A stretch of 64,000 nt of DNA from Chryseolinea soli (GTDB taxonomy: Bacteria > Bacteroidota > Bacteroidia > Cytophagales > Cyclobacteriaceae): NCBI RefSeq assembly GCF_003589925.1, contig NZ_CP032382.1, forward strand, positions 682,001 through 746,000, written 5' to 3'. Made by a program: the position numbers and the translations under genes. Positions 1 through 64,000 of this stretch are shown here, in pieces. The notes beneath the pieces were generated by a model. That model was not told the origin of the DNA, made no database searches, and worked only from the letters and a program-made list of their open reading frames with translations. Every line of letters starts with the position of its first letter. Position 1 is the first letter of the stretch.

Positions 1-457
1 GGCCCACACCGGAGAGGTAGATGCCATAGCTGTTCAGGATGAAGACGCGCTGTCGCGGATCGGTCTTGTCTTTTTGGAGATGGAGAAGAAATTGAAAATC
101 GATGTCCTGGATATCCTCCGGTGGTTTGGCGCCCCACTTCGGTTCGAGGCTCACCCGGTTGACCTTGGCGTTGAGTCGCTTCACCTCAATGTCGAGGCGT
201 TTTTCTTCCGACATCTCGAATGCTTTCTCGTAAGCCTTTTCGGCCATGTCAAAACGTTCTTCATCAAAGAACTGATCGCCGAGGTGCTCGTATTGTTGGA
301 TGACTTCGCGCGATTGGTACCGATCCCATTGATCCTGGACCGACGGTATAAAAAATGCCAGCAGCATGACCATGGCGCTGCCCAGGCTCACCAAAAGCGG
401 CCACAATTTCCCGATCGAATACCATTTCAATTCCGGCGACGCATCATCCTCATTCAT
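1..457 (-). CDS. TPR-like membrane-anchored protein, C-terminus cut by window edge
   Basis: This reading frame is open from an ATG at 457 to the first base of the window, giving 152 residues of an incomplete protein. A short acidic N-terminus is followed by one hydrophobic segment at about residues 19-40 (LWPLLVSLGSAMVMLLAFFI), so the protein is probably held in the inner membrane with the rest outside or inside as a soluble domain. The following part is rich in helix-forming residues, with a tetratricopeptide-like stretch around residues 56-85 (GDQFFDEERFDMAEKAYEKA). The plus-strand frame over the same bases lacks these features and is treated as a shadow. The function is unknown; a scaffold role is only inferred from the TPR-like part. 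Confidence 0.65.
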   Translation of the reverse strand, partial: MNEDDASPELKWYSIGKLWPLLVSLGSAMVMLLAFFIPSVQDQWDRYQSREVIQQYEHLGDQFFDEERFDMAEKAYEKAFEMSEEKRLDIEVKRLNAKVNRVSLEPKWGAKPPEDIQDIDFQFLLHLQKDKTDPRQRVFILNSYGIYLSGVG

Positions 458-583
458 GGGGAACAGGTATAGCGGTTTAGTAACGTAAGGTATGGCCGTC
501 CTATTGCAGGAGTAGCCCGTCATTTAAAGCTACTAAACTTCAGACTCTTATTCCATCGCTGATGCGCCTTTAAAAACCCGCTA

Positions 584-2068
584 CTATCGCGCCTTGCTTC
601 CCGGCAAGGCTTTTATTTTTTCAAGATTTTCCTTCACCATGCCCAACGCAAGATCGATCTCCTGGCGATGGGTTCGAAAGCTCAGCACCGCACAACGGAT
701 CCACACCTGGCCGTTGATCTGGGTGGAGGAAAAGAAACAGCGGCCGTCGGCATGCAGGGCTTTTAATAATTGTTGATTGAAGGTATTGCTGTCCTTCGAC
801 GGATATCGAAAGAGGGTGATCGACAGGTCCGGGTCAGGGCCGGTCTCGAAACCCATCTCTTTTACCGCTTCGTGAAAATAGCGGCAGAGGAGAAGTTTTT
901 CCTGCAGGTTGGCTTTGAATGCATCGACGCCGTGCAAGTGCAATGGAAGCCACATGCGTAAACCCCGAAAATGTCGCGACAACTCGGGACTGCAATCGGA
1001 GGGACTGATCTCGTCGAAACCATAGGCGTCTTGCATGTAGGCCGCCTGGTGGGCGTACGTACGGAGCAATGTCTGAGCATCCTTGACCAGCACCACGCCA
1101 GTGCCGTAGGGAAGAAACATACTTTTGTGTGGATCCATCACCAGGGAATCCGAGCGTTCGATGCCTTTGAATTTTACGGCCATGTCCCCGAGCAACTTGA
1201 AGAATCCACCATACGCCGCATCCACATGAAACCACGCATGGTGTTGCTCGCAGAGGTCGGCGATGGCGTTCAACGGATCGATAGCGCCTGTGTCGGTGGT
1301 GCCCGCCGTGCCGATGACAAGAAATGGCATCAGGCCGTTGTCTTTATCCTGACGCAGTGTTTCAGCGAGTGCCCCGACATCCATTTGATATCGCTCGTTC
1401 ATGGGGATGATGCGTTGCTGCGCTTCGTGCAATCCCGTTATGTGTAACGCTTTGTGTAAACAATGATGTGCCTGCGCCGTGAAATAGACAACTGCCCTTC
1501 GGACGTTTGTCGAATCGATGCGGTGCGCCTCGCGTGCCGTCTGAATGGCAATGAGGCTGGCCATGGAACCACCCGAGCTTAGGTTGCCGTGGGCCGTGGC
1601 GGGATAGCCCATGACCGTGCAAAGCCAATGGATCAACTGGTTCTCGATGCGCACGGCGCCAGGGCTGGAATAAAAAATGCCGACATACCGGTTCGCGGCC
1701 GCCGCCAGCAGATCGCCCACGGCACTCGTCCACAATCCTCCCGCAGGAATATAGCCCATGTGGGTTCCGGCTGCTGAGTTAATGCCGGATTGGTCTACTT
1801 CGTCGCGCAAAAGGTGGAGCAGTTGATCGAACGGCTTCCCGTGATCGTCGATCGTCAACGCTTTAAGTGCATCGCAGGGCTTTTCTTTATAGCCGGGAGT
1901 ATCGGGTAGAGCGATGATAAATTCATCGATGTAGCCGAAGGCCTGTTGAGCGATGGTTTGTCGCTGGGAAGAAGAAGGCTCCAGTTGGCGGGCCATCTTT
2001 TCCAGTGCAGCAAGCTGATCGGTCACATCTTCATTTGACTTCATGGGGTGAGCATTAAGCGTGTTCAT
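584..2068 (-). CDS. PLP-dependent group II decarboxylase (aromatic-L-amino-acid decarboxylase type)
   Basis: A 494-residue pyridoxal-phosphate enzyme of the group II decarboxylase family (DDC, tryptophan or tyrosine decarboxylase), expected to convert an aromatic L-amino acid to its amine and CO2 in the cytoplasm. The cofactor site is intact: FHVDAAYGGF with Asp283, and MDPHKSMFLPYG with the Schiff-base lysine at about 315. The AQAHHC stretch near residue 200 supplies the histidine that stacks on the PLP ring. Length matches the family. The ATG at 2068 follows an AGGAAA ribosome site; a TTG three bases upstream is less likely. It lies 51 bases behind a DoxX gene and the two are divergent from a MocR regulator, which suggests shared control. 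The exact amino acid substrate cannot be read from the sequence. Confidence 0.9.
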   Translation of the reverse strand: MNTLNAHPMKSNEDVTDQLAALEKMARQLEPSSSQRQTIAQQAFGYIDEFIIALPDTPGYKEKPCDALKALTIDDHGKPFDQLLHLLRDEVDQSGINSAAGTHMGYIPAGGLWTSAVGDLLAAAANRYVGIFYSSPGAVRIENQLIHWLCTVMGYPATAHGNLSSGGSMASLIAIQTAREAHRIDSTNVRRAVVYFTAQAHHCLHKALHITGLHEAQQRIIPMNERYQMDVGALAETLRQDKDNGLMPFLVIGTAGTTDTGAIDPLNAIADLCEQHHAWFHVDAAYGGFFKLLGDMAVKFKGIERSDSLVMDPHKSMFLPYGTGVVLVKDAQTLLRTYAHQAAYMQDAYGFDEISPSDCSPELSRHFRGLRMWLPLHLHGVDAFKANLQEKLLLCRYFHEAVKEMGFETGPDPDLSITLFRYPSKDSNTFNQQLLKALHADGRCFFSSTQINGQVWIRCAVLSFRTHRQEIDLALGMVKENLEKIKALPGSKAR

Positions 2069-2119
2069 CAATTTCCTTTTATTCCGGCAATAAATCTCCA
2101 GGTGTATCCGATTCTTTGC

Positions 2120-2542
2120 TCATGGACGATCCAATAGTTGATCGACACTCCAACGATACGCGGGCATCGTGGCCAACAAAAAAGCGGAGGTGCAATCCAC
2201 AAACACCGCATAGTCCAGGGGACTTTTTATGCCAAAGGAGTACGTCATGGCCAAGGCGAAAATAAATGTTAGTCCAGCCGCGCCGAGTGCCGCCCAGCGC
2301 GTCATCCATCCCACCAGGAGCATCAGTGCCAGGATAGTTTCCAACGTCGTGGCGACGATCGCCAACAGCGGAACGATGGCGGGCGGCGCAAATGAATTCA
2401 CTTCGCCGGTGTACACCACAAAGGCATCCCACCCACTCCCCTGCTCACCCCAAAACCCGAGCCGGCTCGCCACGGGTGACAAAAAATTTGCTGCGGTGGC
2501 CAGGCGCAGCAGCAGGATGGCCAAGTCTTGATATTTTTTCAT
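2120..2542 (-). CDS. DoxX-family membrane protein
   Basis: A 140-residue hydrophobic protein with four predicted membrane helices, matching the DoxX/SURF4-like family in length and pattern (for example an N-terminal LAILLLRLATAANFLSPV segment and a central LLAIVATTLETILALMLLVGW). DoxX-like proteins are small inner-membrane proteins linked in some bacteria to redox or thiol stress, but most are uncharacterised. It is the first gene after the divergent promoter region shared with the MocR regulator at 2627 and precedes the decarboxylase gene by 51 bases, so the two probably form one transcript. The ATG at 2542 is the only good start. Confidence 0.75.
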   Translation of the reverse strand: MKKYQDLAILLLRLATAANFLSPVASRLGFWGEQGSGWDAFVVYTGEVNSFAPPAIVPLLAIVATTLETILALMLLVGWMTRWAALGAAGLTFIFALAMTYSFGIKSPLDYAVFVDCTSAFLLATMPAYRWSVDQLLDRP

Positions 2543-2580
2543 GTTGAATCCGATTTAGTGCATCAAAAGTCTATCTTTAT

Positions 2581-2624
2581 TGGACTATTATACTAGTCCA
2601 GAAATAAGAACAAAGGTAGTCCAG
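2581..2624. promoter_or_regulatory. Probable MocR operator: three TAGTCCA half-sites
   Basis: The palindrome TGGACTATTATACTAGTCCA (2581-2600) consists of two perfect 7-base arms around TTATAC. A third copy, TAGTCCAG, lies at 2617-2624, 23 bases from the right arm in the same orientation and ending two bases before the ATG of the MocR gene. Family members such as PdxR and GabR bind repeated sites in their own divergent promoter regions, so these are the likely binding sites. The placement against the start codon favours autorepression. This is inferred from pattern only. Confidence 0.7.
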
Positions 2625-2626
2625 CT

Positions 2627-4123
2627 ATGCATGTTTTACGGGACCTTATTCACCTCGACCGGAAAGCAGACGCGCCGGTTTATCTGCAGATCACCAACGC
2701 CATCATTCACCACATCCGCCGGGGCACGTTGCGCCGCGGGCTTAAATTACCCGGGTCGCGCGAAATGGCGGCGGTCATCGGGATCCATCGAAAAACCATG
2801 TTGGCAGCCTATGACGAATTGATGGCCCAGGGATGGATCGAAATGCTTCCGCGTAAGGGCACGTTCGTGGTGCGCGACCTGCCGGACATCAAACCAAAAA
2901 AGATCAAACCGGGCGAAGAGATCGGACAATATCCGGGGAAAACATTTTTTCACATCGACGAGAAAAAGATCATTCCCTTCCCCGCCGGACAATTCCGCGA
3001 TCCGAACCTGCTCGCCATCAACGACGGTTTTCCCGACACACGCCTGGCGCCGACAGATTTGTTCTTGCGCGAATTCCGGACCCTGGCCCGGTCGAGAGGT
3101 TTCCGGAAATATTATCAATACGGCTCGCCGAAAGGCCCCGACTACCTGCGTGAAACACTCGCCCCATTCCTGAGCGACACGCGCGGGTTGCCCATCACGG
3201 CCAACAACGTGATGATCACCAAGGGCGCACAAATGGGCATCTACCTCACCGCCCAACTCCTCATCAAACCCGGCGACGCCGTGATCGTGGGAGAACCCAG
3301 CTACTTCGCCGCCACCCTCACGTTCCGCCAGGCCGGCGCCACAATCCAACGCGTGCCCGTGGACGATCAAGGCATCGACGTCGACGCGATCGAAGCCTTG
3401 TGTAAAAAGAAAAAAATCAAACTTATCTACGTCATCCCCCACCACCATCATCCCACCACGGTAACCTTAACCCCCGAACGGCGCATTCGCCTGCTGGATC
3501 TGGCCGCGCGCTACCGGTTCGCCATCATCGAAGACGACTACGATTATGATTTTCATTACGCGAGCAACCCCATACTGCCCATGGCCAGCCTGGACCAACA
3601 CGGAAACGTGATCTACATCGGCACGCTCAGCAAAACGCTGGCCCCCTCCGTGCGCGTAGGATTTATCGTTGCGCCTGAAAATTTCATCGACGCCGTGGCA
3701 CACCTCCGCCGCTCCATGGACTGGCAAGGCGACAGCATGATGGAAGCCGCCATCGCAGCCCTTTATCAAAACGGTGTCATGGGTCGCCACATCAAAAAAG
3801 TAGTCAAGCTCTATCACGAACGCCGCGATCACTTTGCCGCACTGCTAAAAGACCAGCTCCACGACCACATCACCTTCAGGCTACCCGACGGAGGCATGTC
3901 GATTTGGACGACGTTTCATGATGTCGAGCTCAAAAAGGTCTCGGCAGATGCTGCGAAAAAGGGATTGCTTATTGGTGACGGGGCGCTTTATAATACACAC
4001 ACGAAAAATTATAACGCACTTCGGTTGGGATTTGCTTCGTTGCAGTTGAGGGAACAGGATCGGGCGGTGGAGATCTTGAGGGAGGTAGTCAGGAGCCAGA
4101 AGCCAGTAGCCAGAATTCAGTAG
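2627..4123 (+). CDS. MocR/GntR-type transcription regulator with aminotransferase domain
   Basis: A 498-residue protein combining an N-terminal GntR-type winged helix (about residues 15-85; LPGSREMAAVIGIHRKTM is the recognition region) with a fold-type I aminotransferase domain (about 120-490). The PLP lysine is in GTLSKTLAPSVRVGF at position 336, and the EDDYDYDF motif at 302-309 is typical of MocR proteins. Such proteins sense PLP or an amino-acid aldimine and regulate adjacent genes. Here the divergent targets are the DoxX and decarboxylase genes, with repeated TAGTCCA sites in between. The last dozen or so codons are made of the heptamer repeat that continues past the stop codon, so the natural C-terminus appears to have been replaced or extended by repeat DNA. 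Confidence 0.92.
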   Translation: MHVLRDLIHLDRKADAPVYLQITNAIIHHIRRGTLRRGLKLPGSREMAAVIGIHRKTMLAAYDELMAQGWIEMLPRKGTFVVRDLPDIKPKKIKPGEEIGQYPGKTFFHIDEKKIIPFPAGQFRDPNLLAINDGFPDTRLAPTDLFLREFRTLARSRGFRKYYQYGSPKGPDYLRETLAPFLSDTRGLPITANNVMITKGAQMGIYLTAQLLIKPGDAVIVGEPSYFAATLTFRQAGATIQRVPVDDQGIDVDAIEALCKKKKIKLIYVIPHHHHPTTVTLTPERRIRLLDLAARYRFAIIEDDYDYDFHYASNPILPMASLDQHGNVIYIGTLSKTLAPSVRVGFIVAPENFIDAVAHLRRSMDWQGDSMMEAAIAALYQNGVMGRHIKKVVKLYHERRDHFAALLKDQLHDHITFRLPDGGMSIWTTFHDVELKKVSADAAKKGLLIGDGALYNTHTKNYNALRLGFASLQLREQDRAVEILREVVRSQKPVARIQ

Positions 4124-4160
4124 CCAGTAGTCAGTAGCCAGTAGCCAGTAGTCAGTAGCC
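4091..4160. repeat. Heptamer array AGTAGYC, about ten units
   Basis: Ten consecutive 7-base units of the form AGnAGYC (AGGAGCC, AGAAGCC, then mostly AGTAGCC/AGTAGTC) run without a gap. They begin inside the 3' end of the MocR gene, whose TAG stop at 4121-4123 lies in a unit, and continue into the space before a converging VOC gene. Because 7 is not a multiple of 3, the array is not a protein repeat. The same unit recurs at 53194-53291. Confidence 0.9.
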
Positions 4161-4268
4161 AAAAATTTGATGGTCAGTGGATAGTAGCCAGCCGTTGGCA
4201 TTTGGGAGTCGGCGCTGGGGCATGAAGAAAAAAGGAAGCAAGACTCTGGCTGCAGAATACCGAGAGCA

Positions 4269-4289
4269 AGCTACTGACTACTGGCTACT
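4269..4289. repeat. Inverted copy of the heptamer array, three units
   Basis: Three units of the heptamer occur here in reverse orientation (GCTACTGACTACTGGCTACT). They are complementary to the array at 4091-4160, so a transcript crossing the region could fold into a stem of about 20 base pairs with a loop of about 110 bases. The position between two converging genes would suit a transcript end, but there is no T-run. Confidence 0.75.
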
Positions 4290-4301
4290 GATTCCCGGTT
4301 G

Positions 4302-4712
4302 CTATTTCTTCTCCCCCAACGAAAACCAATTTCCTGAATCATCTTTAAACAACGCTTCAAAAGCATAAAATTCTTTCGTCGGTGCTTTTGTAAATTCCAC
4401 TCCCCGGGCTTTCAATTCTTCATAGGTTGCCAGAAGGTTTTTGCATTCGAAGACTCCGAAACCGAAGGTGCCTTGTTTGACGAGTTCGCGCATGTGTTTG
4501 GCGGTGCCGTTCTTGAACATCATGCCTTCTTCGATGGGCATCAGGGAAATTTCCAGGTCGGGTTGTTCGGGGGGGCAGACGGTGAGCCAGCGTGCTCCCG
4601 GACCCATGGGTGCGTCGGTGTGGACTTTGAAGCCGAGTTTGTTTACGTAGAAGTCATACGCACTGTCTTGGTTCAGCACAAAGATGCTGACGTGGTTCAT
4701 TTTGGTGATCAT
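4302..4712 (-). CDS. VOC (glyoxalase/bleomycin-resistance) family protein
   Basis: A 136-residue protein of the vicinal-oxygen-chelate superfamily. The N-terminus MNHVSIFVLNQDSAYDFYVN and the C-terminal phrase DDSGNWFSLGEK are typical of one VOC domain made of two beta-alpha-beta-beta-beta units. Members are metal-dependent lyases, dioxygenases or drug-binding proteins; this one resembles the group often annotated only as VOC family protein, so no substrate is assigned. It lies 96 bases downstream of an AraC regulator on the same strand and may be its target or co-transcribed partner. Three other VOC proteins occur in the window (44321, 57052 and 58579), with low mutual similarity. Confidence 0.85.
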   Translation of the reverse strand: MITKMNHVSIFVLNQDSAYDFYVNKLGFKVHTDAPMGPGARWLTVCPPEQPDLEISLMPIEEGMMFKNGTAKHMRELVKQGTFGFGVFECKNLLATYEELKARGVEFTKAPTKEFYAFEALFKDDSGNWFSLGEKK

Positions 4713-4808
4713 ATTTTTTTGCGTTTGTTGTGTTGTAAAGGTGGGGCAATGCGTGGAAAGAGGGCTCTTGAAAATTGCTATTTTCAGACCTCGGGCTTCG
4801 GCCGTGTG

Positions 4809-5264
4809 TTAAGGATTGGGATGGGGTGAGGTCCAGCCTTTCTTTTCGGCGAAGCAATTGGGGATAAAGTGGAGCGGCGTTTGGCGGAGGGCCGCAAGGC
4901 GGTGGTGTTGCTGCTCCTGATAGGCCGAAGGCGTGAGGCCGGTGACGCGTTTGAATAGTCCGATGAAAGATGTGATGCTATTGAAGCCCACGCGCTCGCA
5001 GGTTTCGGTTACGGTGATGTCGGTTTGTAGAAGTTGTTTCGCGTTCTCAATGCGGACGCTGGTCAGGTATTGGTGTGGCGACTTGCCGTAGGTGGTTTTG
5101 AAGAGCCGGATAAAGTGAAATTTGGAGAAGGTGGCTTCGTCGGCCATGTTGTCGATGTCGATCGCTTCGGCGTAATGATCGTCGATGAAAAGCTTGGCTT
5201 GTACGAGGCGGCGGTACAGGTATATTTTTGGATAAGGGTCCAGGGCGGGTGGTTTCCGTATCAT
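4809..5264 (-). CDS. AraC-family transcription regulator (DNA-binding domain with short tail)
   Basis: A 151-residue protein consisting almost entirely of the two helix-turn-helix motifs of the AraC family: the first around FSKFHFIRLFKTTYGKSPHQ and the second around CERVGFNSITSFIGLFKRVT, ending in the family signature TGLTPSAYQ. It has no ligand-binding cupin domain, so either it responds to oligomerisation or to a partner, or it is constitutively active. The VOC gene follows on the same strand, and a DUF1080 gene is divergent. The region between them contains three TCACCGG half-sites, which are plausible binding sites for this protein. Confidence 0.88.
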   Translation of the reverse strand: MIRKPPALDPYPKIYLYRRLVQAKLFIDDHYAEAIDIDNMADEATFSKFHFIRLFKTTYGKSPHQYLTSVRIENAKQLLQTDITVTETCERVGFNSITSFIGLFKRVTGLTPSAYQEQQHHRLAALRQTPLHFIPNCFAEKKGWTSPHPNP

Positions 5265-5323
5265 AGCTTAAAATTGTTCAATCGCGACGACTTAAAAAAA
5301 TCAAATCGGCCGGTTTCCATTCT

Positions 5324-5361
5324 TCACCGGAAATGTTTCACCGGCATATCCCTACCGGTGA
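5324..5361. promoter_or_regulatory. Candidate operator: TCACCGG half-sites (two direct, one inverted)
   Basis: TCACCGG occurs at 5324-5330 and 5338-5344, and its exact complement CCGGTGA at 5355-5361, ten bases further on. The cluster is in the divergent promoter region between the AraC-type gene (start 5264) and the DUF1080 gene (start 5448). The 14-base offset of the first two copies and the perfect inverted pair suggest a protein-binding site or an RNA hairpin. Confidence 0.5.
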
Positions 5362-5447
5362 TTTATTCACAAAATGCTATCTTCACCTGCCTGATCAAAC
5401 AAAAAAAATCTTATCCCTCAACGTTTCAACCTGAAATCAGACCCCAT

Positions 5448-6143
5448 ATGAAATTCCTTCCTGTTTCCCTGTTTGCCCTGTTATGTTTTTCAACCTTTGC
5501 CGCCGACGCCCAAACGCACTCGCTTTTTAACGGGAAAGATTTTACGGGGTGGCACATCGATGTGCCCGACATGGACAATAATTCTTCCGTGCCTACGCCT
5601 TTCATTATTCGCCAGGGCATGCTGGTGAGCCTGGCCAACCCGGAAGGACACATTATTACCGACTCGATCTATCAGAATTACCGGCTGCAGGTGGAGTACC
5701 GCTTTCCCGGCAAGCCCGGCAATTGCGGGGTGCTCTTGCATGCTTCAACACCGCGCTCGTTATACAAGATGTTTCCAAAATCTATCGAGGCGCAGATGAT
5801 GCATGAAAACGCCGGCGACTTCTGGTGTATCGTCGAAGACATTTCCGTACCGGATATGGAGAAGCGTAGAGGCCCCAAAAAAGACTGGGGCATCACGGAG
5901 GGCAAAGAACGCCGCATCAAGAATCTCACCGACAACTCCGAGAAACCTTTGGGCCAATGGAACACCATGGTGGTTGAATGCCTGGGAAGCGCTATCAAAG
6001 TGTGGGTGAACGGCGACCTGGTCAACCACGGCACCAACTGCACGGCCAGCAAAGGACAGATCGCCCTGCAGGCGGAGGGCGCCGAGGTAGAATTCCGGAA
6101 AGTGGAGCTGACGCCAATAACAAAGCTCACCGGCGGAAAATAA
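5448..6143 (+). CDS. Secreted DUF1080 (3-keto-disaccharide hydrolase domain) protein
   Basis: A 231-residue protein with a signal peptide (MKFLPVSLFALLCFSTFAADAQ) followed by one concanavalin-like DUF1080 domain starting at SLFNGKDFTGWH. The Phe-Asn-Gly-Lys-Asp-Phe-Thr-Gly-Trp phrase and the later VECLGSAIKVWVNGDLVNHG strand are characteristic. DUF1080 proteins are often secreted and some hydrolyse 3-keto-glycosides made by flavin dehydrogenases; which sugar this one acts on is not evident. The frame is open for 138 codons upstream, but the signal peptide fixes the start at 5448. It is divergent from an AraC-type regulator. A second family member is at 47811. Confidence 0.88.
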   Translation: MKFLPVSLFALLCFSTFAADAQTHSLFNGKDFTGWHIDVPDMDNNSSVPTPFIIRQGMLVSLANPEGHIITDSIYQNYRLQVEYRFPGKPGNCGVLLHASTPRSLYKMFPKSIEAQMMHENAGDFWCIVEDISVPDMEKRRGPKKDWGITEGKERRIKNLTDNSEKPLGQWNTMVVECLGSAIKVWVNGDLVNHGTNCTASKGQIALQAEGAEVEFRKVELTPITKLTGGK

Positions 6144-6174
6144 AACCCGGACGCCTGCGTCTTTAACTTAGGAT

Positions 6175-6207
6175 GGGCTTTGAACCCGGATTTTCAGGGG
6201 AAAGCCC
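6175..6207 (+). terminator. Stem-loop downstream of the DUF1080 gene
   Basis: GGGCTTT (6175-6181) pairs with AAAGCCC (6201-6207), with further CCC/GGG pairing possible inside. It lies 32 bases after the stop codon. No T-run follows, so it may be a weak terminator or an mRNA 3' end structure. Confidence 0.35.
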
Positions 6208-6353
6208 AAAAATACTGAAGCAGTCACCATATAACGGACGGCCCTCCTCCCGAAAATTTGACGGCGACTTTCCTTGCCTCAATTTTACCCAGGCACGAAA
6301 GGCCCGCGAGCGGTGTTGGAATTTTTAACGATATATTTTAAACCCCAAACGGT

Positions 6354-6728
6354 ATGCAACGCAGCGAAGAGATCTTCAAAGACTACTTGCGCCTCCTGGA
6401 CCGGCATCTCGAGGACGTGTTGAACGGTTCCGCGGAGGAAATGATGGAATTACGCGACTTTGCGGCCCTTCTTTTTATCCACCCCACGCACTTGAGCAAT
6501 GTGATCAAAGACCTCACGGGAAAACATCCCTGTTTTTTCTACGAACACAAGATCCTGGATATCGCCAAAGATCTTTTGCAGGATCCCAACAACAGCATCA
6601 ACGAAGTGGCGCGCAGGCTCACCTACGATCCATCCAATTTTACAAAATGGTTCAAGACATATGCCGGCATCAGCCCGTCGCAATATCGCAAGCAACTCAA
6701 GCTCGCTGCCCTCGAGATTTTAGTATAG
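6354..6728 (+). CDS. Short AraC-type helix-turn-helix protein
   Basis: A 124-residue protein whose second half is an AraC DNA-binding domain: the first helix-turn-helix around FAALLFIHPTHLSNVIKDLT and the second around EVARRLTYDPSNFTKWFKTY, ending with AGISPSQYRKQ. The N-terminal 40 residues are acidic and helical, not a cupin sensor. Stand-alone AraC domains of this length are common in Bacteroidota. The upstream 200 bases hold no gene and carry an AT-rich TATATTTT box near 6332. No neighbouring gene points to a particular target; the SRPBCC gene converges from the other side. Confidence 0.85.
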   Translation: MQRSEEIFKDYLRLLDRHLEDVLNGSAEEMMELRDFAALLFIHPTHLSNVIKDLTGKHPCFFYEHKILDIAKDLLQDPNNSINEVARRLTYDPSNFTKWFKTYAGISPSQYRKQLKLAALEILV

Positions 6729-6752
6729 TCTGTTTTTGATTGAAGTTGCCGA

Positions 6753-7208
6753 TTAGCTGACAAACGTTTCCGACACATCCCAGGCGTGCTGATTTGGATA
6801 GGGATGGCCGTTGCCGGTCTCCACGTATTTTTTTAGACTCCTCAGGAACATGGCCCAATCGTAGTTGCATTGGTAAAACAGGCGGGTAAAGGGTGGCCAT
6901 TTATCATGATTGAATAACAACTGGCATGCATCCTCTGAGCGTTTGATGACCTCGAACGTGATCACCGTATCGATCCATTCAGGTACTCCCTCCGTGCAGC
7001 GCCATTCCAACATTTTTGGGGGTTCAACTTTCACGACCTGCATTTCCTTATAATAATTGTCGAAGTAGAACCGGAGGGTGCCGCCTTCACCGGGGTCGCC
7101 GTTTATGCGGGGTGTCCACCAACGCGACAAGCCTTCTACCGTGGTCAGGGCCGAGTAGACCGACCAATCCGTTTGGTGAATTGTGAGCAGGTGTCTGATA
7201 CAGCTCAT
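6753..7208 (-). CDS. SRPBCC (START/Bet v1-like) domain protein
   Basis: A 151-residue single-domain protein of the SRPBCC superfamily, AHSA1/polyketide-cyclase-like branch. The pattern VYSALTTVEGLSRWWTP near the N-terminus, the central GGTLRFYFDNYYKEMQVV and the C-terminal WAMFLRSLKKYVETGNGHPY are characteristic. The fold forms a deep hydrophobic pocket; members bind or modify lipids and other small molecules, and the ligand cannot be read here. The start is placed at 7208 (MSCIRHLLTIHQ) because the 18 upstream residues of the open frame do not match the family. It follows the NDH-2 gene on the same strand, with an inverted repeat between them. Confidence 0.8.
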   Translation of the reverse strand: MSCIRHLLTIHQTDWSVYSALTTVEGLSRWWTPRINGDPGEGGTLRFYFDNYYKEMQVVKVEPPKMLEWRCTEGVPEWIDTVITFEVIKRSEDACQLLFNHDKWPPFTRLFYQCNYDWAMFLRSLKKYVETGNGHPYPNQHAWDVSETFVS

Positions 7209-7299
7209 AGGAACTTCTGTAAAGATTCGCGATCCTAAAAACCGAGTCCGAAGATACAACATTTACGGAACAACCTTGCTCATGGATTGTTCACCTTCA

Positions 7300-7345
7300 C
7301 CTGCATTTTCGCTTAGGTGGAATCCTGCCGTTCATTAAATGCAGG
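7300..7345. repeat. Inverted repeat CCTGCATTT ... AAATGCAGG
   Basis: Perfect 9-base arms at 7300-7308 and 7337-7345, separated by 28 bases, lie just after the NDH-2 stop codon and before the SRPBCC gene. There is no adjacent T-run, so this may be an operator or a processing hairpin, not an intrinsic terminator. Confidence 0.4.
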
Positions 7346-7354
7346 TTTGAACGC

Positions 7355-8626
7355 TTACTCTTTGCGGCTGGGCCGTATGATCATCCGCAAGGACTGGTCT
7401 CGGGTGAGGTAAGCGGCGGTCCAGTTATAAAGGGTCTTGATCCGGTTCCGGTAATTGATGAGCGACAACAAGTGGATGAAAAGCCACATCGCCCAGGCAA
7501 TGAAACCGCGGAAGAACAAGCCTTTCGGAAGGTCACATACGGCCTTGTTACGGCGGATGATGGCCATGGACCCTTTATCGTAGTAAGCAAAAGGCTTCAT
7601 CGGTTTTTGTGTTTCTTGCGCCACCAGGTTTTTCGCCAACAGCTTGCCTTGCTGGATGGCAACTTGCGCCAACTGCGGATGACCTTCCGGGAAATTTTTG
7701 TCTGTCGTCTGGAGACAGGTGTCGCCAATAGCATAGATGGCGTCCACACCTTTTACCTTGTTATGTTCATCGACCAGCAACCGGCGGCCGCGACCATAAC
7801 TTTCTTTGGGTATTCCCTCAAAGAGCCTCGCCGTAACACCGGCGGCCCAAATAAGAATTTTTGTTTCGATCTTTTCGCCATTGCTTAAGATCACCGTATC
7901 GTCCACATAGTCCTTCACCGATACATCCAGCTTCACGGTCACGCCGCTTTCGGTGAGCGTGTCATGCGTATAACGCTGCGACTTCGCGCTCATCGGCGAC
8001 AGCAGTGTGGGGGATGCATCCACGAGGAAGATCTTTATTTGAGAAATGTTAAGCTCGGGATAGTCCTTGGCAAAAACATACTTTTTCATTTCGGCCAACA
8101 TGCCCGAGATCTCCACACCGGTGGGACCGCCGCCGGCAATGACGATCGATCCGAATTTTCTCCGTTCGCCGGGATCGGAGATCACCGTAGCTTTCTCCGC
8201 CGTTTGCAAGAGATAGTTGCGCATTTCGATGGCGTCATTCACCGTCTTCATCGGCAGTGCATGTTTCTTCACGTTCTCGAGGCCAAAGAAATTCGTCTCT
8301 GTGCCCGTTGCCAACACGAGGTAGTCGTAGCCCAGGTCGCCGGTGGAGAGGACGATCTTTTTTTCTTCGGGAACAATTTTCTGTAGTTCACCCAGTCTGA
8401 AACTGGTGTTGCTTTTACCCTGGAAAAGCTTTCGAAAAGGGAAGCTGATATTCGATGTCTCCAGGAAACCCGTGGCCACCTGGTAGAGCAAGGGAGGAAA
8501 AAAATTGTAGTTGTTCTGATCGACGACGGTTACGCGAAAGTGAGGATTGTTGTAGAGTTGTTGGGCCAGGTTGATGCCGGCAAAACCGCCGCCGACCACT
8601 ACAACATGCTTGCTATTTTCTTTCAT
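7355..8626 (-). CDS. ndh: Type II NADH dehydrogenase (NDH-2), FAD-dependent
   Basis: A 423-residue flavoprotein that transfers electrons from NADH to quinone at the inner face of the cytoplasmic membrane without pumping protons. The FAD-binding Rossmann motif VVVGGGFAGINLA is at the N-terminus. A second dinucleotide motif, IVIAGGGPTGVEISGMLAE at about residue 165, binds NADH. A third motif, VDAIYAIGDTCLQ, touches FAD. The quinone-site phrase LAQVAIQQGKLLAKN is present. The C-terminal hydrophobic segment FIAWAMWLFIHLLSLINYRN is the usual membrane anchor. The length is standard. The gene appears monocistronic, with the SRPBCC gene 146 bases downstream. Confidence 0.93.
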   Translation of the reverse strand: MKENSKHVVVVGGGFAGINLAQQLYNNPHFRVTVVDQNNYNFFPPLLYQVATGFLETSNISFPFRKLFQGKSNTSFRLGELQKIVPEEKKIVLSTGDLGYDYLVLATGTETNFFGLENVKKHALPMKTVNDAIEMRNYLLQTAEKATVISDPGERRKFGSIVIAGGGPTGVEISGMLAEMKKYVFAKDYPELNISQIKIFLVDASPTLLSPMSAKSQRYTHDTLTESGVTVKLDVSVKDYVDDTVILSNGEKIETKILIWAAGVTARLFEGIPKESYGRGRRLLVDEHNKVKGVDAIYAIGDTCLQTTDKNFPEGHPQLAQVAIQQGKLLAKNLVAQETQKPMKPFAYYDKGSMAIIRRNKAVCDLPKGLFFRGFIAWAMWLFIHLLSLINYRNRIKTLYNWTAAYLTRDQSLRMIIRPSRKE

Positions 8627-8958
8627 ATATCACGGAATGAAGTCCATAACCTGCTGCGAAAATCGCGTCAGGCAAAATAAAATCTGGTGATGCTCGTGCG
8701 TTCCATAGACGTTGCGTTAGCACCCGACATATAAACGTTTCCGTCGACGATAAGATTTCGAAAATGTGATAAATTCAGAGGCAAAAATGACGACAACAGC
8801 ATAGATTTTTCCTCTGCATTTCCATCGTTGCCAATGCTAAGATACGTCCATTCCTGTGCCCCGTGCTTCCGAACGCTCACTCGTATGAGCGCAATCGTTT
8901 CCGTTTTTATGGATATATTTGGAACCAGGTTTTGGATACGCTGTTTATTTGAACAAGC
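8627..8958. other. 332-base intergenic region between NDH-2 and pgeF
   Basis: This is a divergent promoter region. Apart from a TATATTTG box near its right end I see no gene, repeat or strong hairpin. A 106-codon minus-strand frame covers most of it but would overlap the start of pgeF and has no recognisable domain. Confidence 0.6.
8914..8921 (+). promoter_or_regulatory. Bacteroidota-type -7 box TATATTTG upstream of pgeF
   Basis: TATATTTG fits the TAnnTTTG consensus of the primary sigma factor in this phylum exactly and lies 38 bases before the pgeF start codon. No convincing -33 TTTG element is visible at the expected distance. Confidence 0.5.
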
Positions 8959-9732
8959 ATGAAAAGAACACAGATCAACGATCTTCATCTATGGCAATTT
9001 GATGACCTTGCTGCGACGCCCGGCATAAGACATTTCGTTACCGACCGCAGCACACACGAGGCAGGCGAAGAATTTACCTTGAGCTTTTCCAGTACACCCG
9101 ATAAAGAATTGGTCCGGCGCAACCGGCACCTGTTGGCGAAGGCCATGGGCGTGGACGATGGGCATTTGTTCTTTCCCTCGCAGGTGCACAAGACCCGGAT
9201 CGTTCGGGTCACGTCACAAACGCCTTTGGCGGAGCTCCTGGAAACGGATGCGCTGATGACCAATCAGAAAGGTTTGTGTATTGCTGTGATGTCGGCGGAT
9301 TGTGTTCCGATCTTGCTCTATGACAAAACAAACAAAGCTGTCGCTGCCGTGCATTCAGGATGGCGCGGAACAGTAGCCCGCATCCTCGAGAAAACATTGC
9401 ACGCCATGCATGATGCCTTCGGTACGGAAGGAAAAGACATCATCGCCGGCATTGGGCCGTCGGTGAGCCAGGATGCGTATGAGGTGGGCGAGGAAGTCGT
9501 GCAGTCAGTACACCACGCGTTTGGGAGAGAAAGCGGACTGATGATCCCCCAGCCGGATGACAAGGCAAAGCTCGATCTCTGGAAGGCCAACCAAATCCAA
9601 CTGCAGGAATTCGGTGTGCACGACAAAGTCATCGAAATCTCCAATCTTTGCTCGGTAAAAAACAACGCGCATTTCTTCTCGGCCCGCAAGGGAGACGCCG
9701 GACGCTTTGCCGCAGGCATCCTTCTAACCTAG
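8959..9732 (+). CDS. pgeF: Peptidoglycan editing factor PgeF / purine nucleoside phosphorylase (LACC1/YlmD family)
   Basis: A 257-residue member of the Cu-oxidase_4 family. Characterised members are copper/zinc enzymes described as laccase-like, as purine nucleoside phosphorylase/adenosine deaminase (FAMIN/YlmD), or as PgeF, which removes misincorporated serine-containing muropeptide precursors. The metal- and substrate-binding triad is complete: SQVHKTR (His77), MSADCVPILL (Cys115) and VHSGWRGT (His132). Length and domain order are normal. An AraC regulator begins ten bases after the stop codon, indicating co-transcription. A TATATTTG promoter box precedes the gene. Confidence 0.9.
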   Translation: MKRTQINDLHLWQFDDLAATPGIRHFVTDRSTHEAGEEFTLSFSSTPDKELVRRNRHLLAKAMGVDDGHLFFPSQVHKTRIVRVTSQTPLAELLETDALMTNQKGLCIAVMSADCVPILLYDKTNKAVAAVHSGWRGTVARILEKTLHAMHDAFGTEGKDIIAGIGPSVSQDAYEVGEEVVQSVHHAFGRESGLMIPQPDDKAKLDLWKANQIQLQEFGVHDKVIEISNLCSVKNNAHFFSARKGDAGRFAAGILLT

Positions 9733-9742
9733 CCCGGCATTG

Positions 9743-10639
9743 ATGGCAACGCGCTCCTCTTCCAACCATACCCCGGTGTATTGCCTCGACACCTTTAGCA
9801 AAAAGGCAGACGACAGCCTCTTCTACATCGAGAAGCTTCAGACCCACCTGAAGCAACACGAGTTTGTCAGCAAGCCCCACCGCCATGACTTTTACCTGCT
9901 TTTATACATCACCCAAGGCTCGGGCAAACACCACATCGACTTTGTTGCTTATGACCTTGGCCCCGGATCCATTTTTGTGATGACGCCCGGCCAGGTGCAT
10001 GCCTGGAACCTGGCCCCCGGAACCGACGGCTATATCGTTTTCTTTATACCCGAATTCTATCGGATGGGGTTGACGGAAAACAGTTTGCTGGATTTTCCAT
10101 TCTTTCACTCGCTCCACCCCAATCCATTGATCCAACTGGGCCCGCAGGCCGAACCGATGTTGGACCGGGTACTCCAGGAAATGCAAGCCGAATTTCACCG
10201 TCCGATCCCCCCAGACCTGCGCCTCCTGCGAAGCTATCTGGACATCGTGCTGTTGAAGGTGGCCCGTCACTACACCACCGATGTGAAAGGGCAGGCCGCA
10301 CAAGGCACGACCTTTAAGCTTCGAAAACTGGAGGCGTTGATCGACCAACATTACGCCACCCTAAAGCAGCCCTCCGAGTATGCCGAACACATGCACCTCT
10401 CTGCATCCTATCTCAACAACATCTGCAAAAAGAATCTGAACAAGACCCTGAGCGACCTGATCCACGAGCGTGTGGTCCTGGAAGCAAAACGGTACTTTGC
10501 ATATTCCGATCTCACCATCAACGAGGTGGCGCATGCCCTGAATTTCACGGAAACGTCCTATTTTATACGATTCTTCAAAAAGCAGACAGGCCTGACGCCT
10601 GAACAGTTTAAAGAATCCACGATTCGTGCTATAGAATAG
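9743..10639 (+). CDS. AraC-family regulator with N-terminal cupin sensor
   Basis: A 298-residue regulator with a cupin ligand-binding domain in the first 180 residues (KPHRHDFYLLLYITQGSGKH, then GSIFVMTPGQVHAWN, which supplies the usual histidines) and an AraC DNA-binding domain in the last 100 (AEHMHLSASYLNNICKKNLN and the signature around FTETSYFIRFFKKQTGLTP). Proteins of this layout sense small molecules, often sugars or phenolics. It begins ten bases after pgeF, so the two are probably one operon, although the link to peptidoglycan editing is unclear. A TTG codon directly precedes the ATG chosen here. Confidence 0.92.
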   Translation: MATRSSSNHTPVYCLDTFSKKADDSLFYIEKLQTHLKQHEFVSKPHRHDFYLLLYITQGSGKHHIDFVAYDLGPGSIFVMTPGQVHAWNLAPGTDGYIVFFIPEFYRMGLTENSLLDFPFFHSLHPNPLIQLGPQAEPMLDRVLQEMQAEFHRPIPPDLRLLRSYLDIVLLKVARHYTTDVKGQAAQGTTFKLRKLEALIDQHYATLKQPSEYAEHMHLSASYLNNICKKNLNKTLSDLIHERVVLEAKRYFAYSDLTINEVAHALNFTETSYFIRFFKKQTGLTPEQFKESTIRAIE

Positions 10640-10703
10640 CTAAACCGTCCTGTGCAACGGAGGCTCCGGATACGTTTATTTGATAGATCAAACAAAAAAC
10701 GCC

Positions 10704-11102
10704 ATGGACCTCAGCCGTTCTACATTCTACAGCATGCTGGCCATCCGATGCCCGCGTTGCCACGAGGGCAAGATGTTTCCCTCCGACACCCTCTATCATC
10801 CCACCAAGTTCACCACCATGAACAAGACCTGCGCTTGCTGCGGACAATCGTTCGAGCCGGAACCCGGGTATTATTACGGGGCCATGTTCGTGAGCTATGC
10901 GATCAACACCGCCCTTTTTGTTGCCGTATGGGTAGCCCTCTCGGTTTTGGTTAGCGAGATCAGCACCACCCTCATGGTCGTCACCTTGCTGGCCGTGGTG
11001 TTCGGGTTCCTGCCCATCACCTTCCGGTTATCGCGGGTGTTGTGGATCAATATCTTTGTTCACTACGAAGGCGTCTGCAACGAGATCCCCCGTCGCAGTT
11101 GA
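10704..11102 (+). CDS. DUF983 family zinc-ribbon membrane protein
   Basis: A 132-residue protein with a cysteine-rich N-terminal half, CPRCHEG and CACCGQSFEPEPGYYYGAM, followed by two hydrophobic helices (TALFVAVWVALSVLVSE and LMVVTLLAVVFGFLPIT). This is the DUF983 arrangement, in which two CxxC pairs probably bind zinc or another metal at the membrane face. The function is unknown; the family is widespread in Bacteroidota and alphaproteobacteria, often near respiratory genes. A TTG start eight codons upstream is possible, but the ATG at 10704 is preferred. It follows the AraC gene by 64 bases on the same strand. Confidence 0.85.
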   Translation: MDLSRSTFYSMLAIRCPRCHEGKMFPSDTLYHPTKFTTMNKTCACCGQSFEPEPGYYYGAMFVSYAINTALFVAVWVALSVLVSEISTTLMVVTLLAVVFGFLPITFRLSRVLWINIFVHYEGVCNEIPRRS

Positions 11103-11110
11103 CCAAGCGG

Positions 11111-11887
11111 TTATAAGAACATCCCACCTGAAGCTTCGATGCGTTGTGCGTTGATCCAGCGTGCCTCTTCCGTGCAAAGGAAGGCCACCACACCACCGAT
11201 GTCGTCGGGCACGCCGGTTCTTCCCAGCGCGGTGTTGGCTTCGATATGTTTTATGACCTGGGGTGCATGTTCAAAGGTGGCTTTCGTAAAATCCGTTTGA
11301 ATAATGCCCGGCGCTACAACATTGGCCGTGATGCCCCGGGATCCCACTTCCTTTGCCAGGTAGCGCGTGAACACTTCAACGCCACCCTTCATGGAAGCAT
11401 AGGCGGCATAACCCGGTGTGGTGAAACGCGCCAGTCCCGTGGAAAGGTTTATGATGCGGCCGTTGTCGTTTAAATGCGGCAGCGCTTTTTGCGTGAGGAA
11501 AAAAACGCCTTTGAGATGGATGTTCATCAATTCATCAAACATTTGTTCCTCTGTTGCCGCGATCGAAGCGTGAATGCCAATGCCCGCATTGTTAATAAGA
11601 AAGTCAAACTTTTCGGTGCCGAAGCTTTCCTTCAGTTGAGCAGACAGGCGTTTAAAGAAATCATCGAAGGTCTTGCTGTCGCCCACATTCAATTGGAGTG
11701 CGGCAGCATTTCTTCCCAGTGCTTTGATATCGGCCACCACATTTTCGGCTTCCTGTCTATTGTTGTTGTAGGTGATGAGCACGTCGTTTCCTTTTTCGGC
11801 CAGTTTTATAGCCATGTTCTTTCCCAATCCCCGGTTACCGCCGGTGACCAGGGCGATTTTGTTTTTTGATTCCATAAGCAAATTCAT
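11111..11887 (-). CDS. SDR-family NAD(P)-dependent oxidoreductase
   Basis: A 258-residue classical short-chain dehydrogenase/reductase. The cofactor motif TGGNRGLG is at residues 15-22, followed by the structural NNAG, the catalytic serine in INLSTGLARF and the Tyr-x-x-x-Lys pair in YASMKGG. The C-terminal IEASGGMFL ending is common in the family. Such enzymes reduce or oxidise keto/hydroxy groups; NADPH preference is suggested but not proven by the TGGNRG loop. It converges with the DUF983 gene (stops eight bases apart). The ATG at 11887 is used; a second ATG lies four codons downstream. Confidence 0.9.
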   Translation of the reverse strand: MNLLMESKNKIALVTGGNRGLGKNMAIKLAEKGNDVLITYNNNRQEAENVVADIKALGRNAAALQLNVGDSKTFDDFFKRLSAQLKESFGTEKFDFLINNAGIGIHASIAATEEQMFDELMNIHLKGVFFLTQKALPHLNDNGRIINLSTGLARFTTPGYAAYASMKGGVEVFTRYLAKEVGSRGITANVVAPGIIQTDFTKATFEHAPQVIKHIEANTALGRTGVPDDIGGVVAFLCTEEARWINAQRIEASGGMFL

Positions 11888-12008
11888 TTTTTAGTGCTAC
11901 AAAGCTGGCGGATCCTGGTTTCTTCAGAATGGTGACAGCTTCAGTAAAAAATGGTGAGCACTTCAGTATTTGCACGTCCGTTTGCCTTCCTCCCCGTTTT
12001 TTTTCCGC

Positions 12009-12365
12009 TCATTGAACTTTACAACTCCGCATAAAGAAACCGATGCCTTCGTCTGTGATTGCGATCTTGTAGTTCACTCCCACATAATCCGACTTCTTCC
12101 AATCGTCTACATAGCCCATGAGCCTTTCAACGTTAACCTCAAAATTATCCAGGGCCGTTTCTTCGCCCGTAAAACTGTAGCCCTCAAAGACACGGATGTA
12201 ATTCGCCGTTAACAAAAAACTCATTGAACCAATCAAGGCATTCACCAGCTGATCCTCATTCTTTCCCCCGATAGCTTTTTTCACCATCGACAAGATCTCC
12301 ACGATAGACAGCGAATGACCTTGTACTGCATCCAGCACAAGGCAGTGCATCTTTTTTTGTTCCAT
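12009..12365 (-). CDS. Hypothetical protein, 118 residues
   Basis: I do not recognise this protein. It reads MEQKKMHCLVLDAVQGHSLS at the N-terminus, is mixed helix and strand with no membrane segment or signal peptide, and ends with DEGIGFFMRSCKVQ. The open frame continues upstream, but the residues before 12365 are low in structure and the ATG at 12365 is the natural start. The N-terminal part (VEILSMVKKAIGGKNEDQLVNA) is compatible with a winged-helix-like small regulator, which is only a guess. It stands alone between a minus-strand SDR gene and a divergent DUF748 gene. Confidence 0.6.
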   Translation of the reverse strand: MEQKKMHCLVLDAVQGHSLSIVEILSMVKKAIGGKNEDQLVNALIGSMSFLLTANYIRVFEGYSFTGEETALDNFEVNVERLMGYVDDWKKSDYVGVNYKIAITDEGIGFFMRSCKVQ

Positions 12366-12707
12366 ACAATTTGTTTTAAATATTCCAGGACGAAACCTTC
12401 TATAGGTGCATCGTCGATTGACAAGGCAGGCGTGTTGAAGAAAGAGGGCGAGACGATTCCACAGGGCGCTGTTCAAATCTATATAGAAAATTCGGAACAA
12501 TGAAGGCCCGGTTTATTGCCAGAGATGCGATGACCTGGAAGGCGTCAAGAGACCTCGGAGCAAATCTTGTAGATAAAATTCCGCAGTGACCACGGGATAC
12601 CCTTTGGCATGAATTTTCCACTGTCTTATCAAAAGGTAAATCCGTTTCGACCACGATCAATCGCAGGTCTGGCCATTAGCGCGGGTTAAGCCTCCAAAGA
12701 GAATTTT
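12366..12707. other. 342-base divergent intergenic region
   Basis: It separates the 118-residue hypothetical (minus) from the DUF748 gene (plus). I see no gene, obvious repeat or strong hairpin. An 86-codon minus-strand frame inside it has no family resemblance. Confidence 0.5.
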
Positions 12708-13955
12708 ATGACCACGGCGAAAACTAAACATAAAAAAAGAACAGGTGTTATCATCACCATCAGTCTTGTAGTGCTGTTGGTGACCGGCCGGCTCCTATTG
12801 CCTTACATTGTTTTAAATTATCTCAATAAAACCCTGGCCAACATGAAAGGCTACCGGGGTCATATTGAAGACGTGGACATCGCACTGATACGGGGCGCTT
12901 ACAAAATCGATAGCATTTATCTCCACAAAGTTGACACCGCAAAAGATAAAGAGACGCCGTTCTTTGCCGCTTCCAGCGTAGACCTTTCCGTAGAGTGGAA
13001 GGCCCTCTTTCACGGATCCATCGTTGGTGAAATGATTTTTGAACGGCCCATGATCCGCTTCACAAAAGACAAAGTTGAACCCAAACAAGTGCGCAACGAT
13101 TCGACGGGGTTTAAAAACCTTTTGGACGATTTCATGCCGCTAAAAGTGAACCGGGTCGAGATCAACGACGGCGAGATCCAGTACAAGGATGAATTCTCAA
13201 AACCGAAAGTGGACCTCGCGCTAACCCACACCTATGCCCAGGCACTCAATCTCCGGAACAGCTACGACTCCGCCGCCCTCTTGCCTGCCTCTCTCACGAT
13301 TCGGGCAGACCTCTATGAAGGCAAGCTCTCCCTGAATGCAAAACTGAACCCACTCGCCGACGATCCCACCTTCGACATGAATGCCGACCTGAAGCACACC
13401 AACCTGGTGAAGTTGAACGAGTTCTTCCAGGCCTACGCCAAGGTGGACGTGAACAAAGGCGACTTTGGCCTATATGCCGAAGTGGCCGCTAAGAAAGGAA
13501 ACTTCGCCGGTTATGTGAAGCCGCTCATCCAAGACCTGGACGTGCTCGGTAAGGAAGACCGAAAAGACAATGTGTTTCAAAAAATGTGGGAAGGATTTGT
13601 TGGAACCGTTGGTGAGGTCTTTCGAAATCAGCCAAAAGACCAGGTAGCCACTAAGGTTGAATTTAAAGGAAGCCTCAAGAATCCGGATACCAACGTCTGG
13701 AGCGCGATCTATAACGTGTTGGAAAACGCCTTTATTCAGGCCCTTCAACCGTCCATCGATCACGAGATCAACATTGCTTCTGTAGACACAAAGAAAGAAG
13801 AAAAGAAAAATTTCCTGCAGAAGATTTTTGACAAGAAAGACGATAAGGATAAAGAAAAAGGCAAAGCCGAAAAAAAGAAAGAAAAGGAGAAAAAGAAGAA
13901 AGAAAAGGAGAAGAAGAAAAACAACAACAAAGAAGAGTCCAGCAACAACGTTTAG
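12708..13955 (+). CDS. DUF748/AsmA-like envelope protein with lysine-rich C-terminal tail
   Basis: A 415-residue protein with one N-terminal membrane helix (TGVIITISLVVLLVTGRLLL) and a long beta-rich region typical of DUF748, a relative of the AsmA-like bridge proteins proposed to carry phospholipid between membranes. Matching phrases are VDIALIRGAYKIDSIYLHKV, SVDLSVEWKALFHGSIVGEM and VEINDGEIQYKDEF. The last 50 residues are almost entirely lysine, glutamate and asparagine, which is unlike the usual family end. The corresponding DNA is an A/G-only tract of more than 60 bases on the coding strand. The tail is probably outside the folded domain and may bind anionic surfaces or be slippage-prone. 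Confidence 0.82.
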   Translation: MTTAKTKHKKRTGVIITISLVVLLVTGRLLLPYIVLNYLNKTLANMKGYRGHIEDVDIALIRGAYKIDSIYLHKVDTAKDKETPFFAASSVDLSVEWKALFHGSIVGEMIFERPMIRFTKDKVEPKQVRNDSTGFKNLLDDFMPLKVNRVEINDGEIQYKDEFSKPKVDLALTHTYAQALNLRNSYDSAALLPASLTIRADLYEGKLSLNAKLNPLADDPTFDMNADLKHTNLVKLNEFFQAYAKVDVNKGDFGLYAEVAAKKGNFAGYVKPLIQDLDVLGKEDRKDNVFQKMWEGFVGTVGEVFRNQPKDQVATKVEFKGSLKNPDTNVWSAIYNVLENAFIQALQPSIDHEINIASVDTKKEEKKNFLQKIFDKKDDKDKEKGKAEKKKEKEKKKKEKEKKKNNNKEESSNNV

Positions 13956-14003
13956 TCGCTCAAACCTATACCCGGGTAAAATTGATCTTGCCACCTCCCA
14001 TCA

Positions 14004-14225
14004 TCATTGTTCATTGCTGATGGATGAATACAACAGCCGGATGCGGTCGATGTATTGCAGGGCATTGAGCGAGTTGATTTTGGTTGGATATTCGTTGGTG
14101 CCCGGTCGGACAACAATAAAATTCTCGTCTGCGATCCAGGCACAACGTTCTTTGTTGTAGCGCTGGGCTGAACTGTCGCGAAGGTTGCTCCGCAAGATGT
14201 TCAATATAATTCTATAGTCTATCAT
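14004..14225 (-). CDS. Small hypothetical protein, 73 residues
   Basis: A short frame that reads like a real small protein: MIDYRIILNILRSNLRDS at the N-terminus, balanced composition, and an ordinary-looking end (IDRIRLLYSSISNEQ). A GAGATCC stretch lies just before the ATG. No domain is recognised and there is no signal peptide or membrane helix. It converges with the DUF748 gene. Because it is short and unsupported by family recognition, it could still be a chance frame. Confidence 0.45.
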   Translation of the reverse strand: MIDYRIILNILRSNLRDSSAQRYNKERCAWIADENFIVVRPGTNEYPTKINSLNALQYIDRIRLLYSSISNEQ

Positions 14226-14471
14226 AAGGATCTCATTTAAAAATACGAACGATTAATCAACCTAAAGATTCGTACCAAAACAGAAGACATAGATTTCACA
14301 TCCATTTTTGCCAGATCGGAAAATGTTATGTGGATTCTTTTTCCCCGTCATGCGATTATTTCTACACCCTTTTGGCGTGAGAAAATGTCCACACTTCGCT
14401 CCGTATGCATTGGCATGAGATTGAAAGCCACGGGGATTTGCATATCTTTAATTCACTTAACCCGGAGCCCT

Positions 14472-14591
14472 ATGAATAACTTATTGAGAGGACTTATTGC
14501 CGGCTATGGCGCAAAAAAACTCGGCGGCGGATGCCTGGGGACCATCATCGTTTTTATCCTGATCTGGGTTGCGTTAGGACAGTGCCAATAA
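14472..14591 (+). CDS. 39-residue membrane miniprotein with YGAKKLGGGC motif
   Basis: A very short protein starting MNNLLRGLIAGYGAKKLGGG and continuing with a cysteine and one hydrophobic helix (LGTIIVFILIWVALG). I believe proteins of this size and motif occur in many Bacteroidota as unnamed conserved proteins, which is why the frame is called real. It is preceded by a GGAG ribosome site eight bases from the ATG and by a TATCTTTA box about 25 bases upstream. A pyrophosphatase gene follows 36 bases downstream. The single helix behind a basic glycine-rich segment suggests a small inner-membrane peptide; its role is unknown. Confidence 0.6.
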   Translation: MNNLLRGLIAGYGAKKLGGGCLGTIIVFILIWVALGQCQ

Positions 14592-14627
14592 TGAAAGACC
14601 ATCCCCAGTTGACTCATCATCGCGTCT

Positions 14628-15155
14628 ATGAACCTATCCCGTATACCCACCTTTGTTAATCAGCATATCCATGTGGTGATCGAAACTCCCAAGGGTAGTC
14701 GCTTCAAATATGCTTACGAGGAAAATGTTGATCTCCTGGTGGTTCGTCACGAACTGCCCGAGGGATTCACCTTTCCGATCAACTTCGGTTTTATCCCCCA
14801 TACGCTGGCCGGTGATGGAGATCCATTGGACGTGTTGGTCATGAGCGAAACGCCGGCCATTAGCGGATGCCTGATGGAGTGCCGTGTCGTTGGAGCCGTC
14901 ACTGCCCGGCAGCGCGATCGAAATAAATGGGTGCGCAACGATCGGGTGTGGGCTGTGCCGGTAGCCAGCCGGTCGTATGAGAATATTCAGTCGTTGAGCG
15001 ATATCAGCAAAACATTTCTCACCCAGGTCGAACAATTTTTTGTTGCGTATAATGCTGCCCGTGGCAAAACCTATCAATCGTTGAAGCGGTTGAGTCCGGT
15101 GCAGGCGTTGGCATTGATCCGAAAAAGTCAAGTTCCACTCCCGCCACATACATAA
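14628..15155 (+). CDS. ppa: Inorganic pyrophosphatase, family I
   Basis: A 175-residue family I soluble pyrophosphatase, which hydrolyses PPi to two phosphates and so pulls biosynthetic reactions forward in the cytoplasm. Landmarks are IETPKGSRFKYAYEE, FPINFGFIPHT and the magnesium-binding signature DGDPLDVLV at residues 63-71. The length is normal for a bacterial family I enzyme, although the C-terminus differs from the E. coli type and fits the group that carries LIRKSQ-like endings. The DUF3175 gene follows about 190 bases downstream on the same strand. Confidence 0.88.
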   Translation: MNLSRIPTFVNQHIHVVIETPKGSRFKYAYEENVDLLVVRHELPEGFTFPINFGFIPHTLAGDGDPLDVLVMSETPAISGCLMECRVVGAVTARQRDRNKWVRNDRVWAVPVASRSYENIQSLSDISKTFLTQVEQFFVAYNAARGKTYQSLKRLSPVQALALIRKSQVPLPPHT

Positions 15156-15341
15156 GGGCAACTGTGTAGCCACACCGAAACTGTGGAATTCTTTCCCTCT
15201 TTTGCTGACTTGAATACTCAAAGTCGCAAAACAGGTTCGTTCCATCCAATAAAAAAGCTGCGTTACATTCCAGAACGACACGGGCACGAACTGGCATTTT
15301 TTTCGCGTCTTCGCAAAAGAAACAACATCTCCGGAACGGCT

Positions 15342-15671
15342 ATGCTGACCAAAAGAAAAAACACCACCCCATCCCCGCACCACCGACCACGCAAACCCCG
15401 CAAGTGGTCCGCGCAGGTAACCCAAACCAGCGATGCCATGGACCTCCGGAAAAATGTTTTTCGTTTGTCGGACCCTAAACGGATCGCCCGGTCGGTGAAG
15501 CGGTCGGCCCAGCAAAGCAAACGCAGGAAAGGCACGCCCTATCAATCCGCGATGTCGATGTTGAACTTCTACATCAACCGGGCAGGAAAAAATCTAACCC
15601 CCGCTAAAAAAGCAAAACTCGAAAAAGCCAAGGACGAGTTGAGAGCGCTTTTCCATCGAACCGGGGATTAA
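15342..15671 (+). CDS. DUF3175 family protein
   Basis: A 109-residue very basic protein matching DUF3175: KWSAQVTQTSDAMDLRKNVF, the DPKRIARSVKRSAQQSKRRK run, and SAMSMLNFYINRAGKNL. The family is widespread in soil bacteria and has no known function; its charge suggests nucleic-acid binding. The frame is open for 53 codons upstream, but the family match begins a few residues after the ATG at 15342. The lysine-rich first 15 residues are not part of the domain. Confidence 0.8.
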   Translation: MLTKRKNTTPSPHHRPRKPRKWSAQVTQTSDAMDLRKNVFRLSDPKRIARSVKRSAQQSKRRKGTPYQSAMSMLNFYINRAGKNLTPAKKAKLEKAKDELRALFHRTGD

Positions 15672-15731
15672 TATTGGCTCGAATAAAAACGGGTGGTATC
15701 CTTTCAAATCATCACCTTAAATTCAACGGAT

Positions 15732-16304
15732 ATGAAAATCAACATAGTGTTCGTGATGTTCCTTACCCTGGTGGTTGTAGCTAGCATCAACTCCTGTAAG
15801 AAATCCCCGCCCGATAGTAAGGACGTGGCGGAAGCGCAAAACAAAGCCGTGTTCGATACCACCAGCGTGGAAGATGATGTGCAGTTTGCCATTGCCGCCG
15901 CCGACGGCGGCTTGCTGGAAATTCAATTGGGAAACCTGGCCCTTACCAACGCGTCGTCTGCCGAGGTGAAAAAATTCGGCCAAAGCATGATCGACGACCA
16001 CAGCGGGGCCAACAAGGAACTGTCGGCCCTGGCTTCGCAAAAAAATATTACGCTTCCGCAATCGCTAAGTGAGAAAAATCAGAAACGTTATGACGAACTT
16101 CAGCAAATGAAGGGCAAGGAGTTCGACGAAGCCTATGCCGACTTCATGGTGAAAGACCATAAGCAAGACATTGACGAATTCAAAAAAGAAGCAGAAAAAG
16201 GAAACGACAAAGACTTGCAATCCTGGGCCCAGGGAAAGGTGCCTGTGTTGGAGCACCATTTGAGTATGGCGCAACAAACACAGGAATCGCTGAAGAACCA
16301 GTAG
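15732..16304 (+). CDS. DUF4142 family lipoprotein
   Basis: A 190-residue protein with a signal peptide and a cysteine after SINS at residue 22, which fits a lipoprotein, followed by one DUF4142 domain (ferritin-like four-helix bundle). Characteristic phrases are DVQFAIAAADGGLLEIQLGN, VKKFGQSMIDDHSGANKEL and KVPVLEHHLSMAQQTQ. DUF4142 proteins are periplasmic or outer-membrane proteins found near stress genes; none has a firmly known activity. The start is the ATG before the signal peptide. It converges with the first permease gene, with 85 bases between the stops. Confidence 0.87.
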   Translation: MKINIVFVMFLTLVVVASINSCKKSPPDSKDVAEAQNKAVFDTTSVEDDVQFAIAAADGGLLEIQLGNLALTNASSAEVKKFGQSMIDDHSGANKELSALASQKNITLPQSLSEKNQKRYDELQQMKGKEFDEAYADFMVKDHKQDIDEFKKEAEKGNDKDLQSWAQGKVPVLEHHLSMAQQTQESLKNQ

Positions 16305-16389
16305 TCTCTCAAAAAAAACGATTTCATCACAGGGTGAAAACGGGTCGCGAAAACTCTTTAAGATCGACGCGCGGCACAAGCGTTAGGCA

Positions 16390-18798
16390 TCACTCTTCTT
16401 TCAAGGATTGGGTTGGACTGACACGTGAAGCCCGGATGGCCTGACTCCCCACGGTCAACCACGTAATGATCAGTGCACCCATGCCCGGGATCAAAAAGTA
16501 CCAGGCATTCAGAGCGATCTTATAGGCAAAGCTTTGCAACCATACGGTGACTATAAAATAGCTCACGGGCACAGCGATCACGACTGCCGCCAGCACAATT
16601 TTTGTAAAGTCGCCCGACAACAAATAGACGATACCCATTTCGCTCGAGCCCAGGATCTTCCGGATGCCGATCTCTTTCAACCGGCGCTCGGCCGTGAAGG
16701 CGGCCAGGCCAAAGAGGCCCAGACAAGAAATGAGAATGGCCAACACCGCGAAGCAACGCGACAGCACAGAAACACGCTGCTCGGCGGCGTACAACGCCTG
16801 GTAGTCGTCGTCAAGAAATCTATAGTCGAACGCCAGGCCAGGGTTTTGTTCCTGATAGAGCTTTTGGATCTGCGGGAGTGTTTCGGCCTCCGTTCCTTTT
16901 TTCATTTTTACCATGATTCGGGGAACTCTTGGCTCCAGTTGGATCAGACACGGCTTCATCTCCTCGAAAAGGGATTCGAAATGAAAATTTTTCGTCACCC
17001 CGATAATCTGTTTCTCCTCACCCCAAACCCGAATGGTCTTTCCGATAGGGTCCTTCAGGTCCATCATGTCAATGGCGGCTTCGTTGAGAACGATCTTTTG
17101 CTTTTCGCCGCTGAGCTCTTTAGAATACGACCGGCCTTCTTTCATTTGAATGCCCAGCGTTTCAATAAAATCAAAACCCACCTCGAGGTTAGAAAAACTT
17201 TTTTTACTGTCCTCGTCACCCGGTTTCCAGTCCACGCCGCCAAGGCCGCCGTGATGGCCAACGACATCGTGATCAAAGTTAGCCGCATTCACCACGTTGG
17301 GGAGACTTCGCACGCGATTCAGGAATGACGCCACTGCATGGTCCAGCGTTCCTCCAATCTCAAAAAACATCGGGTCGCCGGTGTTCTTCACCTGGATCTC
17401 GAAGTGTATAACGTTATCGCGGTCGTAGCCCAGATTTTTCGACTGCACATAGTCGATCTGTTTGTACACCACCAGCACCGTCACAATGAGAATCACCGAC
17501 GCCGTGAATTGAAACACCACCAGTCCCTGGCGTGCCCAACGTTCGCCCAGCGAGCTGTTCAATTTTCCCTTCAGCACGGCAGCAGGCTTGAATCCTGAAA
17601 GGTATAAGGCCGGATAGCTGCCGGCAATCAGCCCGGTGATGAAGGTGATGCTCAACACCGTCAGCATAAAGCTGGGCGTTAATTGCAGGATAAGGTGTTT
17701 GCCGGTGATGACGTTGAATTGCGGCAGGCCGATGTCGACCAAGAGTATCGATAGCGCCAGCGACAAAAATGTCATGAACATCGATTCGCTGAGGTATTGC
17801 AATACCAGCGTGTAGCGGCTCGCGCCAACGGCCTTCTTGATGCCGATCTCCTTGATACGCCGTGAAGCCTTCGCCGTGGAAAGATTCATGAAATTGATAC
17901 AGGCAATCACCAGAATAAAAATGGCAATGACGGAAAGCAACCGGACGTATTCGATGCGCCCTCCGACAGGCACTCCGTTTTCATAGCGTCCATGTAAATA
18001 GCGGTCGGAGTAGCGTTGCAGCAGCAACGTATTCTTCGTCTCTTTATTTTTCGTTTTGATAAACCCGGCAATTTTTGCGCTGAACGCCTTGGGGTCGGTG
18101 CCCTTCTTCAATAACACGAACGTGCTGGGATCGCTGTTCGTCCAATATTGCAATCCCTCCCGGTTCGAGAAGAACAATTCGTAGTTGAATAAAATATCGA
18201 ATTGATCGGTCGCGTTAGCCGGTCGGTCTTCAAAAACGCCAACGATGTGAACGGGCTCTTTGAACTGATCTCCGGTCCAATCCACGATCTTGCCTATCGC
18301 ATTCGCCGGTGATTGAAAAAGCTTCATGGCCAATTGCTCGGAAATGGCCATCCCGTATTTATCGACAAACAAAAGATTCTGGTCACCTTCTTTAAAAGGA
18401 ACCGTGAACATCTTGAAGTAGTCTTTGCTCACGTACTGGCTGCCGGCCTTTACACTGTTGCCTTCAAAAGAAACGATGCCCTTCGCCGAAAACCAATCGG
18501 CAGGAACAACCGAGGCGGCATATTCCACTTCGGGCATCTCATCGGCCAAGGCGCGGGCCAGGAGTCCTTGTGTGCCTTCCCCGGTTCCGATGTTACCCTC
18601 GTTGTAGAAATTCTGCAGCACCTGGTAAAGGTGCTCGTCGTGTTCGTTGAATTTGTCTACGTGCCACTCGTCATTTACCCAAAGATAGATGAATAGCGAG
18701 CACGACAGGCCTGCGGACAATCCAATAAGGTTGATGAAAAAAGTGCTTTTGAAACGCTTGAAGTTCCGGTAGAGTAAGAGGAAGGCATGCCTTATCAT
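16390..18798 (-). CDS. MacB/FtsX-type ABC transporter permease (third of three)
   Basis: An 802-residue permease with the duplicated architecture of large Bacteroidota FtsX proteins: a first membrane helix (STFFINLIGLSAGLSCSLFI), a periplasmic MacB_PCD domain, an FtsX core at about 280-430 (RRIKEIGIKKAVGASRYTLV), a second periplasmic domain, and a second FtsX core at the end (RRLKEIGIRKILGSSEMGIV). The RR.KEIGIRK helix before each core is the coupling helix for the ATPase. No ATPase gene is adjacent, so the partner must be encoded elsewhere, or the protein works in a different assembly. It is the last of three tandem paralogues, 49 bases behind the second. Confidence 0.93.
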   Translation of the reverse strand: MIRHAFLLLYRNFKRFKSTFFINLIGLSAGLSCSLFIYLWVNDEWHVDKFNEHDEHLYQVLQNFYNEGNIGTGEGTQGLLARALADEMPEVEYAASVVPADWFSAKGIVSFEGNSVKAGSQYVSKDYFKMFTVPFKEGDQNLLFVDKYGMAISEQLAMKLFQSPANAIGKIVDWTGDQFKEPVHIVGVFEDRPANATDQFDILFNYELFFSNREGLQYWTNSDPSTFVLLKKGTDPKAFSAKIAGFIKTKNKETKNTLLLQRYSDRYLHGRYENGVPVGGRIEYVRLLSVIAIFILVIACINFMNLSTAKASRRIKEIGIKKAVGASRYTLVLQYLSESMFMTFLSLALSILLVDIGLPQFNVITGKHLILQLTPSFMLTVLSITFITGLIAGSYPALYLSGFKPAAVLKGKLNSSLGERWARQGLVVFQFTASVILIVTVLVVYKQIDYVQSKNLGYDRDNVIHFEIQVKNTGDPMFFEIGGTLDHAVASFLNRVRSLPNVVNAANFDHDVVGHHGGLGGVDWKPGDEDSKKSFSNLEVGFDFIETLGIQMKEGRSYSKELSGEKQKIVLNEAAIDMMDLKDPIGKTIRVWGEEKQIIGVTKNFHFESLFEEMKPCLIQLEPRVPRIMVKMKKGTEAETLPQIQKLYQEQNPGLAFDYRFLDDDYQALYAAEQRVSVLSRCFAVLAILISCLGLFGLAAFTAERRLKEIGIRKILGSSEMGIVYLLSGDFTKIVLAAVVIAVPVSYFIVTVWLQSFAYKIALNAWYFLIPGMGALIITWLTVGSQAIRASRVSPTQSLKEE

Positions 18799-18822
18799 AA
18801 TGTCGTCTGTTTTTGTCGAAAG

Positions 18823-18836
18823 CCAGTTAAGTTAGG
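18823..18836 (-). repeat. Leader motif shared by permease genes (copy 1)
   Basis: CCAGTTAAGTTAGG on the plus strand differs by one base from the segment at 23664-23677. Both lie just upstream of the ATG of a permease gene (25 and 11 bases). They may be relics of the tandem duplication or a shared control element in the mRNA leader. Confidence 0.45.
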
Positions 18837-18847
18837 ATGGTCACTGT

Positions 18848-21208
18848 CTATTGTTCCTTCAGACACTTGACCGGATTGACCCGGGCCGCTTTGAAAGCCT
18901 GCACGCTCACCGTAAGCCAGGCGATGCACAAAGCGATGAGGCCTGCCGCCACAAAGTACCACCACTCCAAGGGCGTTTTGTAGGCAAAGCCTTCCAACCA
19001 ATAGTGCGATAAGAAATAGCTCAACGGCAAGGCCACGAGGATGGAGATCAGCACCGTTTTGGTGAAGTCACCCGACAACAGGAACACGATGCGAAACACA
19101 CTTGACCCCAAGACTTTCCGGATGCCAATTTCCTTCAAACGGCGCTCGGCCGTGAACGACACCAAACCAAAAAGCCCCAGGCATGAAATGAGCACCGCCA
19201 AACCGGCAAAATAGCGCGACAACACGGCCACGCGGCGTTCAGCGGCATAGAGTGCCTGTTGGTTCTCATCCAAAAAGCTGTATTCGAAAATAAACCCCGG
19301 ATTGACTTTGCGAAAGGTATCTTCAATGCGCTTTATGGTTTCGTGTTGCGGTCCCCGTGCCAGTTTGATCACGATGTGCCAGGTGTTGCCCGCATACATT
19401 CGCAAGAACAAGGGCTTCACCTTTTGATGCAACGACTCGAAATTAAAATCCTTTACCACGCCGATGATCTCCATATTATCGCCCCATAACTTCACCACCT
19501 TCCCAATCGGATCCTCCATGCCCATAAAGCGGATGGCGGCTTCGTTGAAAATGATTCGCGCCGTATCGGAAAAATCTTTGGAAAAAGCCCGGCCCTCTTT
19601 CAATTCTATGCCCATCGTTTCCATCAGGTCATGATTAACGCTCATGTTCTCGAACTCGGTTTTATCTTTCAAATCTTTTCCGGGCCACTCTACGCCGGAG
19701 GTGCCGCTGTTGTGCCCCATAAGATTGTGACCGAGGCTCGACGCGTTCACCACGCCGGGGATCGCTTTTATTTCCGACAGAAAAGTTTCCAGAGAGGCGT
19801 CGGTCCAAATATTTCCTTCGCGACGCACAAAAATCACGTTCTCTTTGTCATATCCAAGATCGCGCGATTGCACGAATTCGATTTGTTTATAGACCACCAC
19901 CACCGAAACAATAAAGATGATGGAGATTGTAAACTGAAAGATCACCAATCCTTTCCGCGCCCATTGCTCGCCCCATGAAGCGCTGAATTGACCTTTCAGT
20001 ACCGTGGCCGGGTTGAACCCCGAAAGGTATACCGCAGGATAACTCCCCGCCAGCAAACCCGTGATCGTCGTGATCGCCATCAACTGCAATCCCGTGACGG
20101 CATCGAGGTGAAGCGCAATGTGTTTACTCGTGATCTCATTGAATTTCGGCAACAACAGATCCGCGATGAGAATGGCCAGCACCAGGGAGAGCAAGCTCAT
20201 GAATAACGATTCGCCGAGGTATTGAATAACAAGTGTTTTGCGTCCAGCGCCAACGGCTTTTTTGATACCCACCTCCTTCATGCGTCGTGAAGCTTTGGCG
20301 GTAGACAAGTTCATAAAATTGATGGAGGCGATGACCAGGATAAAGGCTGCAATGATGGAAAACAGTTTTACGTAGGTGATCCTTCCACCCGTTTCAACGC
20401 CATTCTCATAGTTACCATGCAGGTAGTTTCTCGAAAAAAGTTTCAGGAATGGCGTGCGGTAGCGATCTTCATCTTTTGTTTTAATGCTGATATAGCTGGC
20501 AAACTTTGCATTGAAAGCCGCCACGTCCGCGCCCGGTTTGAGCAACACAAAAGCATAGGTTCCCGTGTTGCCCCAATCCAGAAGCCATTCCTTTCCGTCC
20601 TTGAACTTTTCGAAGGAGCCTAAAAAATCCATCTGCAAAGACGATTGCTGGGGCACTTTCTTAAACACACCCGAAATCACGTACGAATCGTGATGATCAT
20701 ATTCAACGGTCCGGCCCACCACATTATCGGTCGTGTTGAAAAGTTTTAGGGCCAACTCGTCACTGATCACCAGGGAACTCTTGTCGAGCAGGACCTGGTT
20801 GACGTCGCCTTGCAATAGGGAAAAGGAGAACATTTTAAAAAAATCTTTTCCGACGAAGCGACCTTCCGCCTTCATATTCTTATCGCCTATCGTGAGCGTG
20901 GCACCTTGACCCGAAGACGTGTTCATGGCATACTCCACCTCGGGCATTTCTCCTGACAGTGTTTCGCCTAAAAGACCCGACGTCGTGTAGGCTGTCCAGA
21001 TGCCACTAGGCCTCATGCGATTCTCGATCACCTGGTACAACCGATCCTTTTTCTCGTGAAATTGATCGAACGCCAATTCGTCGTTCACCCAAAAATAAAT
21101 GAGCAACGAGCACGCCAGGCCGGCAGTGAGTCCGGCGAGGTTGATAAAAAAGGTCGTTTTGAACCGAAGAAAATTGCGGAAGAGCAAAAGGAGATTATGC
21201 TTTATCAT
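18848..21208 (-). CDS. MacB/FtsX-type ABC transporter permease (second of three)
   Basis: A 786-residue paralogue of the neighbouring permeases, with the same order: a helix near the N-terminus (TTFFINLAGLTAGLACSLLI), a periplasmic domain, an FtsX core (RRMKEVGIKKAVGAGRKTLV), a second periplasmic domain and a final FtsX core (RRLKEIGIRKVLGSSVFRIV). The final residues VNPVKCLKEQ are near identical in all three. It lies 72 bases downstream of the first permease gene and 49 upstream of the third, so all three probably share the sigma-54 promoter at 23696. The substrate is unknown; FtsX/MacB relatives move lipoproteins, peptides or toxins, or transmit mechanical signals to cell-wall enzymes. Confidence 0.93.
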   Translation of the reverse strand: MIKHNLLLLFRNFLRFKTTFFINLAGLTAGLACSLLIYFWVNDELAFDQFHEKKDRLYQVIENRMRPSGIWTAYTTSGLLGETLSGEMPEVEYAMNTSSGQGATLTIGDKNMKAEGRFVGKDFFKMFSFSLLQGDVNQVLLDKSSLVISDELALKLFNTTDNVVGRTVEYDHHDSYVISGVFKKVPQQSSLQMDFLGSFEKFKDGKEWLLDWGNTGTYAFVLLKPGADVAAFNAKFASYISIKTKDEDRYRTPFLKLFSRNYLHGNYENGVETGGRITYVKLFSIIAAFILVIASINFMNLSTAKASRRMKEVGIKKAVGAGRKTLVIQYLGESLFMSLLSLVLAILIADLLLPKFNEITSKHIALHLDAVTGLQLMAITTITGLLAGSYPAVYLSGFNPATVLKGQFSASWGEQWARKGLVIFQFTISIIFIVSVVVVYKQIEFVQSRDLGYDKENVIFVRREGNIWTDASLETFLSEIKAIPGVVNASSLGHNLMGHNSGTSGVEWPGKDLKDKTEFENMSVNHDLMETMGIELKEGRAFSKDFSDTARIIFNEAAIRFMGMEDPIGKVVKLWGDNMEIIGVVKDFNFESLHQKVKPLFLRMYAGNTWHIVIKLARGPQHETIKRIEDTFRKVNPGFIFEYSFLDENQQALYAAERRVAVLSRYFAGLAVLISCLGLFGLVSFTAERRLKEIGIRKVLGSSVFRIVFLLSGDFTKTVLISILVALPLSYFLSHYWLEGFAYKTPLEWWYFVAAGLIALCIAWLTVSVQAFKAARVNPVKCLKEQ

Positions 21209-21280
21209 AGTGATTCGGTCTGATTAATTTTATTTAGCAATTATTTGATTCAGGGTGCTTATTGTACCCGGGATTAACGG

Positions 21281-23653
21281 TCATTGCTCCTTCAAACATT
21301 TCGATGGATTGATCCGGGCCGCCTTAAACGCCTGCGTGCTTACCGTCAGCCAGGCGATCATCAAAGACAGACCGCCCGCACCGACAAAGTACCAGACGGA
21401 CAGATCGATCTTGAACACAAACGTATCGAGCCAGTAGCGCACGATGAAATAGCTTACGGGCAAACCGATCGCGATCGACACCAACACGATGCGGGTGAAA
21501 TCTTTTGTCAACAGGTAGACAATGCCCGCTTCGCTGGAGCCCAACACCTTGCGAATACCCATCTCTTTCAAACGGCGCTCGGCGGTGAAAGCCGCCAGTC
21601 CAAACAGGCCCAGGCATGAAATGATGATGGCGAGCGCCGCGAAATAGCGCGACAAAATTGCTACGCGTTTTTCCGCCACGTATTGCGCCTGGTAGTCCTG
21701 GTCAAGGAATTTATAGTCGAAAGTGAAGCCGGGATTGAAGGTCGTGTAGAATCGACCGAGGCGCTCCAATGTTTCTTTTGTCTTGCCCCCTTCGATCTTC
21801 ACCATCACGTGCAGGGTTTCGTCGGGAACGTATCGAAAGAAAAGTGGCTTCACATTTTCGTGCAGTGATTGAAAGTGGAAATTCTTGACCACACCGATGA
21901 TCTGCATTTTTTTGCCCCACATCGTGATCTCTTTTCCCACGGGGTCTTTCAGGCCCATCACGTCGATGGCCGCTTCGTTGAAGATGATCTTCGATTGCTC
22001 GTCGCCAAAGCGGTTGGAGAACGTGCGCCCGGCAAGCATCTGCACACCCAAGGTCTCGATCATCTCGTAGTTGACGCCGACATTTTCAAAGGGTATGATG
22101 TCCGAGGGATTTTTTCCCTCCCACTCCATCCCGGTCGTGCTGTTTTCAGCTCGCACCATCGCATGAGCGCTGCTGGACGCATTGATCACTCCCGGCATCC
22201 GTCTCACCTCTGCCAGGAACGTTTCCAGGCTTTCGCCCACTTTTCCACTGGGCTTGAAGTAGACGATGTTGTCTTTGTCGAAGCCTATATTTTTGTTTTG
22301 AACGTACTCGATTTGTTTGTACACCACCATCACCGAAACAATGAAGACGATGGACAGCGCAAATTGAAACACCACCAGTCCCTTTCGCGCCCACATTTCG
22401 TTGGCCGAGTTGACGAACCGCCCCTTCAATACCAACGCGGGGTTGAATCCCGAAAGGTACAGGGCAGGATAACTGCCCGCGAGCAACCCGGTCGCTGTGG
22501 CAATCCCAACCAAAGCCAGCGCAAAGCGACCGGTAAAGTTCAGCGTCAACTGTTTGCCGGTGACGTCATTGAACAGCGGAAGTAAAAGATCTACCAGCAA
22601 CACGGCCACGGCCAACGACAAGAACGCCATCAACAGCGATTCCACGAGGTGCTGCGCAACCAACGTTCTCCTTCCCGCACCGATCGCTTTTTTGATGCCC
22701 ACTTCTTTGATGCGGGTCGTGGCTTTGGCCGTCGACAAGTTCATGAAGTTGATGCAGGCGATGATGAGAATGAAAATGGCAATCAGGGAGAACAACCGGA
22801 CGTATTCAATCCTACCGCCGGCTTGCACGCCGTTCTCGTAGTGCCCATGCAGATAGCGGTCGGAGTAGCGCTGCAAAAACAAGGTCACGTGCGACGAGGG
22901 ATCTTTTCGTTTTATAAAATCCGCGATCTTCGCGTCGACGTCGGCTGGACGCACACCCTCTTTCAATACGGCATAGGTGTTTGTTCCAAAATTTCCATAC
23001 GTCAACGCATCCTTCCCCACAATTTCCTTATATACTTCGAACGACAAAGCAAAGTCAAACCGGTCGGAAGCCGAGGCGGGAAGCTCTTTAAAGATACCCG
23101 TGATCACAAATTGTTTCTTGATGTTCAACACCTCCCACGACACCACCTTTCCCACGACATTGCGGGTGGTATTGAAAAATTTCTTTGCCAGGGTTTCCGA
23201 AATGACGATCGAACCTTTGTCGGTCAGCACGTTGGCAGGATCGCCCTGCAGGAAAGTATAGGAGAACACTTTGAAATAATCCTCACTGATCATCTGACCC
23301 ACGGCACTCACGTGCTTGTCTTCCACGGAAACCGAAAACTCGTAGGGCTCATTGAAACCAACCGAGGTGGCCACATTTTCAAATTCCGGAACCTCCGCGA
23401 TCAATGCCTCGCGAAGTATCGCCGGCGTGGAGGGAGACGTGTCGATGCCCTCGGTTAACTTTTTATAGGTCATCACCGAAAAGAGACGCGCATCGTTTTT
23501 GTGAAATGTATCGACAGACAGTTCATCGTTCACCCAAAGAAAGATCAACACCGCGCAAGTCAACCCGGTGGACAATCCGATCAGGTTAATGAGAAACGTA
23601 CTCTTGAAGCGTTTAAAATTCCGAAAGACGAGGAGTAAATAGTGTAGTATCAT
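21281..23653 (-). CDS. MacB/FtsX-type ABC transporter permease (first of three)
   Basis: A 790-residue permease starting at the ATG at 23653 (MILHYLLLVFRNFKRFKSTF). The frame is open for another 49 codons, but the paralogues begin at the equivalent residue. It has two FtsX cores (RIKEVGIKKAIGAGRRTLV and RRLKEMGIRKVLGSSEAGIV) and two periplasmic MacB_PCD domains. It is the promoter-proximal gene of a three-permease cluster, and a near-consensus -24/-12 sigma-54 site sits about 43 bases upstream. An NtrC-type activator gene is divergent, so its expression is very likely activator-dependent. No ATPase or membrane-fusion protein gene accompanies the cluster. Confidence 0.93.
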   Translation of the reverse strand: MILHYLLLVFRNFKRFKSTFLINLIGLSTGLTCAVLIFLWVNDELSVDTFHKNDARLFSVMTYKKLTEGIDTSPSTPAILREALIAEVPEFENVATSVGFNEPYEFSVSVEDKHVSAVGQMISEDYFKVFSYTFLQGDPANVLTDKGSIVISETLAKKFFNTTRNVVGKVVSWEVLNIKKQFVITGIFKELPASASDRFDFALSFEVYKEIVGKDALTYGNFGTNTYAVLKEGVRPADVDAKIADFIKRKDPSSHVTLFLQRYSDRYLHGHYENGVQAGGRIEYVRLFSLIAIFILIIACINFMNLSTAKATTRIKEVGIKKAIGAGRRTLVAQHLVESLLMAFLSLAVAVLLVDLLLPLFNDVTGKQLTLNFTGRFALALVGIATATGLLAGSYPALYLSGFNPALVLKGRFVNSANEMWARKGLVVFQFALSIVFIVSVMVVYKQIEYVQNKNIGFDKDNIVYFKPSGKVGESLETFLAEVRRMPGVINASSSAHAMVRAENSTTGMEWEGKNPSDIIPFENVGVNYEMIETLGVQMLAGRTFSNRFGDEQSKIIFNEAAIDVMGLKDPVGKEITMWGKKMQIIGVVKNFHFQSLHENVKPLFFRYVPDETLHVMVKIEGGKTKETLERLGRFYTTFNPGFTFDYKFLDQDYQAQYVAEKRVAILSRYFAALAIIISCLGLFGLAAFTAERRLKEMGIRKVLGSSEAGIVYLLTKDFTRIVLVSIAIGLPVSYFIVRYWLDTFVFKIDLSVWYFVGAGGLSLMIAWLTVSTQAFKAARINPSKCLKEQ

Positions 23654-23663
23654 GATGCTCGAT

Positions 23664-23677
23664 CCAGTTAAATTAGG
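23664..23677 (-). repeat. Leader motif shared by permease genes (copy 2)
   Basis: CCAGTTAAATTAGG on the plus strand matches the segment at 18823-18836 at 13 of 14 bases, again in the leader of a permease gene and downstream of the predicted sigma-54 transcription start. Confidence 0.45.
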
Positions 23678-23695
23678 TTGCTCGCTCCTTCCTAT

Positions 23696-23711
23696 GGCAG
23701 GGCTTGTGCCA
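23696..23711 (-). promoter_or_regulatory. Sigma-54 (-24/-12) promoter for the permease operon
   Basis: On the minus strand the site reads TGGCACAAGCCCTGCC. The GG of the -24 element and the GC of the -12 element are exactly ten bases apart, and the TGGCAC half is a full consensus match. The predicted start of transcription is near 23685, about 30 bases before the permease ATG. The adjacent divergent gene encodes the sigma-54 activator, which strengthens the call. Confidence 0.8.
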
Positions 23712-23876
23712 CAATGCGAAAGCCCATTTCCAGGCTGGAAAGCCATTTTTTTGACGTTCCCCATCCAAAACTGCCCATCCGTAGAAAAGTCACTGTCCAA
23801 TATTGGGCACTTTTTATGGTTTTTCGATGGCCGATGGATAGCTTTAAATTCTCTTTTATAAATGTAGCGTCAGAAA

Positions 23877-25250
23877 ATGAGTAAACCCCTGGGCCGTATT
23901 TTGTTGGTAGACGATGATGAGTTTGTGCTGCTTTCGGTGAAAATGTTGCTGGAGCCGCACTTCGCCGTGGTGAAGACCGTGAACAACCCCGAGCGCATCC
24001 CCGCATTAATTGACCACGAGGGATTTGATGTCGTGGTGCTCGACATGAATTTCAGAAGCGGCGACACAACCGGCAACCAGGGACGTTTCTGGCTCAAGAA
24101 AATCCTCAGCCGGCACCCCGACACGCAAGTGATCCTCCTTACCGCCTATGGCGATATTCAGCTTGCCGTGGATTCTATCAAGGAAGGCGCGCTGGATTTT
24201 ATTGTCAAACCTTGGCAAAATGAAAAACTGCTCACCACCGTGAAAACCGCCAACCTCGTGAGCCAGGAAAAAAATAAAGTAAAACAGCTGCGCTCACAGC
24301 AACGCTCGCTGGTGTCGGCGCTACGTCAAAAGAACGAGCCACTGGTGGGCACATCTTCCGGCATCATGGCCATTCGCAAGACGATCGAGAAAGTGGCACC
24401 CACCGAGGCGGAAGTGCTCATCCTAGGCCAGAACGGCACGGGGAAAGAAGTGATCGCCCGCGAGATCCATGAGAAGTCTCAGCGCGCCGAAGGCATCTTC
24501 ATGACGGTGGATGTGGGGGCCTTGAGTGAAAATCTCTTTGAAAGCGAAATGTTCGGTCATCGCAAGGGTGCATTCACCGACGCCAAAGAAGATCGCGTCG
24601 GCCGGTTCGAAGCGGCGGCCGGGGGCACGTTGTTGCTGGACGAGATCGGGAACCTTCCCTTGTCGCTTCAGGCCAAACTGCTCACGGTGCTGCAAAGCAA
24701 AAAAGTGACCCGCCTGGGAACGCACGATCCCATCGACCTGGACGTTCGCATCATTTGTGCCACCAATTGCAACCTGCATGCGATGGTAGAGGCGGGAAAA
24801 TTCAGGGAGGATCTTTTGTACCGCATCAACACCGTAGAGCTCACCGTCCCAACCCTGCACGACCGGCCTGAAGATATTCCCCTGCTGGCGCAACACTTCC
24901 TGAAAAAATTCGCATCAAAATATCAAAAGCCTTATCTTAAAATTTCAGCAGAGGCCCTGTCACAACTGGGTGGCTACCGGTGGCCCGGAAACATTCGCGA
25001 ACTTCAACATGCCGTGGAGCGGGCCGTCATCATGTGTGAAGGCGAAGCATTGATGCCCGACGATTTCGGATCGGTGCAGCAAACCCCGTCGGGTGAATTC
25101 AGGTTCGACCACCTCAACCTCGAGCAACTGGAAGCGTGGGCCATTCGCAAGGTCATTGCCAAACACCAGGGAAACATCAGTCACGCCGCAGAAGAACTAG
25201 GGCTTTCACGCGGGGCGCTTTACCGGAGAATGGAAACGTATGGTATTTAA
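23877..25250 (+). CDS. Sigma-54-dependent response regulator (NtrC/ZraR type)
   Basis: A 457-residue transcription activator with three domains. The receiver domain (residues 1-120) has the acidic pocket VDDDE and phospho-acceptor Asp56 (VVVLDMNF), with Lys111. The AAA+ domain (about 155-390) has Walker A GQNGTGKE, Walker B TLLLDE and the sigma-54 contact loop, written GAFTDA instead of the usual GAFTGA. The C-terminal Fis-type helix-turn-helix (ISHAAEELGLSRGALYRRM) binds enhancer DNA. Its histidine kinase gene overlaps it by 11 bases, and the divergent permease operon has a sigma-54 promoter, so phosphorylation should switch on those permeases. Confidence 0.95.
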   Translation: MSKPLGRILLVDDDEFVLLSVKMLLEPHFAVVKTVNNPERIPALIDHEGFDVVVLDMNFRSGDTTGNQGRFWLKKILSRHPDTQVILLTAYGDIQLAVDSIKEGALDFIVKPWQNEKLLTTVKTANLVSQEKNKVKQLRSQQRSLVSALRQKNEPLVGTSSGIMAIRKTIEKVAPTEAEVLILGQNGTGKEVIAREIHEKSQRAEGIFMTVDVGALSENLFESEMFGHRKGAFTDAKEDRVGRFEAAAGGTLLLDEIGNLPLSLQAKLLTVLQSKKVTRLGTHDPIDLDVRIICATNCNLHAMVEAGKFREDLLYRINTVELTVPTLHDRPEDIPLLAQHFLKKFASKYQKPYLKISAEALSQLGGYRWPGNIRELQHAVERAVIMCEGEALMPDDFGSVQQTPSGEFRFDHLNLEQLEAWAIRKVIAKHQGNISHAAEELGLSRGALYRRMETYGI

Positions 25251-26595
25251 AAATTTCCGCATCAACGTTATTTTCAGAGTGCTCTTGCTGGTGGTGAGCA
25301 TCGGGTTGCTGGCGTGGTGCGTGGTGCATGAGCGATACCTCCGCAGCGTTTACCTAGCCGCCGCTGTCTGCATCGTGGTGGGGGAATTCATTTGGTATGT
25401 CGACCGTTTCAACCGCGATATGAAGGTGTTTATGGTGAGCCTGATGCAGAAGGATTTCACAACGCATTTTCAATCAACAGGAAGAGGCAAACGTTTGGAT
25501 GAGCTTTACACTATATTGAACGCTATCTCCGAAGCCTTTAAAAAGATCAGCACGGAAAAAGAAACGCAGTATCGCTATTTGGAAATGCTGGTGGAACACG
25601 TCCGCGTGAGCATTCTCAGCATCGACGAAGAGGGGAAGATCCACCTGGCGAACCCGTCGTTAAAAAATATGCTTCAGAAAAGCATTCTTCCCAACCTGAA
25701 AGCACTGGAAGTATTCGGCGAACATTTTGTCAAGACTTTGCGGGAGATACGCTCGGGGGAAACGCGGTTGGAAAAACTCCGTGTACAAAACGACGTATTG
25801 CAGTTGTCTATCCATGCCTCCGAGTTCAAACTGCAGGGCCGCTACTATAAACTGATCTCCATGCAAGACATCCGCAGCGAACTCGATGCGCGCGAAGTGG
25901 AAGCGTGGCAGAAACTGATCCGGGTGCTGGGTCACGAGATCATGAACTCCGTGTCGCCCATCACGTCCCTGAGCGCCACCCTCCACGGTATGGTTACCGC
26001 AAACCAACCTGCGTTTGGCGACGATCACACATCGCTTTATGGCTCCCTCGACAAAGGATTGGAGGCCATCAAAATACGAAGCGAAGGCCTTTACAATTTC
26101 ACACAGACGTATCGAAAACTGACCGGTATCCCCAAACACGCGCCTCGAAAAACGAATCTGAAAGACATCGTTGAACGCGTACACCTGTTGCTACAAACCA
26201 AGCTTCAGGAACATAACATTGTCCTGCAAACCTCTGCCGTTGACTTAACCATTTTCGCAGACCCGGAAATGATGGAGCATGTGCTGATCAACCTTATTCT
26301 TAATGCGGTTGACGCTTTGGCGTCCACACCCGGTCCACGCATTGAAATCAACACGTCACGCCACCCGAACGGGAGCACCATCATTCACATTCTCGACAAC
26401 GGCGAGGGTATGGATGAACTCACCCTGGAAAAGATCTTTATTCCTTTTTACACCACGCGCAAGCATGGCTCCGGCATCGGGCTGGCCATCACCAAACAAA
26501 TCCTTCAACTGCATCAAGCCGACATCCGTGTGACCAGCGAGCCTGGAAAAGGAACCGAATTCATGATCGCGTTGAACGCAACACCTGCCACCTAG
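25240..26595 (+). CDS. Membrane histidine kinase (NtrY-like), partner of the NtrC-type regulator
   Basis: A 451-residue sensor kinase with two membrane helices near the N-terminus (about 10-28 and 37-55), a short cytoplasmic linker, a PAS-like segment (YLEMLVEHVRVSILSIDEEG), a dimerisation domain with phospho-accepting His232 in RVLGHEIMNSVSP, and an ATPase domain with N-box NLILNAVDAL, DNGEGM and a GSGIGLAITKQ glycine box. The almost absent periplasmic loop suggests that it senses within the membrane or in the cytoplasm, for example via the PAS domain. The ATG lies inside the regulator gene, so the pair is translationally coupled. Its stop is two bases from the stop of a converging gene. Confidence 0.93.
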   Translation: MVFKNFRINVIFRVLLLVVSIGLLAWCVVHERYLRSVYLAAAVCIVVGEFIWYVDRFNRDMKVFMVSLMQKDFTTHFQSTGRGKRLDELYTILNAISEAFKKISTEKETQYRYLEMLVEHVRVSILSIDEEGKIHLANPSLKNMLQKSILPNLKALEVFGEHFVKTLREIRSGETRLEKLRVQNDVLQLSIHASEFKLQGRYYKLISMQDIRSELDAREVEAWQKLIRVLGHEIMNSVSPITSLSATLHGMVTANQPAFGDDHTSLYGSLDKGLEAIKIRSEGLYNFTQTYRKLTGIPKHAPRKTNLKDIVERVHLLLQTKLQEHNIVLQTSAVDLTIFADPEMMEHVLINLILNAVDALASTPGPRIEINTSRHPNGSTIIHILDNGEGMDELTLEKIFIPFYTTRKHGSGIGLAITKQILQLHQADIRVTSEPGKGTEFMIALNATPAT

Positions 26596-26597
26596 AG

Positions 26598-27044
26598 TCA
26601 GACCACTCGCTCCCAGGTTACGGTGAACACCGTTTCGCCGGTTTGGGTTGGTACAGGTGGCGTGCTCACCTGCAGGACGTTGCCGGTGAGCACGGCATAG
26701 CGCAGTTGCTCCATACCCATCCAATTCGGAAATAAACTCCCCTCTACAAAGTGAATGATCTCTCCGGGAGCGCGTTCATAGTACTTTCCAAAATAGGCGA
26801 GGTAACTGTGAAAGGCATGTTTCGATTCTTCCGCCGTGCCACTGTTGATGGAGTCGGAGGCAAAAGGCACACGGCCCGCTTTCATCAATTGGGCGTTCAT
26901 GTTCCCCGCTGTGTCGTACATCAAAATGCCGGTGGCATCTTTCCCGAAATAATCGATCAATTCATTTTTTTCATTCACATAGGTCCAGGAAACCAATTTC
27001 CATGTGCCCACGACTTTATCTTTTACGGAGGCTTTCATAGGCAT
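26598..27044 (-). CDS. Lipocalin-like domain protein coupled to the PKS gene
   Basis: A 148-residue protein of the lipocalin-like family that begins with the typical VGTWKLVSWTYVNEKNEL and has the GILMYDTAGNMNAQLM strand. The family forms a small beta-barrel that holds a hydrophobic ligand; some members sit in polyketide clusters, where they may bind or cyclise the product. Start and stop codons of the two genes overlap as TGATG, so it is translated directly after the polyketide synthase. This tight coupling is the main reason to suspect a part in the same pathway. No signal peptide is present, so it acts in the cytoplasm. Confidence 0.82.
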   Translation of the reverse strand: MPMKASVKDKVVGTWKLVSWTYVNEKNELIDYFGKDATGILMYDTAGNMNAQLMKAGRVPFASDSINSGTAEESKHAFHSYLAYFGKYYERAPGEIIHFVEGSLFPNWMGMEQLRYAVLTGNVLQVSTPPVPTQTGETVFTVTWERVV

Positions 27045-30000
27045 CAAGAAGGTTGGTTAACGGACAATACCGCCTCCTCATCGCCAATGGCATCCAGGAT
27101 CGTCGCCGTCACAAACGCCGCTTCATGTTCAATGTAACGGTGTCCGCCGGGACGGGAAACCAGTTGGAAAGATTTTGTGGTCTCGTTCTGCCACTGTTCC
27201 ACCTGCTGACGGGTGACGCGTGCATCTTCTTTGCCATGGAATCCAACAATAGAAACCGGGATCGGTTCTTCCGCCGTGTATTGATAGTTGTTCAACAACT
27301 CCAGGTCGGCACGCAATATGCGCATGAGGATCTGTTGAAGTTCGGCGTCCTTGCTGTTCTCGATCGACACATGGGGGAACATGGCCGTCAGGTCTTCGTC
27401 GGAAAGTTGATGGTCAACTTGCCCTTTGTCATAAGAGAACAGGCTTGGGGTGGACGACACGAATAGCTTGTCCGGCAAGGCCTTGTTCATGCGCCGCAGG
27501 GAACGGATCACTTCGAACGCGATGAGACCTCCCATACTGTGACCAAAGAATGAGAATGGTTTATCCATTTTGTCGAGCAATATGGGCATCATGTCTTTCA
27601 ACAGGTCTTCCAGTTTGCGATACGGCTGTTCGGCCCAACGTGTGCCACGACCCGGAAGCTCCACCAACACAACCTCCACGCCATCGCCCAGGCGATTTTC
27701 CCAATCATGATAGAGGGAAGCATTTCCGCCGGCGTCGTGAAAACAGAAGAGTCGGCGTATGGCCTTGTCGTTTACTTTTGTGGTCACAAACCAACGGTTG
27801 TCCACGGTAGCTTCGGCGGCGGCGTCCTGTTTTTCCAGGGCAATGATAAGTCTTTGTTCTGCCGTTTGCGGGCGAAGATTATCAAAGAGATAGACCGCAT
27901 ATTCGCGAATGCTGGGATGCGACCAGAACATCGCCACGGAAAGCTTCAGGTCGACACTTTTCTCTAATAGATTCCGCAGCTGAATGGCCATGAGCGAATC
28001 CACACCCAAACCCTTAAAGGTCATGGAAGCGTTGATGCGTGCAACCGGCATTTTGATGATCTTGCTGACATGGCGGGTGATGAGTTGTTCCAACGCCTCT
28101 TTGCGTTCACGGGCGTCTGTCAGGCCGGCAAAGGTATCCAGGAAGCTGACCTCTTTTTCATCCGCGGTCGTTTTGTCGATCGTCAACAAGCCTTTGAAAT
28201 AATGCGTACGGGACATGGCCGAATAATAAGAGCCCATTTGCGTCGCGTCAATTTTCATGATGCCGATCTGCGTGAAGTCTTGCATGGCGATGGTATCGTA
28301 TACGTCCATCGCCTCTTTCATCACGATGGGTTCGAAGCCTTCGGCACGTGCATATTTTTCCAACTCGCTTTCATTGGCAACCATGCCCACGTCTTTGATC
28401 ACGCCCCAGTTGATGCTTTGCGCCGTGAGTCCTTTTTGTTTACGGCGATGGGCCAGCACATCCAGGAAACTGTTGGCCGCCACGTAGCTGGCTTGTCCGC
28501 TGAGCCCGATTAGCGAAGAGGCTGATGAGAACAGGACGAAACAATCCAGGGTGAGGTGTTGGGTGAGCAGGTGGAGATTCCAGGCTCCTTTCAATTTCGG
28601 CGCCAGCGTTTCCATGAATTCAATCTCCGAGATCTTGTCGATGGACTTTGCTTCGATCACACCGGCGGCGTGGATCACCCCTTTCAAGGGTGGCATAGAG
28701 CTTTGAATTTTTTCCAACACGTTTTGCAATTGGTCTGCATGGCTCGCATCGGCCTGGAAGGTCGTGAAGCGACATCCTTGCGACTCATACGCCAGGATCT
28801 TTGTCAGGACACTATCGGGGGCTTTACCCGTGCGGCTCAGGAGTGCGAAGTTGCGGGCACCACGACGGATCATCCATTCGATGAAAACAAATCCCAGGCC
28901 TCTGAAACCGGTCACCAGGTAGGTGGCCTGATCCGAATAGCGGGCTTGCAACGCCTTGGCTGCTGTTTCCGTATTGGACAATGCTTTCAACCGGGGTGTG
29001 AATTGCATCCGGCCGCGCAACGTGATCTCGCGATCGGCGACGTCGGATTCCTGGATCATTTGAACAACCTGATCCAACTCTTCCATCATGGGATTGAAGC
29101 TAAGGTCGTAGCGCTTGGCTTCATACTGGGGTAACTCATTGCTCACCACGCGCAGCAGTCCCGACAACGCTGCATGAACTACCTGGGGCTGATGTTTGTC
29201 AGATCCGACGACTTGCATACCGTTGGTGACTACTGCCAGCTTCGGCGCCTTTGATGTTTGACGCGCCATCACTTCCTGGAGGGCATACAACACGCTGATG
29301 CTGCCATATACTTGTTCCCCTTCCATTTCATTGGACGTCAGCTCCCGCTCGCTGGAGGGGTAGTAGAGTCCGCCCATGTGCAACACGCCATCCAAAACCG
29401 GCACATGGTGCGCCAGGTCTTTGGCCAGTCGTGCATAACCGTCCTTGTCTGCATAGTCGAGTTTGTATTGCAGCAGGCCGGAACCATCCTCCACTCTGCC
29501 AAATTCCCGATCGGGTGTGACGTGGATAAACCGGATGCCGGCGGCTTCCATTTTCTCCAGGAGGATGCCACTCAGTCCATAAACATCGCCGAACAACAGC
29601 CACGTTTGCAGTTCTGATTTGACGTTGTTCTTTTCTGCCACAGCACGCTCGTTCCACTCGACATCATACAACCAACTCTTGATCTTTTCACTTTCGCGAC
29701 GGATGAGGTCGGCGTCAAGGATCTTGCCTTGCAATCCCGAAACTTTCAACACCACGTTGTCGTGGGCGCCGAAAATGATGAGGTCGGCTTTCACGGTGAT
29801 CGTTCCCCGTTCGCTGTCGGTGCGCGCCGGGTAGAGCCGGGCTTCACCGCGAACCGGTTGCGAATAGTCTATTTTTCCAAGCAACTGCACTTCGTCCACC
29901 GATGTGAGGAAGGTGGTTCGATCGGACGATGCGTCGGGTTGCTGCGCGATGGTGAGGAACAGCGGTTGGAAGCAAGCGTCGAGCAAAGCCGGGTGCAGTG

Positions 30001-33000
30001 CATAGCGGTTTGCGTTCTGACGAATGCTTTCTTCGGGCTGCACTTCAAAGGACACATACGTATTGGCACCACGGCGCTCCATCGACAAGGTTTGGAGTCC
30101 CTGAAAATGTTTTCCATACTGCAATCCAAGACCTTGCAACGATTGGTAATATTCCTTTGTATCGACAGAAGAAACCGCCGCCGATGTCGTGTTGATAAAC
30201 CGATCGGTATGCGTGAGTGAACCGGTGTACATGGTCAGCACGCCTTCCGCCAACAATGTCCATCCTGACTTATCTTCTGCATTGCCGCGGGCGAAGAATT
30301 TAAAATCATTGCGACCGTTCTCGTTTTCCACCATGCGCAACTGCACGCGCTTGAGTTCACCCTCCGCCAGGTTGATAGATTGAATGAAGTTGAGCTTCCG
30401 GATGATCGGCACACCTGCCCCATGAATTTCCAGGGCTGCCTCCAGGATGATCTCCACGTAGCCGGCACCAGGAAATACAGGCGTTGCATTTACCTGGTGA
30501 TCGGCGAGATAGGGATATTTACCGAGCCCGATCTGCGATTCCCAGTAGCGCACTTCATCCAGGCCGGCGAGTGTGAGGGATTGTCCCAGCAAAGGGAAAC
30601 GCAGGCCGGTGCTTTTATCGCGTTGTTCGGCCGAGCGGTCTTCCAGCGCATAGGTCTCCCGTTGAAACGGATAAGCCGGAAGGGAAACGATGGGTGCCTT
30701 GGCGATACCGTAAAAATCTTTCCAGCACACATCGAACCCTTTGGCATAAAGATCTCCCAGGTTTTTGAGGAGTGATTCCTGTTCCGGCTTCTCGCGGAAA
30801 AGCGAGGGCACGGTGATGACTTTCATTTTCCCAGCTTCCGCACATTCGTTGACCGCATTGGTCAGCACGGGGTGCGGGCTCACTTCAATGAACACGACGT
30901 GCTGGCGGTCCATCAGTTGTTGCATGATGGTCGAGAACTGAACGGTGTTCCGGAGATTGCTCACCCAATATTCAGCATTCATCTCCCTGCCCTCCATTTG
31001 TCGTGCCTGTACCGTAGAGTACAATGCGATCTCGCCCTCGCGCGGCGTGATGCCTTGCAGGGCAAGACGAAGGTCTTCCTTCAAAGGATCCATCTGCTGG
31101 CTATGAGAGGCTACATCCACCTTAACCAACCGGCCGAAGAGACCTTTGCTTTCCAATTCTTGCAGGAGTTGATCGATCGCCTGTTTGTCTCCTGCGACTA
31201 CCGTAGACTTCGGACTGTTGGATACGGCTACCGAAAGGCCGGGGTAGCGCTTGATCATTTCTGCAGCAGCGTTTTGATCCAGTTCAGTTACGGCCATGGC
31301 ACCGCCTTGGCCGCTGACGCGCTTCATTAATTTGCTGCGTGTGCAAATGATGTTGGCTGCATCTTCCAGGCTGATGGTTCCTGCAATGTGCGCGGCCGCC
31401 ACCTCCCCCATACTGTGACCAACCACAGCCTGCGGGCGAACGCCCCAAGCCATCCACAATTTGGCCAGCGCAATTTGAATCGCACAGATGGCCGGTTGAA
31501 TGACGTTGATCTCGTTCCACCGACCGGTGTTGTCCGTTGATTGAAGTTGCTCCAGCAACGACCAGTCTGTATACGGACGATAGGCCTTGTCGCAGGCTTC
31601 GATGGCCTTGCGGAAAACCGTTTCCTTTTGCATCAGTTCTCTGCCCATGCCAAGCCATTGTGATCCCTGACCTGGAAATACAAAAACAACTTTCTCGCGC
31701 GCCGACAACGGTGCTGCCGGGGTCAATTCTTGTTCATCTTTCAGAAAATCTTCAAGGCTGTTCAACACCGCTTCTTTGTTGGTGCCCGTGTGCAGAACGC
31801 GGAAGTCGAAGCCCGGTTTCAGCAAAGCCGTAGCCACCGAAAGATTCGCGAATGCTTCTTCGTTACCCGCCTTGATGCGGTCGGCATATTCCTTTGCATA
31901 GGATTTCAATGCTTTTTGCGAGCGGGCCGACAACGGCAGCGCATAGCGGTTTGTGACACTGTGCGTGGGTGCCGACTGCACCACGATCGGCCTGTATTCT
32001 TCAATGACGGTATGCGCGTTGGTACCACCCCAACCAAAGGAGTTGATACCGGCTCTTAACTTTTCGCCGTGGCCGGTCGGCCATTGGCCCAGTTCATTTT
32101 GCACTTGAATTTTTAATTCTTCAAAAGCGATGGCTGGGTTGGGATTCTTAAAGTTGAGACTTGGGGGGAGCATTTTATGCCGGATCGCGAGCACTACCTT
32201 GATCAGGCCTGCCATGCCGGCCGCGGCTTCCAGGTGGCCGATGTTTGTTTTCACAGAGCCCACGCGAAGTTTGGTGGTGCGACCCTGGCCAAAAAATTCT
32301 CCCAGCGCGCGCGTCTCCGTGGGATCACCCAATTTGGTTCCTGTGCCGTGGGCTTCTACGTAATGCACGTCTTTGGGTGCAATGCCCGAGCCTGCATAGG
32401 CTTCGCGCAATACTTGCTTTTGGCCTTCCGTGCTGGTCGCGGGGAGGTTGACGTTGTAGCCGTTGTTGTTCATGGCCGAACCTTTGACAACGGCATAGAT
32501 CGTGTCGCCATCGCGCTCGGCATCCGAGAGTCGTTTTAGAAAGAGTACGCCCGCGCCTTCGCCGCGCACGAAGCCATCGGCGGCCTCGTCGAAGGTGCTG
32601 CACTTTCCTTTTTTGGAGAGGCCTCCGAACTTGGCGAGCAGAACGTTTTGGTCGGGGTCGAGGATGTGGTTGATGCCCGCAGCAAACGACATCTCCGTGC
32701 TGCCGTCCCACAGACTTTGACACGCCAGGTGAAGCGCTACCAGCGACGAAGAGCAACCGGTATCCATCACCAGGCTGGGTCCCGTGAAGCCGAACGCGAA
32801 CGATACGCGGTTAGCAATAATATTGGAGGATTGTCCCACCGCCGAGTGTGACGTGACGGGGGCATTCTTGTGTTTGCGCAAATGTTCGAAGTCGTTCCAG
32901 ATGTTGCCGACATACACGCCCACCTTCTTTCCTTGCACGGACTGCATGGGAATGGTCGAGTTCTCGACAGCCTCCCAAACCAACTCCAGCATCAGCTTTT

Positions 33001-33307
33001 GGGAAGGGTTCATCTCGGCAGCTTCCGCGGGCGAGATGTTGAAGAAGAGCGGATCGAAGTCGTGGATATTCTCCAGCATGGAGGCGTGACGTTGGTGTGA
33101 CTTGCCCTGTGCGAGCGGGTCGGAGTCGTAATAGTCATCGTTGTTCCAGCGCGACTTTGGTATTTCTGTAATGGTATCCCTACCTTCACTGAGCAGTTTC
33201 CAAAAAGCTTGCAAGGTTTCGGCTTGGGGAAAACGGCACGACATGCCGACGATGGCGATGGGTTCTTTCATAACTGGGGATTGTGGGTTGTTGTGAGGTG
33301 TCTTCAT
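27044..33307 (-). CDS. Single-module type I polyketide synthase (KS-AT-DH-KR-ACP-TE)
   Basis: A 2087-residue megasynthase. The ketosynthase (about 14-440) has Cys185 (DTGCSSS), His320 (EAHGTGT) and His358 (KTNIGHLE). The acyltransferase (540-850) has Ser632 in GHSMGE and a VASHS specificity loop, as in methylmalonyl- or mycocerosic-type domains. The dehydratase (905-1200) has His937 and Asp1110. The ketoreductase (1215-1690) has Lys1573, Ser1594/1595 and Tyr1608, but a cofactor loop one residue short (TGFRGLG). The carrier domain has Ser1771 (GVDSL), and a thioesterase (1850-2075) has Ser1924 (GHSMGG). There is no enoylreductase. The start at 33307 precedes the first family motif by 12 residues. 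The product is unknown; one module with its own TE suggests iterative use. Confidence 0.95.
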   Translation of the reverse strand: MKTPHNNPQSPVMKEPIAIVGMSCRFPQAETLQAFWKLLSEGRDTITEIPKSRWNNDDYYDSDPLAQGKSHQRHASMLENIHDFDPLFFNISPAEAAEMNPSQKLMLELVWEAVENSTIPMQSVQGKKVGVYVGNIWNDFEHLRKHKNAPVTSHSAVGQSSNIIANRVSFAFGFTGPSLVMDTGCSSSLVALHLACQSLWDGSTEMSFAAGINHILDPDQNVLLAKFGGLSKKGKCSTFDEAADGFVRGEGAGVLFLKRLSDAERDGDTIYAVVKGSAMNNNGYNVNLPATSTEGQKQVLREAYAGSGIAPKDVHYVEAHGTGTKLGDPTETRALGEFFGQGRTTKLRVGSVKTNIGHLEAAAGMAGLIKVVLAIRHKMLPPSLNFKNPNPAIAFEELKIQVQNELGQWPTGHGEKLRAGINSFGWGGTNAHTVIEEYRPIVVQSAPTHSVTNRYALPLSARSQKALKSYAKEYADRIKAGNEEAFANLSVATALLKPGFDFRVLHTGTNKEAVLNSLEDFLKDEQELTPAAPLSAREKVVFVFPGQGSQWLGMGRELMQKETVFRKAIEACDKAYRPYTDWSLLEQLQSTDNTGRWNEINVIQPAICAIQIALAKLWMAWGVRPQAVVGHSMGEVAAAHIAGTISLEDAANIICTRSKLMKRVSGQGGAMAVTELDQNAAAEMIKRYPGLSVAVSNSPKSTVVAGDKQAIDQLLQELESKGLFGRLVKVDVASHSQQMDPLKEDLRLALQGITPREGEIALYSTVQARQMEGREMNAEYWVSNLRNTVQFSTIMQQLMDRQHVVFIEVSPHPVLTNAVNECAEAGKMKVITVPSLFREKPEQESLLKNLGDLYAKGFDVCWKDFYGIAKAPIVSLPAYPFQRETYALEDRSAEQRDKSTGLRFPLLGQSLTLAGLDEVRYWESQIGLGKYPYLADHQVNATPVFPGAGYVEIILEAALEIHGAGVPIIRKLNFIQSINLAEGELKRVQLRMVENENGRNDFKFFARGNAEDKSGWTLLAEGVLTMYTGSLTHTDRFINTTSAAVSSVDTKEYYQSLQGLGLQYGKHFQGLQTLSMERRGANTYVSFEVQPEESIRQNANRYALHPALLDACFQPLFLTIAQQPDASSDRTTFLTSVDEVQLLGKIDYSQPVRGEARLYPARTDSERGTITVKADLIIFGAHDNVVLKVSGLQGKILDADLIRRESEKIKSWLYDVEWNERAVAEKNNVKSELQTWLLFGDVYGLSGILLEKMEAAGIRFIHVTPDREFGRVEDGSGLLQYKLDYADKDGYARLAKDLAHHVPVLDGVLHMGGLYYPSSERELTSNEMEGEQVYGSISVLYALQEVMARQTSKAPKLAVVTNGMQVVGSDKHQPQVVHAALSGLLRVVSNELPQYEAKRYDLSFNPMMEELDQVVQMIQESDVADREITLRGRMQFTPRLKALSNTETAAKALQARYSDQATYLVTGFRGLGFVFIEWMIRRGARNFALLSRTGKAPDSVLTKILAYESQGCRFTTFQADASHADQLQNVLEKIQSSMPPLKGVIHAAGVIEAKSIDKISEIEFMETLAPKLKGAWNLHLLTQHLTLDCFVLFSSASSLIGLSGQASYVAANSFLDVLAHRRKQKGLTAQSINWGVIKDVGMVANESELEKYARAEGFEPIVMKEAMDVYDTIAMQDFTQIGIMKIDATQMGSYYSAMSRTHYFKGLLTIDKTTADEKEVSFLDTFAGLTDARERKEALEQLITRHVSKIIKMPVARINASMTFKGLGVDSLMAIQLRNLLEKSVDLKLSVAMFWSHPSIREYAVYLFDNLRPQTAEQRLIIALEKQDAAAEATVDNRWFVTTKVNDKAIRRLFCFHDAGGNASLYHDWENRLGDGVEVVLVELPGRGTRWAEQPYRKLEDLLKDMMPILLDKMDKPFSFFGHSMGGLIAFEVIRSLRRMNKALPDKLFVSSTPSLFSYDKGQVDHQLSDEDLTAMFPHVSIENSKDAELQQILMRILRADLELLNNYQYTAEEPIPVSIVGFHGKEDARVTRQQVEQWQNETTKSFQLVSRPGGHRYIEHEAAFVTATILDAIGDEEAVLSVNQPS

Positions 33308-33509
33308 AAAAAATATTGCTATCGTGAAATAATAATCGAATGTAGTATGAAGTATTCCTGCATACTTTTGAACAACCGTTGAAACATTACCCAAAAACCT
33401 TTTTCGAAAATTGCGCGCGATCTAAGTAGTTTTTCGGATGTACTCCCCGGAATCAGGGGTATATCAATGACCATCCCAAACCATTGCATAACCCAACGCA
33501 CCATTCTCT

Positions 33510-34148
33510 ATGATCACCGGCGCACGCTATGACAAAAGAGGCTTTTCAGAAACACCAGGCCTTCAAACGCTTAAAAAGAAAATCGCGCCCGCGTTGTTGC
33601 CTGCTACGAAATACGTATTTGAAAGTGAGTTACTTAACAGTCTGATCGGAAGATGGCTGCTGCAGCGTCTACTGGAAAAAAAAGAAGTTTCCCTCGAAAA
33701 GTTACACCTTACTCCCGATGATCATGGCAAGCCCCGTCTCTCCTTGCCGTTGGATTTTTCTATCGCGCATTCGTTCGACGTGGTGATTTGTCTGGTTTCG
33801 GATGAGGGCCCTGTGGGCGTTGATGTTGAAAAGATACGCGATGTGCCGTTGGAGGAATATCAATCCAGCTTCACGGAGCATGAGTGGTCCTTCATTATGA
33901 AAGATCACAACAAGATCGAATCTTTCTTTTCCTTGTGGACAAAGAAAGAAAGCCTGCTCAAGATGCATGGTCTCGGGCTACAGGTTCCCCTGACACAGGT
34001 GACGGTGTTGGATACGGTAGGTGTTATCACAGCTAATGCTTCCATTCATACAGGCGTGTGGCATCGCCACGCTATCCCAGGATACAGCTGTCATGTTGCC
34101 GTTCCCGAAAATGCCTCATCGTTTGAAATCGATGTGGTGGTGTTTTGA
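33510..34148 (+). CDS. 4'-phosphopantetheinyl transferase, Sfp type
   Basis: A 212-residue enzyme that moves the phosphopantetheine arm from coenzyme A to the serine of carrier domains. The family signatures are present: VGVDVEKIRD, which supplies the magnesium-binding Asp and Glu residues, and FFSLWTKKESLLKMHGLGL. Sfp-type members activate PKS and NRPS carriers. It is divergent from the polyketide synthase with about 200 bases between the starts, so it almost certainly primes Ser1771 of that protein. The N-terminal half (HLTPDDHGKPRLS) fits the family. Confidence 0.9.
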   Translation: MITGARYDKRGFSETPGLQTLKKKIAPALLPATKYVFESELLNSLIGRWLLQRLLEKKEVSLEKLHLTPDDHGKPRLSLPLDFSIAHSFDVVICLVSDEGPVGVDVEKIRDVPLEEYQSSFTEHEWSFIMKDHNKIESFFSLWTKKESLLKMHGLGLQVPLTQVTVLDTVGVITANASIHTGVWHRHAIPGYSCHVAVPENASSFEIDVVVF

Positions 34149-34314
34149 TCTCACCGCCGGGAGGCCGGCACCCTTTTCCCTGCACTCGTCCATCCCAGTC
34201 CAAGCATCAATTTTTTGAAGCATGCTTTTGATGTTTGTATTACATCGGCTATCTTCATTACTTTCTTTCATCATTTGGCCATTATGTTATTAGCCGCAAC
34301 CCAAACCCAAAATT

Positions 34315-34701
34315 ATGCAGTCATTATCCAAACAAAAGAATCTTGAAATCAGTTACGATCCAGAGCACAAGTATCTCTACTGTAACTGGCTTGGATTCCA
34401 GAACAAGGAGTCGATCATGAAATCCGGTTTCATCATCCTGGACTTGCTCAAGCAAAAGAAAGTAAGCAAGGTATTGAATGACAACTCGCAAGTGACCGGG
34501 CCTTGGCAAGAAGCGGCCGAATGGACGGCTACGGTGTGGTTCCCGCAAATGATCGAGAACGGTCTCAAACATTTTGCGTGGATCTTTTCTCCGAACATCT
34601 TCTCTGAACTATCGGCAAAGAAGGCCATGCCTTCCTCCGGTATTGTAAAATCTTTTAATTCTTATAATGACGCGTTGAGCTGGCTGGTGTTGCAGAAGTA
34701 A
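34315..34701 (+). CDS. Hypothetical cytoplasmic protein, possibly STAS/SpoIIAA-like
   Basis: A 128-residue tryptophan-rich protein starting MQSLSKQKNLEISYDPEHKY and continuing LYCNWLGFQNKESIMKSGFI. The alternation of strands and helices and the length resemble SpoIIAA-like/STAS proteins found in Bacteroidota, but I see no diagnostic motif. There is no signal peptide. A TATCTTCA box lies about 60 bases before the ATG, and a short ACGCAAAA/TTTTGCGT stem follows the gene. Nothing nearby indicates its role. It is transcribed in the same direction as the phosphopantetheinyl transferase, but 166 bases away. Confidence 0.65.
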   Translation: MQSLSKQKNLEISYDPEHKYLYCNWLGFQNKESIMKSGFIILDLLKQKKVSKVLNDNSQVTGPWQEAAEWTATVWFPQMIENGLKHFAWIFSPNIFSELSAKKAMPSSGIVKSFNSYNDALSWLVLQK

Positions 34702-34756
34702 GCTGGCTACCGCTCGCCGTATATTTTATTTGTAAAGGCATAGCGAAACAAGGTTA

Positions 34757-34776
34757 ACGCAAAAGTGTTTTTGCGT
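34757..34776 (+). terminator. Possible intrinsic terminator after the 128-residue hypothetical
   Basis: ACGCAAAA and TTTTGCGT form a perfect 8-base stem around GTGT, and a run of five Ts starts seven bases later. The stem is AT-rich, so termination may be weak. Confidence 0.35.
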
Positions 34777-34826
34777 AACGTGATTTTTCTGTGCCTTTTT
34801 TGTGACCTTCTCTTTTCCAGTATTCA

Positions 34827-34861
34827 TAAAAAAGCCCCGCGACGGAAAACCGTGCGGGGCT
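34827..34861 (-). terminator. Strong intrinsic terminator for the small gene at 34918
   Basis: AGCCCCGC (34833-34840) pairs with GCGGGGCT (34854-34861), with further ACGG/CCGT pairing around a four-base loop. On the minus strand the stem is followed by six Ts. It lies 57 bases past the stop of the 67-residue gene. Confidence 0.85.
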
Positions 34862-34917
34862 ACCACGATGTTACATTCGTCCGGGTTAAGGATCGGAGTG
34901 CAACATACTGCTAAAGG

Positions 34918-35121
34918 CTAACGGATCATGTCTCTCCACTTGTTGATCAAGTGTTGTTTTTTCAACTTAAGCTTCGATTCATCCAAATACTCGACATGCT
35001 TGTCGGCGGTGATCTCCACTTTAAACACTTTGGCCGGCATTTGCGTGATCAGCTCAAGCACTTTGGCCTCTCTGCCGTCCAACAGCGTTATCAAGTCTCG
35101 TTTACGAATGAGTTGTTTCAT
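34918..35121 (-). CDS. Small hypothetical protein, 67 residues
   Basis: A short basic protein (MKQLIRKRDLITLLDGREAK at the start, LKLKKQHLINKWRDMIR at the end) with no membrane segment. I do not recognise the family. Two things argue that it is a real gene: the composition is that of a folded protein, and a strong intrinsic terminator on the same strand lies 57 bases after the stop codon. The size and charge would fit a small regulator or RNA-binding protein, but this is a guess. It is divergent from the ECF sigma factor gene, 279 bases away. Confidence 0.65.
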   Translation of the reverse strand: MKQLIRKRDLITLLDGREAKVLELITQMPAKVFKVEITADKHVEYLDESKLKLKKQHLINKWRDMIR

Positions 35122-35327
35122 TTGGGTTTCTTTTTAATTAGCGGCCGGTAGGGTTGGGCTTCTAATCAAAATCAGGCGTCCTTCTCACCTGTCACTACAA
35201 ACAGGTTCAAAAATTGTACCGTGTACGGTTGATTGAGTCAAGGGTCGTTCATGGTCTAGGTTTTTGGGTTCAACGGTATAGCACGCCAGCTTTATTCAAC
35301 CCCCAACCCAGACCAAAAGAAAACTGA

Positions 35328-35367
35328 TTTTCCCAAATCTGAACTAATCTTATCCAGGATTGGGAAA
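35328..35367. promoter_or_regulatory. Inverted repeat TTTCCCAA ... TTGGGAAA upstream of the ECF sigma gene
   Basis: Eight-base perfect arms at 35328-35335 and 35360-35367 flank 24 bases and end 33 bases before the sigma factor ATG. The arms are 32 bases apart centre to centre, close to three helical turns, so a dimeric regulator could bind both. Confidence 0.4.
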
Positions 35368-35400
35368 TTTGCCGGCTGTAAACGCTCAACCCGAACCCTC

Positions 35401-35970
35401 ATGCAAGACTTCTCCGAAAAGAATTTTCAGGACCTGTTCCGGCAGCACCATCGGGAACTCTGCAACATGGCCTACAACCTGGTGAACGACCCAGACGCTG
35501 CCAAAGACATCGTACAGGAAGTTTTTGCAAAACTGTGGACCGGCCGCCACCACCTGGACCTGGATGGCCCCATTAAACACTATCTCTTTAAAGCCACCGC
35601 CCACACCGCCTATAACCACCTGCGATTCCAGAAAAAGATCCTTCGCCTGCGGGACCACGTGACCGACGACACCCTCCACGCCCACCCCGGGACCGACCGC
35701 GTGGAATTCACGGAACTGGAACACCACGTGCGCCTGGCCATCGACAATCTTCCACCCCAATGCAAGACCATCTATATGCTCAATCGCCAGGAGGGTATGA
35801 AATACCAGGAGATCGCCGACGTGCTGCGGCTTTCGCCAAAAACCGTGGAGAACCAAATGGGCATTGCCCTGGAAAAGCTTCGCGTGGCGCTGAAGCCGTT
35901 TATTACAGTGAAATCGTTTGTGGCACTGGCTTTGGCCGGATGGATAGTCTATTATTTACTATTACAATGA
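35401..35970 (+). CDS. ECF-type RNA polymerase sigma factor (Bacteroidota sigma-70 family)
   Basis: A 189-residue ECF sigma factor with region 2 (about 10-75; LFRQHHRELCNMAYNLVNDP, then DIVQEVFAKLW, which binds core polymerase and the -10 box) and region 4 (115-170; LPPQCKTIYMLNRQEGMKYQ and the recognition helix LRLSPKTVENQM). It is of the FecI-like branch. A hydrophobic C-terminal tail (SFVALALAGWIVYYLLL) is present and may touch the membrane. The FecR-type anti-sigma gene follows 70 bases downstream, so the two form a cell-surface-type signalling pair, but no TonB-dependent receptor gene is adjacent. Confidence 0.92.
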   Translation: MQDFSEKNFQDLFRQHHRELCNMAYNLVNDPDAAKDIVQEVFAKLWTGRHHLDLDGPIKHYLFKATAHTAYNHLRFQKKILRLRDHVTDDTLHAHPGTDRVEFTELEHHVRLAIDNLPPQCKTIYMLNRQEGMKYQEIADVLRLSPKTVENQMGIALEKLRVALKPFITVKSFVALALAGWIVYYLLLQ

Positions 35971-36040
35971 TTATTTCTGGTCGCTTTGGGGGTTCCTGGC
36001 CTGTTGTGTGCTATGAGAGAAGACGTGCAGAAGATACTCT

Positions 36041-37138
36041 ATGAAGGACCATCAGTCTCAGGAAGCAGCCATTATCGCTTATTTGTCCAACGAGCTGGAT
36101 GAGGCCGGTCGCTTAGCGCTGGAATCCTGGCTGCAGGAATCGGATGAGCACCGCCGTATCTTCCAGGAAGCGAAGGCGCTTTGGAAAAACTCCGGAAAGA
36201 AACTTGTCCTCTATAATCCCGATACCGAGACCGAACTCACGCGCCTCCTGGAACGCATCAAAAAAGACGAAACGGACCGCACAAAAATCAGCCGCGCGTT
36301 TCCCGACCGGGCGTTGTTCCTGAAGGTTGCTGCTTGTCTGCTCATCGTCATGCTTTCGGTGTACGCTTATTTCACCCTGACGCCGGCTGCTGAATTCGAA
36401 CGGACCACCGGCGATCAGGTCGCCAGCTTTTATCTCCCCGACAGCAGCAGAGTTTGGTTGAATACACATAGCCGGCTTTCCTACACAAAAGAATTTCACG
36501 GCAACCTCCGGCGGGTGACGCTGGAAGGCGAGGGTTATTTTCAAGTGACTCCCGATGCAAGCCGCCCCTTCGAGGTGGTCACCGGCGCCACCACCACGCG
36601 CGTCTTGGGAACATCCTTTAACGTGAAGGCGCAGGATACCCTCACAACACTTTCCGTTACGGAAGGGAAAGTAAAATTTGCTGCCACGGGAGAGCCGGAA
36701 AGCGAAGTGCTCGTCACCACCCACGAACACGCCACCTTCAGTACGCGACAGCGAACGGTAACAAAAACCGAAGTCACCGATATGGGTTTTTCGTCGTGGC
36801 GTAAAAAGAATAACCCCGTCTACGAAGAAGAGGCACGGAACGCCAAAACGTTTCTTCATCACCATCACACGTGGAAGAAAAATCCCATCCGTCAAACGGT
36901 CATCAACGGACGTCTCCGGAACACCGCTTCGCTGACTACTTATAAAAATGTCGTGTTGTTGGTTACGTATGGAAAATCTGCTGACGCCACTCGCGTCACG
37001 CGCTTCACGATTGTCGAGCCGATAAAACCGGGGCAGGAAGTGGCGTATCAGCGACGGCTGGTGGACACGTTCACCGAGACGGCGTTTGTCCGAATGGTGG
37101 TGGAGTCGGCGGAGGTGGTGCTGGACGATGCTCGCTAG
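36041..37138 (+). CDS. FecR-type anti-sigma factor with unusual C-terminal domain
   Basis: A 365-residue membrane anti-sigma factor. The cytoplasmic N-terminus (1-90) begins with a DUF4880-like helical part that would hold the sigma factor, one membrane helix follows at about 93-112, and a periplasmic FecR domain lies at 115-215 (DQVASFYLPDSSRVWLNTHS, then LEGEGYFQVTPDASRPFEV). The family normally ends with a DUF4974 secretin-like domain that contacts a receptor. Here that part is missing. Residues 255-365 instead form a different beta-rich domain (INGRLRNTASLTTYKNVVLL). The histidine run HHHH at 273-276 is also unusual. The signal sensed may therefore not come from a SusC-type receptor. Confidence 0.85.
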   Translation: MKDHQSQEAAIIAYLSNELDEAGRLALESWLQESDEHRRIFQEAKALWKNSGKKLVLYNPDTETELTRLLERIKKDETDRTKISRAFPDRALFLKVAACLLIVMLSVYAYFTLTPAAEFERTTGDQVASFYLPDSSRVWLNTHSRLSYTKEFHGNLRRVTLEGEGYFQVTPDASRPFEVVTGATTTRVLGTSFNVKAQDTLTTLSVTEGKVKFAATGEPESEVLVTTHEHATFSTRQRTVTKTEVTDMGFSSWRKKNNPVYEEEARNAKTFLHHHHTWKKNPIRQTVINGRLRNTASLTTYKNVVLLVTYGKSADATRVTRFTIVEPIKPGQEVAYQRRLVDTFTETAFVRMVVESAEVVLDDAR

Positions 37139-37411
37139 TCCAAGGCACGCCCCATTTAGTTGCCAACGGAACTGTGAAAAATTTTACACATCCAGGTTTA
37201 CCATGAATGTGTGAACGCTTAAAATAAACTTAAACTTCTGGGCATACTACCATAACCAGATTTTGAAAAACGCATCGGCAACATTCCAATCCACCCCGCC
37301 AGATAAGACATTACCTTGAATTCCACAATTTCACTAGAAATAGGTTGGTCAATAGGTAAAAATCAAGAATGAACGGTTATTTTTAAAGCTGATAAAACTA
37401 CCCTTGCCTCA

Positions 37412-38590
37412 ATGTTTGAATTTTTGAACAGATTGCCCGATCGGCTCAAACGGATCACGACCGGTGCCGAGCTCATCCGGGAAATCGACGGCCTTCGCTT
37501 CATTGCCATTTTTACCGTTCTCATCCAGCACCTGCACGAACGTTTTGTACGGAATACGATCATCGAGTTTTCCAGCCCGGTGGAAGACAATGTCCTGGCG
37601 TTTGTGGCCACGCGGGGTTTTATCGGGGTCTATGTGTTTTTCATCATCAGCGGTTTTATCCTGGCGCTACCGTTTGCGGCCAAGCGTCTGGCCGGGCAAA
37701 CGGAAATGAAACTGAAAAACTACTATATCCGCCGGCTCACCCGCCTGGAACCACCCTACATCATTTGGATGTCGATCATGTTTGTGGCGTTTGTCCTTTT
37801 CAAGCACCAAAGTTTTGCCGAATACCTGCCGCATTATTTTGCCAATATCACCTACACCCACGGGCTTATTTATCAAGGTTGGTCGCTCATCAACCCCGCC
37901 ACGTGGACGCTAGAGGTCGAAGTCCAGTTCTATGTGCTGGCGCCTTTCCTCGCCTGGGGATTTTTCTCCATCCGCAACAAGGTGACGCGGCGCATTTGCA
38001 TGACGTTGTTCATTTTTCTTTTCATGATCGTGCAGCAGAAGTTTGAATTCTTCCGCCTGCCCTATTACCTCACCGTGCTGGGATATCTTCACTATTTCCT
38101 CATCGGCTTTATCCTCACCGACATTTACCTGGTGGATTGGAAAGAGGTACGCCCCCGGCGCAATACGCTTTTCGATTTCCTGGCGCTGGCTTCGCTGGTA
38201 TTGGTCATTCTCGTTTGGGATTGGGAATTCAATTTCCCCGATCGTTTGGCGGAAGCGGTGTTGTTCTTTGTTTTCTTTTATTCTGTTTTCCGTGGCAACT
38301 ATGCAAACCGCTTTGTCACCAACCGTTGGATCATGTCCATTGGTGGCATGTGCTACACGATCTATCTCGTTCACTTGCCGCTCGCAGAGTTCCTGATGAT
38401 CCTGACCCGTAATTTGCAGATCACGAACTATTACGAAGTGAACCTCATCGTGCAAGCGGTTATTTTCCTACCGTTGGTGTTTGTGGTGAGCGTGATCAGC
38501 TACCTGCTGTTCGAGAAGCCGTTCATGAACAAGGATTGGCCCAAAGTGGTTATCAACCTGCTATCCTCCAAGACCCGCAGCACCTTGTAG
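37412..38590 (+). CDS. Acyltransferase 3 family membrane protein (OafA/YrhL-like)
   Basis: A 392-residue integral membrane O-acyltransferase with about ten helices. The family's N-terminal signature REIDGLRFIAIFTVLIQHLH holds the catalytic-type histidine, and the RRLTRLEPPYIIW loop follows. These enzymes add acetyl or other acyl groups to sugars of surface polysaccharides, lipids or peptidoglycan at the inner membrane. It begins a three-gene run with a small membrane protein and an O-antigen-ligase-like protein, which points to modification or assembly of a surface glycan. The N-terminal 25 residues before the signature are cytoplasmic. Confidence 0.92.
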   Translation: MFEFLNRLPDRLKRITTGAELIREIDGLRFIAIFTVLIQHLHERFVRNTIIEFSSPVEDNVLAFVATRGFIGVYVFFIISGFILALPFAAKRLAGQTEMKLKNYYIRRLTRLEPPYIIWMSIMFVAFVLFKHQSFAEYLPHYFANITYTHGLIYQGWSLINPATWTLEVEVQFYVLAPFLAWGFFSIRNKVTRRICMTLFIFLFMIVQQKFEFFRLPYYLTVLGYLHYFLIGFILTDIYLVDWKEVRPRRNTLFDFLALASLVLVILVWDWEFNFPDRLAEAVLFFVFFYSVFRGNYANRFVTNRWIMSIGGMCYTIYLVHLPLAEFLMILTRNLQITNYYEVNLIVQAVIFLPLVFVVSVISYLLFEKPFMNKDWPKVVINLLSSKTRSTL

Positions 38591-38682
38591 GGCGAGGAGG
38601 ATGAAGCGTCCAGCCTGAACCGGCTGGCAGAATGACCATCCAAATCCACAAATCGGGCGATCCGGGAAAGCGTCAAATTCGC

Positions 38683-38690
38683 TATCTTTG
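38683..38690 (+). promoter_or_regulatory. -7 box TATCTTTG upstream of the small membrane protein
   Basis: A perfect TAnnTTTG match 17 bases before the ATG at 38707. If used, it makes the upstream part of the open frame untranslated and gives the two following genes their own transcript. No clear -33 element is seen. Confidence 0.5.
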
Positions 38691-38706
38691 GTGCGAATGC
38701 CCCAAA

Positions 38707-38826
38707 ATGCTGCAGCGCATGGACGATGAGAATAAAATCGGCTTCGAAAAAATTCACAGGTTTGCCCTGATCTTGCTGGGCGCGGTCACCTCCTTGTTCT
38801 TCTTCTATAAAATTCTGTTTGGATAA
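38707..38826 (+). CDS. 39-residue single-helix membrane protein
   Basis: A tiny protein with an acidic/basic cytoplasmic end (MLQRMDDENKIGFEKIHR) and one hydrophobic helix (FALILLGAVTSLFFFYKILF). Its stop codon overlaps the start of the O-antigen-ligase-like gene as TAATG, which indicates coupled translation. The frame is open back to an ATG at 38632, but a TATCTTTG promoter box lies in between, so the starts at 38707 or 38719 are preferred. A single-pass partner of a polysaccharide polymerase or ligase is a reasonable inference from position; I do not recognise the family. Confidence 0.55.
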   Translation: MLQRMDDENKIGFEKIHRFALILLGAVTSLFFFYKILFG

Positions 38827-40286
38827 TGCCTGCGCCTGTCTTTTCCCTCCGGAATTCGTGGCTCATGGGCATCCTGCTCATCGCGCTCAACGTCGGCGTC
38901 CTGTTGCTCGCGAATCTTTTCGGCATTGTCATTAATGTGCTGGTCGTCGGCATCATCTTGTTTGTTTCCGTTTTTTACATCTCGTACCGGTTCCCGCGCT
39001 ATAACATATTTTTTCTGCTGGCCAGTAGCTTTCTGATCCCGTTTTTTATCAAAGCATTCGGATTGTTTGGCATACCGGTGGGCGAGGCCATTCAGGGGCT
39101 TTGTTTTGTCATTTTGCTCACGCTCATCCTCAACGGCCGGATCGGTGGTCTGAAAACTTTACCGGGCATTTTGCTTTCCCTCTGGGTCTTTTACCTGTTT
39201 CTCCAACTGCTCAACCCTGCCGCCACCTCGCGTGTGGCCGGAGCGCTGGCCTTGCGTGGATACATCCCCCTGATCTCGGCATTCTTCATTGTTTATTCCT
39301 CGATCGAAAGCAAAAAGGATATTCACGCGCTTTACATCGCCTGGTTTTCGCTGGGATTGCTTTGCGGTATGTACGGATTGTTCCAGGAATTTGCCGGCTT
39401 ACCCTCCTTCGACTATGCCTGGGCCAGCAGTGATGAGAATTTGTATGGGGCCTTGTTCACCTGGGGCCGCCTGCGCAAATTCTCATTCTTCTTCTCTCCT
39501 TCCGAATTTGGGATGGTGATGGCCATCACCGGCGTTGCCGCTTTCATTGTCTTTTTCTACGAAACGAAATTGAGGTTGCGCATACTTTCGGTCATTACGT
39601 GCTTTGTTTGTTTTTGGTCAATGCTCTATACCGGTTCGCGCACGGCCATGATCATGCTGCCGGTGGGCATGGTTATCTTTGCCGCCATCACGTTGCATCG
39701 CAAAGTGCTGATTGTCGTGGGGTGTTTTATTCTGATCGGCGCGGCGGTAGTGGTCGGGCCTTCATCCGGAGCGTTGTATGTGATGAGCACTGCTTTCTCC
39801 GGCACCGACGATCCGTCCATGGCGGTGCGCCTGAGAAACCAGGCAACCATACGGGCCTACATTCGTGCCAATCCCATAGGCTTTGGGTTGGGTAGCACCG
39901 GCTACCTGGGGATGAAATATTCACCCAACACCTTCATCGGTTCATTCCCGCCCGACTCTGAGTACGTGAAGATCGCTATTGAAACCGGCTGGGTTGGGCT
40001 GCTCTTATGGTGTGCCATCTCGGCCATCATGTTCGGGTACGGTGTCTCCATCTACTTCAAAACACGTGACCCGGTGTGGCGATCGGTAGTCATCATTGCG
40101 CTTACGGTTTTCTTTATGATGATCGTCGGGCTATATCCGCAGGAAGTGTTCTTCATTTCCCAGGTGCTTTCCATTATCTTCATGACCATGCTGGGACTCA
40201 TCGCCCGCATCGATGCACGGGTGAGGCCCGGGGAACCGCGCCTTCCTGAGGCGGAGGAATACGAAGCGGAGGAATATCTTCCGTAA
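38826..40286 (+). CDS. O-antigen ligase/polymerase-like membrane protein (Wzy_C family)
   Basis: A 486-residue polytopic inner-membrane protein with about twelve helices, a larger periplasmic loop in the second half, and the phrase FWSMLYTGSRTAMIMLPVGM, typical of O-antigen ligase/Wzy-like proteins. These link or extend lipid-carried glycans on the periplasmic side. The loop (FGLGSTGYLGMKYSPNTFIG) carries the gly-rich turn seen before the catalytic histidine or arginine region, but no specific residue can be assigned. The C-terminus ends in an acidic repeat EAEEYEAEEYLP. It overlaps the 39-residue gene and follows the acyltransferase. Confidence 0.87.
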   Translation: MPAPVFSLRNSWLMGILLIALNVGVLLLANLFGIVINVLVVGIILFVSVFYISYRFPRYNIFFLLASSFLIPFFIKAFGLFGIPVGEAIQGLCFVILLTLILNGRIGGLKTLPGILLSLWVFYLFLQLLNPAATSRVAGALALRGYIPLISAFFIVYSSIESKKDIHALYIAWFSLGLLCGMYGLFQEFAGLPSFDYAWASSDENLYGALFTWGRLRKFSFFFSPSEFGMVMAITGVAAFIVFFYETKLRLRILSVITCFVCFWSMLYTGSRTAMIMLPVGMVIFAAITLHRKVLIVVGCFILIGAAVVVGPSSGALYVMSTAFSGTDDPSMAVRLRNQATIRAYIRANPIGFGLGSTGYLGMKYSPNTFIGSFPPDSEYVKIAIETGWVGLLLWCAISAIMFGYGVSIYFKTRDPVWRSVVIIALTVFFMMIVGLYPQEVFFISQVLSIIFMTMLGLIARIDARVRPGEPRLPEAEEYEAEEYLP

Positions 40287-40329
40287 CTACGCGATATTTT
40301 GACCCTACGCTTGGAAACGCATCGCGGCG

Positions 40330-40644
40330 TTATTCCGCGGTTGTCGCTTTGCGCAGAATGGTCTTGTCGATATAAAATGTTCCAAAGGGGATAAAGCTGG
40401 CCAGCAATACTTTCCAGGTGGTGGTCATAAATTTCCAACGCTGCTCCACGGCCACGCCCAGGGTGATGATGACATACACCACGAACAAGACGCCGTGCAC
40501 GGGACCGATGGTCTTCACCAGCATGGGATTGCCCATCAAATACTTGACCGGCACACCGACAAATACCAGGAGGATCAACGATAAACCTTCGAGAAATGCT
40601 ACGAGGCGCAACCGGCCGAGCGGTGATTGGAGATATTGTTTCAT
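40330..40644 (-). CDS. DUF3817 family membrane protein
   Basis: A 104-residue protein with three membrane helices and the DUF3817 pattern: RLRLVAFLEGLSLILLVFVG, then VKYLMGNP and IGPVHGVLFVVYVI. The His in the PVHG motif and the short loops are conserved in the family, whose role is unknown. It is three bases downstream of the 153-residue membrane protein and therefore in the same operon. It converges with the O-antigen-ligase-like gene, whose stop is 44 bases away. Confidence 0.88.
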   Translation of the reverse strand: MKQYLQSPLGRLRLVAFLEGLSLILLVFVGVPVKYLMGNPMLVKTIGPVHGVLFVVYVIITLGVAVEQRWKFMTTTWKVLLASFIPFGTFYIDKTILRKATTAE

Positions 40645-40647
40645 ATT

Positions 40648-41109
40648 TTAAAATGGTCGTATATACGGACGATGGGCCCATGGCAAAAAGGGCCACGGAA
40701 CGGCCAGCAATATAACGAGCAGCGCCACGCCAAACCAACCCAGCATGGTCCGGAATTTATCGCGGCTGGAAGCTTTTCGTTTTGCCCGCGCAGAGCCCAG
40801 GGTGATCATCACCACGGCCATCAGCATGCACGTGATGTGGATCAACCCAAAAAATGTTCCTTCGGTGTATCCAGCGGATTTAGCGCTAGAAAAATACGCT
40901 TTCACAAACGGACTGATCAGATACAAGTAGAAACCGGCCGTCAATTGAATATGCGCCAGCGTAGCCGTCCAGTGGCGCACGGCTTCATCGTGTTTTGTGA
41001 AATCCATTTGCAGCCGGTATCCACGGTAGGCGCGATAAAGAGCATACAACAGGCCGGCCAACACCGCCCAACGAAAAAGGGAATGAAACCATAAGACAAA
41101 GGCATACAT
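40648..41109 (-). CDS. Four-helix membrane protein of unknown function (153 residues)
   Basis: A hydrophobic protein with four predicted helices: FVLWFHSLFRWAVLAGLLYA, LAHIQLTAGFYLYLISPF, FFGLIHITCMLMAVVMITLG and a last one near WFGVALLVILLAV. Conserved-looking histidines occur in WFHSLFRW, LAHIQL and GLIHITC. This resembles small cytochrome-b-like proteins of Bacteroidota, and heme binding is possible but unproven. A GTG start eight codons upstream is open, but the ATG at 41109 is chosen. The DUF3817 gene follows by three bases, so the two are translated together. Confidence 0.75.
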   Translation of the reverse strand: MYAFVLWFHSLFRWAVLAGLLYALYRAYRGYRLQMDFTKHDEAVRHWTATLAHIQLTAGFYLYLISPFVKAYFSSAKSAGYTEGTFFGLIHITCMLMAVVMITLGSARAKRKASSRDKFRTMLGWFGVALLVILLAVPWPFLPWAHRPYIRPF

Positions 41110-41181
41110 GAGGGGCGTCGATTTGTTCCTCACAAAAGAAGACCGAAACCTGCTGCTGGATTAGGATGAATGCGGACTCTT

Positions 41182-42138
41182 TTAGGATTTTTCAATCCTG
41201 TTCCGGAATTGCAGCGGCGTCACGCCTTCCTGTTTCTTGAACAAGCGGCTGAAATAGGATGGATCAAAAAGACCAACTTCCGCGGCGATCTCGCTGACCG
41301 ACAAATTACTTTGGTGCAGCAACACTTTCGCCTCCAACACCAGCGCCTCATCAATCCATTTGGTTGGCGATTTGCCCGTGACGGCTTTAACGGATTTGTT
41401 GAGGTGATTGGCGCTGATGTTCAGCAAAGCCGCATAATCGCCTACGCGGTGATGCGATTTGCTATGCGTAAATAACAGTGCTTTGAAACGATTTGTGAGA
41501 TGCCCCGCCGGCGATGGTTTGTCCACCGACACGTTCGTGCGCGCTTGATTGATTTCACATAACAACGCGATAAAGTTCGACTGGATCACATCGATGTGAT
41601 CCAGTCCATGTTTGGAATATTCGTTGAGCAATCTTTTGAAAAGATGCTCAACGTGCTGTGACGTCTCGCCGTCCAGTGCGATGCGTGGCGCGTTCCAGGG
41701 CTGTAGGAATTCGAAGTCTTTAAGCAACGCATGCTTGCTAAACTTCCCTAGCAGGCTGTCGTCCCGAAAATGACACAAATATCCTTTGTTCACATCGCGG
41801 TGCCGGAATGAAAAAACCTGGGTTGCCGGCACAACCAGACATTCATCCTTATAGATCGTGTACGACTCGCTGCCGATGGTCATGTTGGCTTCGCCGGACG
41901 TCAGGTAGATGAGCGTGTGCGCCGTCGAGCGCGCCGGTGGCACGGGCAGTTTGATCAGCCGCAACATGTCCTCTACACGCACGATAAAGAATTTTCCAAA
42001 ATCCGATTTCAGGATATTGTCCAACGCTTGTTCCTGCTGCATGAAACGGTCGCGAAAAGACCGGGTGTCATAGGTTTTTATCTTCGCTTCTTGCGCAACC
42101 TTTTTTTCTTTCTCTCCGCGGTATTTCCGTTGTTGCAT
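41182..42138 (-). CDS. AraC-family regulator with N-terminal sensor domain
   Basis: A 318-residue regulator with a cupin-like sensor domain (residues about 40-170; ARSTAHTLIYLTSGEANMTI and YTIYKDECLVVPATQVFSF) and a C-terminal AraC domain (YAALLNISANHLNKSVKAVT; then EIAAEVGLFDPSYFSRLFKK and GVTPLQFRNR). Its ATG overlaps the stop codon of the dehydrogenase gene as TAATG, so the two are expressed as a unit and the regulator probably controls its own operon. A lysine-rich N-terminal 20 residues precede the domain. Confidence 0.92.
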   Translation of the reverse strand: MQQRKYRGEKEKKVAQEAKIKTYDTRSFRDRFMQQEQALDNILKSDFGKFFIVRVEDMLRLIKLPVPPARSTAHTLIYLTSGEANMTIGSESYTIYKDECLVVPATQVFSFRHRDVNKGYLCHFRDDSLLGKFSKHALLKDFEFLQPWNAPRIALDGETSQHVEHLFKRLLNEYSKHGLDHIDVIQSNFIALLCEINQARTNVSVDKPSPAGHLTNRFKALLFTHSKSHHRVGDYAALLNISANHLNKSVKAVTGKSPTKWIDEALVLEAKVLLHQSNLSVSEIAAEVGLFDPSYFSRLFKKQEGVTPLQFRNRIEKS

Positions 42139-43004
42139 TACCTGTATTTTTTTTCCAGGTATTTGAAAATGGCCATGACGTCTTCTTCCGCGAAAGCGGT
42201 CTGTGAGGCTTGCTGATAGCTGTCGTGGACCGCCGGAAACATGGGCGTGTCCAATCCCGCGTCTTTCATCAGACGGAGGTCCTTGGCCATGAGCTTTAAG
42301 GCAAATGCAGGTGAAAAAGTATTGGCGACCAGGGATGACGATTTCAGCTTCAAGGCGGGACTGCCAAACGATCCCTCATTCATGATCGTGAGCATGTCTT
42401 CTTTTTTCACTCCGTTCTCTTCGGCAAAGACCACCATCTCGGCGAGGCCTTGCAGCGTGAGGGCTACAAAATAGTTCATCGCCAACTTTGCCGAGCTGCC
42501 GGCGCCCTGGCCACCCAGGTGCAATGATAGTTTTCCAATAACATCAAAAAGTGGTTTTGCTTTGGCATAGGCATCCGCTTCACCACCCGCTAAAATAATA
42601 AGCGTGCCATCCTGCGCAGGTTTCACGCTGCCTGACACCGGCGCTTCCAGGAATGCGATACCTCTTTGCAGACAACGGTCGGCCAAGTAGCGCGAAGTTT
42701 CAGGGGAAACCGTGCTCATATCGATCACCAGCTTGCCGGTGTGATTCTTTTCCAACAAGCCGTCTTTGCCATCGAATACCGCCTTCACGGCCACATCATC
42801 CGACACCATTGTGAAGATGATGTCGCATGATTCTATGATCGCGGCGGGGCTTGTGGCCGAAACTGCCCCGGCAGCAACGGCTTCCTTTTCCTTTTCTTTC
42901 GTGCGATTGAAGACCTGGACGCCATAACCGGCTTTCAACAAATTCTTTACGATCGGTGTGCCCATATTGCCCAGCCCAATCCATCCTACTTTTGGTTTAC
43001 TCAT
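42138..43004 (-). CDS. 3-hydroxyisobutyrate dehydrogenase-family NAD(P)-dependent oxidoreductase
   Basis: A 288-residue beta-hydroxyacid dehydrogenase. The N-terminal Rossmann motif VGWIGLGNMGTPIVKNLLKA is diagnostic, the substrate motif is FLEAPVSGSVKPAQDGTLII, and the catalytic lysine is in GAGSSAKLAMNYFVAL. Relatives include 3-hydroxyisobutyrate dehydrogenase, tartronate semialdehyde reductase, glyoxylate reductase and 6-phosphogluconate-type enzymes; GxGNMG with an NRT at the second strand end (VFNRTKEK) suggests NADPH. The open frame extends 27 codons upstream, but the motif begins at the chosen ATG. It is coupled to the AraC gene downstream. Confidence 0.9.
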   Translation of the reverse strand: MSKPKVGWIGLGNMGTPIVKNLLKAGYGVQVFNRTKEKEKEAVAAGAVSATSPAAIIESCDIIFTMVSDDVAVKAVFDGKDGLLEKNHTGKLVIDMSTVSPETSRYLADRCLQRGIAFLEAPVSGSVKPAQDGTLIILAGGEADAYAKAKPLFDVIGKLSLHLGGQGAGSSAKLAMNYFVALTLQGLAEMVVFAEENGVKKEDMLTIMNEGSFGSPALKLKSSSLVANTFSPAFALKLMAKDLRLMKDAGLDTPMFPAVHDSYQQASQTAFAEEDVMAIFKYLEKKYR

Positions 43005-43121
43005 CTTTTGTGCTTTAAAATTCAAAACTAATGTAGTGGGTAAATATTTCGCAATCGTTCTTCCGCAAACCAACATCATTAACATGCAGGGTGGTGCGCT
43101 TCAAACGATGCAACTGCAAGC

Positions 43122-43895
43122 TTACCAATGTGGCGGCACTTTGAAGAAGTCGTGTGGCGTGAGGCCGGTGAATACCTTAAAATCCTTTATGAAATGCGCC
43201 TGGTCGAAATAACCAGCCGCGTGACCGGCATAGGTCAGGCTTTTATGGGTGGAATAATTATCGATCAACGCTCGCAGTCGCACGAGGGACGAAAAATGTT
43301 TGGGGGAAGTACCGACAATTTTGCGAAAACGCTTCTCGAACGGATCCCGGCTGATGGGCAACGTGTCCATGAGGGTGGCGATGCGAATGTCGCCTTTTGC
43401 CTGTTGTATGGTTTGCACCGCATGAAGCACCAAGGGATCGTGCGGAGTTTCTCTTTTTGTGGACAAAAGAAATTGTTCTAATAAAGCAATACGGCGGCGG
43501 TTGCTTACGGCCTCCATCAACTGCTCTTCCAAATCCCGCAGCCGGTCACGGCGCACAATATCCTCCAGGTCAACGCTCGCTCCAAACCATTCGTGCAAAG
43601 ACTCCCGAAACCAAGCCGATGCCCCGCCCTCTTCAAAGATGACCAATAGCGTGGCCGCACCTTTTTCGTAACGGACAAGCCGGGGTGTTTTTCGCAAGCC
43701 TGTGATGATGGACGAGGGCAAGGGTGCAGTGCTATCCTGTTCAGCAATCGTAATATCCCCGGCAAGGCGGAAAGCCATCACCATGGATGTGCTGGGCAAA
43801 ATCCGGTTTTCCATCCCCCCATCGCTCGCCACGATCATAAAGGCCTTGATGTAAGGCCTCAATGCGGGGGAGGGAATGTATTTTTCTACCTTCAT
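43122..43895 (-). CDS. AraC-family regulator (DUF6597-like N-terminus)
   Basis: A 257-residue regulator starting MKVEKYIPSPALRPYIKAFM, the signature of the group with a DUF6597-type N-terminal domain, followed by the AraC DNA-binding domain (TLMDTLPISRDPFEKRFRKI and HAAGYFDQAHFIKDFKVFTG with the LTPHDFF ending). The frame is open for 52 more codons upstream, but these carry no family features, and the start at 43895 agrees with the usual length of about 260. The nearest genes are the HMA-like small protein (upstream, same strand, ending 85 bases away) and the dehydrogenase. Confidence 0.88.
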   Translation of the reverse strand: MKVEKYIPSPALRPYIKAFMIVASDGGMENRILPSTSMVMAFRLAGDITIAEQDSTAPLPSSIITGLRKTPRLVRYEKGAATLLVIFEEGGASAWFRESLHEWFGASVDLEDIVRRDRLRDLEEQLMEAVSNRRRIALLEQFLLSTKRETPHDPLVLHAVQTIQQAKGDIRIATLMDTLPISRDPFEKRFRKIVGTSPKHFSSLVRLRALIDNYSTHKSLTYAGHAAGYFDQAHFIKDFKVFTGLTPHDFFKVPPHW

Positions 43896-43980
43896 GCGAA
43901 ATGCAATGTCGTAGAAACGTTCGTGCCAAACAAAAAGTTTGGCTTCCCTTGGGGGAACAATGTCCGGAGGCAAAAAAATC

Positions 43981-44241
43981 TTAAGGCAGCAACCGGAACA
44001 ACGGATCGGCCGGCTGGTCCTCCATGGGCAGGACCTCGGCATGAAATCCAAACTCCTGCAGAATGTCGATCAGCACCTGCGGTTCCAGTTCGTCTGTTGA
44101 AGATTTCACGCGAAGGATCCGGTCGCAATCTTCCAGGTCGAAGGTGGCTTTGTAGTGCGAACACGTTTCATGAATGTGTTCGATCAACATGTTGGCGATG
44201 GCGCGATGCCGGACGTTGGTTTTAAAAACTTCGATCATCAT
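43981..44241 (-). CDS. Small HMA-fold-like conserved protein, 86 residues
   Basis: An 86-residue protein that starts MMIEVFKTNVRHRAIANMLI and contains FDLEDCDRILRV followed by a second beta-alpha-beta part ending GFHAEVLP. The arrangement is that of a ferredoxin-like heavy-metal-associated fold, but the metal-binding CxxC pair of true HMA proteins is absent. I believe similar small proteins are common in Bacteroidota; none has a known function that I can name. There is no signal peptide. Confidence 0.65.
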   Translation of the reverse strand: MMIEVFKTNVRHRAIANMLIEHIHETCSHYKATFDLEDCDRILRVKSSTDELEPQVLIDILQEFGFHAEVLPMEDQPADPLFRLLP

Positions 44242-44290
44242 TTTCTTGGCGTTACAAGTGATCTCAAAAGAAAATTGAACCTAAGTAAAA

Positions 44291-44314
44291 GCGAGCTGCC
44301 GACAGGCAGCTCGC
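44291..44314 (-). terminator. Intrinsic terminator after the VOC gene at 44321
   Basis: A perfect 10-base stem, GCGAGCTGCC with GGCAGCTCGC, closes a four-base loop. It starts seven bases after the stop codon and on the minus strand is followed by TTTTAC. Confidence 0.75.
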
Positions 44315-44320
44315 TTCCCT

Positions 44321-44752
44321 CTATCCTTTGTTATTATTGTTGTCCTGATTGATCATCCAGGAGATTCCGAACTTGTCGGTAGCCATCCCAAAGTATGCGC
44401 CCCAGGATTGATCTGCCATCGGCACCACGGGCGTGCCTCCTGCCGAAAGTGCCTTGAACAGTCTATCGGCCTCCGCTTTGGAATCGGGACTCAGGCACAA
44501 GTGAATGTTGTTGCCCGGTTTCACCACTTGCCCCATCGACTCCACGGCGTCGGTTCCCATGAGCATGTTGCCACCGATCGGCAAGGATACGTGCATCAGA
44601 CCTTTGGCTTCTTTGGGCGACATGCCTGCACCAGCCGGCGATTCATTGAAGCGTTGTATGAACGCAAATTCTCCGCCGAACACCGATTTGTAAAAGTTGA
44701 AAGCTTCTTCCGTGTTGCCCTGGAAATTCAGATAGGGATTTAAGATTACCAT
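44321..44752 (-). CDS. VOC family protein, PhnB-like
   Basis: A 143-residue protein of the PhnB/YjdN-like VOC group: it starts MVILNPYLNFQGNTEEAFNF and has FYKSVFGGEFAFIQRF and the closing FGMATDKFGISWMI, the residues usually placed at the metal-binding edge. Such proteins are related to glyoxalases and 3-demethylubiquinone methyltransferase-like folds; most have no known activity. It is a single-gene unit with a strong terminator. It shares the PhnB-like layout with the gene at 58579 (SYLTFSGNCLEAMTFY). Confidence 0.88.
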   Translation of the reverse strand: MVILNPYLNFQGNTEEAFNFYKSVFGGEFAFIQRFNESPAGAGMSPKEAKGLMHVSLPIGGNMLMGTDAVESMGQVVKPGNNIHLCLSPDSKAEADRLFKALSAGGTPVVPMADQSWGAYFGMATDKFGISWMINQDNNNNKG

Positions 44753-45001
44753 GGTATTAATTTTTAGGTTGATGGATCACGAATGGTGTTACACGCCGTT
44801 GTATTCACAAACCGCTCCAAAGCAGAAATGTTATGCGTGATAGCGATACAAAGATATTGGCGTCCGCTGCAACAGAGGGTGTCTGAACGCGGCAATTAGA
44901 GGGGTTGTTTGCGACACTTTTTCACTGGGGTGGCGTGAAGAAGTAAAATAGAACTCAAAAAGCCCCCATGGATCAGGGACGTTTCATACGCGGCTATTCA
45001 T

Positions 45002-45385
45002 TCACAAGACCAGCTCATGATATAAACGCAACAAGGTTTTGTTTGCGTCGTCACACAGTCCCGGGTGCACCTTGGACGTTTGGAGGATCGTACTGCGTGT
45101 GGCCGTAAGCCAGCGAAAACGTTCGGCGATCGAGAGCGCGCCAATGGGACCGGCCGCGGAACCTCCTCGGCAGATGCGTTCGAAAGATTCGATGTGATTG
45201 TTCAATTCCATCAGGTCGACTTCGCCGCACAGGGCTTTGACCCGATCCGGGTTTAGGATGAAGCGGGTATCGAGAAACTTTTCATGCGAGCAATACAGGA
45301 TCACGCCCACGTTGACGAACTCCTCTCGCTCGACACGGGGCACCACGCGGATGACGGCGTACTCAAACAAGTGACTCTCTTGCAT
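45002..45385 (-). CDS. DUF3037 family protein, paired with HipA-like kinase
   Basis: A 127-residue protein of the DUF3037 family: LFEYAVIRVVPRVEREEFVN, then NVGVILYCSHEKFLDTRF and a C-terminal helical part. The family is small and of unknown biochemical function, but its genes are regularly found next to HipA-like kinases, as here, where this gene overlaps the end of the kinase gene by 23 bases. The overlap implies coupled translation and supports a two-component partnership, possibly toxin/antitoxin-like or regulator/kinase. Confidence 0.85.
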   Translation of the reverse strand: MQESHLFEYAVIRVVPRVEREEFVNVGVILYCSHEKFLDTRFILNPDRVKALCGEVDLMELNNHIESFERICRGGSAAGPIGALSIAERFRWLTATRSTILQTSKVHPGLCDDANKTLLRLYHELVL

Positions 45386-46157
45386 ACTGGGCTTCTTTTA
45401 CAAAAAAATCGGAATGGGCAATGCGCGTGGTCAAAAATTGCGTATAGGCCTCGCGGTGTTTCTCAGGTGTTTCAAAGGGTGTGCCCTCCACCAACCACTC
45501 GTCGGGGATCAGGGCCACGATGTCGCGAATGCGGGCTTCGGTAAGCAACGCCGCGTACTCGGCGTTCACCGCGTCCAGTTCTTTGGCCTGGCGCAGCAGC
45601 ACGTGATTCTTGACCAGCGGGAATGGTTTTTCAGGTTCTTCCCAACCATTCCAGGAATGATGAAAGTACAGCGATGCGCCATGGTCGATGAGCCACAGTT
45701 CTTTATGCCACCACAGCATATTGGTATTGCGCGCGGTGCGGTCCACGTTCATCAGCAAACTATCGAGCCACACAATCCGGGAAGCAAGCCGTGTGTCTAC
45801 CGGTATCACCAACGAATCGAATGTGATGGAGCCCGACAAATAATGGAGTGCCAGGTTCAGACCCACGCTGGCTTTTAACAGGTCTTGTATTTCTTCGTCG
45901 CCTTCAATCCGTCCGAAGGCGCTATCGAGGTTGGCGAAAACTATTTCGGGAACCCGCAGGCCCAGGATGCGCGCGATCTCGCCGCCGACCAGTTCGGCAA
46001 TCAAGGCCTTGGAGCCTTGGCCCGCGCCCCGAAACTTCAGTACATAAAGAAACTGGTCGTCGGCTTCGGCGATGGCCGGCAGCGACCCGCCTTCGCGCAA
46101 CGGCGTGACGTAGCGGGTTACGTTTACGGTTCTCAATTGAGGATGGTCGTCCTTCAT
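45363..46157 (-). CDS. HipA-like kinase (HipA_2 type)
   Basis: A 264-residue protein resembling the kinase core of HipA: a nucleotide-binding beta-sheet with Lys41 (YVLKFRGAG), a catalytic-loop-like NVDRTARNTNML (Asp139) and a metal-binding-like LIDHGASLYF (Asp158). HipA kinases phosphorylate glutamyl-tRNA synthetase and slow growth, but this short form lacks the N-terminal subdomain-1 of classical HipA, and its target is unknown. A TTG start three codons upstream exists; the ATG at 46157 is preferred. It overlaps the DUF3037 gene by 23 bases. Confidence 0.85.
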   Translation of the reverse strand: MKDDHPQLRTVNVTRYVTPLREGGSLPAIAEADDQFLYVLKFRGAGQGSKALIAELVGGEIARILGLRVPEIVFANLDSAFGRIEGDEEIQDLLKASVGLNLALHYLSGSITFDSLVIPVDTRLASRIVWLDSLLMNVDRTARNTNMLWWHKELWLIDHGASLYFHHSWNGWEEPEKPFPLVKNHVLLRQAKELDAVNAEYAALLTEARIRDIVALIPDEWLVEGTPFETPEKHREAYTQFLTTRIAHSDFFVKEAQYARESLV

Positions 46158-46243
46158 AGAATGCAAGGGATTCAGCTTGGGCTGGACAAACGTCTAAAAA
46201 TACAACGAAAACGGGTATGCTGGGTAAAGGCCTGCATACTCTG

Positions 46244-47599
46244 CTAACTCGCCGCCGGGTAAAGGTTGACGTCCAGGAACTCGTTTCTGAATTTTCCCTG
46301 GGGATCATACCGGTTAAAAAGTTTCCGGGCGTCATCCAGCTTTTCGATGCGCGACTGCAACACCGCTGGTGCCAGGGTGAACAGCTTGCCCCAATGCGGG
46401 CGGGTGCCAAAGGGTGCGAGTTGTTCTTCAATGAGCGGCAGCACGCTCATCACGCCATCCCAATCCTGCTTCCAGGTGGTGTGCAACGCCACGGCATCGC
46501 GTTTGTAGCAAGGGCTTAGCCAGAGGTTGTCGGCGGCGATGGTGCGGATCTCGGAAATAAAGATGTACGGGGCGATCTTATCGTGAAGCTTTTCCATCGC
46601 CATCATGGCTTCGTAGCCGTGTTCGAGCGGCACAAAATATTCGGCCTGCAGTTCTTTACCGGCGCTGGGTGTGAACCCCATTTTAAAGTGGGGCAGCCTT
46701 TCAAACCACGGGCCTGGGATGCCCATTTGTTCGGTGCAATTTCCCGCCGGCTGGTCTTCGATGGGGTGCATGTTTTGCGTCGCGAGTTTGGCCCCGTAAA
46801 ACTCCGGTGCTATCGCGGGGGGTACGCCATCCTCTACGCGGCTTTTGATCCAGACCTCGTTCACGTTTTTGTTCTTCCAATCCGTAAACAAGCTCACGCT
46901 ATAGCCGCTGGACATGATCTCGAGAAAATTATTTTCTAACGCCTGCATGGGCAGGTTGCGATACACCACTTGCTGCATGTTGAACGTCGGTTGAAGTTGC
47001 AGCGTCACCTTCGTGACCACCCCAATCCCGCCTAACCCCACCACAGCGCCGTAGAACACGTCGCCATCTTTTTCGGCCGACAGGTGTATGATCTCGGCAT
47101 TGCCGTTCACAAATTCGATCGCGATAACCTGCGTGGCCAGGTTTCCATTTTTTACGCCCGAGCCATGGGTGGCCGTCGCGATGGAACCCGCAATAGAAAT
47201 GTGAGGCAACGATGCGAGGTTGTGCAATGCAAACCCATTCTCATGCAGGTATTGACATACTTCGCCGTATTTCACACCAGCCTCCACGGTGACCGTACCG
47301 GCTGTTTTGTCGAGGGAAACGATTTTGTTCAGGTCTCGCAGCGAGATCTGGTTTTCCGTGCTGTCGGCAATGCGGTTGAAGGAGTGGCGCGAACCCAAGG
47401 CACGCACCTTGTCGCATTGCCGCACCGCCGCCTGCACTTCTTCGACGGTTTTAGGATAGAACACATTGCCGGTGCTGTACTCCAAATTGCCCGACCAGTT
47501 GGACAGCGGTTTTTTATCGGGCGAACAAGCTACCAGGCGCGATAAAGCCGTGCCGGCCACCAAAGCGGTTGATGCTTTCAGAAATGATCGTTTATCCAT
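46244..47599 (-). CDS. FAD-linked oxidase lipoprotein (alditol/gulonolactone oxidase-like)
   Basis: A 451-residue flavoenzyme of the FAD_binding_4/D-arabinono-lactone oxidase family. The N-terminus (DKRSFLKASTALVAG) is Tat-like but with Lys-Arg in place of Arg-Arg, and LVAC at residues 22-25 is a lipobox, so the protein is probably exported and lipid-anchored. The phrase VRALGSRHSFNRIADS with His72 is the covalent FAD site of alditol and xylitol oxidases. The C-terminal HWGKLFTLAP and RYDPQGKFRNEFL fit the family. The natural substrate is likely a sugar alcohol or lactone; hydrogen peroxide would be the by-product. A DUF1080 gene is divergent, 211 bases away. Confidence 0.88.
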   Translation of the reverse strand: MDKRSFLKASTALVAGTALSRLVACSPDKKPLSNWSGNLEYSTGNVFYPKTVEEVQAAVRQCDKVRALGSRHSFNRIADSTENQISLRDLNKIVSLDKTAGTVTVEAGVKYGEVCQYLHENGFALHNLASLPHISIAGSIATATHGSGVKNGNLATQVIAIEFVNGNAEIIHLSAEKDGDVFYGAVVGLGGIGVVTKVTLQLQPTFNMQQVVYRNLPMQALENNFLEIMSSGYSVSLFTDWKNKNVNEVWIKSRVEDGVPPAIAPEFYGAKLATQNMHPIEDQPAGNCTEQMGIPGPWFERLPHFKMGFTPSAGKELQAEYFVPLEHGYEAMMAMEKLHDKIAPYIFISEIRTIAADNLWLSPCYKRDAVALHTTWKQDWDGVMSVLPLIEEQLAPFGTRPHWGKLFTLAPAVLQSRIEKLDDARKLFNRYDPQGKFRNEFLDVNLYPAAS

Positions 47600-47781
47600 G
47601 GGTGTACTCTTTTAAGCTTGGAAGACCGGTCTTCATTAACAAAGATGCAAAAATCGAAAGCAATCCAAATGACCCGCCGCACTTATTCAGCGGACCTTGC
47701 CGCGCAGCTACCGCACATCCATTCCGCCTTGCCTCTCGTGTATTCCGTTTGTGAAGGCGATTCCCTTTAGAAACATTTCGG

Positions 47782-47789
47782 TATCTTTA
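47782..47789 (+). promoter_or_regulatory. Probable -7 box TATCTTTA upstream of the second DUF1080 gene
   Basis: TATCTTTA matches TAnnTTTG at seven of eight positions and lies 21 bases before the start codon at 47811. The -33 region is unclear. Confidence 0.4.
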
Positions 47790-47810
47790 TTTTTCACAAA
47801 AAACTCAGCC

Positions 47811-48431
47811 ATGAAAACCTTCGTCACCCTTTGCCTGCCCCTCCTCTTGTTGCTCACCTTGTCGTCGCATAGACCTCCTGAAAATAAAGCGAGCGAATGG
47901 ATCAGTCTCTGGGATGGCAAAACATTCGACGGTTGGAAAGTCGCCGAACATCCGGGTACGTTTACCATCGCCGATGGCGCGATCGTGGTGAATGGCGATC
48001 GTGCACATTTGTTCTATGAAGGGCCGGTGATGAATCACACGTTCAAAAATTTTGAATTCAAAGTGAAGGTCATGACCACACCCGGGTCGAATTCCGGCAT
48101 CTTTATTCACACGACCTACCAGGAAGACGGATGGCCCTCCAAGGGCTACGAGATCCAGGTGAACAATACCCATACCGATTGGCGCAAGACCGGCAGTGTC
48201 TATGGCATCCAGGATGTTAAAGTTGCGCCAGCAAAAGACAACGAGTGGTTCACGCAAAGCATTACCGTGCAAGGCAAAAAGATCACGATAAAGATCAACG
48301 ATAAAGTGATCAACGAATACACCGAAGGCGAAAATGGCAAGCTTTCCTCCGGCACGTTCGCCTTGCAAGGACACGATCCAAAAAGCAAAGTCTATTACAA
48401 AGACATCCTGGTGAAACCCCTGCCCGACTGA
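47811..48431 (+). CDS. Secreted DUF1080 (3-keto-disaccharide hydrolase domain) protein, second copy
   Basis: A 206-residue protein with a signal peptide (MKTFVTLCLPLLLLLTLSS) and one DUF1080 domain opening with WISLWDGKTFDGWKVAEHPG. The GSNSGIFIHTTYQEDGWPSK and YEIQVNNTHTDW phrases are the conserved core. Compared with the first copy at 5448, it is shorter and lacks the inserted loop around residues 110-150 of that protein. DUF1080 proteins are often partners of flavin sugar oxidases in 3-keto-sugar metabolism; the adjacent divergent FAD-linked oxidase makes that link plausible here, though unproven. The signal peptide defines the start. Confidence 0.88.
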   Translation: MKTFVTLCLPLLLLLTLSSHRPPENKASEWISLWDGKTFDGWKVAEHPGTFTIADGAIVVNGDRAHLFYEGPVMNHTFKNFEFKVKVMTTPGSNSGIFIHTTYQEDGWPSKGYEIQVNNTHTDWRKTGSVYGIQDVKVAPAKDNEWFTQSITVQGKKITIKINDKVINEYTEGENGKLSSGTFALQGHDPKSKVYYKDILVKPLPD

Positions 48432-48463
48432 TCGGGCACTTCACTCTTTTCCCGTTAAAAAAA

Positions 48464-49507
48464 TTATGATAAGGGCCTGACAAATTTCAGGATCACTTCG
48501 GCCATGTCGTGTGGCGACGGCGTTGAAAAGAGCTCCTGTTCTACCAGGAGGAGATGGCGCGAGTAAAAGTCCGGATCGCTCGTGGGTTCTTTTGGCGTGA
48601 ACGCCGGTGAGCAAAGCAGCATGTGAAACTCTCCGTCGCGCACATCAAACGTGACCGTCTGGAGAATGCCGTTCTCCGAAGGATCCGAATATTGCAGCAA
48701 CAACGGAAAATCAAACAACTCGAAATCCTTCAAGTCGGGTACGAGGTTCGCGTCAAAATATTCATATTTCAGGATCTGGCCGGCGGGCAAAAGTGCCTTG
48801 AGGCTTTCAAGTTTGTTGAACATCACCTGGTAGGGCACATCGTCATCGTTGAATTGGGCGATGGGCACCCACTGTTGGGTGGTGAGTTTTAGAAATTGAA
48901 GTGCCGTGCGGCCGATGGTGAGCTTGTAGTCGAAATAGGCATAGCCGGGAACAAAATATCCCGGATAAAAATAGCGGAGCCCCTGCATTTTACAGAAATC
49001 CATTTTCCGGTAAATGAGGTATTTCCCCAGGCTGTATTTTTTGTATTCCGGATCGTACACGGAGGTAATGCCCATGGCGCTGTGCAAGCCCAGGTCAAAA
49101 AAACCAACGGCGATAAGCTTTTCACCGTCGTGTACCGTTATCTCATAGGTATTGTAGATCGTATTCACCGCGCGCTTGCCAAACAGCAACTGGCCCAACG
49201 AGGCGGAAGGCTCGAACGCCAGCGGCTGCCGGTAGCGGTGGTAGAGCGCTTCGTGCTCGGAAGTGAGTACCGCCGGTTGAATGCGGGTTTGAAAATTTTT
49301 GTTCTGTTTGAACAATTTTGCCTGGGCACTGTCTTTACCAAAATCGTCGAGCGCTACACGCAGCCATATGGCGCTGTACATTTGGTCCGAAAAATGCAGG
49401 AAGTTGGTGGTGAAGATGGTTTGGCCCATCCTAAACCAGCCCCGCGCCAGGTAGGCGTCCAGCGCTTGCGGATCTAAATGGTCGGGGTGCTCAACCTGGG
49501 CGAACAT
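48464..49507 (-). CDS. Arginyl-tRNA-protein transferase-like (GNAT-fold) protein
   Basis: A 347-residue protein with the C-terminal pattern of arginyl/leucyl-tRNA-protein transferases: LIAVGFFDLGLHSAMGITSV, then LGKYLIYRKMDFCKMQGLRY and YFYPGYFVPGYAYFDYKL. True enzymes attach Arg or Leu to the N-terminal residue of target proteins, marking them for ClpAP degradation. The N-terminal CxxC-like cysteine cluster of those proteins is absent, so the activity is uncertain. The frame is open for 50 codons upstream, but the ATG at 49507 matches the domain start. The secreted repeat gene at 49717 is divergent. Confidence 0.72.
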   Translation of the reverse strand: MFAQVEHPDHLDPQALDAYLARGWFRMGQTIFTTNFLHFSDQMYSAIWLRVALDDFGKDSAQAKLFKQNKNFQTRIQPAVLTSEHEALYHRYRQPLAFEPSASLGQLLFGKRAVNTIYNTYEITVHDGEKLIAVGFFDLGLHSAMGITSVYDPEYKKYSLGKYLIYRKMDFCKMQGLRYFYPGYFVPGYAYFDYKLTIGRTALQFLKLTTQQWVPIAQFNDDDVPYQVMFNKLESLKALLPAGQILKYEYFDANLVPDLKDFELFDFPLLLQYSDPSENGILQTVTFDVRDGEFHMLLCSPAFTPKEPTSDPDFYSRHLLLVEQELFSTPSPHDMAEVILKFVRPLS

Positions 49508-49716
49508 AGCGGAGTTAAAAAATAGCGCGTGACAATCATCAAAAAGGCATCGAATGCGTAAATATAATGTACGGGAATAATTTTCTCCGGATTTCGGAAT
49601 ACAACCGAAAAATTGGCAGAATCCTTGATTTGATCTGCTTAAACCTCGCCCCTTCAACCCAGTCTAACCTATAAAATAGTGCAGACGCAAATAAAGAAGA
49701 CATAAATAGCGAAGCC

Positions 49717-50793
49717 ATGAAAGTAACGAAGATCATATGCCTCATAGCCTATACGCTTGCCGCCGGGGCACTCCCGGCGCAGAACAGCGTGGCGCAAGAT
49801 TCCACAGGCCTGCCCGGCGACAATTTCAGCCTGGAAGGCGCCTTGGAAATGTTCAAAAAAGCCGGTTCGCCGCAAGAATTCGAGCGTTTGATCAACACCG
49901 AAAACAACGGGGTGAACAACCTGGACCTGAACGGCGACGGCGACATCGACTACATCCGTGTGATCGATAAACGCGATGGCGATAATCACGCCTTCGTTCT
50001 CCAGGATGCCATATCCGAAACCGAGAGCCAGGACATTGCCGTGGTGGAAGTGGAGCGAAAGGGAAATCAAGACGTGGTGCTCCAAATCGTCGGTGACGAA
50101 GATATTTACGGTGAGCAATTGATCGTGGAGCCCCAATCAACCCAGGCCAGCCAGCCTGAGCCGGCTGCAGCGGTAGCGCCGCCGGTAGTCGTCAATGTTT
50201 GGGGTTGGCCTGCCGTGCAATACATCTATGGCCCCTCGTATACAGTGTGGGCTTCGCCGTGGGGTTGGGGTGGATGGCCCGGGTGGTGGCACCCTTGGCG
50301 CCCGTGGGGCTGGCATCGATTCTATGCGTATTGCTCGCCATACCGTCCGTATTATCGCGTCGTGAATTATCACCGGGTTGTGTATGCTCACCGCATGTAT
50401 TCGCCAATGCGGTCGACCTCGGTTATCGTGCGAACCCGTACGGGGCCGGCGGTCACGCACTATCGCTACACGCGGGCGGTTTACCATCCGGCCAGTAGCC
50501 GTTACGTGAACACGCGAAACACCGTCCACGGAACGTACGGTCGAACACGAACCACCACCTATCAGGGAACCAACGGGCGGACACGAACCACTACCTATCA
50601 GGGAACCAACGGGCGGACACGCACCACAACGTTTCACCCAACCAACGGACGGACGCGAACCGCACCGGTCCATGTCACCAACGGCCGGACACGAACCACG
50701 GTCGTTCACGGAACCGGCGGCCGATCACACGCCTCAACACCGCATGCAACCGGTGGCCGCGCACGATCCGTACGAGCGCCATCGCATCATTAA
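49717..50793 (+). CDS. Secreted protein with EF-hand-like loop and C-terminal 12-residue repeats
   Basis: A 358-residue exported protein. After a signal peptide (MKVTKIICLIAYTLAAGALP) comes a domain with an EF-hand-like calcium loop (NLDLNGDGDIDYIRV) and the conserved DIYGEQLIVEP; then a tryptophan/glycine/proline-rich segment (about 160-205); and finally about seven repeats of 12 residues of the form NGRTRTTTYQGT. The last part is positively charged and probably extended. The repeats are encoded by near-identical 36-base units, so copy number may vary between strains. An intrinsic terminator follows. The function is unknown; a surface or matrix role is suggested by composition. Confidence 0.82.
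   Translation: MKVTKIICLIAYTLAAGALPAQNSVAQDSTGLPGDNFSLEGALEMFKKAGSPQEFERLINTENNGVNNLDLNGDGDIDYIRVIDKRDGDNHAFVLQDAISETESQDIAVVEVERKGNQDVVLQIVGDEDIYGEQLIVEPQSTQASQPEPAAAVAPPVVVNVWGWPAVQYIYGPSYTVWASPWGWGGWPGWWHPWRPWGWHRFYAYCSPYRPYYRVVNYHRVVYAHRMYSPMRSTSVIVRTRTGPAVTHYRYTRAVYHPASSRYVNTRNTVHGTYGRTRTTTYQGTNGRTRTTTYQGTNGRTRTTTFHPTNGRTRTAPVHVTNGRTRTTVVHGTGGRSHASTPHATGGRARSVRAPSHH
50517..50745 (+). repeat. Tandem 36-base coding repeats
   Basis: Units of 36 bases encode 12 residues each. The second and third units are nearly identical (GGAACCAACGGGCGGACACG is shared), while later ones diverge stepwise (HPTNGRTR, HVTNGRTR, HGTGGRS). The gradient suggests recent duplication near the 5' end of the array. 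Confidence 0.8.
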
Positions 50794-50805
50794 GAAATAA
50801 GCAGA

Positions 50806-50837
50806 AAGGCATCCACCACGACGGGTGCCTTTTTTTT
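50806..50837 (+). terminator. Intrinsic terminator after the repeat protein gene
   Basis: AAGGCATCC pairs with GGGTGCCTT (one G-T pair) around an eight-base loop, followed by eight Ts. It begins 13 bases after the stop codon; the T-run overlaps the stop of the converging esterase gene. Confidence 0.85.
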
Positions 50838-51744
50838 ATTTCATGACGCTATCCAGGAAAGCAAATAATTTTGTGCGCACTTCTTCCGTGTCGAACATTT
50901 CACCAAAGTGCGGAGCACCTTTCACGACCGTCAACTCGTTTCTAACATGTGCCAGGTCCAGATAGGATTTGAGGAGATACGATTGCGTAGGCGGAACGTC
51001 CTGGTCCTTTTCGCCGTGAACAATAAAAAACGGCGGGTCGTTTTTATCGACATAGGTCACGGGACTGGCCGTGTTGCTGAGATCGGGACGTTTCACCGGC
51101 GAAGCGCCAAGCAGTTTTCCGACAGGCGTTTCGTCGGGCACATTGGGATCCGCGCCTCCGTAGAAAAGTAAAAAGTTGCTGGGGCCATAAAAGTCCAGCA
51201 CCGCTTTGATCGGGAACGAAGGCTTTTTATTCCCGGCATAAAAACCAGGTTGGTTTTGGTTGTTCGACAGGGCCAACAGCGATGCCAGGTGTCCACCGGC
51301 AGAGAAACCCATCAGTACAAATTTATTCTTATCGAACTTGTAGGTCGCCGCATGGTTGTACAAGTATTCGACCGCCTGGTTGCAATCCTGGATCTGTGCG
51401 GGGAACACCGCCGTCGTGCTGTGCCGGTAGTCGATGGAAGCCAGGGCATAGCCTTTTTCCAGGATCGTGCGGATGGTGTTTTTCATATATCCCATGTCCG
51501 CATATTTATCGTTCAACATCCACGCGCCACCATGCACCCAGATCACTAGGGGCGTGTTGGCAGTGGCTTTGGCGGGGAGGTAAATATCCAGCAAATGCTT
51601 TTTCAGTGTATCGTTCGCGTAGGCGATGTTTTGATGCATGACCGTACCCGCGGGGAAGATCGATTTTATCCGGTCGGGCTGCGCGACAACGTTTAGGGTA
51701 ATGCAAAAGAAGACGAAAGCAGGGAAAAGCGGTTTCATATGCAT
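50836..51744 (-). CDS. Secreted alpha/beta-hydrolase (carboxylesterase, BD-FAE-like)
   Basis: A 302-residue hydrolase with a signal peptide (about 20 residues, ending VVAQ). It has the hormone-sensitive-lipase-type HGGAW oxyanion motif at 71-75, nucleophile Ser148 in LMGFSAGGHLA, acid in HGEKDQDVP and base in GAPHFGEMF. These features match carboxylesterases of the BD-FAE group, which remove acyl or feruloyl groups from plant glycans, and also kynurenine formamidase-like enzymes. Export favours an extracytoplasmic ester substrate. A second ATG two codons downstream is an equally good start. Confidence 0.88.
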   Translation of the reverse strand: MHMKPLFPAFVFFCITLNVVAQPDRIKSIFPAGTVMHQNIAYANDTLKKHLLDIYLPAKATANTPLVIWVHGGAWMLNDKYADMGYMKNTIRTILEKGYALASIDYRHSTTAVFPAQIQDCNQAVEYLYNHAATYKFDKNKFVLMGFSAGGHLASLLALSNNQNQPGFYAGNKKPSFPIKAVLDFYGPSNFLLFYGGADPNVPDETPVGKLLGASPVKRPDLSNTASPVTYVDKNDPPFFIVHGEKDQDVPPTQSYLLKSYLDLAHVRNELTVVKGAPHFGEMFDTEEVRTKLFAFLDSVMK

Positions 51745-51855
51745 ACGGGTTATGGATATGAAATGTAGGAAATTGGGTCCTGAAAAAAATCAGCCCGTCG
51801 TTTTTTTGTTACGGGCGGGTCTGGGATGGGCGCAGAGCAGCCGTGTTCCCTTGGA

Positions 51856-52272
51856 CTAATTGATTTTATAAGCCTGTGTAGACCTCAGGTTCTTCAAAAT
51901 GGACTCAATGTCCTCGCGCAGTTTTTTATAGTTTGCGGCTTTACAGAGATAGTCTGAAGCGCCCAGTTCCAAACATTGCACGACTTCGTGCTCGGTGCTG
52001 GAGGTGGAATACATCACCACGGGGATCGTTTTCAAATTCTCGTCACGGCGAATCTCCATCAGGCATTCCTTGCCATTGATGAGGGGCATGTTGATGTCGA
52101 GGAAAACAACATCGGGGAGGACGATCGCTTCTCGAAGTACCCTCAGGGCCTGAAGGCCATCGGCGGCATACAGGAACAGGATGGAGCGATCGATCTCGCG
52201 CAAAATTTCTTGAAACATTTCGACGTCGTCTGCATCATCATCAGCATACAACACACAGATCTTTTTCTCCAT
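51856..52272 (-). CDS. Stand-alone CheY-like response regulator (Rcp1-like)
   Basis: A 138-residue receiver domain without an output domain. The acidic pocket is YADDDADD at residues 9-16, the phospho-acceptor Asp59 is in VVFLDINMPLINGKE, and the T/S and K positions are VVMYSTSS and DYLCKAAN. Such receivers often pair with bacteriophytochrome- or hybrid-type kinases encoded elsewhere and act in phosphorelays. No kinase gene is directly adjacent; the CHASE3 kinase is 3.4 kb away. The frame continues 31 codons upstream, but the domain starts at MEKKICVLYADDD. Confidence 0.9.
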   Translation of the reverse strand: MEKKICVLYADDDADDVEMFQEILREIDRSILFLYAADGLQALRVLREAIVLPDVVFLDINMPLINGKECLMEIRRDENLKTIPVVMYSTSSTEHEVVQCLELGASDYLCKAANYKKLREDIESILKNLRSTQAYKIN

Positions 52273-52453
52273 TTTTTCGACACCAGAGAACGGACTATAG
52301 ACGGGGGTTCTCTCCTTTCCCTGCAAAAATAATATTTTCGCGAACGGAAATCTAGTGCCGACCAAATCTATACCTGAATAAATAAATCATCCCAGTCCTG
52401 TAGATACAACAATTGTCGGTCGCTGTAACACCTGCAATCGATAAAGCCCGGCT

Positions 52454-52648
52454 CTAGGAAGACTTTGTTCTGGCTTTTTTCAGACGAGCTTGTTCCGCGG
52501 CAGACTCATTGCCTTCCCGCACGTTTTGGGGTGTCGATGTTTCCTGGCGCCGGGTATCGTAGGAGGTGAACTTCCGGTCGTCGTTGCTTCCTCTGGTGGA
52601 GGGCGTCACGCGTTGGTGATCGTTTGGATTTTTAGGTGCCTTTTTCAT
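52454..52648 (-). CDS. Small basic hydrophilic protein, 64 residues
   Basis: A short protein (MKKAPKNPNDHQRVTPSTRG at the start, EQARLKKARTKSS at the end) without hydrophobic segments and probably disordered. I do not recognise it. The start, ordinary codon use and isolation in the gap between two annotated genes favour a real gene; low complexity and size argue for caution. A regulatory or stress role would be speculation. Confidence 0.45.
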   Translation of the reverse strand: MKKAPKNPNDHQRVTPSTRGSNDDRKFTSYDTRRQETSTPQNVREGNESAAEQARLKKARTKSS

Positions 52649-52881
52649 GGTGATCGTGAAATTGGGTCTTTGATACTTACCACAATTTCATGCCACATGC
52701 TGATCCTCAAAGCCGGCTTCAACGACGCGCTTTTCTTGTGGCGCTGGGGCAAATTTTCCGGGCGCCCTGGGTATTTTTGCCCACAGGCTAACCGGCCGTC
52801 GAATAATTTGTATTTCTGAAATACATTTTGGTTTGATCGCATGAACTATTTACGGACTTTCACCCGCAAAACCCCCGATAA

Positions 52882-53190
52882 ATGATCACCCGAATCTGGC
52901 ATGGACGAACCGCTCTGAAGAACGCAGCGTCCTATCTTCAATTTCTCCTCAACGAGGGCACACGGGAATACCTGCAAACACCCGGCAACCTGTCGGTCAA
53001 AGTATGGCAAAAGATGGACGCCGATTGCTGTCATTTTTGGACGGTAACGGAATGGACGGACATCGAGGCGATTAAGAAGTTTGCAGGAGAGGATTATAAA
53101 AAGGCGAAGTATTATCCGGAGGATGAGGGGATATTGTTGGAGTTTGAGGAGGGGGTGGAGCATTGTGAGAGTTTTGTCGTGAGGGGATAA
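52882..53190 (+). CDS. Antibiotic biosynthesis monooxygenase (ABM)-like protein
   Basis: A 102-residue protein with the ferredoxin-like dimeric alpha-beta barrel (ABM) look: MITRIWHGRTALKNAASYLQ, a middle LSVKVWQKMDADCCHFWTVT and a C-terminal WTDIEAIKKFAGEDYKKAKY. ABM proteins act on quinones or polyketides, or are heme oxygenases; no specific ligand is evident. It is followed directly by the heptamer array, and the final part of the gene is strongly G-rich on the coding strand. Confidence 0.8.
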   Translation: MITRIWHGRTALKNAASYLQFLLNEGTREYLQTPGNLSVKVWQKMDADCCHFWTVTEWTDIEAIKKFAGEDYKKAKYYPEDEGILLEFEEGVEHCESFVVRG

Positions 53191-53193
53191 GTC

Positions 53194-53291
53194 AGGAGCC
53201 AGGAGCCAGGAGCCAGAAGCCAGGAGCCAGCAGTCAGTAGCCAGTAGTCAGTAGCCAGTAGCCAGTAGTCAGTAGTCAGTAGCCAGTAGTC
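53194..53291. repeat. Heptamer array AGnAGYC, fourteen units
   Basis: Fourteen consecutive 7-base units: four AGGAGCC-type and one AGAAGCC at the left, one AGCAGTC, then alternating AGTAGCC and AGTAGTC. The order of variants (AGGAGCC first, AGTAGYC later) parallels the array at 4091-4160. It starts three bases after the ABM gene's stop codon. Confidence 0.92.
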
Positions 53292-53292
53292 A

Positions 53293-53320
53293 GGGTGCGG
53301 GTTGGGGTGCGATTGGGGGG
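53293..53320 (+). promoter_or_regulatory. G-quadruplex motif before the LuxR-type regulator
   Basis: Four G-runs of 3, 3, 4 and 6 are separated by loops of 3, 2 and 7 bases, which satisfies the usual G3+N1-7 rule. A further GGGGG run follows at 53329. It lies directly after the heptamer array and about 65 bases before the regulator's start codon, on its coding strand. Confidence 0.55.
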
Positions 53321-53383
53321 AGTTTTTTGGGGGTGGTGAAATTTAATTGGGGGAGTGCCGTTTATTTTTTGTAAAATAGGATT

Positions 53384-54040
53384 ATGAGCAAGATCAAGGT
53401 ATTGTTGGCGGATGATCATAAGATCATCCGGATTGGGTTGCGGGGGATATTGGAGCGCGAGGAGGATATGGAGGTTGTGGGGGAAGCCGAGAGCGGGGGC
53501 GAGGTGTTGGATATGCTTCAAAAAACCGTGACGGATGTGGTGTTGATGGACATCGACATGGGGCGGAGCAATGGAACGGAGACTACCCGGAAGGTGCGGG
53601 CCATGTTTCCGGATGTCCGGGTGCTGGCCCTGACGATGCATGAGGAGGCGGAGCATATCATCTATATGCTGGAGGCTGGCGCGAGCGGGTATTTGCTGAA
53701 AAATGTGGGACGTGACGAATTGCTTTCCGCTATCCGTACCGTTGTACAGGGAAACAGTTATTTCAGTCATACGGTGTCGGCTACATTGTTGAAGGCCATT
53801 ACCGATCTGAAAAGCAAGCCCTCTTCTGCATCCAAACAGAGTTCGGGGTCGCCCCTCTCCGATCGCGAGATCGAGGTGCTCAAGCTCATCGCCCAGGAAC
53901 ACTCCAACGGCGAGATCGCAGAAAAGCTTTTCATCAGCATCCGGACAGTGGATACACACCGCAGAAACATCCTGGAAAAATTACAGGTAAAGAATACGGC
54001 GGGGCTTGTCAAGTACGCTATCGAAAAAGCGCTTATTTAG
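53384..54040 (+). CDS. LuxR/NarL-type response regulator
   Basis: A 218-residue two-component regulator with a receiver domain (Asp56 in VVLMDIDMG; acidic pair Asp10/Asp11 in VLLADDHK; Lys in YLLKN) and a C-terminal LuxR helix-turn-helix (SDREIEVLKLIAQEHSNGEI and LFISIRTVDTHRRNILEKL). It probably binds a promoter as a dimer after phosphorylation. No kinase gene is next to it. Its first 200 bases are unusually G-rich compared with neighbouring genes. Downstream, a 20-base-spaced direct repeat lies before the sigma factor gene. Confidence 0.93.
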   Translation: MSKIKVLLADDHKIIRIGLRGILEREEDMEVVGEAESGGEVLDMLQKTVTDVVLMDIDMGRSNGTETTRKVRAMFPDVRVLALTMHEEAEHIIYMLEAGASGYLLKNVGRDELLSAIRTVVQGNSYFSHTVSATLLKAITDLKSKPSSASKQSSGSPLSDREIEVLKLIAQEHSNGEIAEKLFISIRTVDTHRRNILEKLQVKNTAGLVKYAIEKALI

Positions 54041-54068
54041 GCTGTTTTTCCTCGTGGGCTACGAGAAA

Positions 54069-54104
54069 TGCGCAGTCGCTAAGAGAATTGCGTAGTGCGC
54101 TAAG
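54069..54104 (+). promoter_or_regulatory. Direct repeat TGCGyAGTgCGCTAAG, two copies
   Basis: TGCGCAGTCGCTAAG (54069) and TGCGTAGTGCGCTAAG (54089) match at 14 of 16 positions and are 20 bases apart, about two helical turns. They lie 92 bases upstream of the ECF sigma factor start codon and behind the LuxR-type regulator gene. Confidence 0.4.
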
Positions 54105-54195
54105 CGTTTTACCGGTTTTTTAAAATACGCTTTTATACTCTACCCTGTTGGATTGGGATGAGCCAACTTTAGGCATCATTTCAAACCCCCAGCGT

Positions 54196-54789
54196 ATGAA
54201 GACCGAGGTCCGCAAATCCGACGAAGAATTGATCACCGCCATCCTGGCAAACGACACCGATGCCCTTGGCGAATTGTATAACCGCTACTACAAAAAAGTT
54301 TTTCAAAAGTGTCTCTCGTTGGTAAAAGATCCCGACGAAGCGTTTGACCTGGCGCAGGAAGCTTTGTTGAAAGCATTCGACCATCTCAAGAATTTCCGGA
54401 AAGATTCTTCCTTCTCCACTTGGTTATATATCATCGCACACCGCCATTGCCTTTTGGCGCTGCGAAAGAAAAATAAAAACGGCGTGCAATCCAACGAAGT
54501 GTTGGATGACGAAGCCGACCGTCTTGCCGAAAACACCGACGAAGCAGAACATCGCATCGAATCGGAGGCCATCATGTTTAGCCTCATCAACCAGTTGCCC
54601 GAAGCCGACAGAGAATTGCTCTTCCTGAAATACCGCGAAGGCGAATCCATCGAAGCGCTGCAACAAAAATTGCAGCTTTCCACCAGCGCCATCAAAATGC
54701 GTCTGAAGCGTTCCAAGGAAAAACTGAACAACGTCTATGTGGTAGCCCTTAGCGTTGGCCTAGCGGAAGCGTTGGCCATGTTGGCATAA
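54196..54789 (+). CDS. ECF-type RNA polymerase sigma factor without adjacent anti-sigma gene
   Basis: A 197-residue ECF sigma factor with region 2 (about 10-80: DALGELYNRYYKKVFQKCLS, then DEAFDLAQEALLKAFDHL, FSTWLYIIAHRHC) and region 4 (about 130-185: LPEADRELLFLKYREGESIE, recognition helix around LQLSTSAIKMRLKRSKEKL). No anti-sigma factor is encoded beside it. The C-terminus has a short hydrophobic stretch (VYVVALSVGLAEALAML). Sixteen additional in-frame codons upstream are ignored because region 2 normally starts near the chosen ATG. The Usp-like gene follows 42 bases downstream. Confidence 0.9.
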   Translation: MKTEVRKSDEELITAILANDTDALGELYNRYYKKVFQKCLSLVKDPDEAFDLAQEALLKAFDHLKNFRKDSSFSTWLYIIAHRHCLLALRKKNKNGVQSNEVLDDEADRLAENTDEAEHRIESEAIMFSLINQLPEADRELLFLKYREGESIEALQQKLQLSTSAIKMRLKRSKEKLNNVYVVALSVGLAEALAMLA

Positions 54790-54831
54790 TGTGACTTTCT
54801 TGCTTTTCTCGCTCTAAAGAAAAATGGCAGT

Positions 54832-55380
54832 ATGACCAAGACCATTCTCTATCCTTTCCGGATCGATCATGATTTTCGCATGGGCTATGCCTGGTCTGCC
54901 GAATTGGCGCGCCGGCTGCGAGGCCGTCTGTCGCTATTCACCACAGTGACTGAATCTACAGGGGAATCATTGGAGGAGGTCTACCATTCGTTGGCCGATG
55001 CGCAGGGTTTTTATGTGAAAAATTTCCAGCTGCTGCAGCTCCGGCTCAAACCCGTGCGGTCGGAACGAAATTTTCTAAAGGGCGAATTCCTGCCCACGTT
55101 TCGCGACTTCGTAAGCCGCGATCTACCACACATCCTGGTCCTGCCCTCCCATATTTTTCCCAGCGATGTCATCAAAGAATACATCGTTTCCGGTCAGCCG
55201 CTCGCCGTGCTGCCGTCTGTCCAAAACCCGGAAATCCCCGCTACGCGGAGAGACCGCTCACAATGGTTCATCGGCATGTTGAAAGACGTTGCCCTGTATA
55301 ACGTGCCCGCATCGTTCTTTGTCACCATCAGCGAAGACCAGGGCCTTTTCAATTCCATTGCGGCATTTTTCAGAAAATAA
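54832..55380 (+). CDS. Universal-stress-protein-like hypothetical, 182 residues
   Basis: A 182-residue protein opening with KTILYPFRIDHDFRMGYAWS, a beta-strand and helix order like the N-terminal part of universal stress proteins, and AELARRLRGRLSLFTTVTES. The usual ATP-binding GxxxxG(S/T) loop of Usp proteins is not seen at the C-terminal side, where there is instead IAAFFRK. I would call it Usp-like only tentatively. It is 42 bases behind the ECF sigma factor gene and a hairpin follows it, so it may be the sigma factor's co-transcribed partner. Confidence 0.55.
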   Translation: MTKTILYPFRIDHDFRMGYAWSAELARRLRGRLSLFTTVTESTGESLEEVYHSLADAQGFYVKNFQLLQLRLKPVRSERNFLKGEFLPTFRDFVSRDLPHILVLPSHIFPSDVIKEYIVSGQPLAVLPSVQNPEIPATRRDRSQWFIGMLKDVALYNVPASFFVTISEDQGLFNSIAAFFRK

Positions 55381-55396
55381 TTTCCTTCGAAAAAAA

Positions 55397-55418
55397 AGCC
55401 ACTCATCCCTGAGTGGCT
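55397..55418. terminator. Hairpin after the Usp-like gene
   Basis: AGCCACTCA and TGAGTGGCT form a perfect 9-base stem around TCCC, 16 bases past the stop. The adjacent A-run is on the left, so the T-run lies on the minus strand and the structure resembles a minus-strand or bidirectional terminator, although the upstream minus strand has no gene. Confidence 0.55.
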
Positions 55419-55631
55419 CTACCCTACCTAACCCTGCAAAACTGTCTCCTATTTTCTCGGGCGCATTCGTATTTTCGTTAACGCCCTTTGTTTCCTTTTT
55501 GATGGCCCACCGGGGAAAAAGTCACAGCACCAGCTAATTTTCTTATTGACCGTTTGTATGCGAGAGTGCCCGCCGTGCCGTTTCCGGTGTATATTTTCCC
55601 TATTTTAGACAGCAAAATCGAGAACCCCCGC

Positions 55632-57041
55632 ATGAAGATAAAACCCAACCGGTTGCAGGCCACTGGCATCTACGTATTGCTCGTGCTCTCCATTTTACTG
55701 GTGATCGTGAGTGCCTACATCACGCACTACAACACGGTTGAAAAAGAAGAGTCGACCAAAACGGTGATCCGTCGCTACCGGTCCATCGAGTCGGCTACGA
55801 AGCTGCTTTCGCTGATCCATGACATGGAGTCGGCGCAAAGGGGCTATATTCTTTCCGGCGACAGCGTTTTCCTTACGCCGTACCAACAGGCCCAGGGCGC
55901 GATCTCAACCGAAACCAGCATCCTCAAGAAGCTGATCAACGACAACGAGGAGCAAACCCGCTTCCTGGAAGGCGAGATCCTGCAGGTCATTCGACAGCGA
56001 TCGGAAGACCTGGACAATGGGATCCGCATCTATAATGCTCACGGCAAAGACAGCGCCGATCACCGCATAAACATCAAGACGGGGCAGACCCACATGGACG
56101 CGCTGCGCATTTTGGTGGAAGACCTGGTGCGCCGGGAACGTCTGCTTTTGGCGCGGCAAAATGAGACGCTGGAGAAGAACATGAGCGTGGAGGACACCGT
56201 GCGCTTCATCGCTTTCTCGCTCATCGGCCTCACTTCGCTGGTGGCGCTGATCGCGTTGATCGAACGGCAGCGAAGCATCAAAAATCTTGTCGAAACGCTA
56301 AACCGGGCCAACGAAGCGTTGGAAGAAAAAGTGCAGGAACGCACCAAGCAGTTGGTGGAAGCCAATGCCGCCAAAGACCATTTCCTCGGCATCGCATCGC
56401 ACGATCTGAAGGCGCCTTTGTCGGGGATTCTCCGTCTCATTGAGGTGCTGAAATTGGAAGGGTCCATGCGCGCAGAAAAAGACCAGGAATACCTGAACTA
56501 TATGGAGGACGCCTGCCACGACATGCTGCGCCTCATCCTAAACCTGCTCGACATCAACCGGATCGAACGCGGGGCCACACCCATCGTGAAACAACCGGTG
56601 GATGTGGGTAAGCTTATGGCCAAACTGGAAAATGAATTTTCGCACCAGGCCCGGCTGAAACACATTGACTTCAAGGCCGGGACGATCTCGGGCCTGCTCA
56701 ACACGGATGCCGATGCGTTGTCGCGCGTGTTGGAAAATCTCCTTTCCAACGCCATCAAATTTTCGCCGCGTCACCGGGTCGTACAATTGCATGCAGAAAA
56801 AAATGCCGATGGCTTTCGCTTCGCGGTCACGGATGAAGGGCCCGGGATCCCGGAAGAAGATCTTCCTTACCTGTTCGGAAAATTTCAAAAGCTTTCGAAT
56901 AAACCTACCGGTGGTGAAGGCTCAACCGGTCTGGGATTGTCCATCGCCAAAGAACTGACCCATCTGTTAGGGGGAAAAATTACGGTCGCCAGCGAATTGG
57001 CTAAAGGAACGGTATTCACGGTAACCATTCCTGAAAGTTGA
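55632..57041 (+). CDS. CHASE3 sensor histidine kinase
   Basis: A 469-residue membrane kinase: helix 1 at about 12-32, a periplasmic CHASE3 domain (about 40-180; the SLIHDMESAQRGYILSGDS phrase is typical), helix 2 at about 190-211, a coiled coil (ANEALEEKVQERTKQLVEAN), and the HisKA domain with phospho-accepting His257 in FLGIASHDLKAPLSGIL. The ATPase domain has LENLLSNAIKF, DEGPGIPEED and STGLGLSIAK. The ligand of CHASE3 is generally unknown. No response regulator is directly adjacent; the receiver at 51856 and the LuxR-type regulator at 53384 are candidates. The start is the ATG before helix 1. Confidence 0.93.
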   Translation: MKIKPNRLQATGIYVLLVLSILLVIVSAYITHYNTVEKEESTKTVIRRYRSIESATKLLSLIHDMESAQRGYILSGDSVFLTPYQQAQGAISTETSILKKLINDNEEQTRFLEGEILQVIRQRSEDLDNGIRIYNAHGKDSADHRINIKTGQTHMDALRILVEDLVRRERLLLARQNETLEKNMSVEDTVRFIAFSLIGLTSLVALIALIERQRSIKNLVETLNRANEALEEKVQERTKQLVEANAAKDHFLGIASHDLKAPLSGILRLIEVLKLEGSMRAEKDQEYLNYMEDACHDMLRLILNLLDINRIERGATPIVKQPVDVGKLMAKLENEFSHQARLKHIDFKAGTISGLLNTDADALSRVLENLLSNAIKFSPRHRVVQLHAEKNADGFRFAVTDEGPGIPEEDLPYLFGKFQKLSNKPTGGEGSTGLGLSIAKELTHLLGGKITVASELAKGTVFTVTIPES

Positions 57042-57051
57042 ATGAAAGCCG

Positions 57052-57420
57052 TTAACGCTGGACAAATCGCAGCGTGTTCCCATCGGGATCATCCACATAG
57101 AACTCCCGTGTTCCCCAGGTTTGATCCGTAGGGCCCTGGTGAACCGGTGAATCCCTTTTTGCTTTCGCATTCAACCCGCGCGCTACATACTGTTGAAAAA
57201 GCTGATCGATGTTTTGAATCAGAATGCATGCTACGTTGCCAAAGGTACCATCGCCGGAATAGCTAGACAGGTGCAACTCGGCGCCTTCACGACTGAGAAT
57301 GCTATAGGAAGGCGACCCGGTGTCGGGCCACGTTCCATGGTGCTTGAAGTCGAGCACTGTGGTGTAGAAATCCAGTGATCGCTTCATGTCACTGCATCGC
57401 ATGGAAGGGATAATGTTCAT
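57052..57420 (-). CDS. VOC family (glyoxalase-like) protein
   Basis: A 122-residue VOC-domain protein opening MNIIPSMRCSDMKRSLDFYT, with a bleomycin-resistance-type middle (ILSREGAELHLSSYSGDGTF) and the closing REFYVDDPDGNTLRFVQR, which supplies the metal-site glutamate region of the superfamily. Such small glyoxalase-like proteins occur in multiple copies in most Bacteroidota. The ATG at 57420 is preferred to a TTG eight codons upstream. It is 30 bases downstream of the GlxA-type regulator on the same strand and converges with the CHASE3 kinase. Confidence 0.85.
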   Translation of the reverse strand: MNIIPSMRCSDMKRSLDFYTTVLDFKHHGTWPDTGSPSYSILSREGAELHLSSYSGDGTFGNVACILIQNIDQLFQQYVARGLNAKAKRDSPVHQGPTDQTWGTREFYVDDPDGNTLRFVQR

Positions 57421-57450
57421 GGTATGGGCTTTCAGGATGGTCAAGCAAGA

Positions 57451-58434
57451 TCACACCGTGACCTCTAGTTTATTGTACTTATTCCTATACTCCACCGGGG
57501 TTAGTCCCGTGATCTTTTTGAAGATCGTGCGGAACGCTTTCGTATCGGTGTAGCCCACATCATAGATCACTTCGTTGATGTTTTTACCGCTCGTTTCAAA
57601 GTCGCGTTTTGCGGCTTCGATCTTTATGCGTTGAATGTATTCCATCACGGTGTTGCCGGTAGCCTTCTTGAACCGGCGTTCGAAACTTCTTCTGCCCAAG
57701 GCAAATTGATGAGAGAGTTTATCCACGGTGATGCGGTCCTGGTAGTTGCCTTCAATAAACGCCTGTACTTGTTTGATGGGTTCGTCCTGGTGCGACTTCT
57801 GTCCTTCAAAAATAATGAACGGCGATTGGCTTTGACGGTCGATGTCGATCGCATAGGCTTTGGAAGCAAGCACGGCGACGTCGCGGCCAGCCATTTTTTC
57901 CACGAGATAGAGGATCAGGTTGAGGTATGAATACGCTCCTCCACTGGTATAGACGCGATCTTTTTCGGTGATGATCTTATTGTCCATCAGGTTGATCTGC
58001 GGGAACATTTGCCGGAACGCGGAGGCCATCATCCAATGGGTGGCGCAGGGCTTATCGTCCAGGAGGCCCGTGAAGGCGAGAAAGAATGCGCCCAGGCACA
58101 AGCTGGCTACCGACGCACCTTGTGCGTATTGCGTTTTGATCCAGGGAATAAATTCGGCGTTCATTTCCATGGCTTGCTTCTGGTCGCCATGCACAGAGGG
58201 GATAATAATGAGATCGGTCTTCTTTACATCCCGGATCAGCACATCGGGTGCGATGGTAAAAAGTCCGTTGCGCTGACTGGTTCCTTTTTCGACGCCTACC
58301 AACTGCACGGTAAACAGGGGCGCTCTACCGAGTTGATTCAGAAAAACATTCAGCTCTGAAAAGATCTGGTGACTCCCTTCGATGTTCACCAGGCTGGTAT
58401 GGCCACGCGGTACGAGAATGGATATGTGTTTCAT
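57451..58434 (-). CDS. GlxA-type regulator (DJ-1/PfpI plus AraC domains)
   Basis: A 327-residue regulator with an N-terminal DJ-1/PfpI-like domain (about 1-185: KHISILVPRGHTSLVNIEGS; nucleophile elbow ASVASLCLGAFFLAFTG with Cys at about 113) and a C-terminal AraC domain (QFALGRRSFERRFKKATGNT and VGYTDTKAFRTIFKKITGLT). Proteins of this layout respond to amino-acid- or amide-derived ligands. The downstream VOC gene is 30 bases away and probably co-transcribed. It is divergent from the PhnB-like gene at 58579. Confidence 0.92.
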   Translation of the reverse strand: MKHISILVPRGHTSLVNIEGSHQIFSELNVFLNQLGRAPLFTVQLVGVEKGTSQRNGLFTIAPDVLIRDVKKTDLIIIPSVHGDQKQAMEMNAEFIPWIKTQYAQGASVASLCLGAFFLAFTGLLDDKPCATHWMMASAFRQMFPQINLMDNKIITEKDRVYTSGGAYSYLNLILYLVEKMAGRDVAVLASKAYAIDIDRQSQSPFIIFEGQKSHQDEPIKQVQAFIEGNYQDRITVDKLSHQFALGRRSFERRFKKATGNTVMEYIQRIKIEAAKRDFETSGKNINEVIYDVGYTDTKAFRTIFKKITGLTPVEYRNKYNKLEVTV

Positions 58435-58578
58435 GATAGTAAAGATAAAACAATGTTCGTCCCTAAATCAATCCTGTCGGGATTCGCCTTGCAATTGACG
58501 GAATCCCCCCTTTTCATTCCCGTCATGACGCCCCAACTTTGTATCATCAACAGAGACTGATCCAAACAGCGAAAAAAT

Positions 58579-58998
58579 ATGGCCAGCATCAACTCCTACC
58601 TCACATTTTCCGGCAACTGCCTCGAGGCGATGACCTTCTACAAGGAGTGCCTGGGCGGTGAGTTGGTCTTGCAAACCGTAGGCGAATCACCCTTTGCTGC
58701 GTTCATGCCGTCGCATATGAAACACTATGTGCTCAACTCCACGCTCACCAACGACACGCTGGTGCTGATGGGTTCGGACATGGTTCCGGAGACCGGGCTT
58801 TCGCGGGGAAACTCCATTTCCATGATGCTCCACTGCAACAGCGAAGAACAGGCCCGCACCTATTATTCGCGTCTCGCGGCCGATGGCGTACCAACGCATC
58901 CCCTGGAAGACACGTTTTGGGGCGCCGTCTTTGGTGATCTCACCGACAAATTCGGCAACCACTGGCTCCTTTATTTTGAAAAAAAATCTAATGCTTAA
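58579..58998 (+). CDS. VOC family protein, PhnB-like
   Basis: A 139-residue PhnB-like VOC protein, starting MASINSYLTFSGNCLEAMTF and carrying YKECLGGELVLQTVGESP, MKHYVLNSTLTNDTLVLMGS and the closing FGDLTDKFGNHWLLYF. The layout is that of the gene at 44321. The function is unassigned. It is divergent from the GlxA-type regulator, and the DoxX-like gene follows 36 bases downstream on the same strand, so an operon controlled by the regulator is possible. A CAACTTTG box lies 38 bases before the ATG. Confidence 0.88.
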   Translation: MASINSYLTFSGNCLEAMTFYKECLGGELVLQTVGESPFAAFMPSHMKHYVLNSTLTNDTLVLMGSDMVPETGLSRGNSISMMLHCNSEEQARTYYSRLAADGVPTHPLEDTFWGAVFGDLTDKFGNHWLLYFEKKSNA

Positions 58999-59034
58999 CT
59001 TTCTTATCAACTACACTCAAAAAACCTTATTGTC

Positions 59035-59412
59035 ATGAAAACAATCAACATTCTGTATTGGGTATTCACCGGGCTCTTCGCCGCCCTGATGATCTTTTCC
59101 TCCTTCTCCAATATCGTCACGGCACCCGACGCTGTGGAATTGATAAAAGCAAAATTGGGATATCCCACTTATATCATTCCCTTTCTTGGAGTAGCCAAAT
59201 TGCTGGGCGCCATCACCATCCTCATTCCCCGCTTTCCGCGACTGAAGGAATGGGCCTATGCAGGGTTGATGTTCGACCTGATCGGCGCAACCTATTCGGC
59301 ATTCGCGATCGGCGAAGCAGGCGCTGCATTCATGTTCATCTTTGTCGCCCTGGGGTTTATTTCCTATTACTTCTATCGCCGGAGAGAAACGATGATGGCG
59401 GCATCGAAATAA
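59035..59412 (+). CDS. DoxX-like membrane protein
   Basis: A 125-residue protein of the DoxX-like family with four helices: ILYWVFTGLFAALMIFSSFS, then IIPFLGVAKLLGAITILIP and two more near the C-terminus. The phrase LIPRFPRLKEWAYAGLMFDL is characteristic. Its role is not known; it could act with the adjacent VOC protein. An intrinsic terminator follows. It is the second DoxX-type protein in the window (the other is at 2120) but belongs to a different branch. Confidence 0.87.
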   Translation: MKTINILYWVFTGLFAALMIFSSFSNIVTAPDAVELIKAKLGYPTYIIPFLGVAKLLGAITILIPRFPRLKEWAYAGLMFDLIGATYSAFAIGEAGAAFMFIFVALGFISYYFYRRRETMMAASK

Positions 59413-59441
59413 TTTTTCGCTATTCAAGCATCACACGACAT

Positions 59442-59471
59442 AAGAACCGGTATCCACGCCGGTTCTTTTTT
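59442..59471 (+). terminator. Intrinsic terminator between the DoxX-like gene and a permease gene
   Basis: AAGAACCGG pairs with CCGGTTCTT around an eight-base loop, followed by six Ts. It starts 29 bases after the DoxX-like stop and ends at the stop codon of the converging permease gene. Confidence 0.88.
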
Positions 59472-59473
59472 AT

Positions 59474-61885
59474 TTACTGATCTTTAAGACTCTTTGCGGG
59501 ATTGGCCATCGCGGCCTGAATCGACTGCCCCGCAATGGTGGCCAGTGTAGCCACCAGCACGATCACCCCCGGCAACACGATCATCCAAACCTGCACGTCG
59601 ATCTTATAGGCAAAAGTTTGCAGCCACTGCCGCGTTAAATAGTAGGCCAGCGGGAAGGCCAGCACACAACTGATGACGATCAGCCTGATGTAGGTCTTCG
59701 AAAGCATCACCAAAATATTCCACACCGAGGCGCCCAATACTTTGCGCACGCCGATCTCCTTTGTGCGCTTCACCATCGCCAGCGACGCCATACCAAAAAG
59801 TCCCAGGCTGGCCACGGCGATGGAAATGATACTAAAAAGATTCAGCAGGCGGGCAAAAAGCTCGTCGGCCTGGAATTGTTCACCAAAAAAACGATCCATG
59901 AAATAATAAATGAACGGGTCGTTCGGATAATGTTTATGCCACAGCGTCTGTAAGTTCTGGAGATATTCACCCTGGCGTGACTGGACATAGAACGTGTAAT
60001 AGCCATATTCATTCGGATGGCGATGGTAGAACACGATCGGGTCTACGGGCTTGTGTACCGATTCATGATGATAATCTTTCCAGACACCGATAATCGTTGC
60101 CTTGTCGTGCGCGGCGTTCATGATGCTGGTGTTTACCGCATCGGTCGGATTGTCGTAGCCCAGGGCGCGCGCGGCTGTCTCGTTGATCATGCAGGTGAGG
60201 CCCGTTTCACTTTCCTGGAAGTTGCGCCCCCCAAGCAGTGTGAGGCCGAAGGTTTCCTGGTAGCCTTCGTCGATCCACATGACCCAGAAGGATTGCTTTT
60301 TTATATTGGAAGACCCCACGGCGTGAATGTCTTCGTCATGGAAGCGGATCTCCTGTCCGGGGATATTCATGGAAGCGGTGCCCGACCGGAAAGCGGAATG
60401 CTGCATCACGTCGTTTCGGAAAGAGCGATAGCGTGAACGCCGCAGCGAGTCGGAGTTGGTTGAGGCGGGTGCGCGCAGGGTGATGGTGTGGCTGGTGTTA
60501 AAACCCGAATCGAAGTTGCGCATAAACCTGAGCTGCCGCCCCGCGATCAGCGTGATGCCAATGATGGCGACGGCCAGGAAAAGCTGGAAGACCATGAGGC
60601 TATGCTGCAGCACGTTCGCTTTGCCCCTGCCAATGCTGAGTTTGTTCTTCAGGATGAGGGCCGGTTTGTAGCGCGAAATGAAAAGGGCTGGATAAAAAGC
60701 AATCAGTGTCGTGCCCGTCACAAAACCCGCAAAGTATAGGGCCCACGTAGTGGGTTCGGTTGGACGGAAGGCGATGTTTGTGAAGAGCAAGTTGGCAAAC
60801 GGACCCGAAAAAAGCAGGTAGAGGCCTGCCCCCAGACCAAAGGTGACGCTGGAAAGCACGACGGCCTCCAGCAGGAACTGTCCGCTGATGGCCGAGCGCG
60901 AAGCCCCGAAGACCTTGCGCACTCCGATCTCGTCCGCACGCTCCAGGGAGCGGGCCAGCGACAGGTTCACATAGTTGATCCACGCGGCCACCACAATGAA
61001 GATCGCCAGCGAGATCAATGCAAACAAGATCGTCTTGCTGATGGCCGGTTTGGCCTCGCCTGACAACGCGCCGGCTGAGGTGTGCAGGTCTTCATAGGCG
61101 CTCAATGCATAGCGCGCCGTGTGTCCCCGCTTCTCCAAGGTCGTAATATGCTTGTTGGCCATCTCGGTCAGTTCGCGGTCGATGGCGCCGATGTCGGTCA
61201 CGTGGTCTTTCAGCTTCACGTAGGTAAAGGTCCATGGTGCGTTGAAGTCACCGTCGCGCGAGATCCATCCATAGTAGGGCATGGTCGACCAGGAGAGGAG
61301 AAAGTCAAATTCCAGGGAGGTGTTGGCGGGGATATCTTCAAACACGCCGGTCACCGTGAACGGCAGGCGCTCGTTGAAGTACAGGATCTTCCCCATGGGG
61401 TCGGCGTCGCCGAAATAGACGCGGGCTTGCGATTGAGAGATCATTACCGAACTGGGCGGCGTCAGCGATTGATCTGCCGAGCCGCTGATGAGCTTCAGGG
61501 GGAAAACTTTCAGGAACGAGCTGTCGACGTAGAGCATGTTCTGATCTACGATGCGCACATCTTCGGTAAAGATATAGGCCTTCTCATTATACACCCGCGT
61601 CACGGCCTCCACCTGGGGTGCGTAGGCGTGCATCAGCAGCGCTGTGCGATCGTGCGTGCGTGCACTTTGCAAGACGGGCTGGCCTTGTTGGTACTCGAAA
61701 TAGTCGACGCGGTAAATGCGGTCGCCGCCCGGGTAAAATTTGTCGTAGCTAAGCTGGTAGCCCACATAGTTCGTCAGCGCCAGGAACACGGCCATGCTGA
61801 TGGACAGGCCGATCATGTTGATGATCGTGAAACGCTTGTGGCGAATGAGATTCCGGAGGGCGGTATTCCAATAATGTTTGAGCAT
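59474..61885 (-). CDS. MacB/FtsX-type ABC transporter permease
   Basis: An 803-residue permease with two FtsX cores (ERADEIGVRKVFGASRSAIS and RTKEIGVRKVLGASVWNILV) and two large periplasmic domains, starting MLKHYWNTALRNLIRHKRFT. It is diverged from the three tandem permeases at 16-24 kb: the first coupling helix reads LERADEIGVRK, where those have RRIKEIGIKK, and the C-terminal end is AMANPAKSLKDQ. No ATPase is adjacent. It is divergent from the secreted MORN-repeat gene at 62074. The frame extends 42 codons upstream, but the family begins at the chosen ATG. Confidence 0.93.
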   Translation of the reverse strand: MLKHYWNTALRNLIRHKRFTIINMIGLSISMAVFLALTNYVGYQLSYDKFYPGGDRIYRVDYFEYQQGQPVLQSARTHDRTALLMHAYAPQVEAVTRVYNEKAYIFTEDVRIVDQNMLYVDSSFLKVFPLKLISGSADQSLTPPSSVMISQSQARVYFGDADPMGKILYFNERLPFTVTGVFEDIPANTSLEFDFLLSWSTMPYYGWISRDGDFNAPWTFTYVKLKDHVTDIGAIDRELTEMANKHITTLEKRGHTARYALSAYEDLHTSAGALSGEAKPAISKTILFALISLAIFIVVAAWINYVNLSLARSLERADEIGVRKVFGASRSAISGQFLLEAVVLSSVTFGLGAGLYLLFSGPFANLLFTNIAFRPTEPTTWALYFAGFVTGTTLIAFYPALFISRYKPALILKNKLSIGRGKANVLQHSLMVFQLFLAVAIIGITLIAGRQLRFMRNFDSGFNTSHTITLRAPASTNSDSLRRSRYRSFRNDVMQHSAFRSGTASMNIPGQEIRFHDEDIHAVGSSNIKKQSFWVMWIDEGYQETFGLTLLGGRNFQESETGLTCMINETAARALGYDNPTDAVNTSIMNAAHDKATIIGVWKDYHHESVHKPVDPIVFYHRHPNEYGYYTFYVQSRQGEYLQNLQTLWHKHYPNDPFIYYFMDRFFGEQFQADELFARLLNLFSIISIAVASLGLFGMASLAMVKRTKEIGVRKVLGASVWNILVMLSKTYIRLIVISCVLAFPLAYYLTRQWLQTFAYKIDVQVWMIVLPGVIVLVATLATIAGQSIQAAMANPAKSLKDQ

Positions 61886-62073
61886 CTGGGGGCGGGCTAT
61901 ATGGGAAGGTAAAATACCGAATTGAAATAATTCTTTATTATTTATTTTGAAATATGGCGGGAAAACAACGCCCGTTGGTGTGCGTCGGAACCCCGTCCCG
62001 TTAAAAAACATCGATCATTTGTCGATAAACTCGTATTTTGCGCCAGCATCCCGTAATGGATTTACACGGAACT

Positions 62074-63051
62074 ATGAAAAAAATCGTCTTAGTTACTTTG
62101 TTCAATATGCTGATCGTCTCCCTTTCCCTGGGCCAGACCATCATAAAATATCCGCATTGCAATTGCCAGGAAAAGATCACCTACTCCAGCACCGAACCCA
62201 AAAGGCCGGACGGTCCCTACGAGTGGGTTTGCAACGATGTGGTGATTGAATCGGGCCAATTCAAAAACGGTTTGAAAGACGGCGCGTGGATCAGCAAAAG
62301 CAAACGGGGTGTCATCATCGGCCAGATCGAGTATACCGATGGAAAATTGAATGGTGCCTACGAACTCTTCCACTCCGACGGCACACCCAAGCTGGTGGCG
62401 CGCTTTGTGAATGGCAACCCGGAAGGCAGCTGGCAATACTTCAACGCAAAAACCAAAGTCATCAAGACCGGGAGTTATAAAAACGGGACCCCCGTAGGCG
62501 TTTGGACCATCTACGACAAGTTTGGCAAGAAGGTGTTGATGGAATACAATTTTGATCAGAAATCCGTCGCGCCCGAAACACTCGCCCCGTATTACAAGAA
62601 CAACACCATGCTTCACGATGATCAAAGTGAAGAGTTCGTCCTCCTCTACTACCCTGACCGCACCCCCCGCGCTGAGGTGCAGCCCTTGGGTGGCTTTTTA
62701 TTGGCCAACGACTATTTTGTGGAGTACATGACGATCCCGGCCGTGATGATGGATACCTATACCAACTACAACTTCCAGGTGAGCGTGAGCGTTGAAGCCA
62801 ACGCCGTCAAGACCATCGACGTGCTTTTTGTAGACAAAGCGGAATACCATCCCCAGACGCCATCCCTATCCTACATCGTGTCGACCAATCCATCGGGAAA
62901 ATTGCAACGGATAGACCACACGGTACTGAACCTGAAATACCTGAGGGGAAAGATCCAGGAAGCCATGAGCATTATGGGGCCTTGGGTGGGTACGTCGGGA
63001 AATCCGGTGGAGATCCAGGTTCCTTTTGTGCTGAACGATATCAAGCACTAG
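62074..63051 (+). CDS. Secreted MORN-repeat (YwqK-like) protein
   Basis: A 325-residue exported protein: a signal peptide (MKKIVLVTLFNMLIVSLSLG), then four or five MORN-type repeats (SGQFKNGLKDGAWISKSKRG, YTDGKLNGAYELFHSDGTPK, VNGNPEGSWQYFNAKTK, YKNGTPVGVWTIYDKFGKK) and a C-terminal domain of about 150 residues of unknown kind (DYFVEYMTIPAVMMDTYTNY). MORN repeats of this bacterial type fold as stacked hairpins; some family members are labelled toxin/antitoxin, but here the position and signal favour an envelope protein. It lies between two FtsX-type permease genes. An ATG six codons upstream is also possible. Confidence 0.82.
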   Translation: MKKIVLVTLFNMLIVSLSLGQTIIKYPHCNCQEKITYSSTEPKRPDGPYEWVCNDVVIESGQFKNGLKDGAWISKSKRGVIIGQIEYTDGKLNGAYELFHSDGTPKLVARFVNGNPEGSWQYFNAKTKVIKTGSYKNGTPVGVWTIYDKFGKKVLMEYNFDQKSVAPETLAPYYKNNTMLHDDQSEEFVLLYYPDRTPRAEVQPLGGFLLANDYFVEYMTIPAVMMDTYTNYNFQVSVSVEANAVKTIDVLFVDKAEYHPQTPSLSYIVSTNPSGKLQRIDHTVLNLKYLRGKIQEAMSIMGPWVGTSGNPVEIQVPFVLNDIKH

Positions 63052-63115
63052 CCTGGGTTGGCCGGAAGCAAGAACATCATCCTGCTCCGACCGCAAGCGC
63101 CTTCAAAATTAAAGC

Positions 63116-64000
63116 TCATTCTGAGCGAAGACTCTTCACCGGGTTCATCAACGCTGCCTTTATCGATTGGAAACTCACCGTGATCAACGTGAGCAACACA
63201 GCCCCTAACCCCACGTAGAGGAATACCCATGCGGTAATGGTGATCCGGTAGGAATAGCTCTGCAACCAACTGTCCAGCGAATAGTAAGCGATAGGAATGG
63301 CCACGCCACAAGCCAACACGGTGAGCACCACAAAATCTTTGGACAGCATTTGCCAGAGGTTGAATACGGATGCTCCCACCACTTTACGGATCCCAATCTC
63401 TTTGGTGCGTTGTTCCGCCACAAAAGAAGACAGTCCGAAAAGTCCAAGACAGCTGATGAAAATGGCCAGTACCGAGAACACCGAAGCCAACTTGCCCACG
63501 CGTTCCTCCGAGGCAAACTTCAGCGCATATTGCTGATCGGCGAATTTATAATCGAACGGAACGGCGGGAATTATCTTTTTAAACACAGCCTCGATCTTGG
63601 GCATGGCTTCGCTAACGCTTACATTCGGATCGATCTTCATTACAAACCAGCCGTGATAACCCTGCACAAAATAAATAGCAGGTTCCATCGGCTCGAAGGG
63701 TGACTGCATGACCATGTCTTTGATCACGCCCAATATTCTGTAGTCGCGGTCCACGCCATAAGCATCATTTTTCCAATGCATGATCTGGCCGACAGGATTT
63801 TTTATATTCATGTATTTGATAGCCGCCTCGTTGAGCACGAATCCACTGGAGTCGGATGCGTATTCCTCGGAAAAGTCGCGACCGTCGACGAATTGCCATC
63901 CCACGGTTCGTCCGAAGGCATGTGAAACGGAAAGCGTGGCAAAATTTGCTTCGAAGGCAGGGTCCTTGCCTTGCCAGTCGAAGCCACCGTTGCCCGACCA
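63116..64000 (-). CDS. MacB/FtsX-type ABC transporter permease, N-terminus cut by window edge
   Basis: The frame is open from the window end to a TGA at 63116, giving the last 294 residues of a permease. They start in a periplasmic MacB_PCD domain (GNGGFDWQGKDPAFEANFAT) and continue through FVDGRDFSEEYASDSSGFVL and the final FtsX core (RTKEIGIRKVVGASVFNLWQ) to NPVKSLRSE. The closing residues are those of the family. It is the fifth such permease in the window, and again no ATPase is beside it in the visible part. The GTG at 63904 is not the real start, since in-frame coding sequence continues beyond it. Confidence 0.9.
   Translation of the reverse strand, partial: WSGNGGFDWQGKDPAFEANFATLSVSHAFGRTVGWQFVDGRDFSEEYASDSSGFVLNEAAIKYMNIKNPVGQIMHWKNDAYGVDRDYRILGVIKDMVMQSPFEPMEPAIYFVQGYHGWFVMKIDPNVSVSEAMPKIEAVFKKIIPAVPFDYKFADQQYALKFASEERVGKLASVFSVLAIFISCLGLFGLSSFVAEQRTKEIGIRKVVGASVFNLWQMLSKDFVVLTVLACGVAIPIAYYSLDSWLQSYSYRITITAWVFLYVGLGAVLLTLITVSFQSIKAALMNPVKSLRSE

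What the first reader, a model, noticed from the sequence alone, without database searches (positions are those of the whole stretch)
26598..34148. Compact polyketide locus: one-module PKS, coupled lipocalin-like protein, divergent phosphopantetheinyl transferase
A KS-AT-DH-KR-ACP-TE protein with all main catalytic residues is followed, with TGATG overlap, by a small lipocalin-like protein, and is divergent from an Sfp-type enzyme. The thioesterase gives release, the transferase gives activation, and the absence of an enoylreductase predicts double bonds or hydroxyls. Small lipocalin-like partners in PKS loci are uncommon in my experience. I cannot name a characterised locus with this composition. 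Iterative use and a polyene or pyrone product are inference.
Basis: partly seen in the sequence, partly recalled or inferred. Interest (0 to 1): 0.7.

Follow-up and report, generated by a model that had tools for sequence, protein, structure and literature searches.

The report
Polyketide synthase with constant lipocalin partner
A soil bacterium carries a one-gene polyketide factory that, in its relatives, comes together with a small barrel-shaped protein, once fused into the same chain, which points to an undescribed partner that handles or shapes the product.

Summary
In detail: a KS-AT-DH-KR-ACP-TE polyketide synthase (PKS), a Lipocalin_5 gene overlapping its stop (TGATG), and a divergent Sfp-type transferase. 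It is not a one-off. Of 295 genomes sampled from the family, 35 hold a PKS match of 985 bits or more; 31 of these have a strong lipocalin directly after it, one is cut by a contig end, and three lack both thioesterase and lipocalin and fall outside the clade. In Chitinophaga polysaccharea the lipocalin is the last domain of the PKS. PKS and lipocalin distances correlate at r = 0.73. A STAS-fold gene (34315-34701) travels along in 27 of 31 loci. KR and DH motifs are lost in several lineages, the lipocalin is kept. The 21 genomes with only lower-scoring PKSs have no lipocalin beside them; both of these synthases scanned by Pfam carry an enoylreductase. So the lipocalin most likely handles an unreduced or partly reduced, probably alpha-alkylated chain around release. 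Whether it catalyses or only carries is open; the product is unknown. My ten paper searches found no link of this lipocalin family to PKSs.

The parts
27044..33394 (-). Type I polyketide synthase, KS-AT-DH-KR-ACP-TE, 2116 aa from TTG (2087 aa from the likely ATG at 33307)
31994..33265 (-). KS domain, TGCSSSL, EAHGTGT, NIGH (residues 44-467)
30737..31687 (-). AT domain, GHSMGEV and VASH (not the malonyl-type HAFH)
29714..30595 (-). DH domain, HQVNATPVFP and LHPALLDACFQ (His and Asp present)
28394..28927 (-). KR domain; Ser, Tyr and Asn present; cofactor loop one residue short
27896..28084 (-). ACP domain, LGVDSLMA
27125..27757 (-). Thioesterase domain, type II-like, FGHSMGG and PGGHRYI
26598..27044 (-). 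Lipocalin_5 protein; its start codon overlaps the PKS stop (TGATG)
   Evidence: model pLDDT 91.7
33510..34148 (+). Sfp-type 4'-phosphopantetheinyl transferase
34315..34701 (+). STAS-fold (SpoIIAA-like) protein, fourth gene of the cassette

Best explanation
This is the Chryseolinea member of a conserved cassette of Bacteroidota: a single-module, TE-ended and probably iterative PKS, a Lipocalin_5 partner, usually a STAS-fold protein, and often its own PPTase. The PPTase activates the ACP. The PKS builds a chain with an alkyl-malonyl extender (AT motif VASH), reducing it partly (KR, DH, no ER) or, in other lineages, not at all. The lipocalin takes the reactive beta-keto or enone chain at the ACP/TE end or just after release and steers its folding, most likely ring closure or isomerisation, to a small cyclic or branched lipid-like product. 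Shown here: gene order, co-inheritance, correlated divergence, fusion, folds, motif retention and loss. Inferred: iteration, extender, the step at which the lipocalin acts, catalysis as against carriage, and the product.
For: Two separate scans of the same 295 genomes agree: all 31 lipocalins at E <= 6.3e-44 lie beside this PKS; the next lipocalin is at 2.4e-28 and is not beside it. One fused KS-AT-ACP-TE-Lipocalin_5 protein. KS-LIP distance correlation 0.73 and TE-LIP 0.78, against 0.85 for KS-TE within one protein; 0 of 2000 permutations reach each. The lipocalin persists through loss of KR/DH motifs or domains; the KS-AT tree needs at least 4 such changes, one of them for the long row L065. 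None of the 21 genomes with only lower-scoring PKSs has a lipocalin beside the PKS; 7 of these loci were read and lack it, and Pfam finds an ER in 2 of 2 scanned. Outside the clade, lipocalin and PKS are neighbours in two Planctomycetota contigs (L066, L068), two contigs titled only 'bacterium' (L072, L075), a Cytophagales contig (L065) and a cyanobacterial plasmid (L138); five of these six PKSs (not L065) hold a methyltransferase domain (Pfam in L066, L068, L072, L138; in-house model in L075). Clade ATs read VASH in 33 of 33 rows, reported for epothilone AT7 and as an ethylmalonyl motif (passages of PMC8058987 and PMC6090053); the genome has PF01642 (methylmalonyl-CoA mutase family) matches.
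Against: No product or enzyme assay exists. The structure searches list binders and enzymes alike (prostaglandin D synthase at Foldseek rank 1 with E 2.1e-3, nothing at E <= 0.001; retinol-binding protein, nitrophorins, a designed retro-aldolase), so the fold does not decide between carriage and catalysis. In L066, L068, L072 and L075 the lipocalin and PKS are convergent, 6 to 919 bases apart, not one operon. VASH/IASH also occurs in 4 of 4 outgroup PKSs without a lipocalin. TE-bearing PKSs without a lipocalin exist in the family. Relatedness inflates the correlation. The lipocalin query was built from PKS-linked members. Twelve of 32 lipocalin loci have no PKS nearby.
Confidence: 0.5

Rival explanations
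1. The lipocalin is a non-catalytic carrier: it binds the hydrophobic product or intermediate in its barrel, keeps it soluble or moves it on, without changing its structure.
For: Lipocalin folds are classic hydrophobic-ligand binders (recalled); the best VIA matches are Bacteroides lipocalin-like proteins without a named activity. My domain models show only PKS, lipocalin, STAS and PPTase as recurring genes (other genes were not modelled), so no exporter was seen and a carrier role would fill a gap.
Against: The fusion right after the TE and the TE-LIP correlation suggest action at the assembly line. For fungal Fsa2/CghA a binding role was also guessed first, and gene deletion changed the stereochemistry (passages of PMC9055775).
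Confidence: 0.3
2. The lipocalin is a pericyclase: it directs a Diels-Alder or similar reaction of a polyene made by the PKS, as fungal lipocalin-type Diels-Alderases do.
For: Lipocalin-type decalin-forming enzymes are known from fungal PKS-NRPS clusters; 24 clade PKSs keep KR and DH motifs and Pfam finds no ER in the clade PKSs scanned, so dienes are possible.
Against: The lipocalin stays in 7 rows whose KR is absent or lacks its Tyr and whose DH lacks its Asp, and in L048, L054 and L065 without both domains, where the PKS alone should not make a polyene.
Confidence: 0.1
3. The neighbourhood is inherited by descent alone; the lipocalin has an unrelated housekeeping role.
For: The clade is largely one lineage and near copies inflate counts.
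Against: A fusion, flanks that differ from the window's in G018 and G023, a scattered presence in Chitinophaga, and lipocalin-PKS neighbours in other phyla need repeated co-retention.
Confidence: 0.1

Closest known systems
Single-chain PKSs such as mycocerosic acid synthase (MAS)
   Same: Residues 44-1444 of the PKS align with MAS 9d2y; AT neighbours in PDB include DEBS and MAS
   Different: No ER, an added type II-like TE, a short KR loop, a lipocalin partner; the NCBIfam Pks2 and PKS_plus_SDR models score under their cut-offs (972.6 against 2400, 1270.4 against 1740)
Fungal lipocalin-type Diels-Alderases (CghA, Fsa2, Phm7)
   Same: Lipocalin-type protein encoded in a PKS cluster (passages of PMC9055775)
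   Different: No sequence match to them in PDB at E <= 1; here the partner is a bacterial PKS that often lacks KR/DH motifs, and the protein is one short domain
Type II thioesterases RedJ, RifR, TesA
   Same: TE domain matches 3qmw at 5.8e-32, RifR at 2.4e-24 and TesA at 2.5e-17 (the name RedJ for 3qmw is recalled)
   Different: Here it is fused C-terminally to the PKS
PBP-type thioesterases (SurE, PenA, Ulm16)
   Same: A release enzyme with a lipocalin-like domain (passages of PMC11735501)
   Different: There the catalytic part is a penicillin-binding-protein-type domain in NRPS pathways; a loose analogy
STAS domain of YchM bound to ACP (3ny7)

Membership tests
Type I PKS, single module with TE | KS, AT and ACP domains with active residues in one chain | tested here: met
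   Pfam above cut-off; TGCSSSL, GHSMG, LGVDSLMA
Type I PKS, single module with TE | Usual glycine-rich cofactor loop in KR (where a KR is present) | tested here: not met
   TGFRGLG, one residue shorter than in 12 of 12 comparison KRs; bears on KR activity, not on being a PKS
Iterative PKS | One module used for several elongations | not testable with these tools
   Circumstantial only: one long PKS ORF among the genome's 11 KS matches
Lipocalin_5 (PF13924) | Full-length match above gathering score | tested here: met
   113.2 bits against 25, positions 1-142 of 142
Fungal lipocalin-type Diels-Alderases | Homology to CghA/Fsa2 | tested here: inconclusive
   Three chains at E <= 1, none of them these; the fold lists do not name them, which excludes nothing
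Fungal lipocalin-type Diels-Alderases | Catalyses a [4+2] cycloaddition | not testable with these tools
   No assay
Sfp-type PPTase | ACPS-superfamily domain and Sfp-like motifs | tested here: met
   PF01648 47.9 bits against 25; GVDVEK and LWTKKES align with Sfp
STAS domain | STAS fold | tested here: met

The most novel reading that the evidence does not exclude
Lipocalin_5 is an unrecognised class of PKS chain-processing domain in bacteria: a barrel that acts on alpha-alkyl-beta-keto (or enone) chains at the TE stage, in trans or as a terminal PKS domain (KS-AT-ACP-TE-LIP), recruited more than once (Bacteroidota, Planctomycetota, Cyanobacteria).
Probability: 0.32. Interest if true: 0.75.

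Novelty: new variant of a known kind. Interest (0 to 1): 0.6.

Why it matters
A tiny locus (one synthase, one barrel, one activator) is an unusually simple system for asking what a lipocalin does to a polyketide. Nature supplies matched variants with intact, degraded and missing reductive domains and one fusion, so the role of the barrel can be tested with two or three genes. If the barrel is catalytic, a Pfam family named only 'Lipocalin-like domain' becomes a genome-mining handle for PKS products.

Tried and rejected
Rejected: polyene Diels-Alderase as the general role (the lipocalin outlives KR and DH). Rejected: chance neighbourhood. Considered and rejected: the lipocalin goes with any TE. 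Eight control loci with TE-ended PKSs hold none: seven from the 21 genomes above and one (L189, G053) from another family, whose contig ends 47 bases after the PKS but whose genome has no lipocalin match at 0.001. Considered and rejected: VASH predicts the pairing; outgroups have it too.

Limits. The EGSLFPNW conservation in A4 is partly an artefact, because the scan used that stretch as a pattern. Twelve of its 32 loci are the same contigs as in the family survey (equal lengths), so the counts are not independent. Of the 32, 20 have a PKS nearby and 12 do not; L061 and L062 are contigs under 5 kb. Of 48 lipocalin rows in 295 genomes 31 are strong and 17 weak; the weak ones are elsewhere. In the class sample 6 of 395 genomes matched at 1e-10; apart from the window's, none was followed up. 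Of 93 plasmid records with a lipocalin match I read the neighbours of 3; one (L138) has a PKS. One search took 54 PKS ORFs, 42 distinct, and left out the broken PKS of L044 and the contig-cut ones of L052 and L075. The lipocalin tree has 58 distinct rows of 70; the class-level lipocalins L077-L081 were left out by the script; L034, L037, L038 and L039 are very long rows; the PKS-linked clade's own branch has support 26, while the 35-row set with L065 is starred. Both trees are 'quick' searches, and L138, L065 and L083 are long in the KS-AT tree. My notebook entries 1 and 2 call L072 (and entry 1 also L075) Planctomycetota; their record titles say only 'bacterium'.

Papers. Searches: in a library of open-licence papers, so 'no link found' means in these ten. 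I saw listings, and passages of PMC4859500, PMC11735501, PMC9055775, PMC8058987, PMC6090053 and PMC7242659. Meanings of KR, DH, AT and TE motifs, what MAS and type II thioesterases do, and general lipocalin function are recalled unless a call is named.

Full report
What is there. The window lies at 682001-746000 of a one-contig 8.24 Mb genome. Its same-genus genomes G002 and G001 have contigs equal in length to records titled Chryseolinea serpens and C. lacunae. On the minus strand a 2116-residue ORF (27044-33394) carries KS, AT, DH, KR, ACP and thioesterase domains and no ER. The likely start is the ATG at 33307, where the C. lacunae ORF also begins. Its stop overlaps the start of a Lipocalin_5 gene by one base. 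A Sfp-type PPTase is divergent.

Domains in detail. KS, ACP and TE active-site motifs are intact. The AT reads GHSMGEV and VASH; it aligns with DEBS ATs, which have YASH there, and with MAS. Papers list VASH for epothilone AT7 and as an ethylmalonyl motif (passages), so an alkyl-malonyl extender is likely but not proven; the genome has PF01642 matches, the methylmalonyl-CoA mutase family. The KR keeps Ser, Tyr and Asn, but in every clade row printed its cofactor loop is one residue shorter than in 4 outgroup and 8 control PKSs. The TE is closest to type II thioesterases (3qmw, RifR). Of 11 KS matches in the genome only this one lies in a long PKS ORF; the other ten sit in ORFs of 343-426 residues.

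A conserved pair. I searched the same 295 genomes of the family with the PKS and, separately, with the lipocalin profile. Fifty-six genomes have a PKS match at 1e-200. In 35 of them the best match reaches 985 bits. Thirty-one of those 35 have a strong lipocalin (E <= 6.3e-44) on the same strand directly after the PKS. G008's contig ends inside its PKS, which is also broken by stops. G591, G696 and G668 have PKSs without TE and without lipocalin, and they fall outside the clade. No strong lipocalin lies elsewhere. The other 21 genomes have only lower-scoring PKSs; one of them (G544) has a lipocalin match at 1e-6 or better, at another place on the contig. I read seven of those 21 loci and one from another family of the order (G053): all eight have KS-AT-DH-KR-ACP-TE order with about 600-675 residues between DH and KR and no lipocalin; L190's TE is split over two ORFs, and L189 ends 47 bases after the PKS. 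Pfam was run on two of the eight and finds an ER in both.

Fusion and co-evolution. In Chitinophaga polysaccharea one ORF of 1412 residues reads KS-AT-ACP-TE-Lipocalin_5 with about 20 residues between the last two domain matches. In a sample of 244 genomes of that genome's family, 5 match at 1e-15 and only the fused one strongly (2.1e-60; the next is 4.3e-18); C. vietnamensis, which has an unfused pair, was not among the matches of that sample. Over 33 clade members, KS and lipocalin distances correlate at 0.73, TE and lipocalin at 0.78, KS and TE (same protein) at 0.85; no permutation of 2000 reaches any of them. Shared ancestry contributes to all three values.

Reduction is optional. Of 42 distinct PKSs aligned, 24 clade members have KR active-site motifs, and all 24 keep the DH His and Asp. 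Five lack KR and two have a KR without its Tyr and loop; in all 7 the DH Asp is replaced, and in 6 of 7 the His too (L056 keeps it). Two Chitinophaga PKSs and L065 lack both domains. On the KS-AT tree these losses need at least 4 changes, one of them for L065, a long branch outside the 33-row clade. The correlated fate of KR and DH argues that the unusual KR still works where it is kept. The lipocalin stays through all of it, so its substrate feature should not depend on reduction.

Other lineages. Of 32 loci found by scanning named genomes with the lipocalin profile, 20 have a PKS nearby and 12 do not. Fifteen of the 20 belong to the clade; L065 is a Cytophagales contig with KS-AT-ACP-TE. The other four are L066 and L068 (Planctomycetota) and L072 and L075 (titled only 'bacterium'); there the PKS has a methyltransferase domain, L066 also an AMP-ligase loading part, and lipocalin and PKS are convergent, 6 to 919 bases apart. 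A Brasilonema plasmid has KS-AT-MT-ACP-TE followed 22 bases later on the same strand by a Lipocalin_5 gene, inside a PKS/NRPS cluster. These five lipocalins sit apart from the Bacteroidota clade. An alpha-methyl group could thus come from the AT in one group and from the methyltransferase in the other; that is an inference from motifs and domains. Yersinia, an SAR202 contig and an Aerococcus plasmid have a lipocalin of this family beside an SDR gene and not beside a PKS.

Conclusion. The cassette is real, conserved and, in the ten paper searches I made, undescribed. Functional coupling of lipocalin and PKS is well supported (I would put it near 0.85). Catalysis by the lipocalin, the extender unit and the product are open.

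Noticed in passing
34315-34701: STAS-fold gene travels with the PKS-lipocalin pair although the window protein has no Pfam match; possible ACP-docking or regulatory partner.
   Followed up: partly
L184-L191: Family of about 2400-residue TE-ended PKSs (ER found in the two scanned), 7 of 8 with a PPTase model match in the stretch read and none with a lipocalin; a second compact PKS cassette of these bacteria.
   Followed up: partly
L138 2561-12444: Brasilonema plasmid cluster with an NRPS carrying a nitroreductase-family domain, then KS-AT-MT-ACP-TE, then Lipocalin_5, with a free thioesterase after it.
   Followed up: partly
16390-23800: Three large minus-strand ORFs in a row; the two whose sequence I saw look alike and resemble MacB/FtsX-type permeases by eye; relatives of the block lie beside the cassette in C. 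serpens and C. lacunae.
   Followed up: no
23877-26595: Response regulator with a sigma-54-type ATPase and a sensor kinase (named by eye), convergent with the lipocalin gene and kept beside it in 2 of 5 loci compared, the two Chryseolinea ones.
   Followed up: no
L066 8665-9714, L075 6950-9270: Lipocalin-PKS loci outside Bacteroidota also carry a KAS III-like gene (L066, L075) and, in L075, a zinc dehydrogenase beside the lipocalin.
   Followed up: partly
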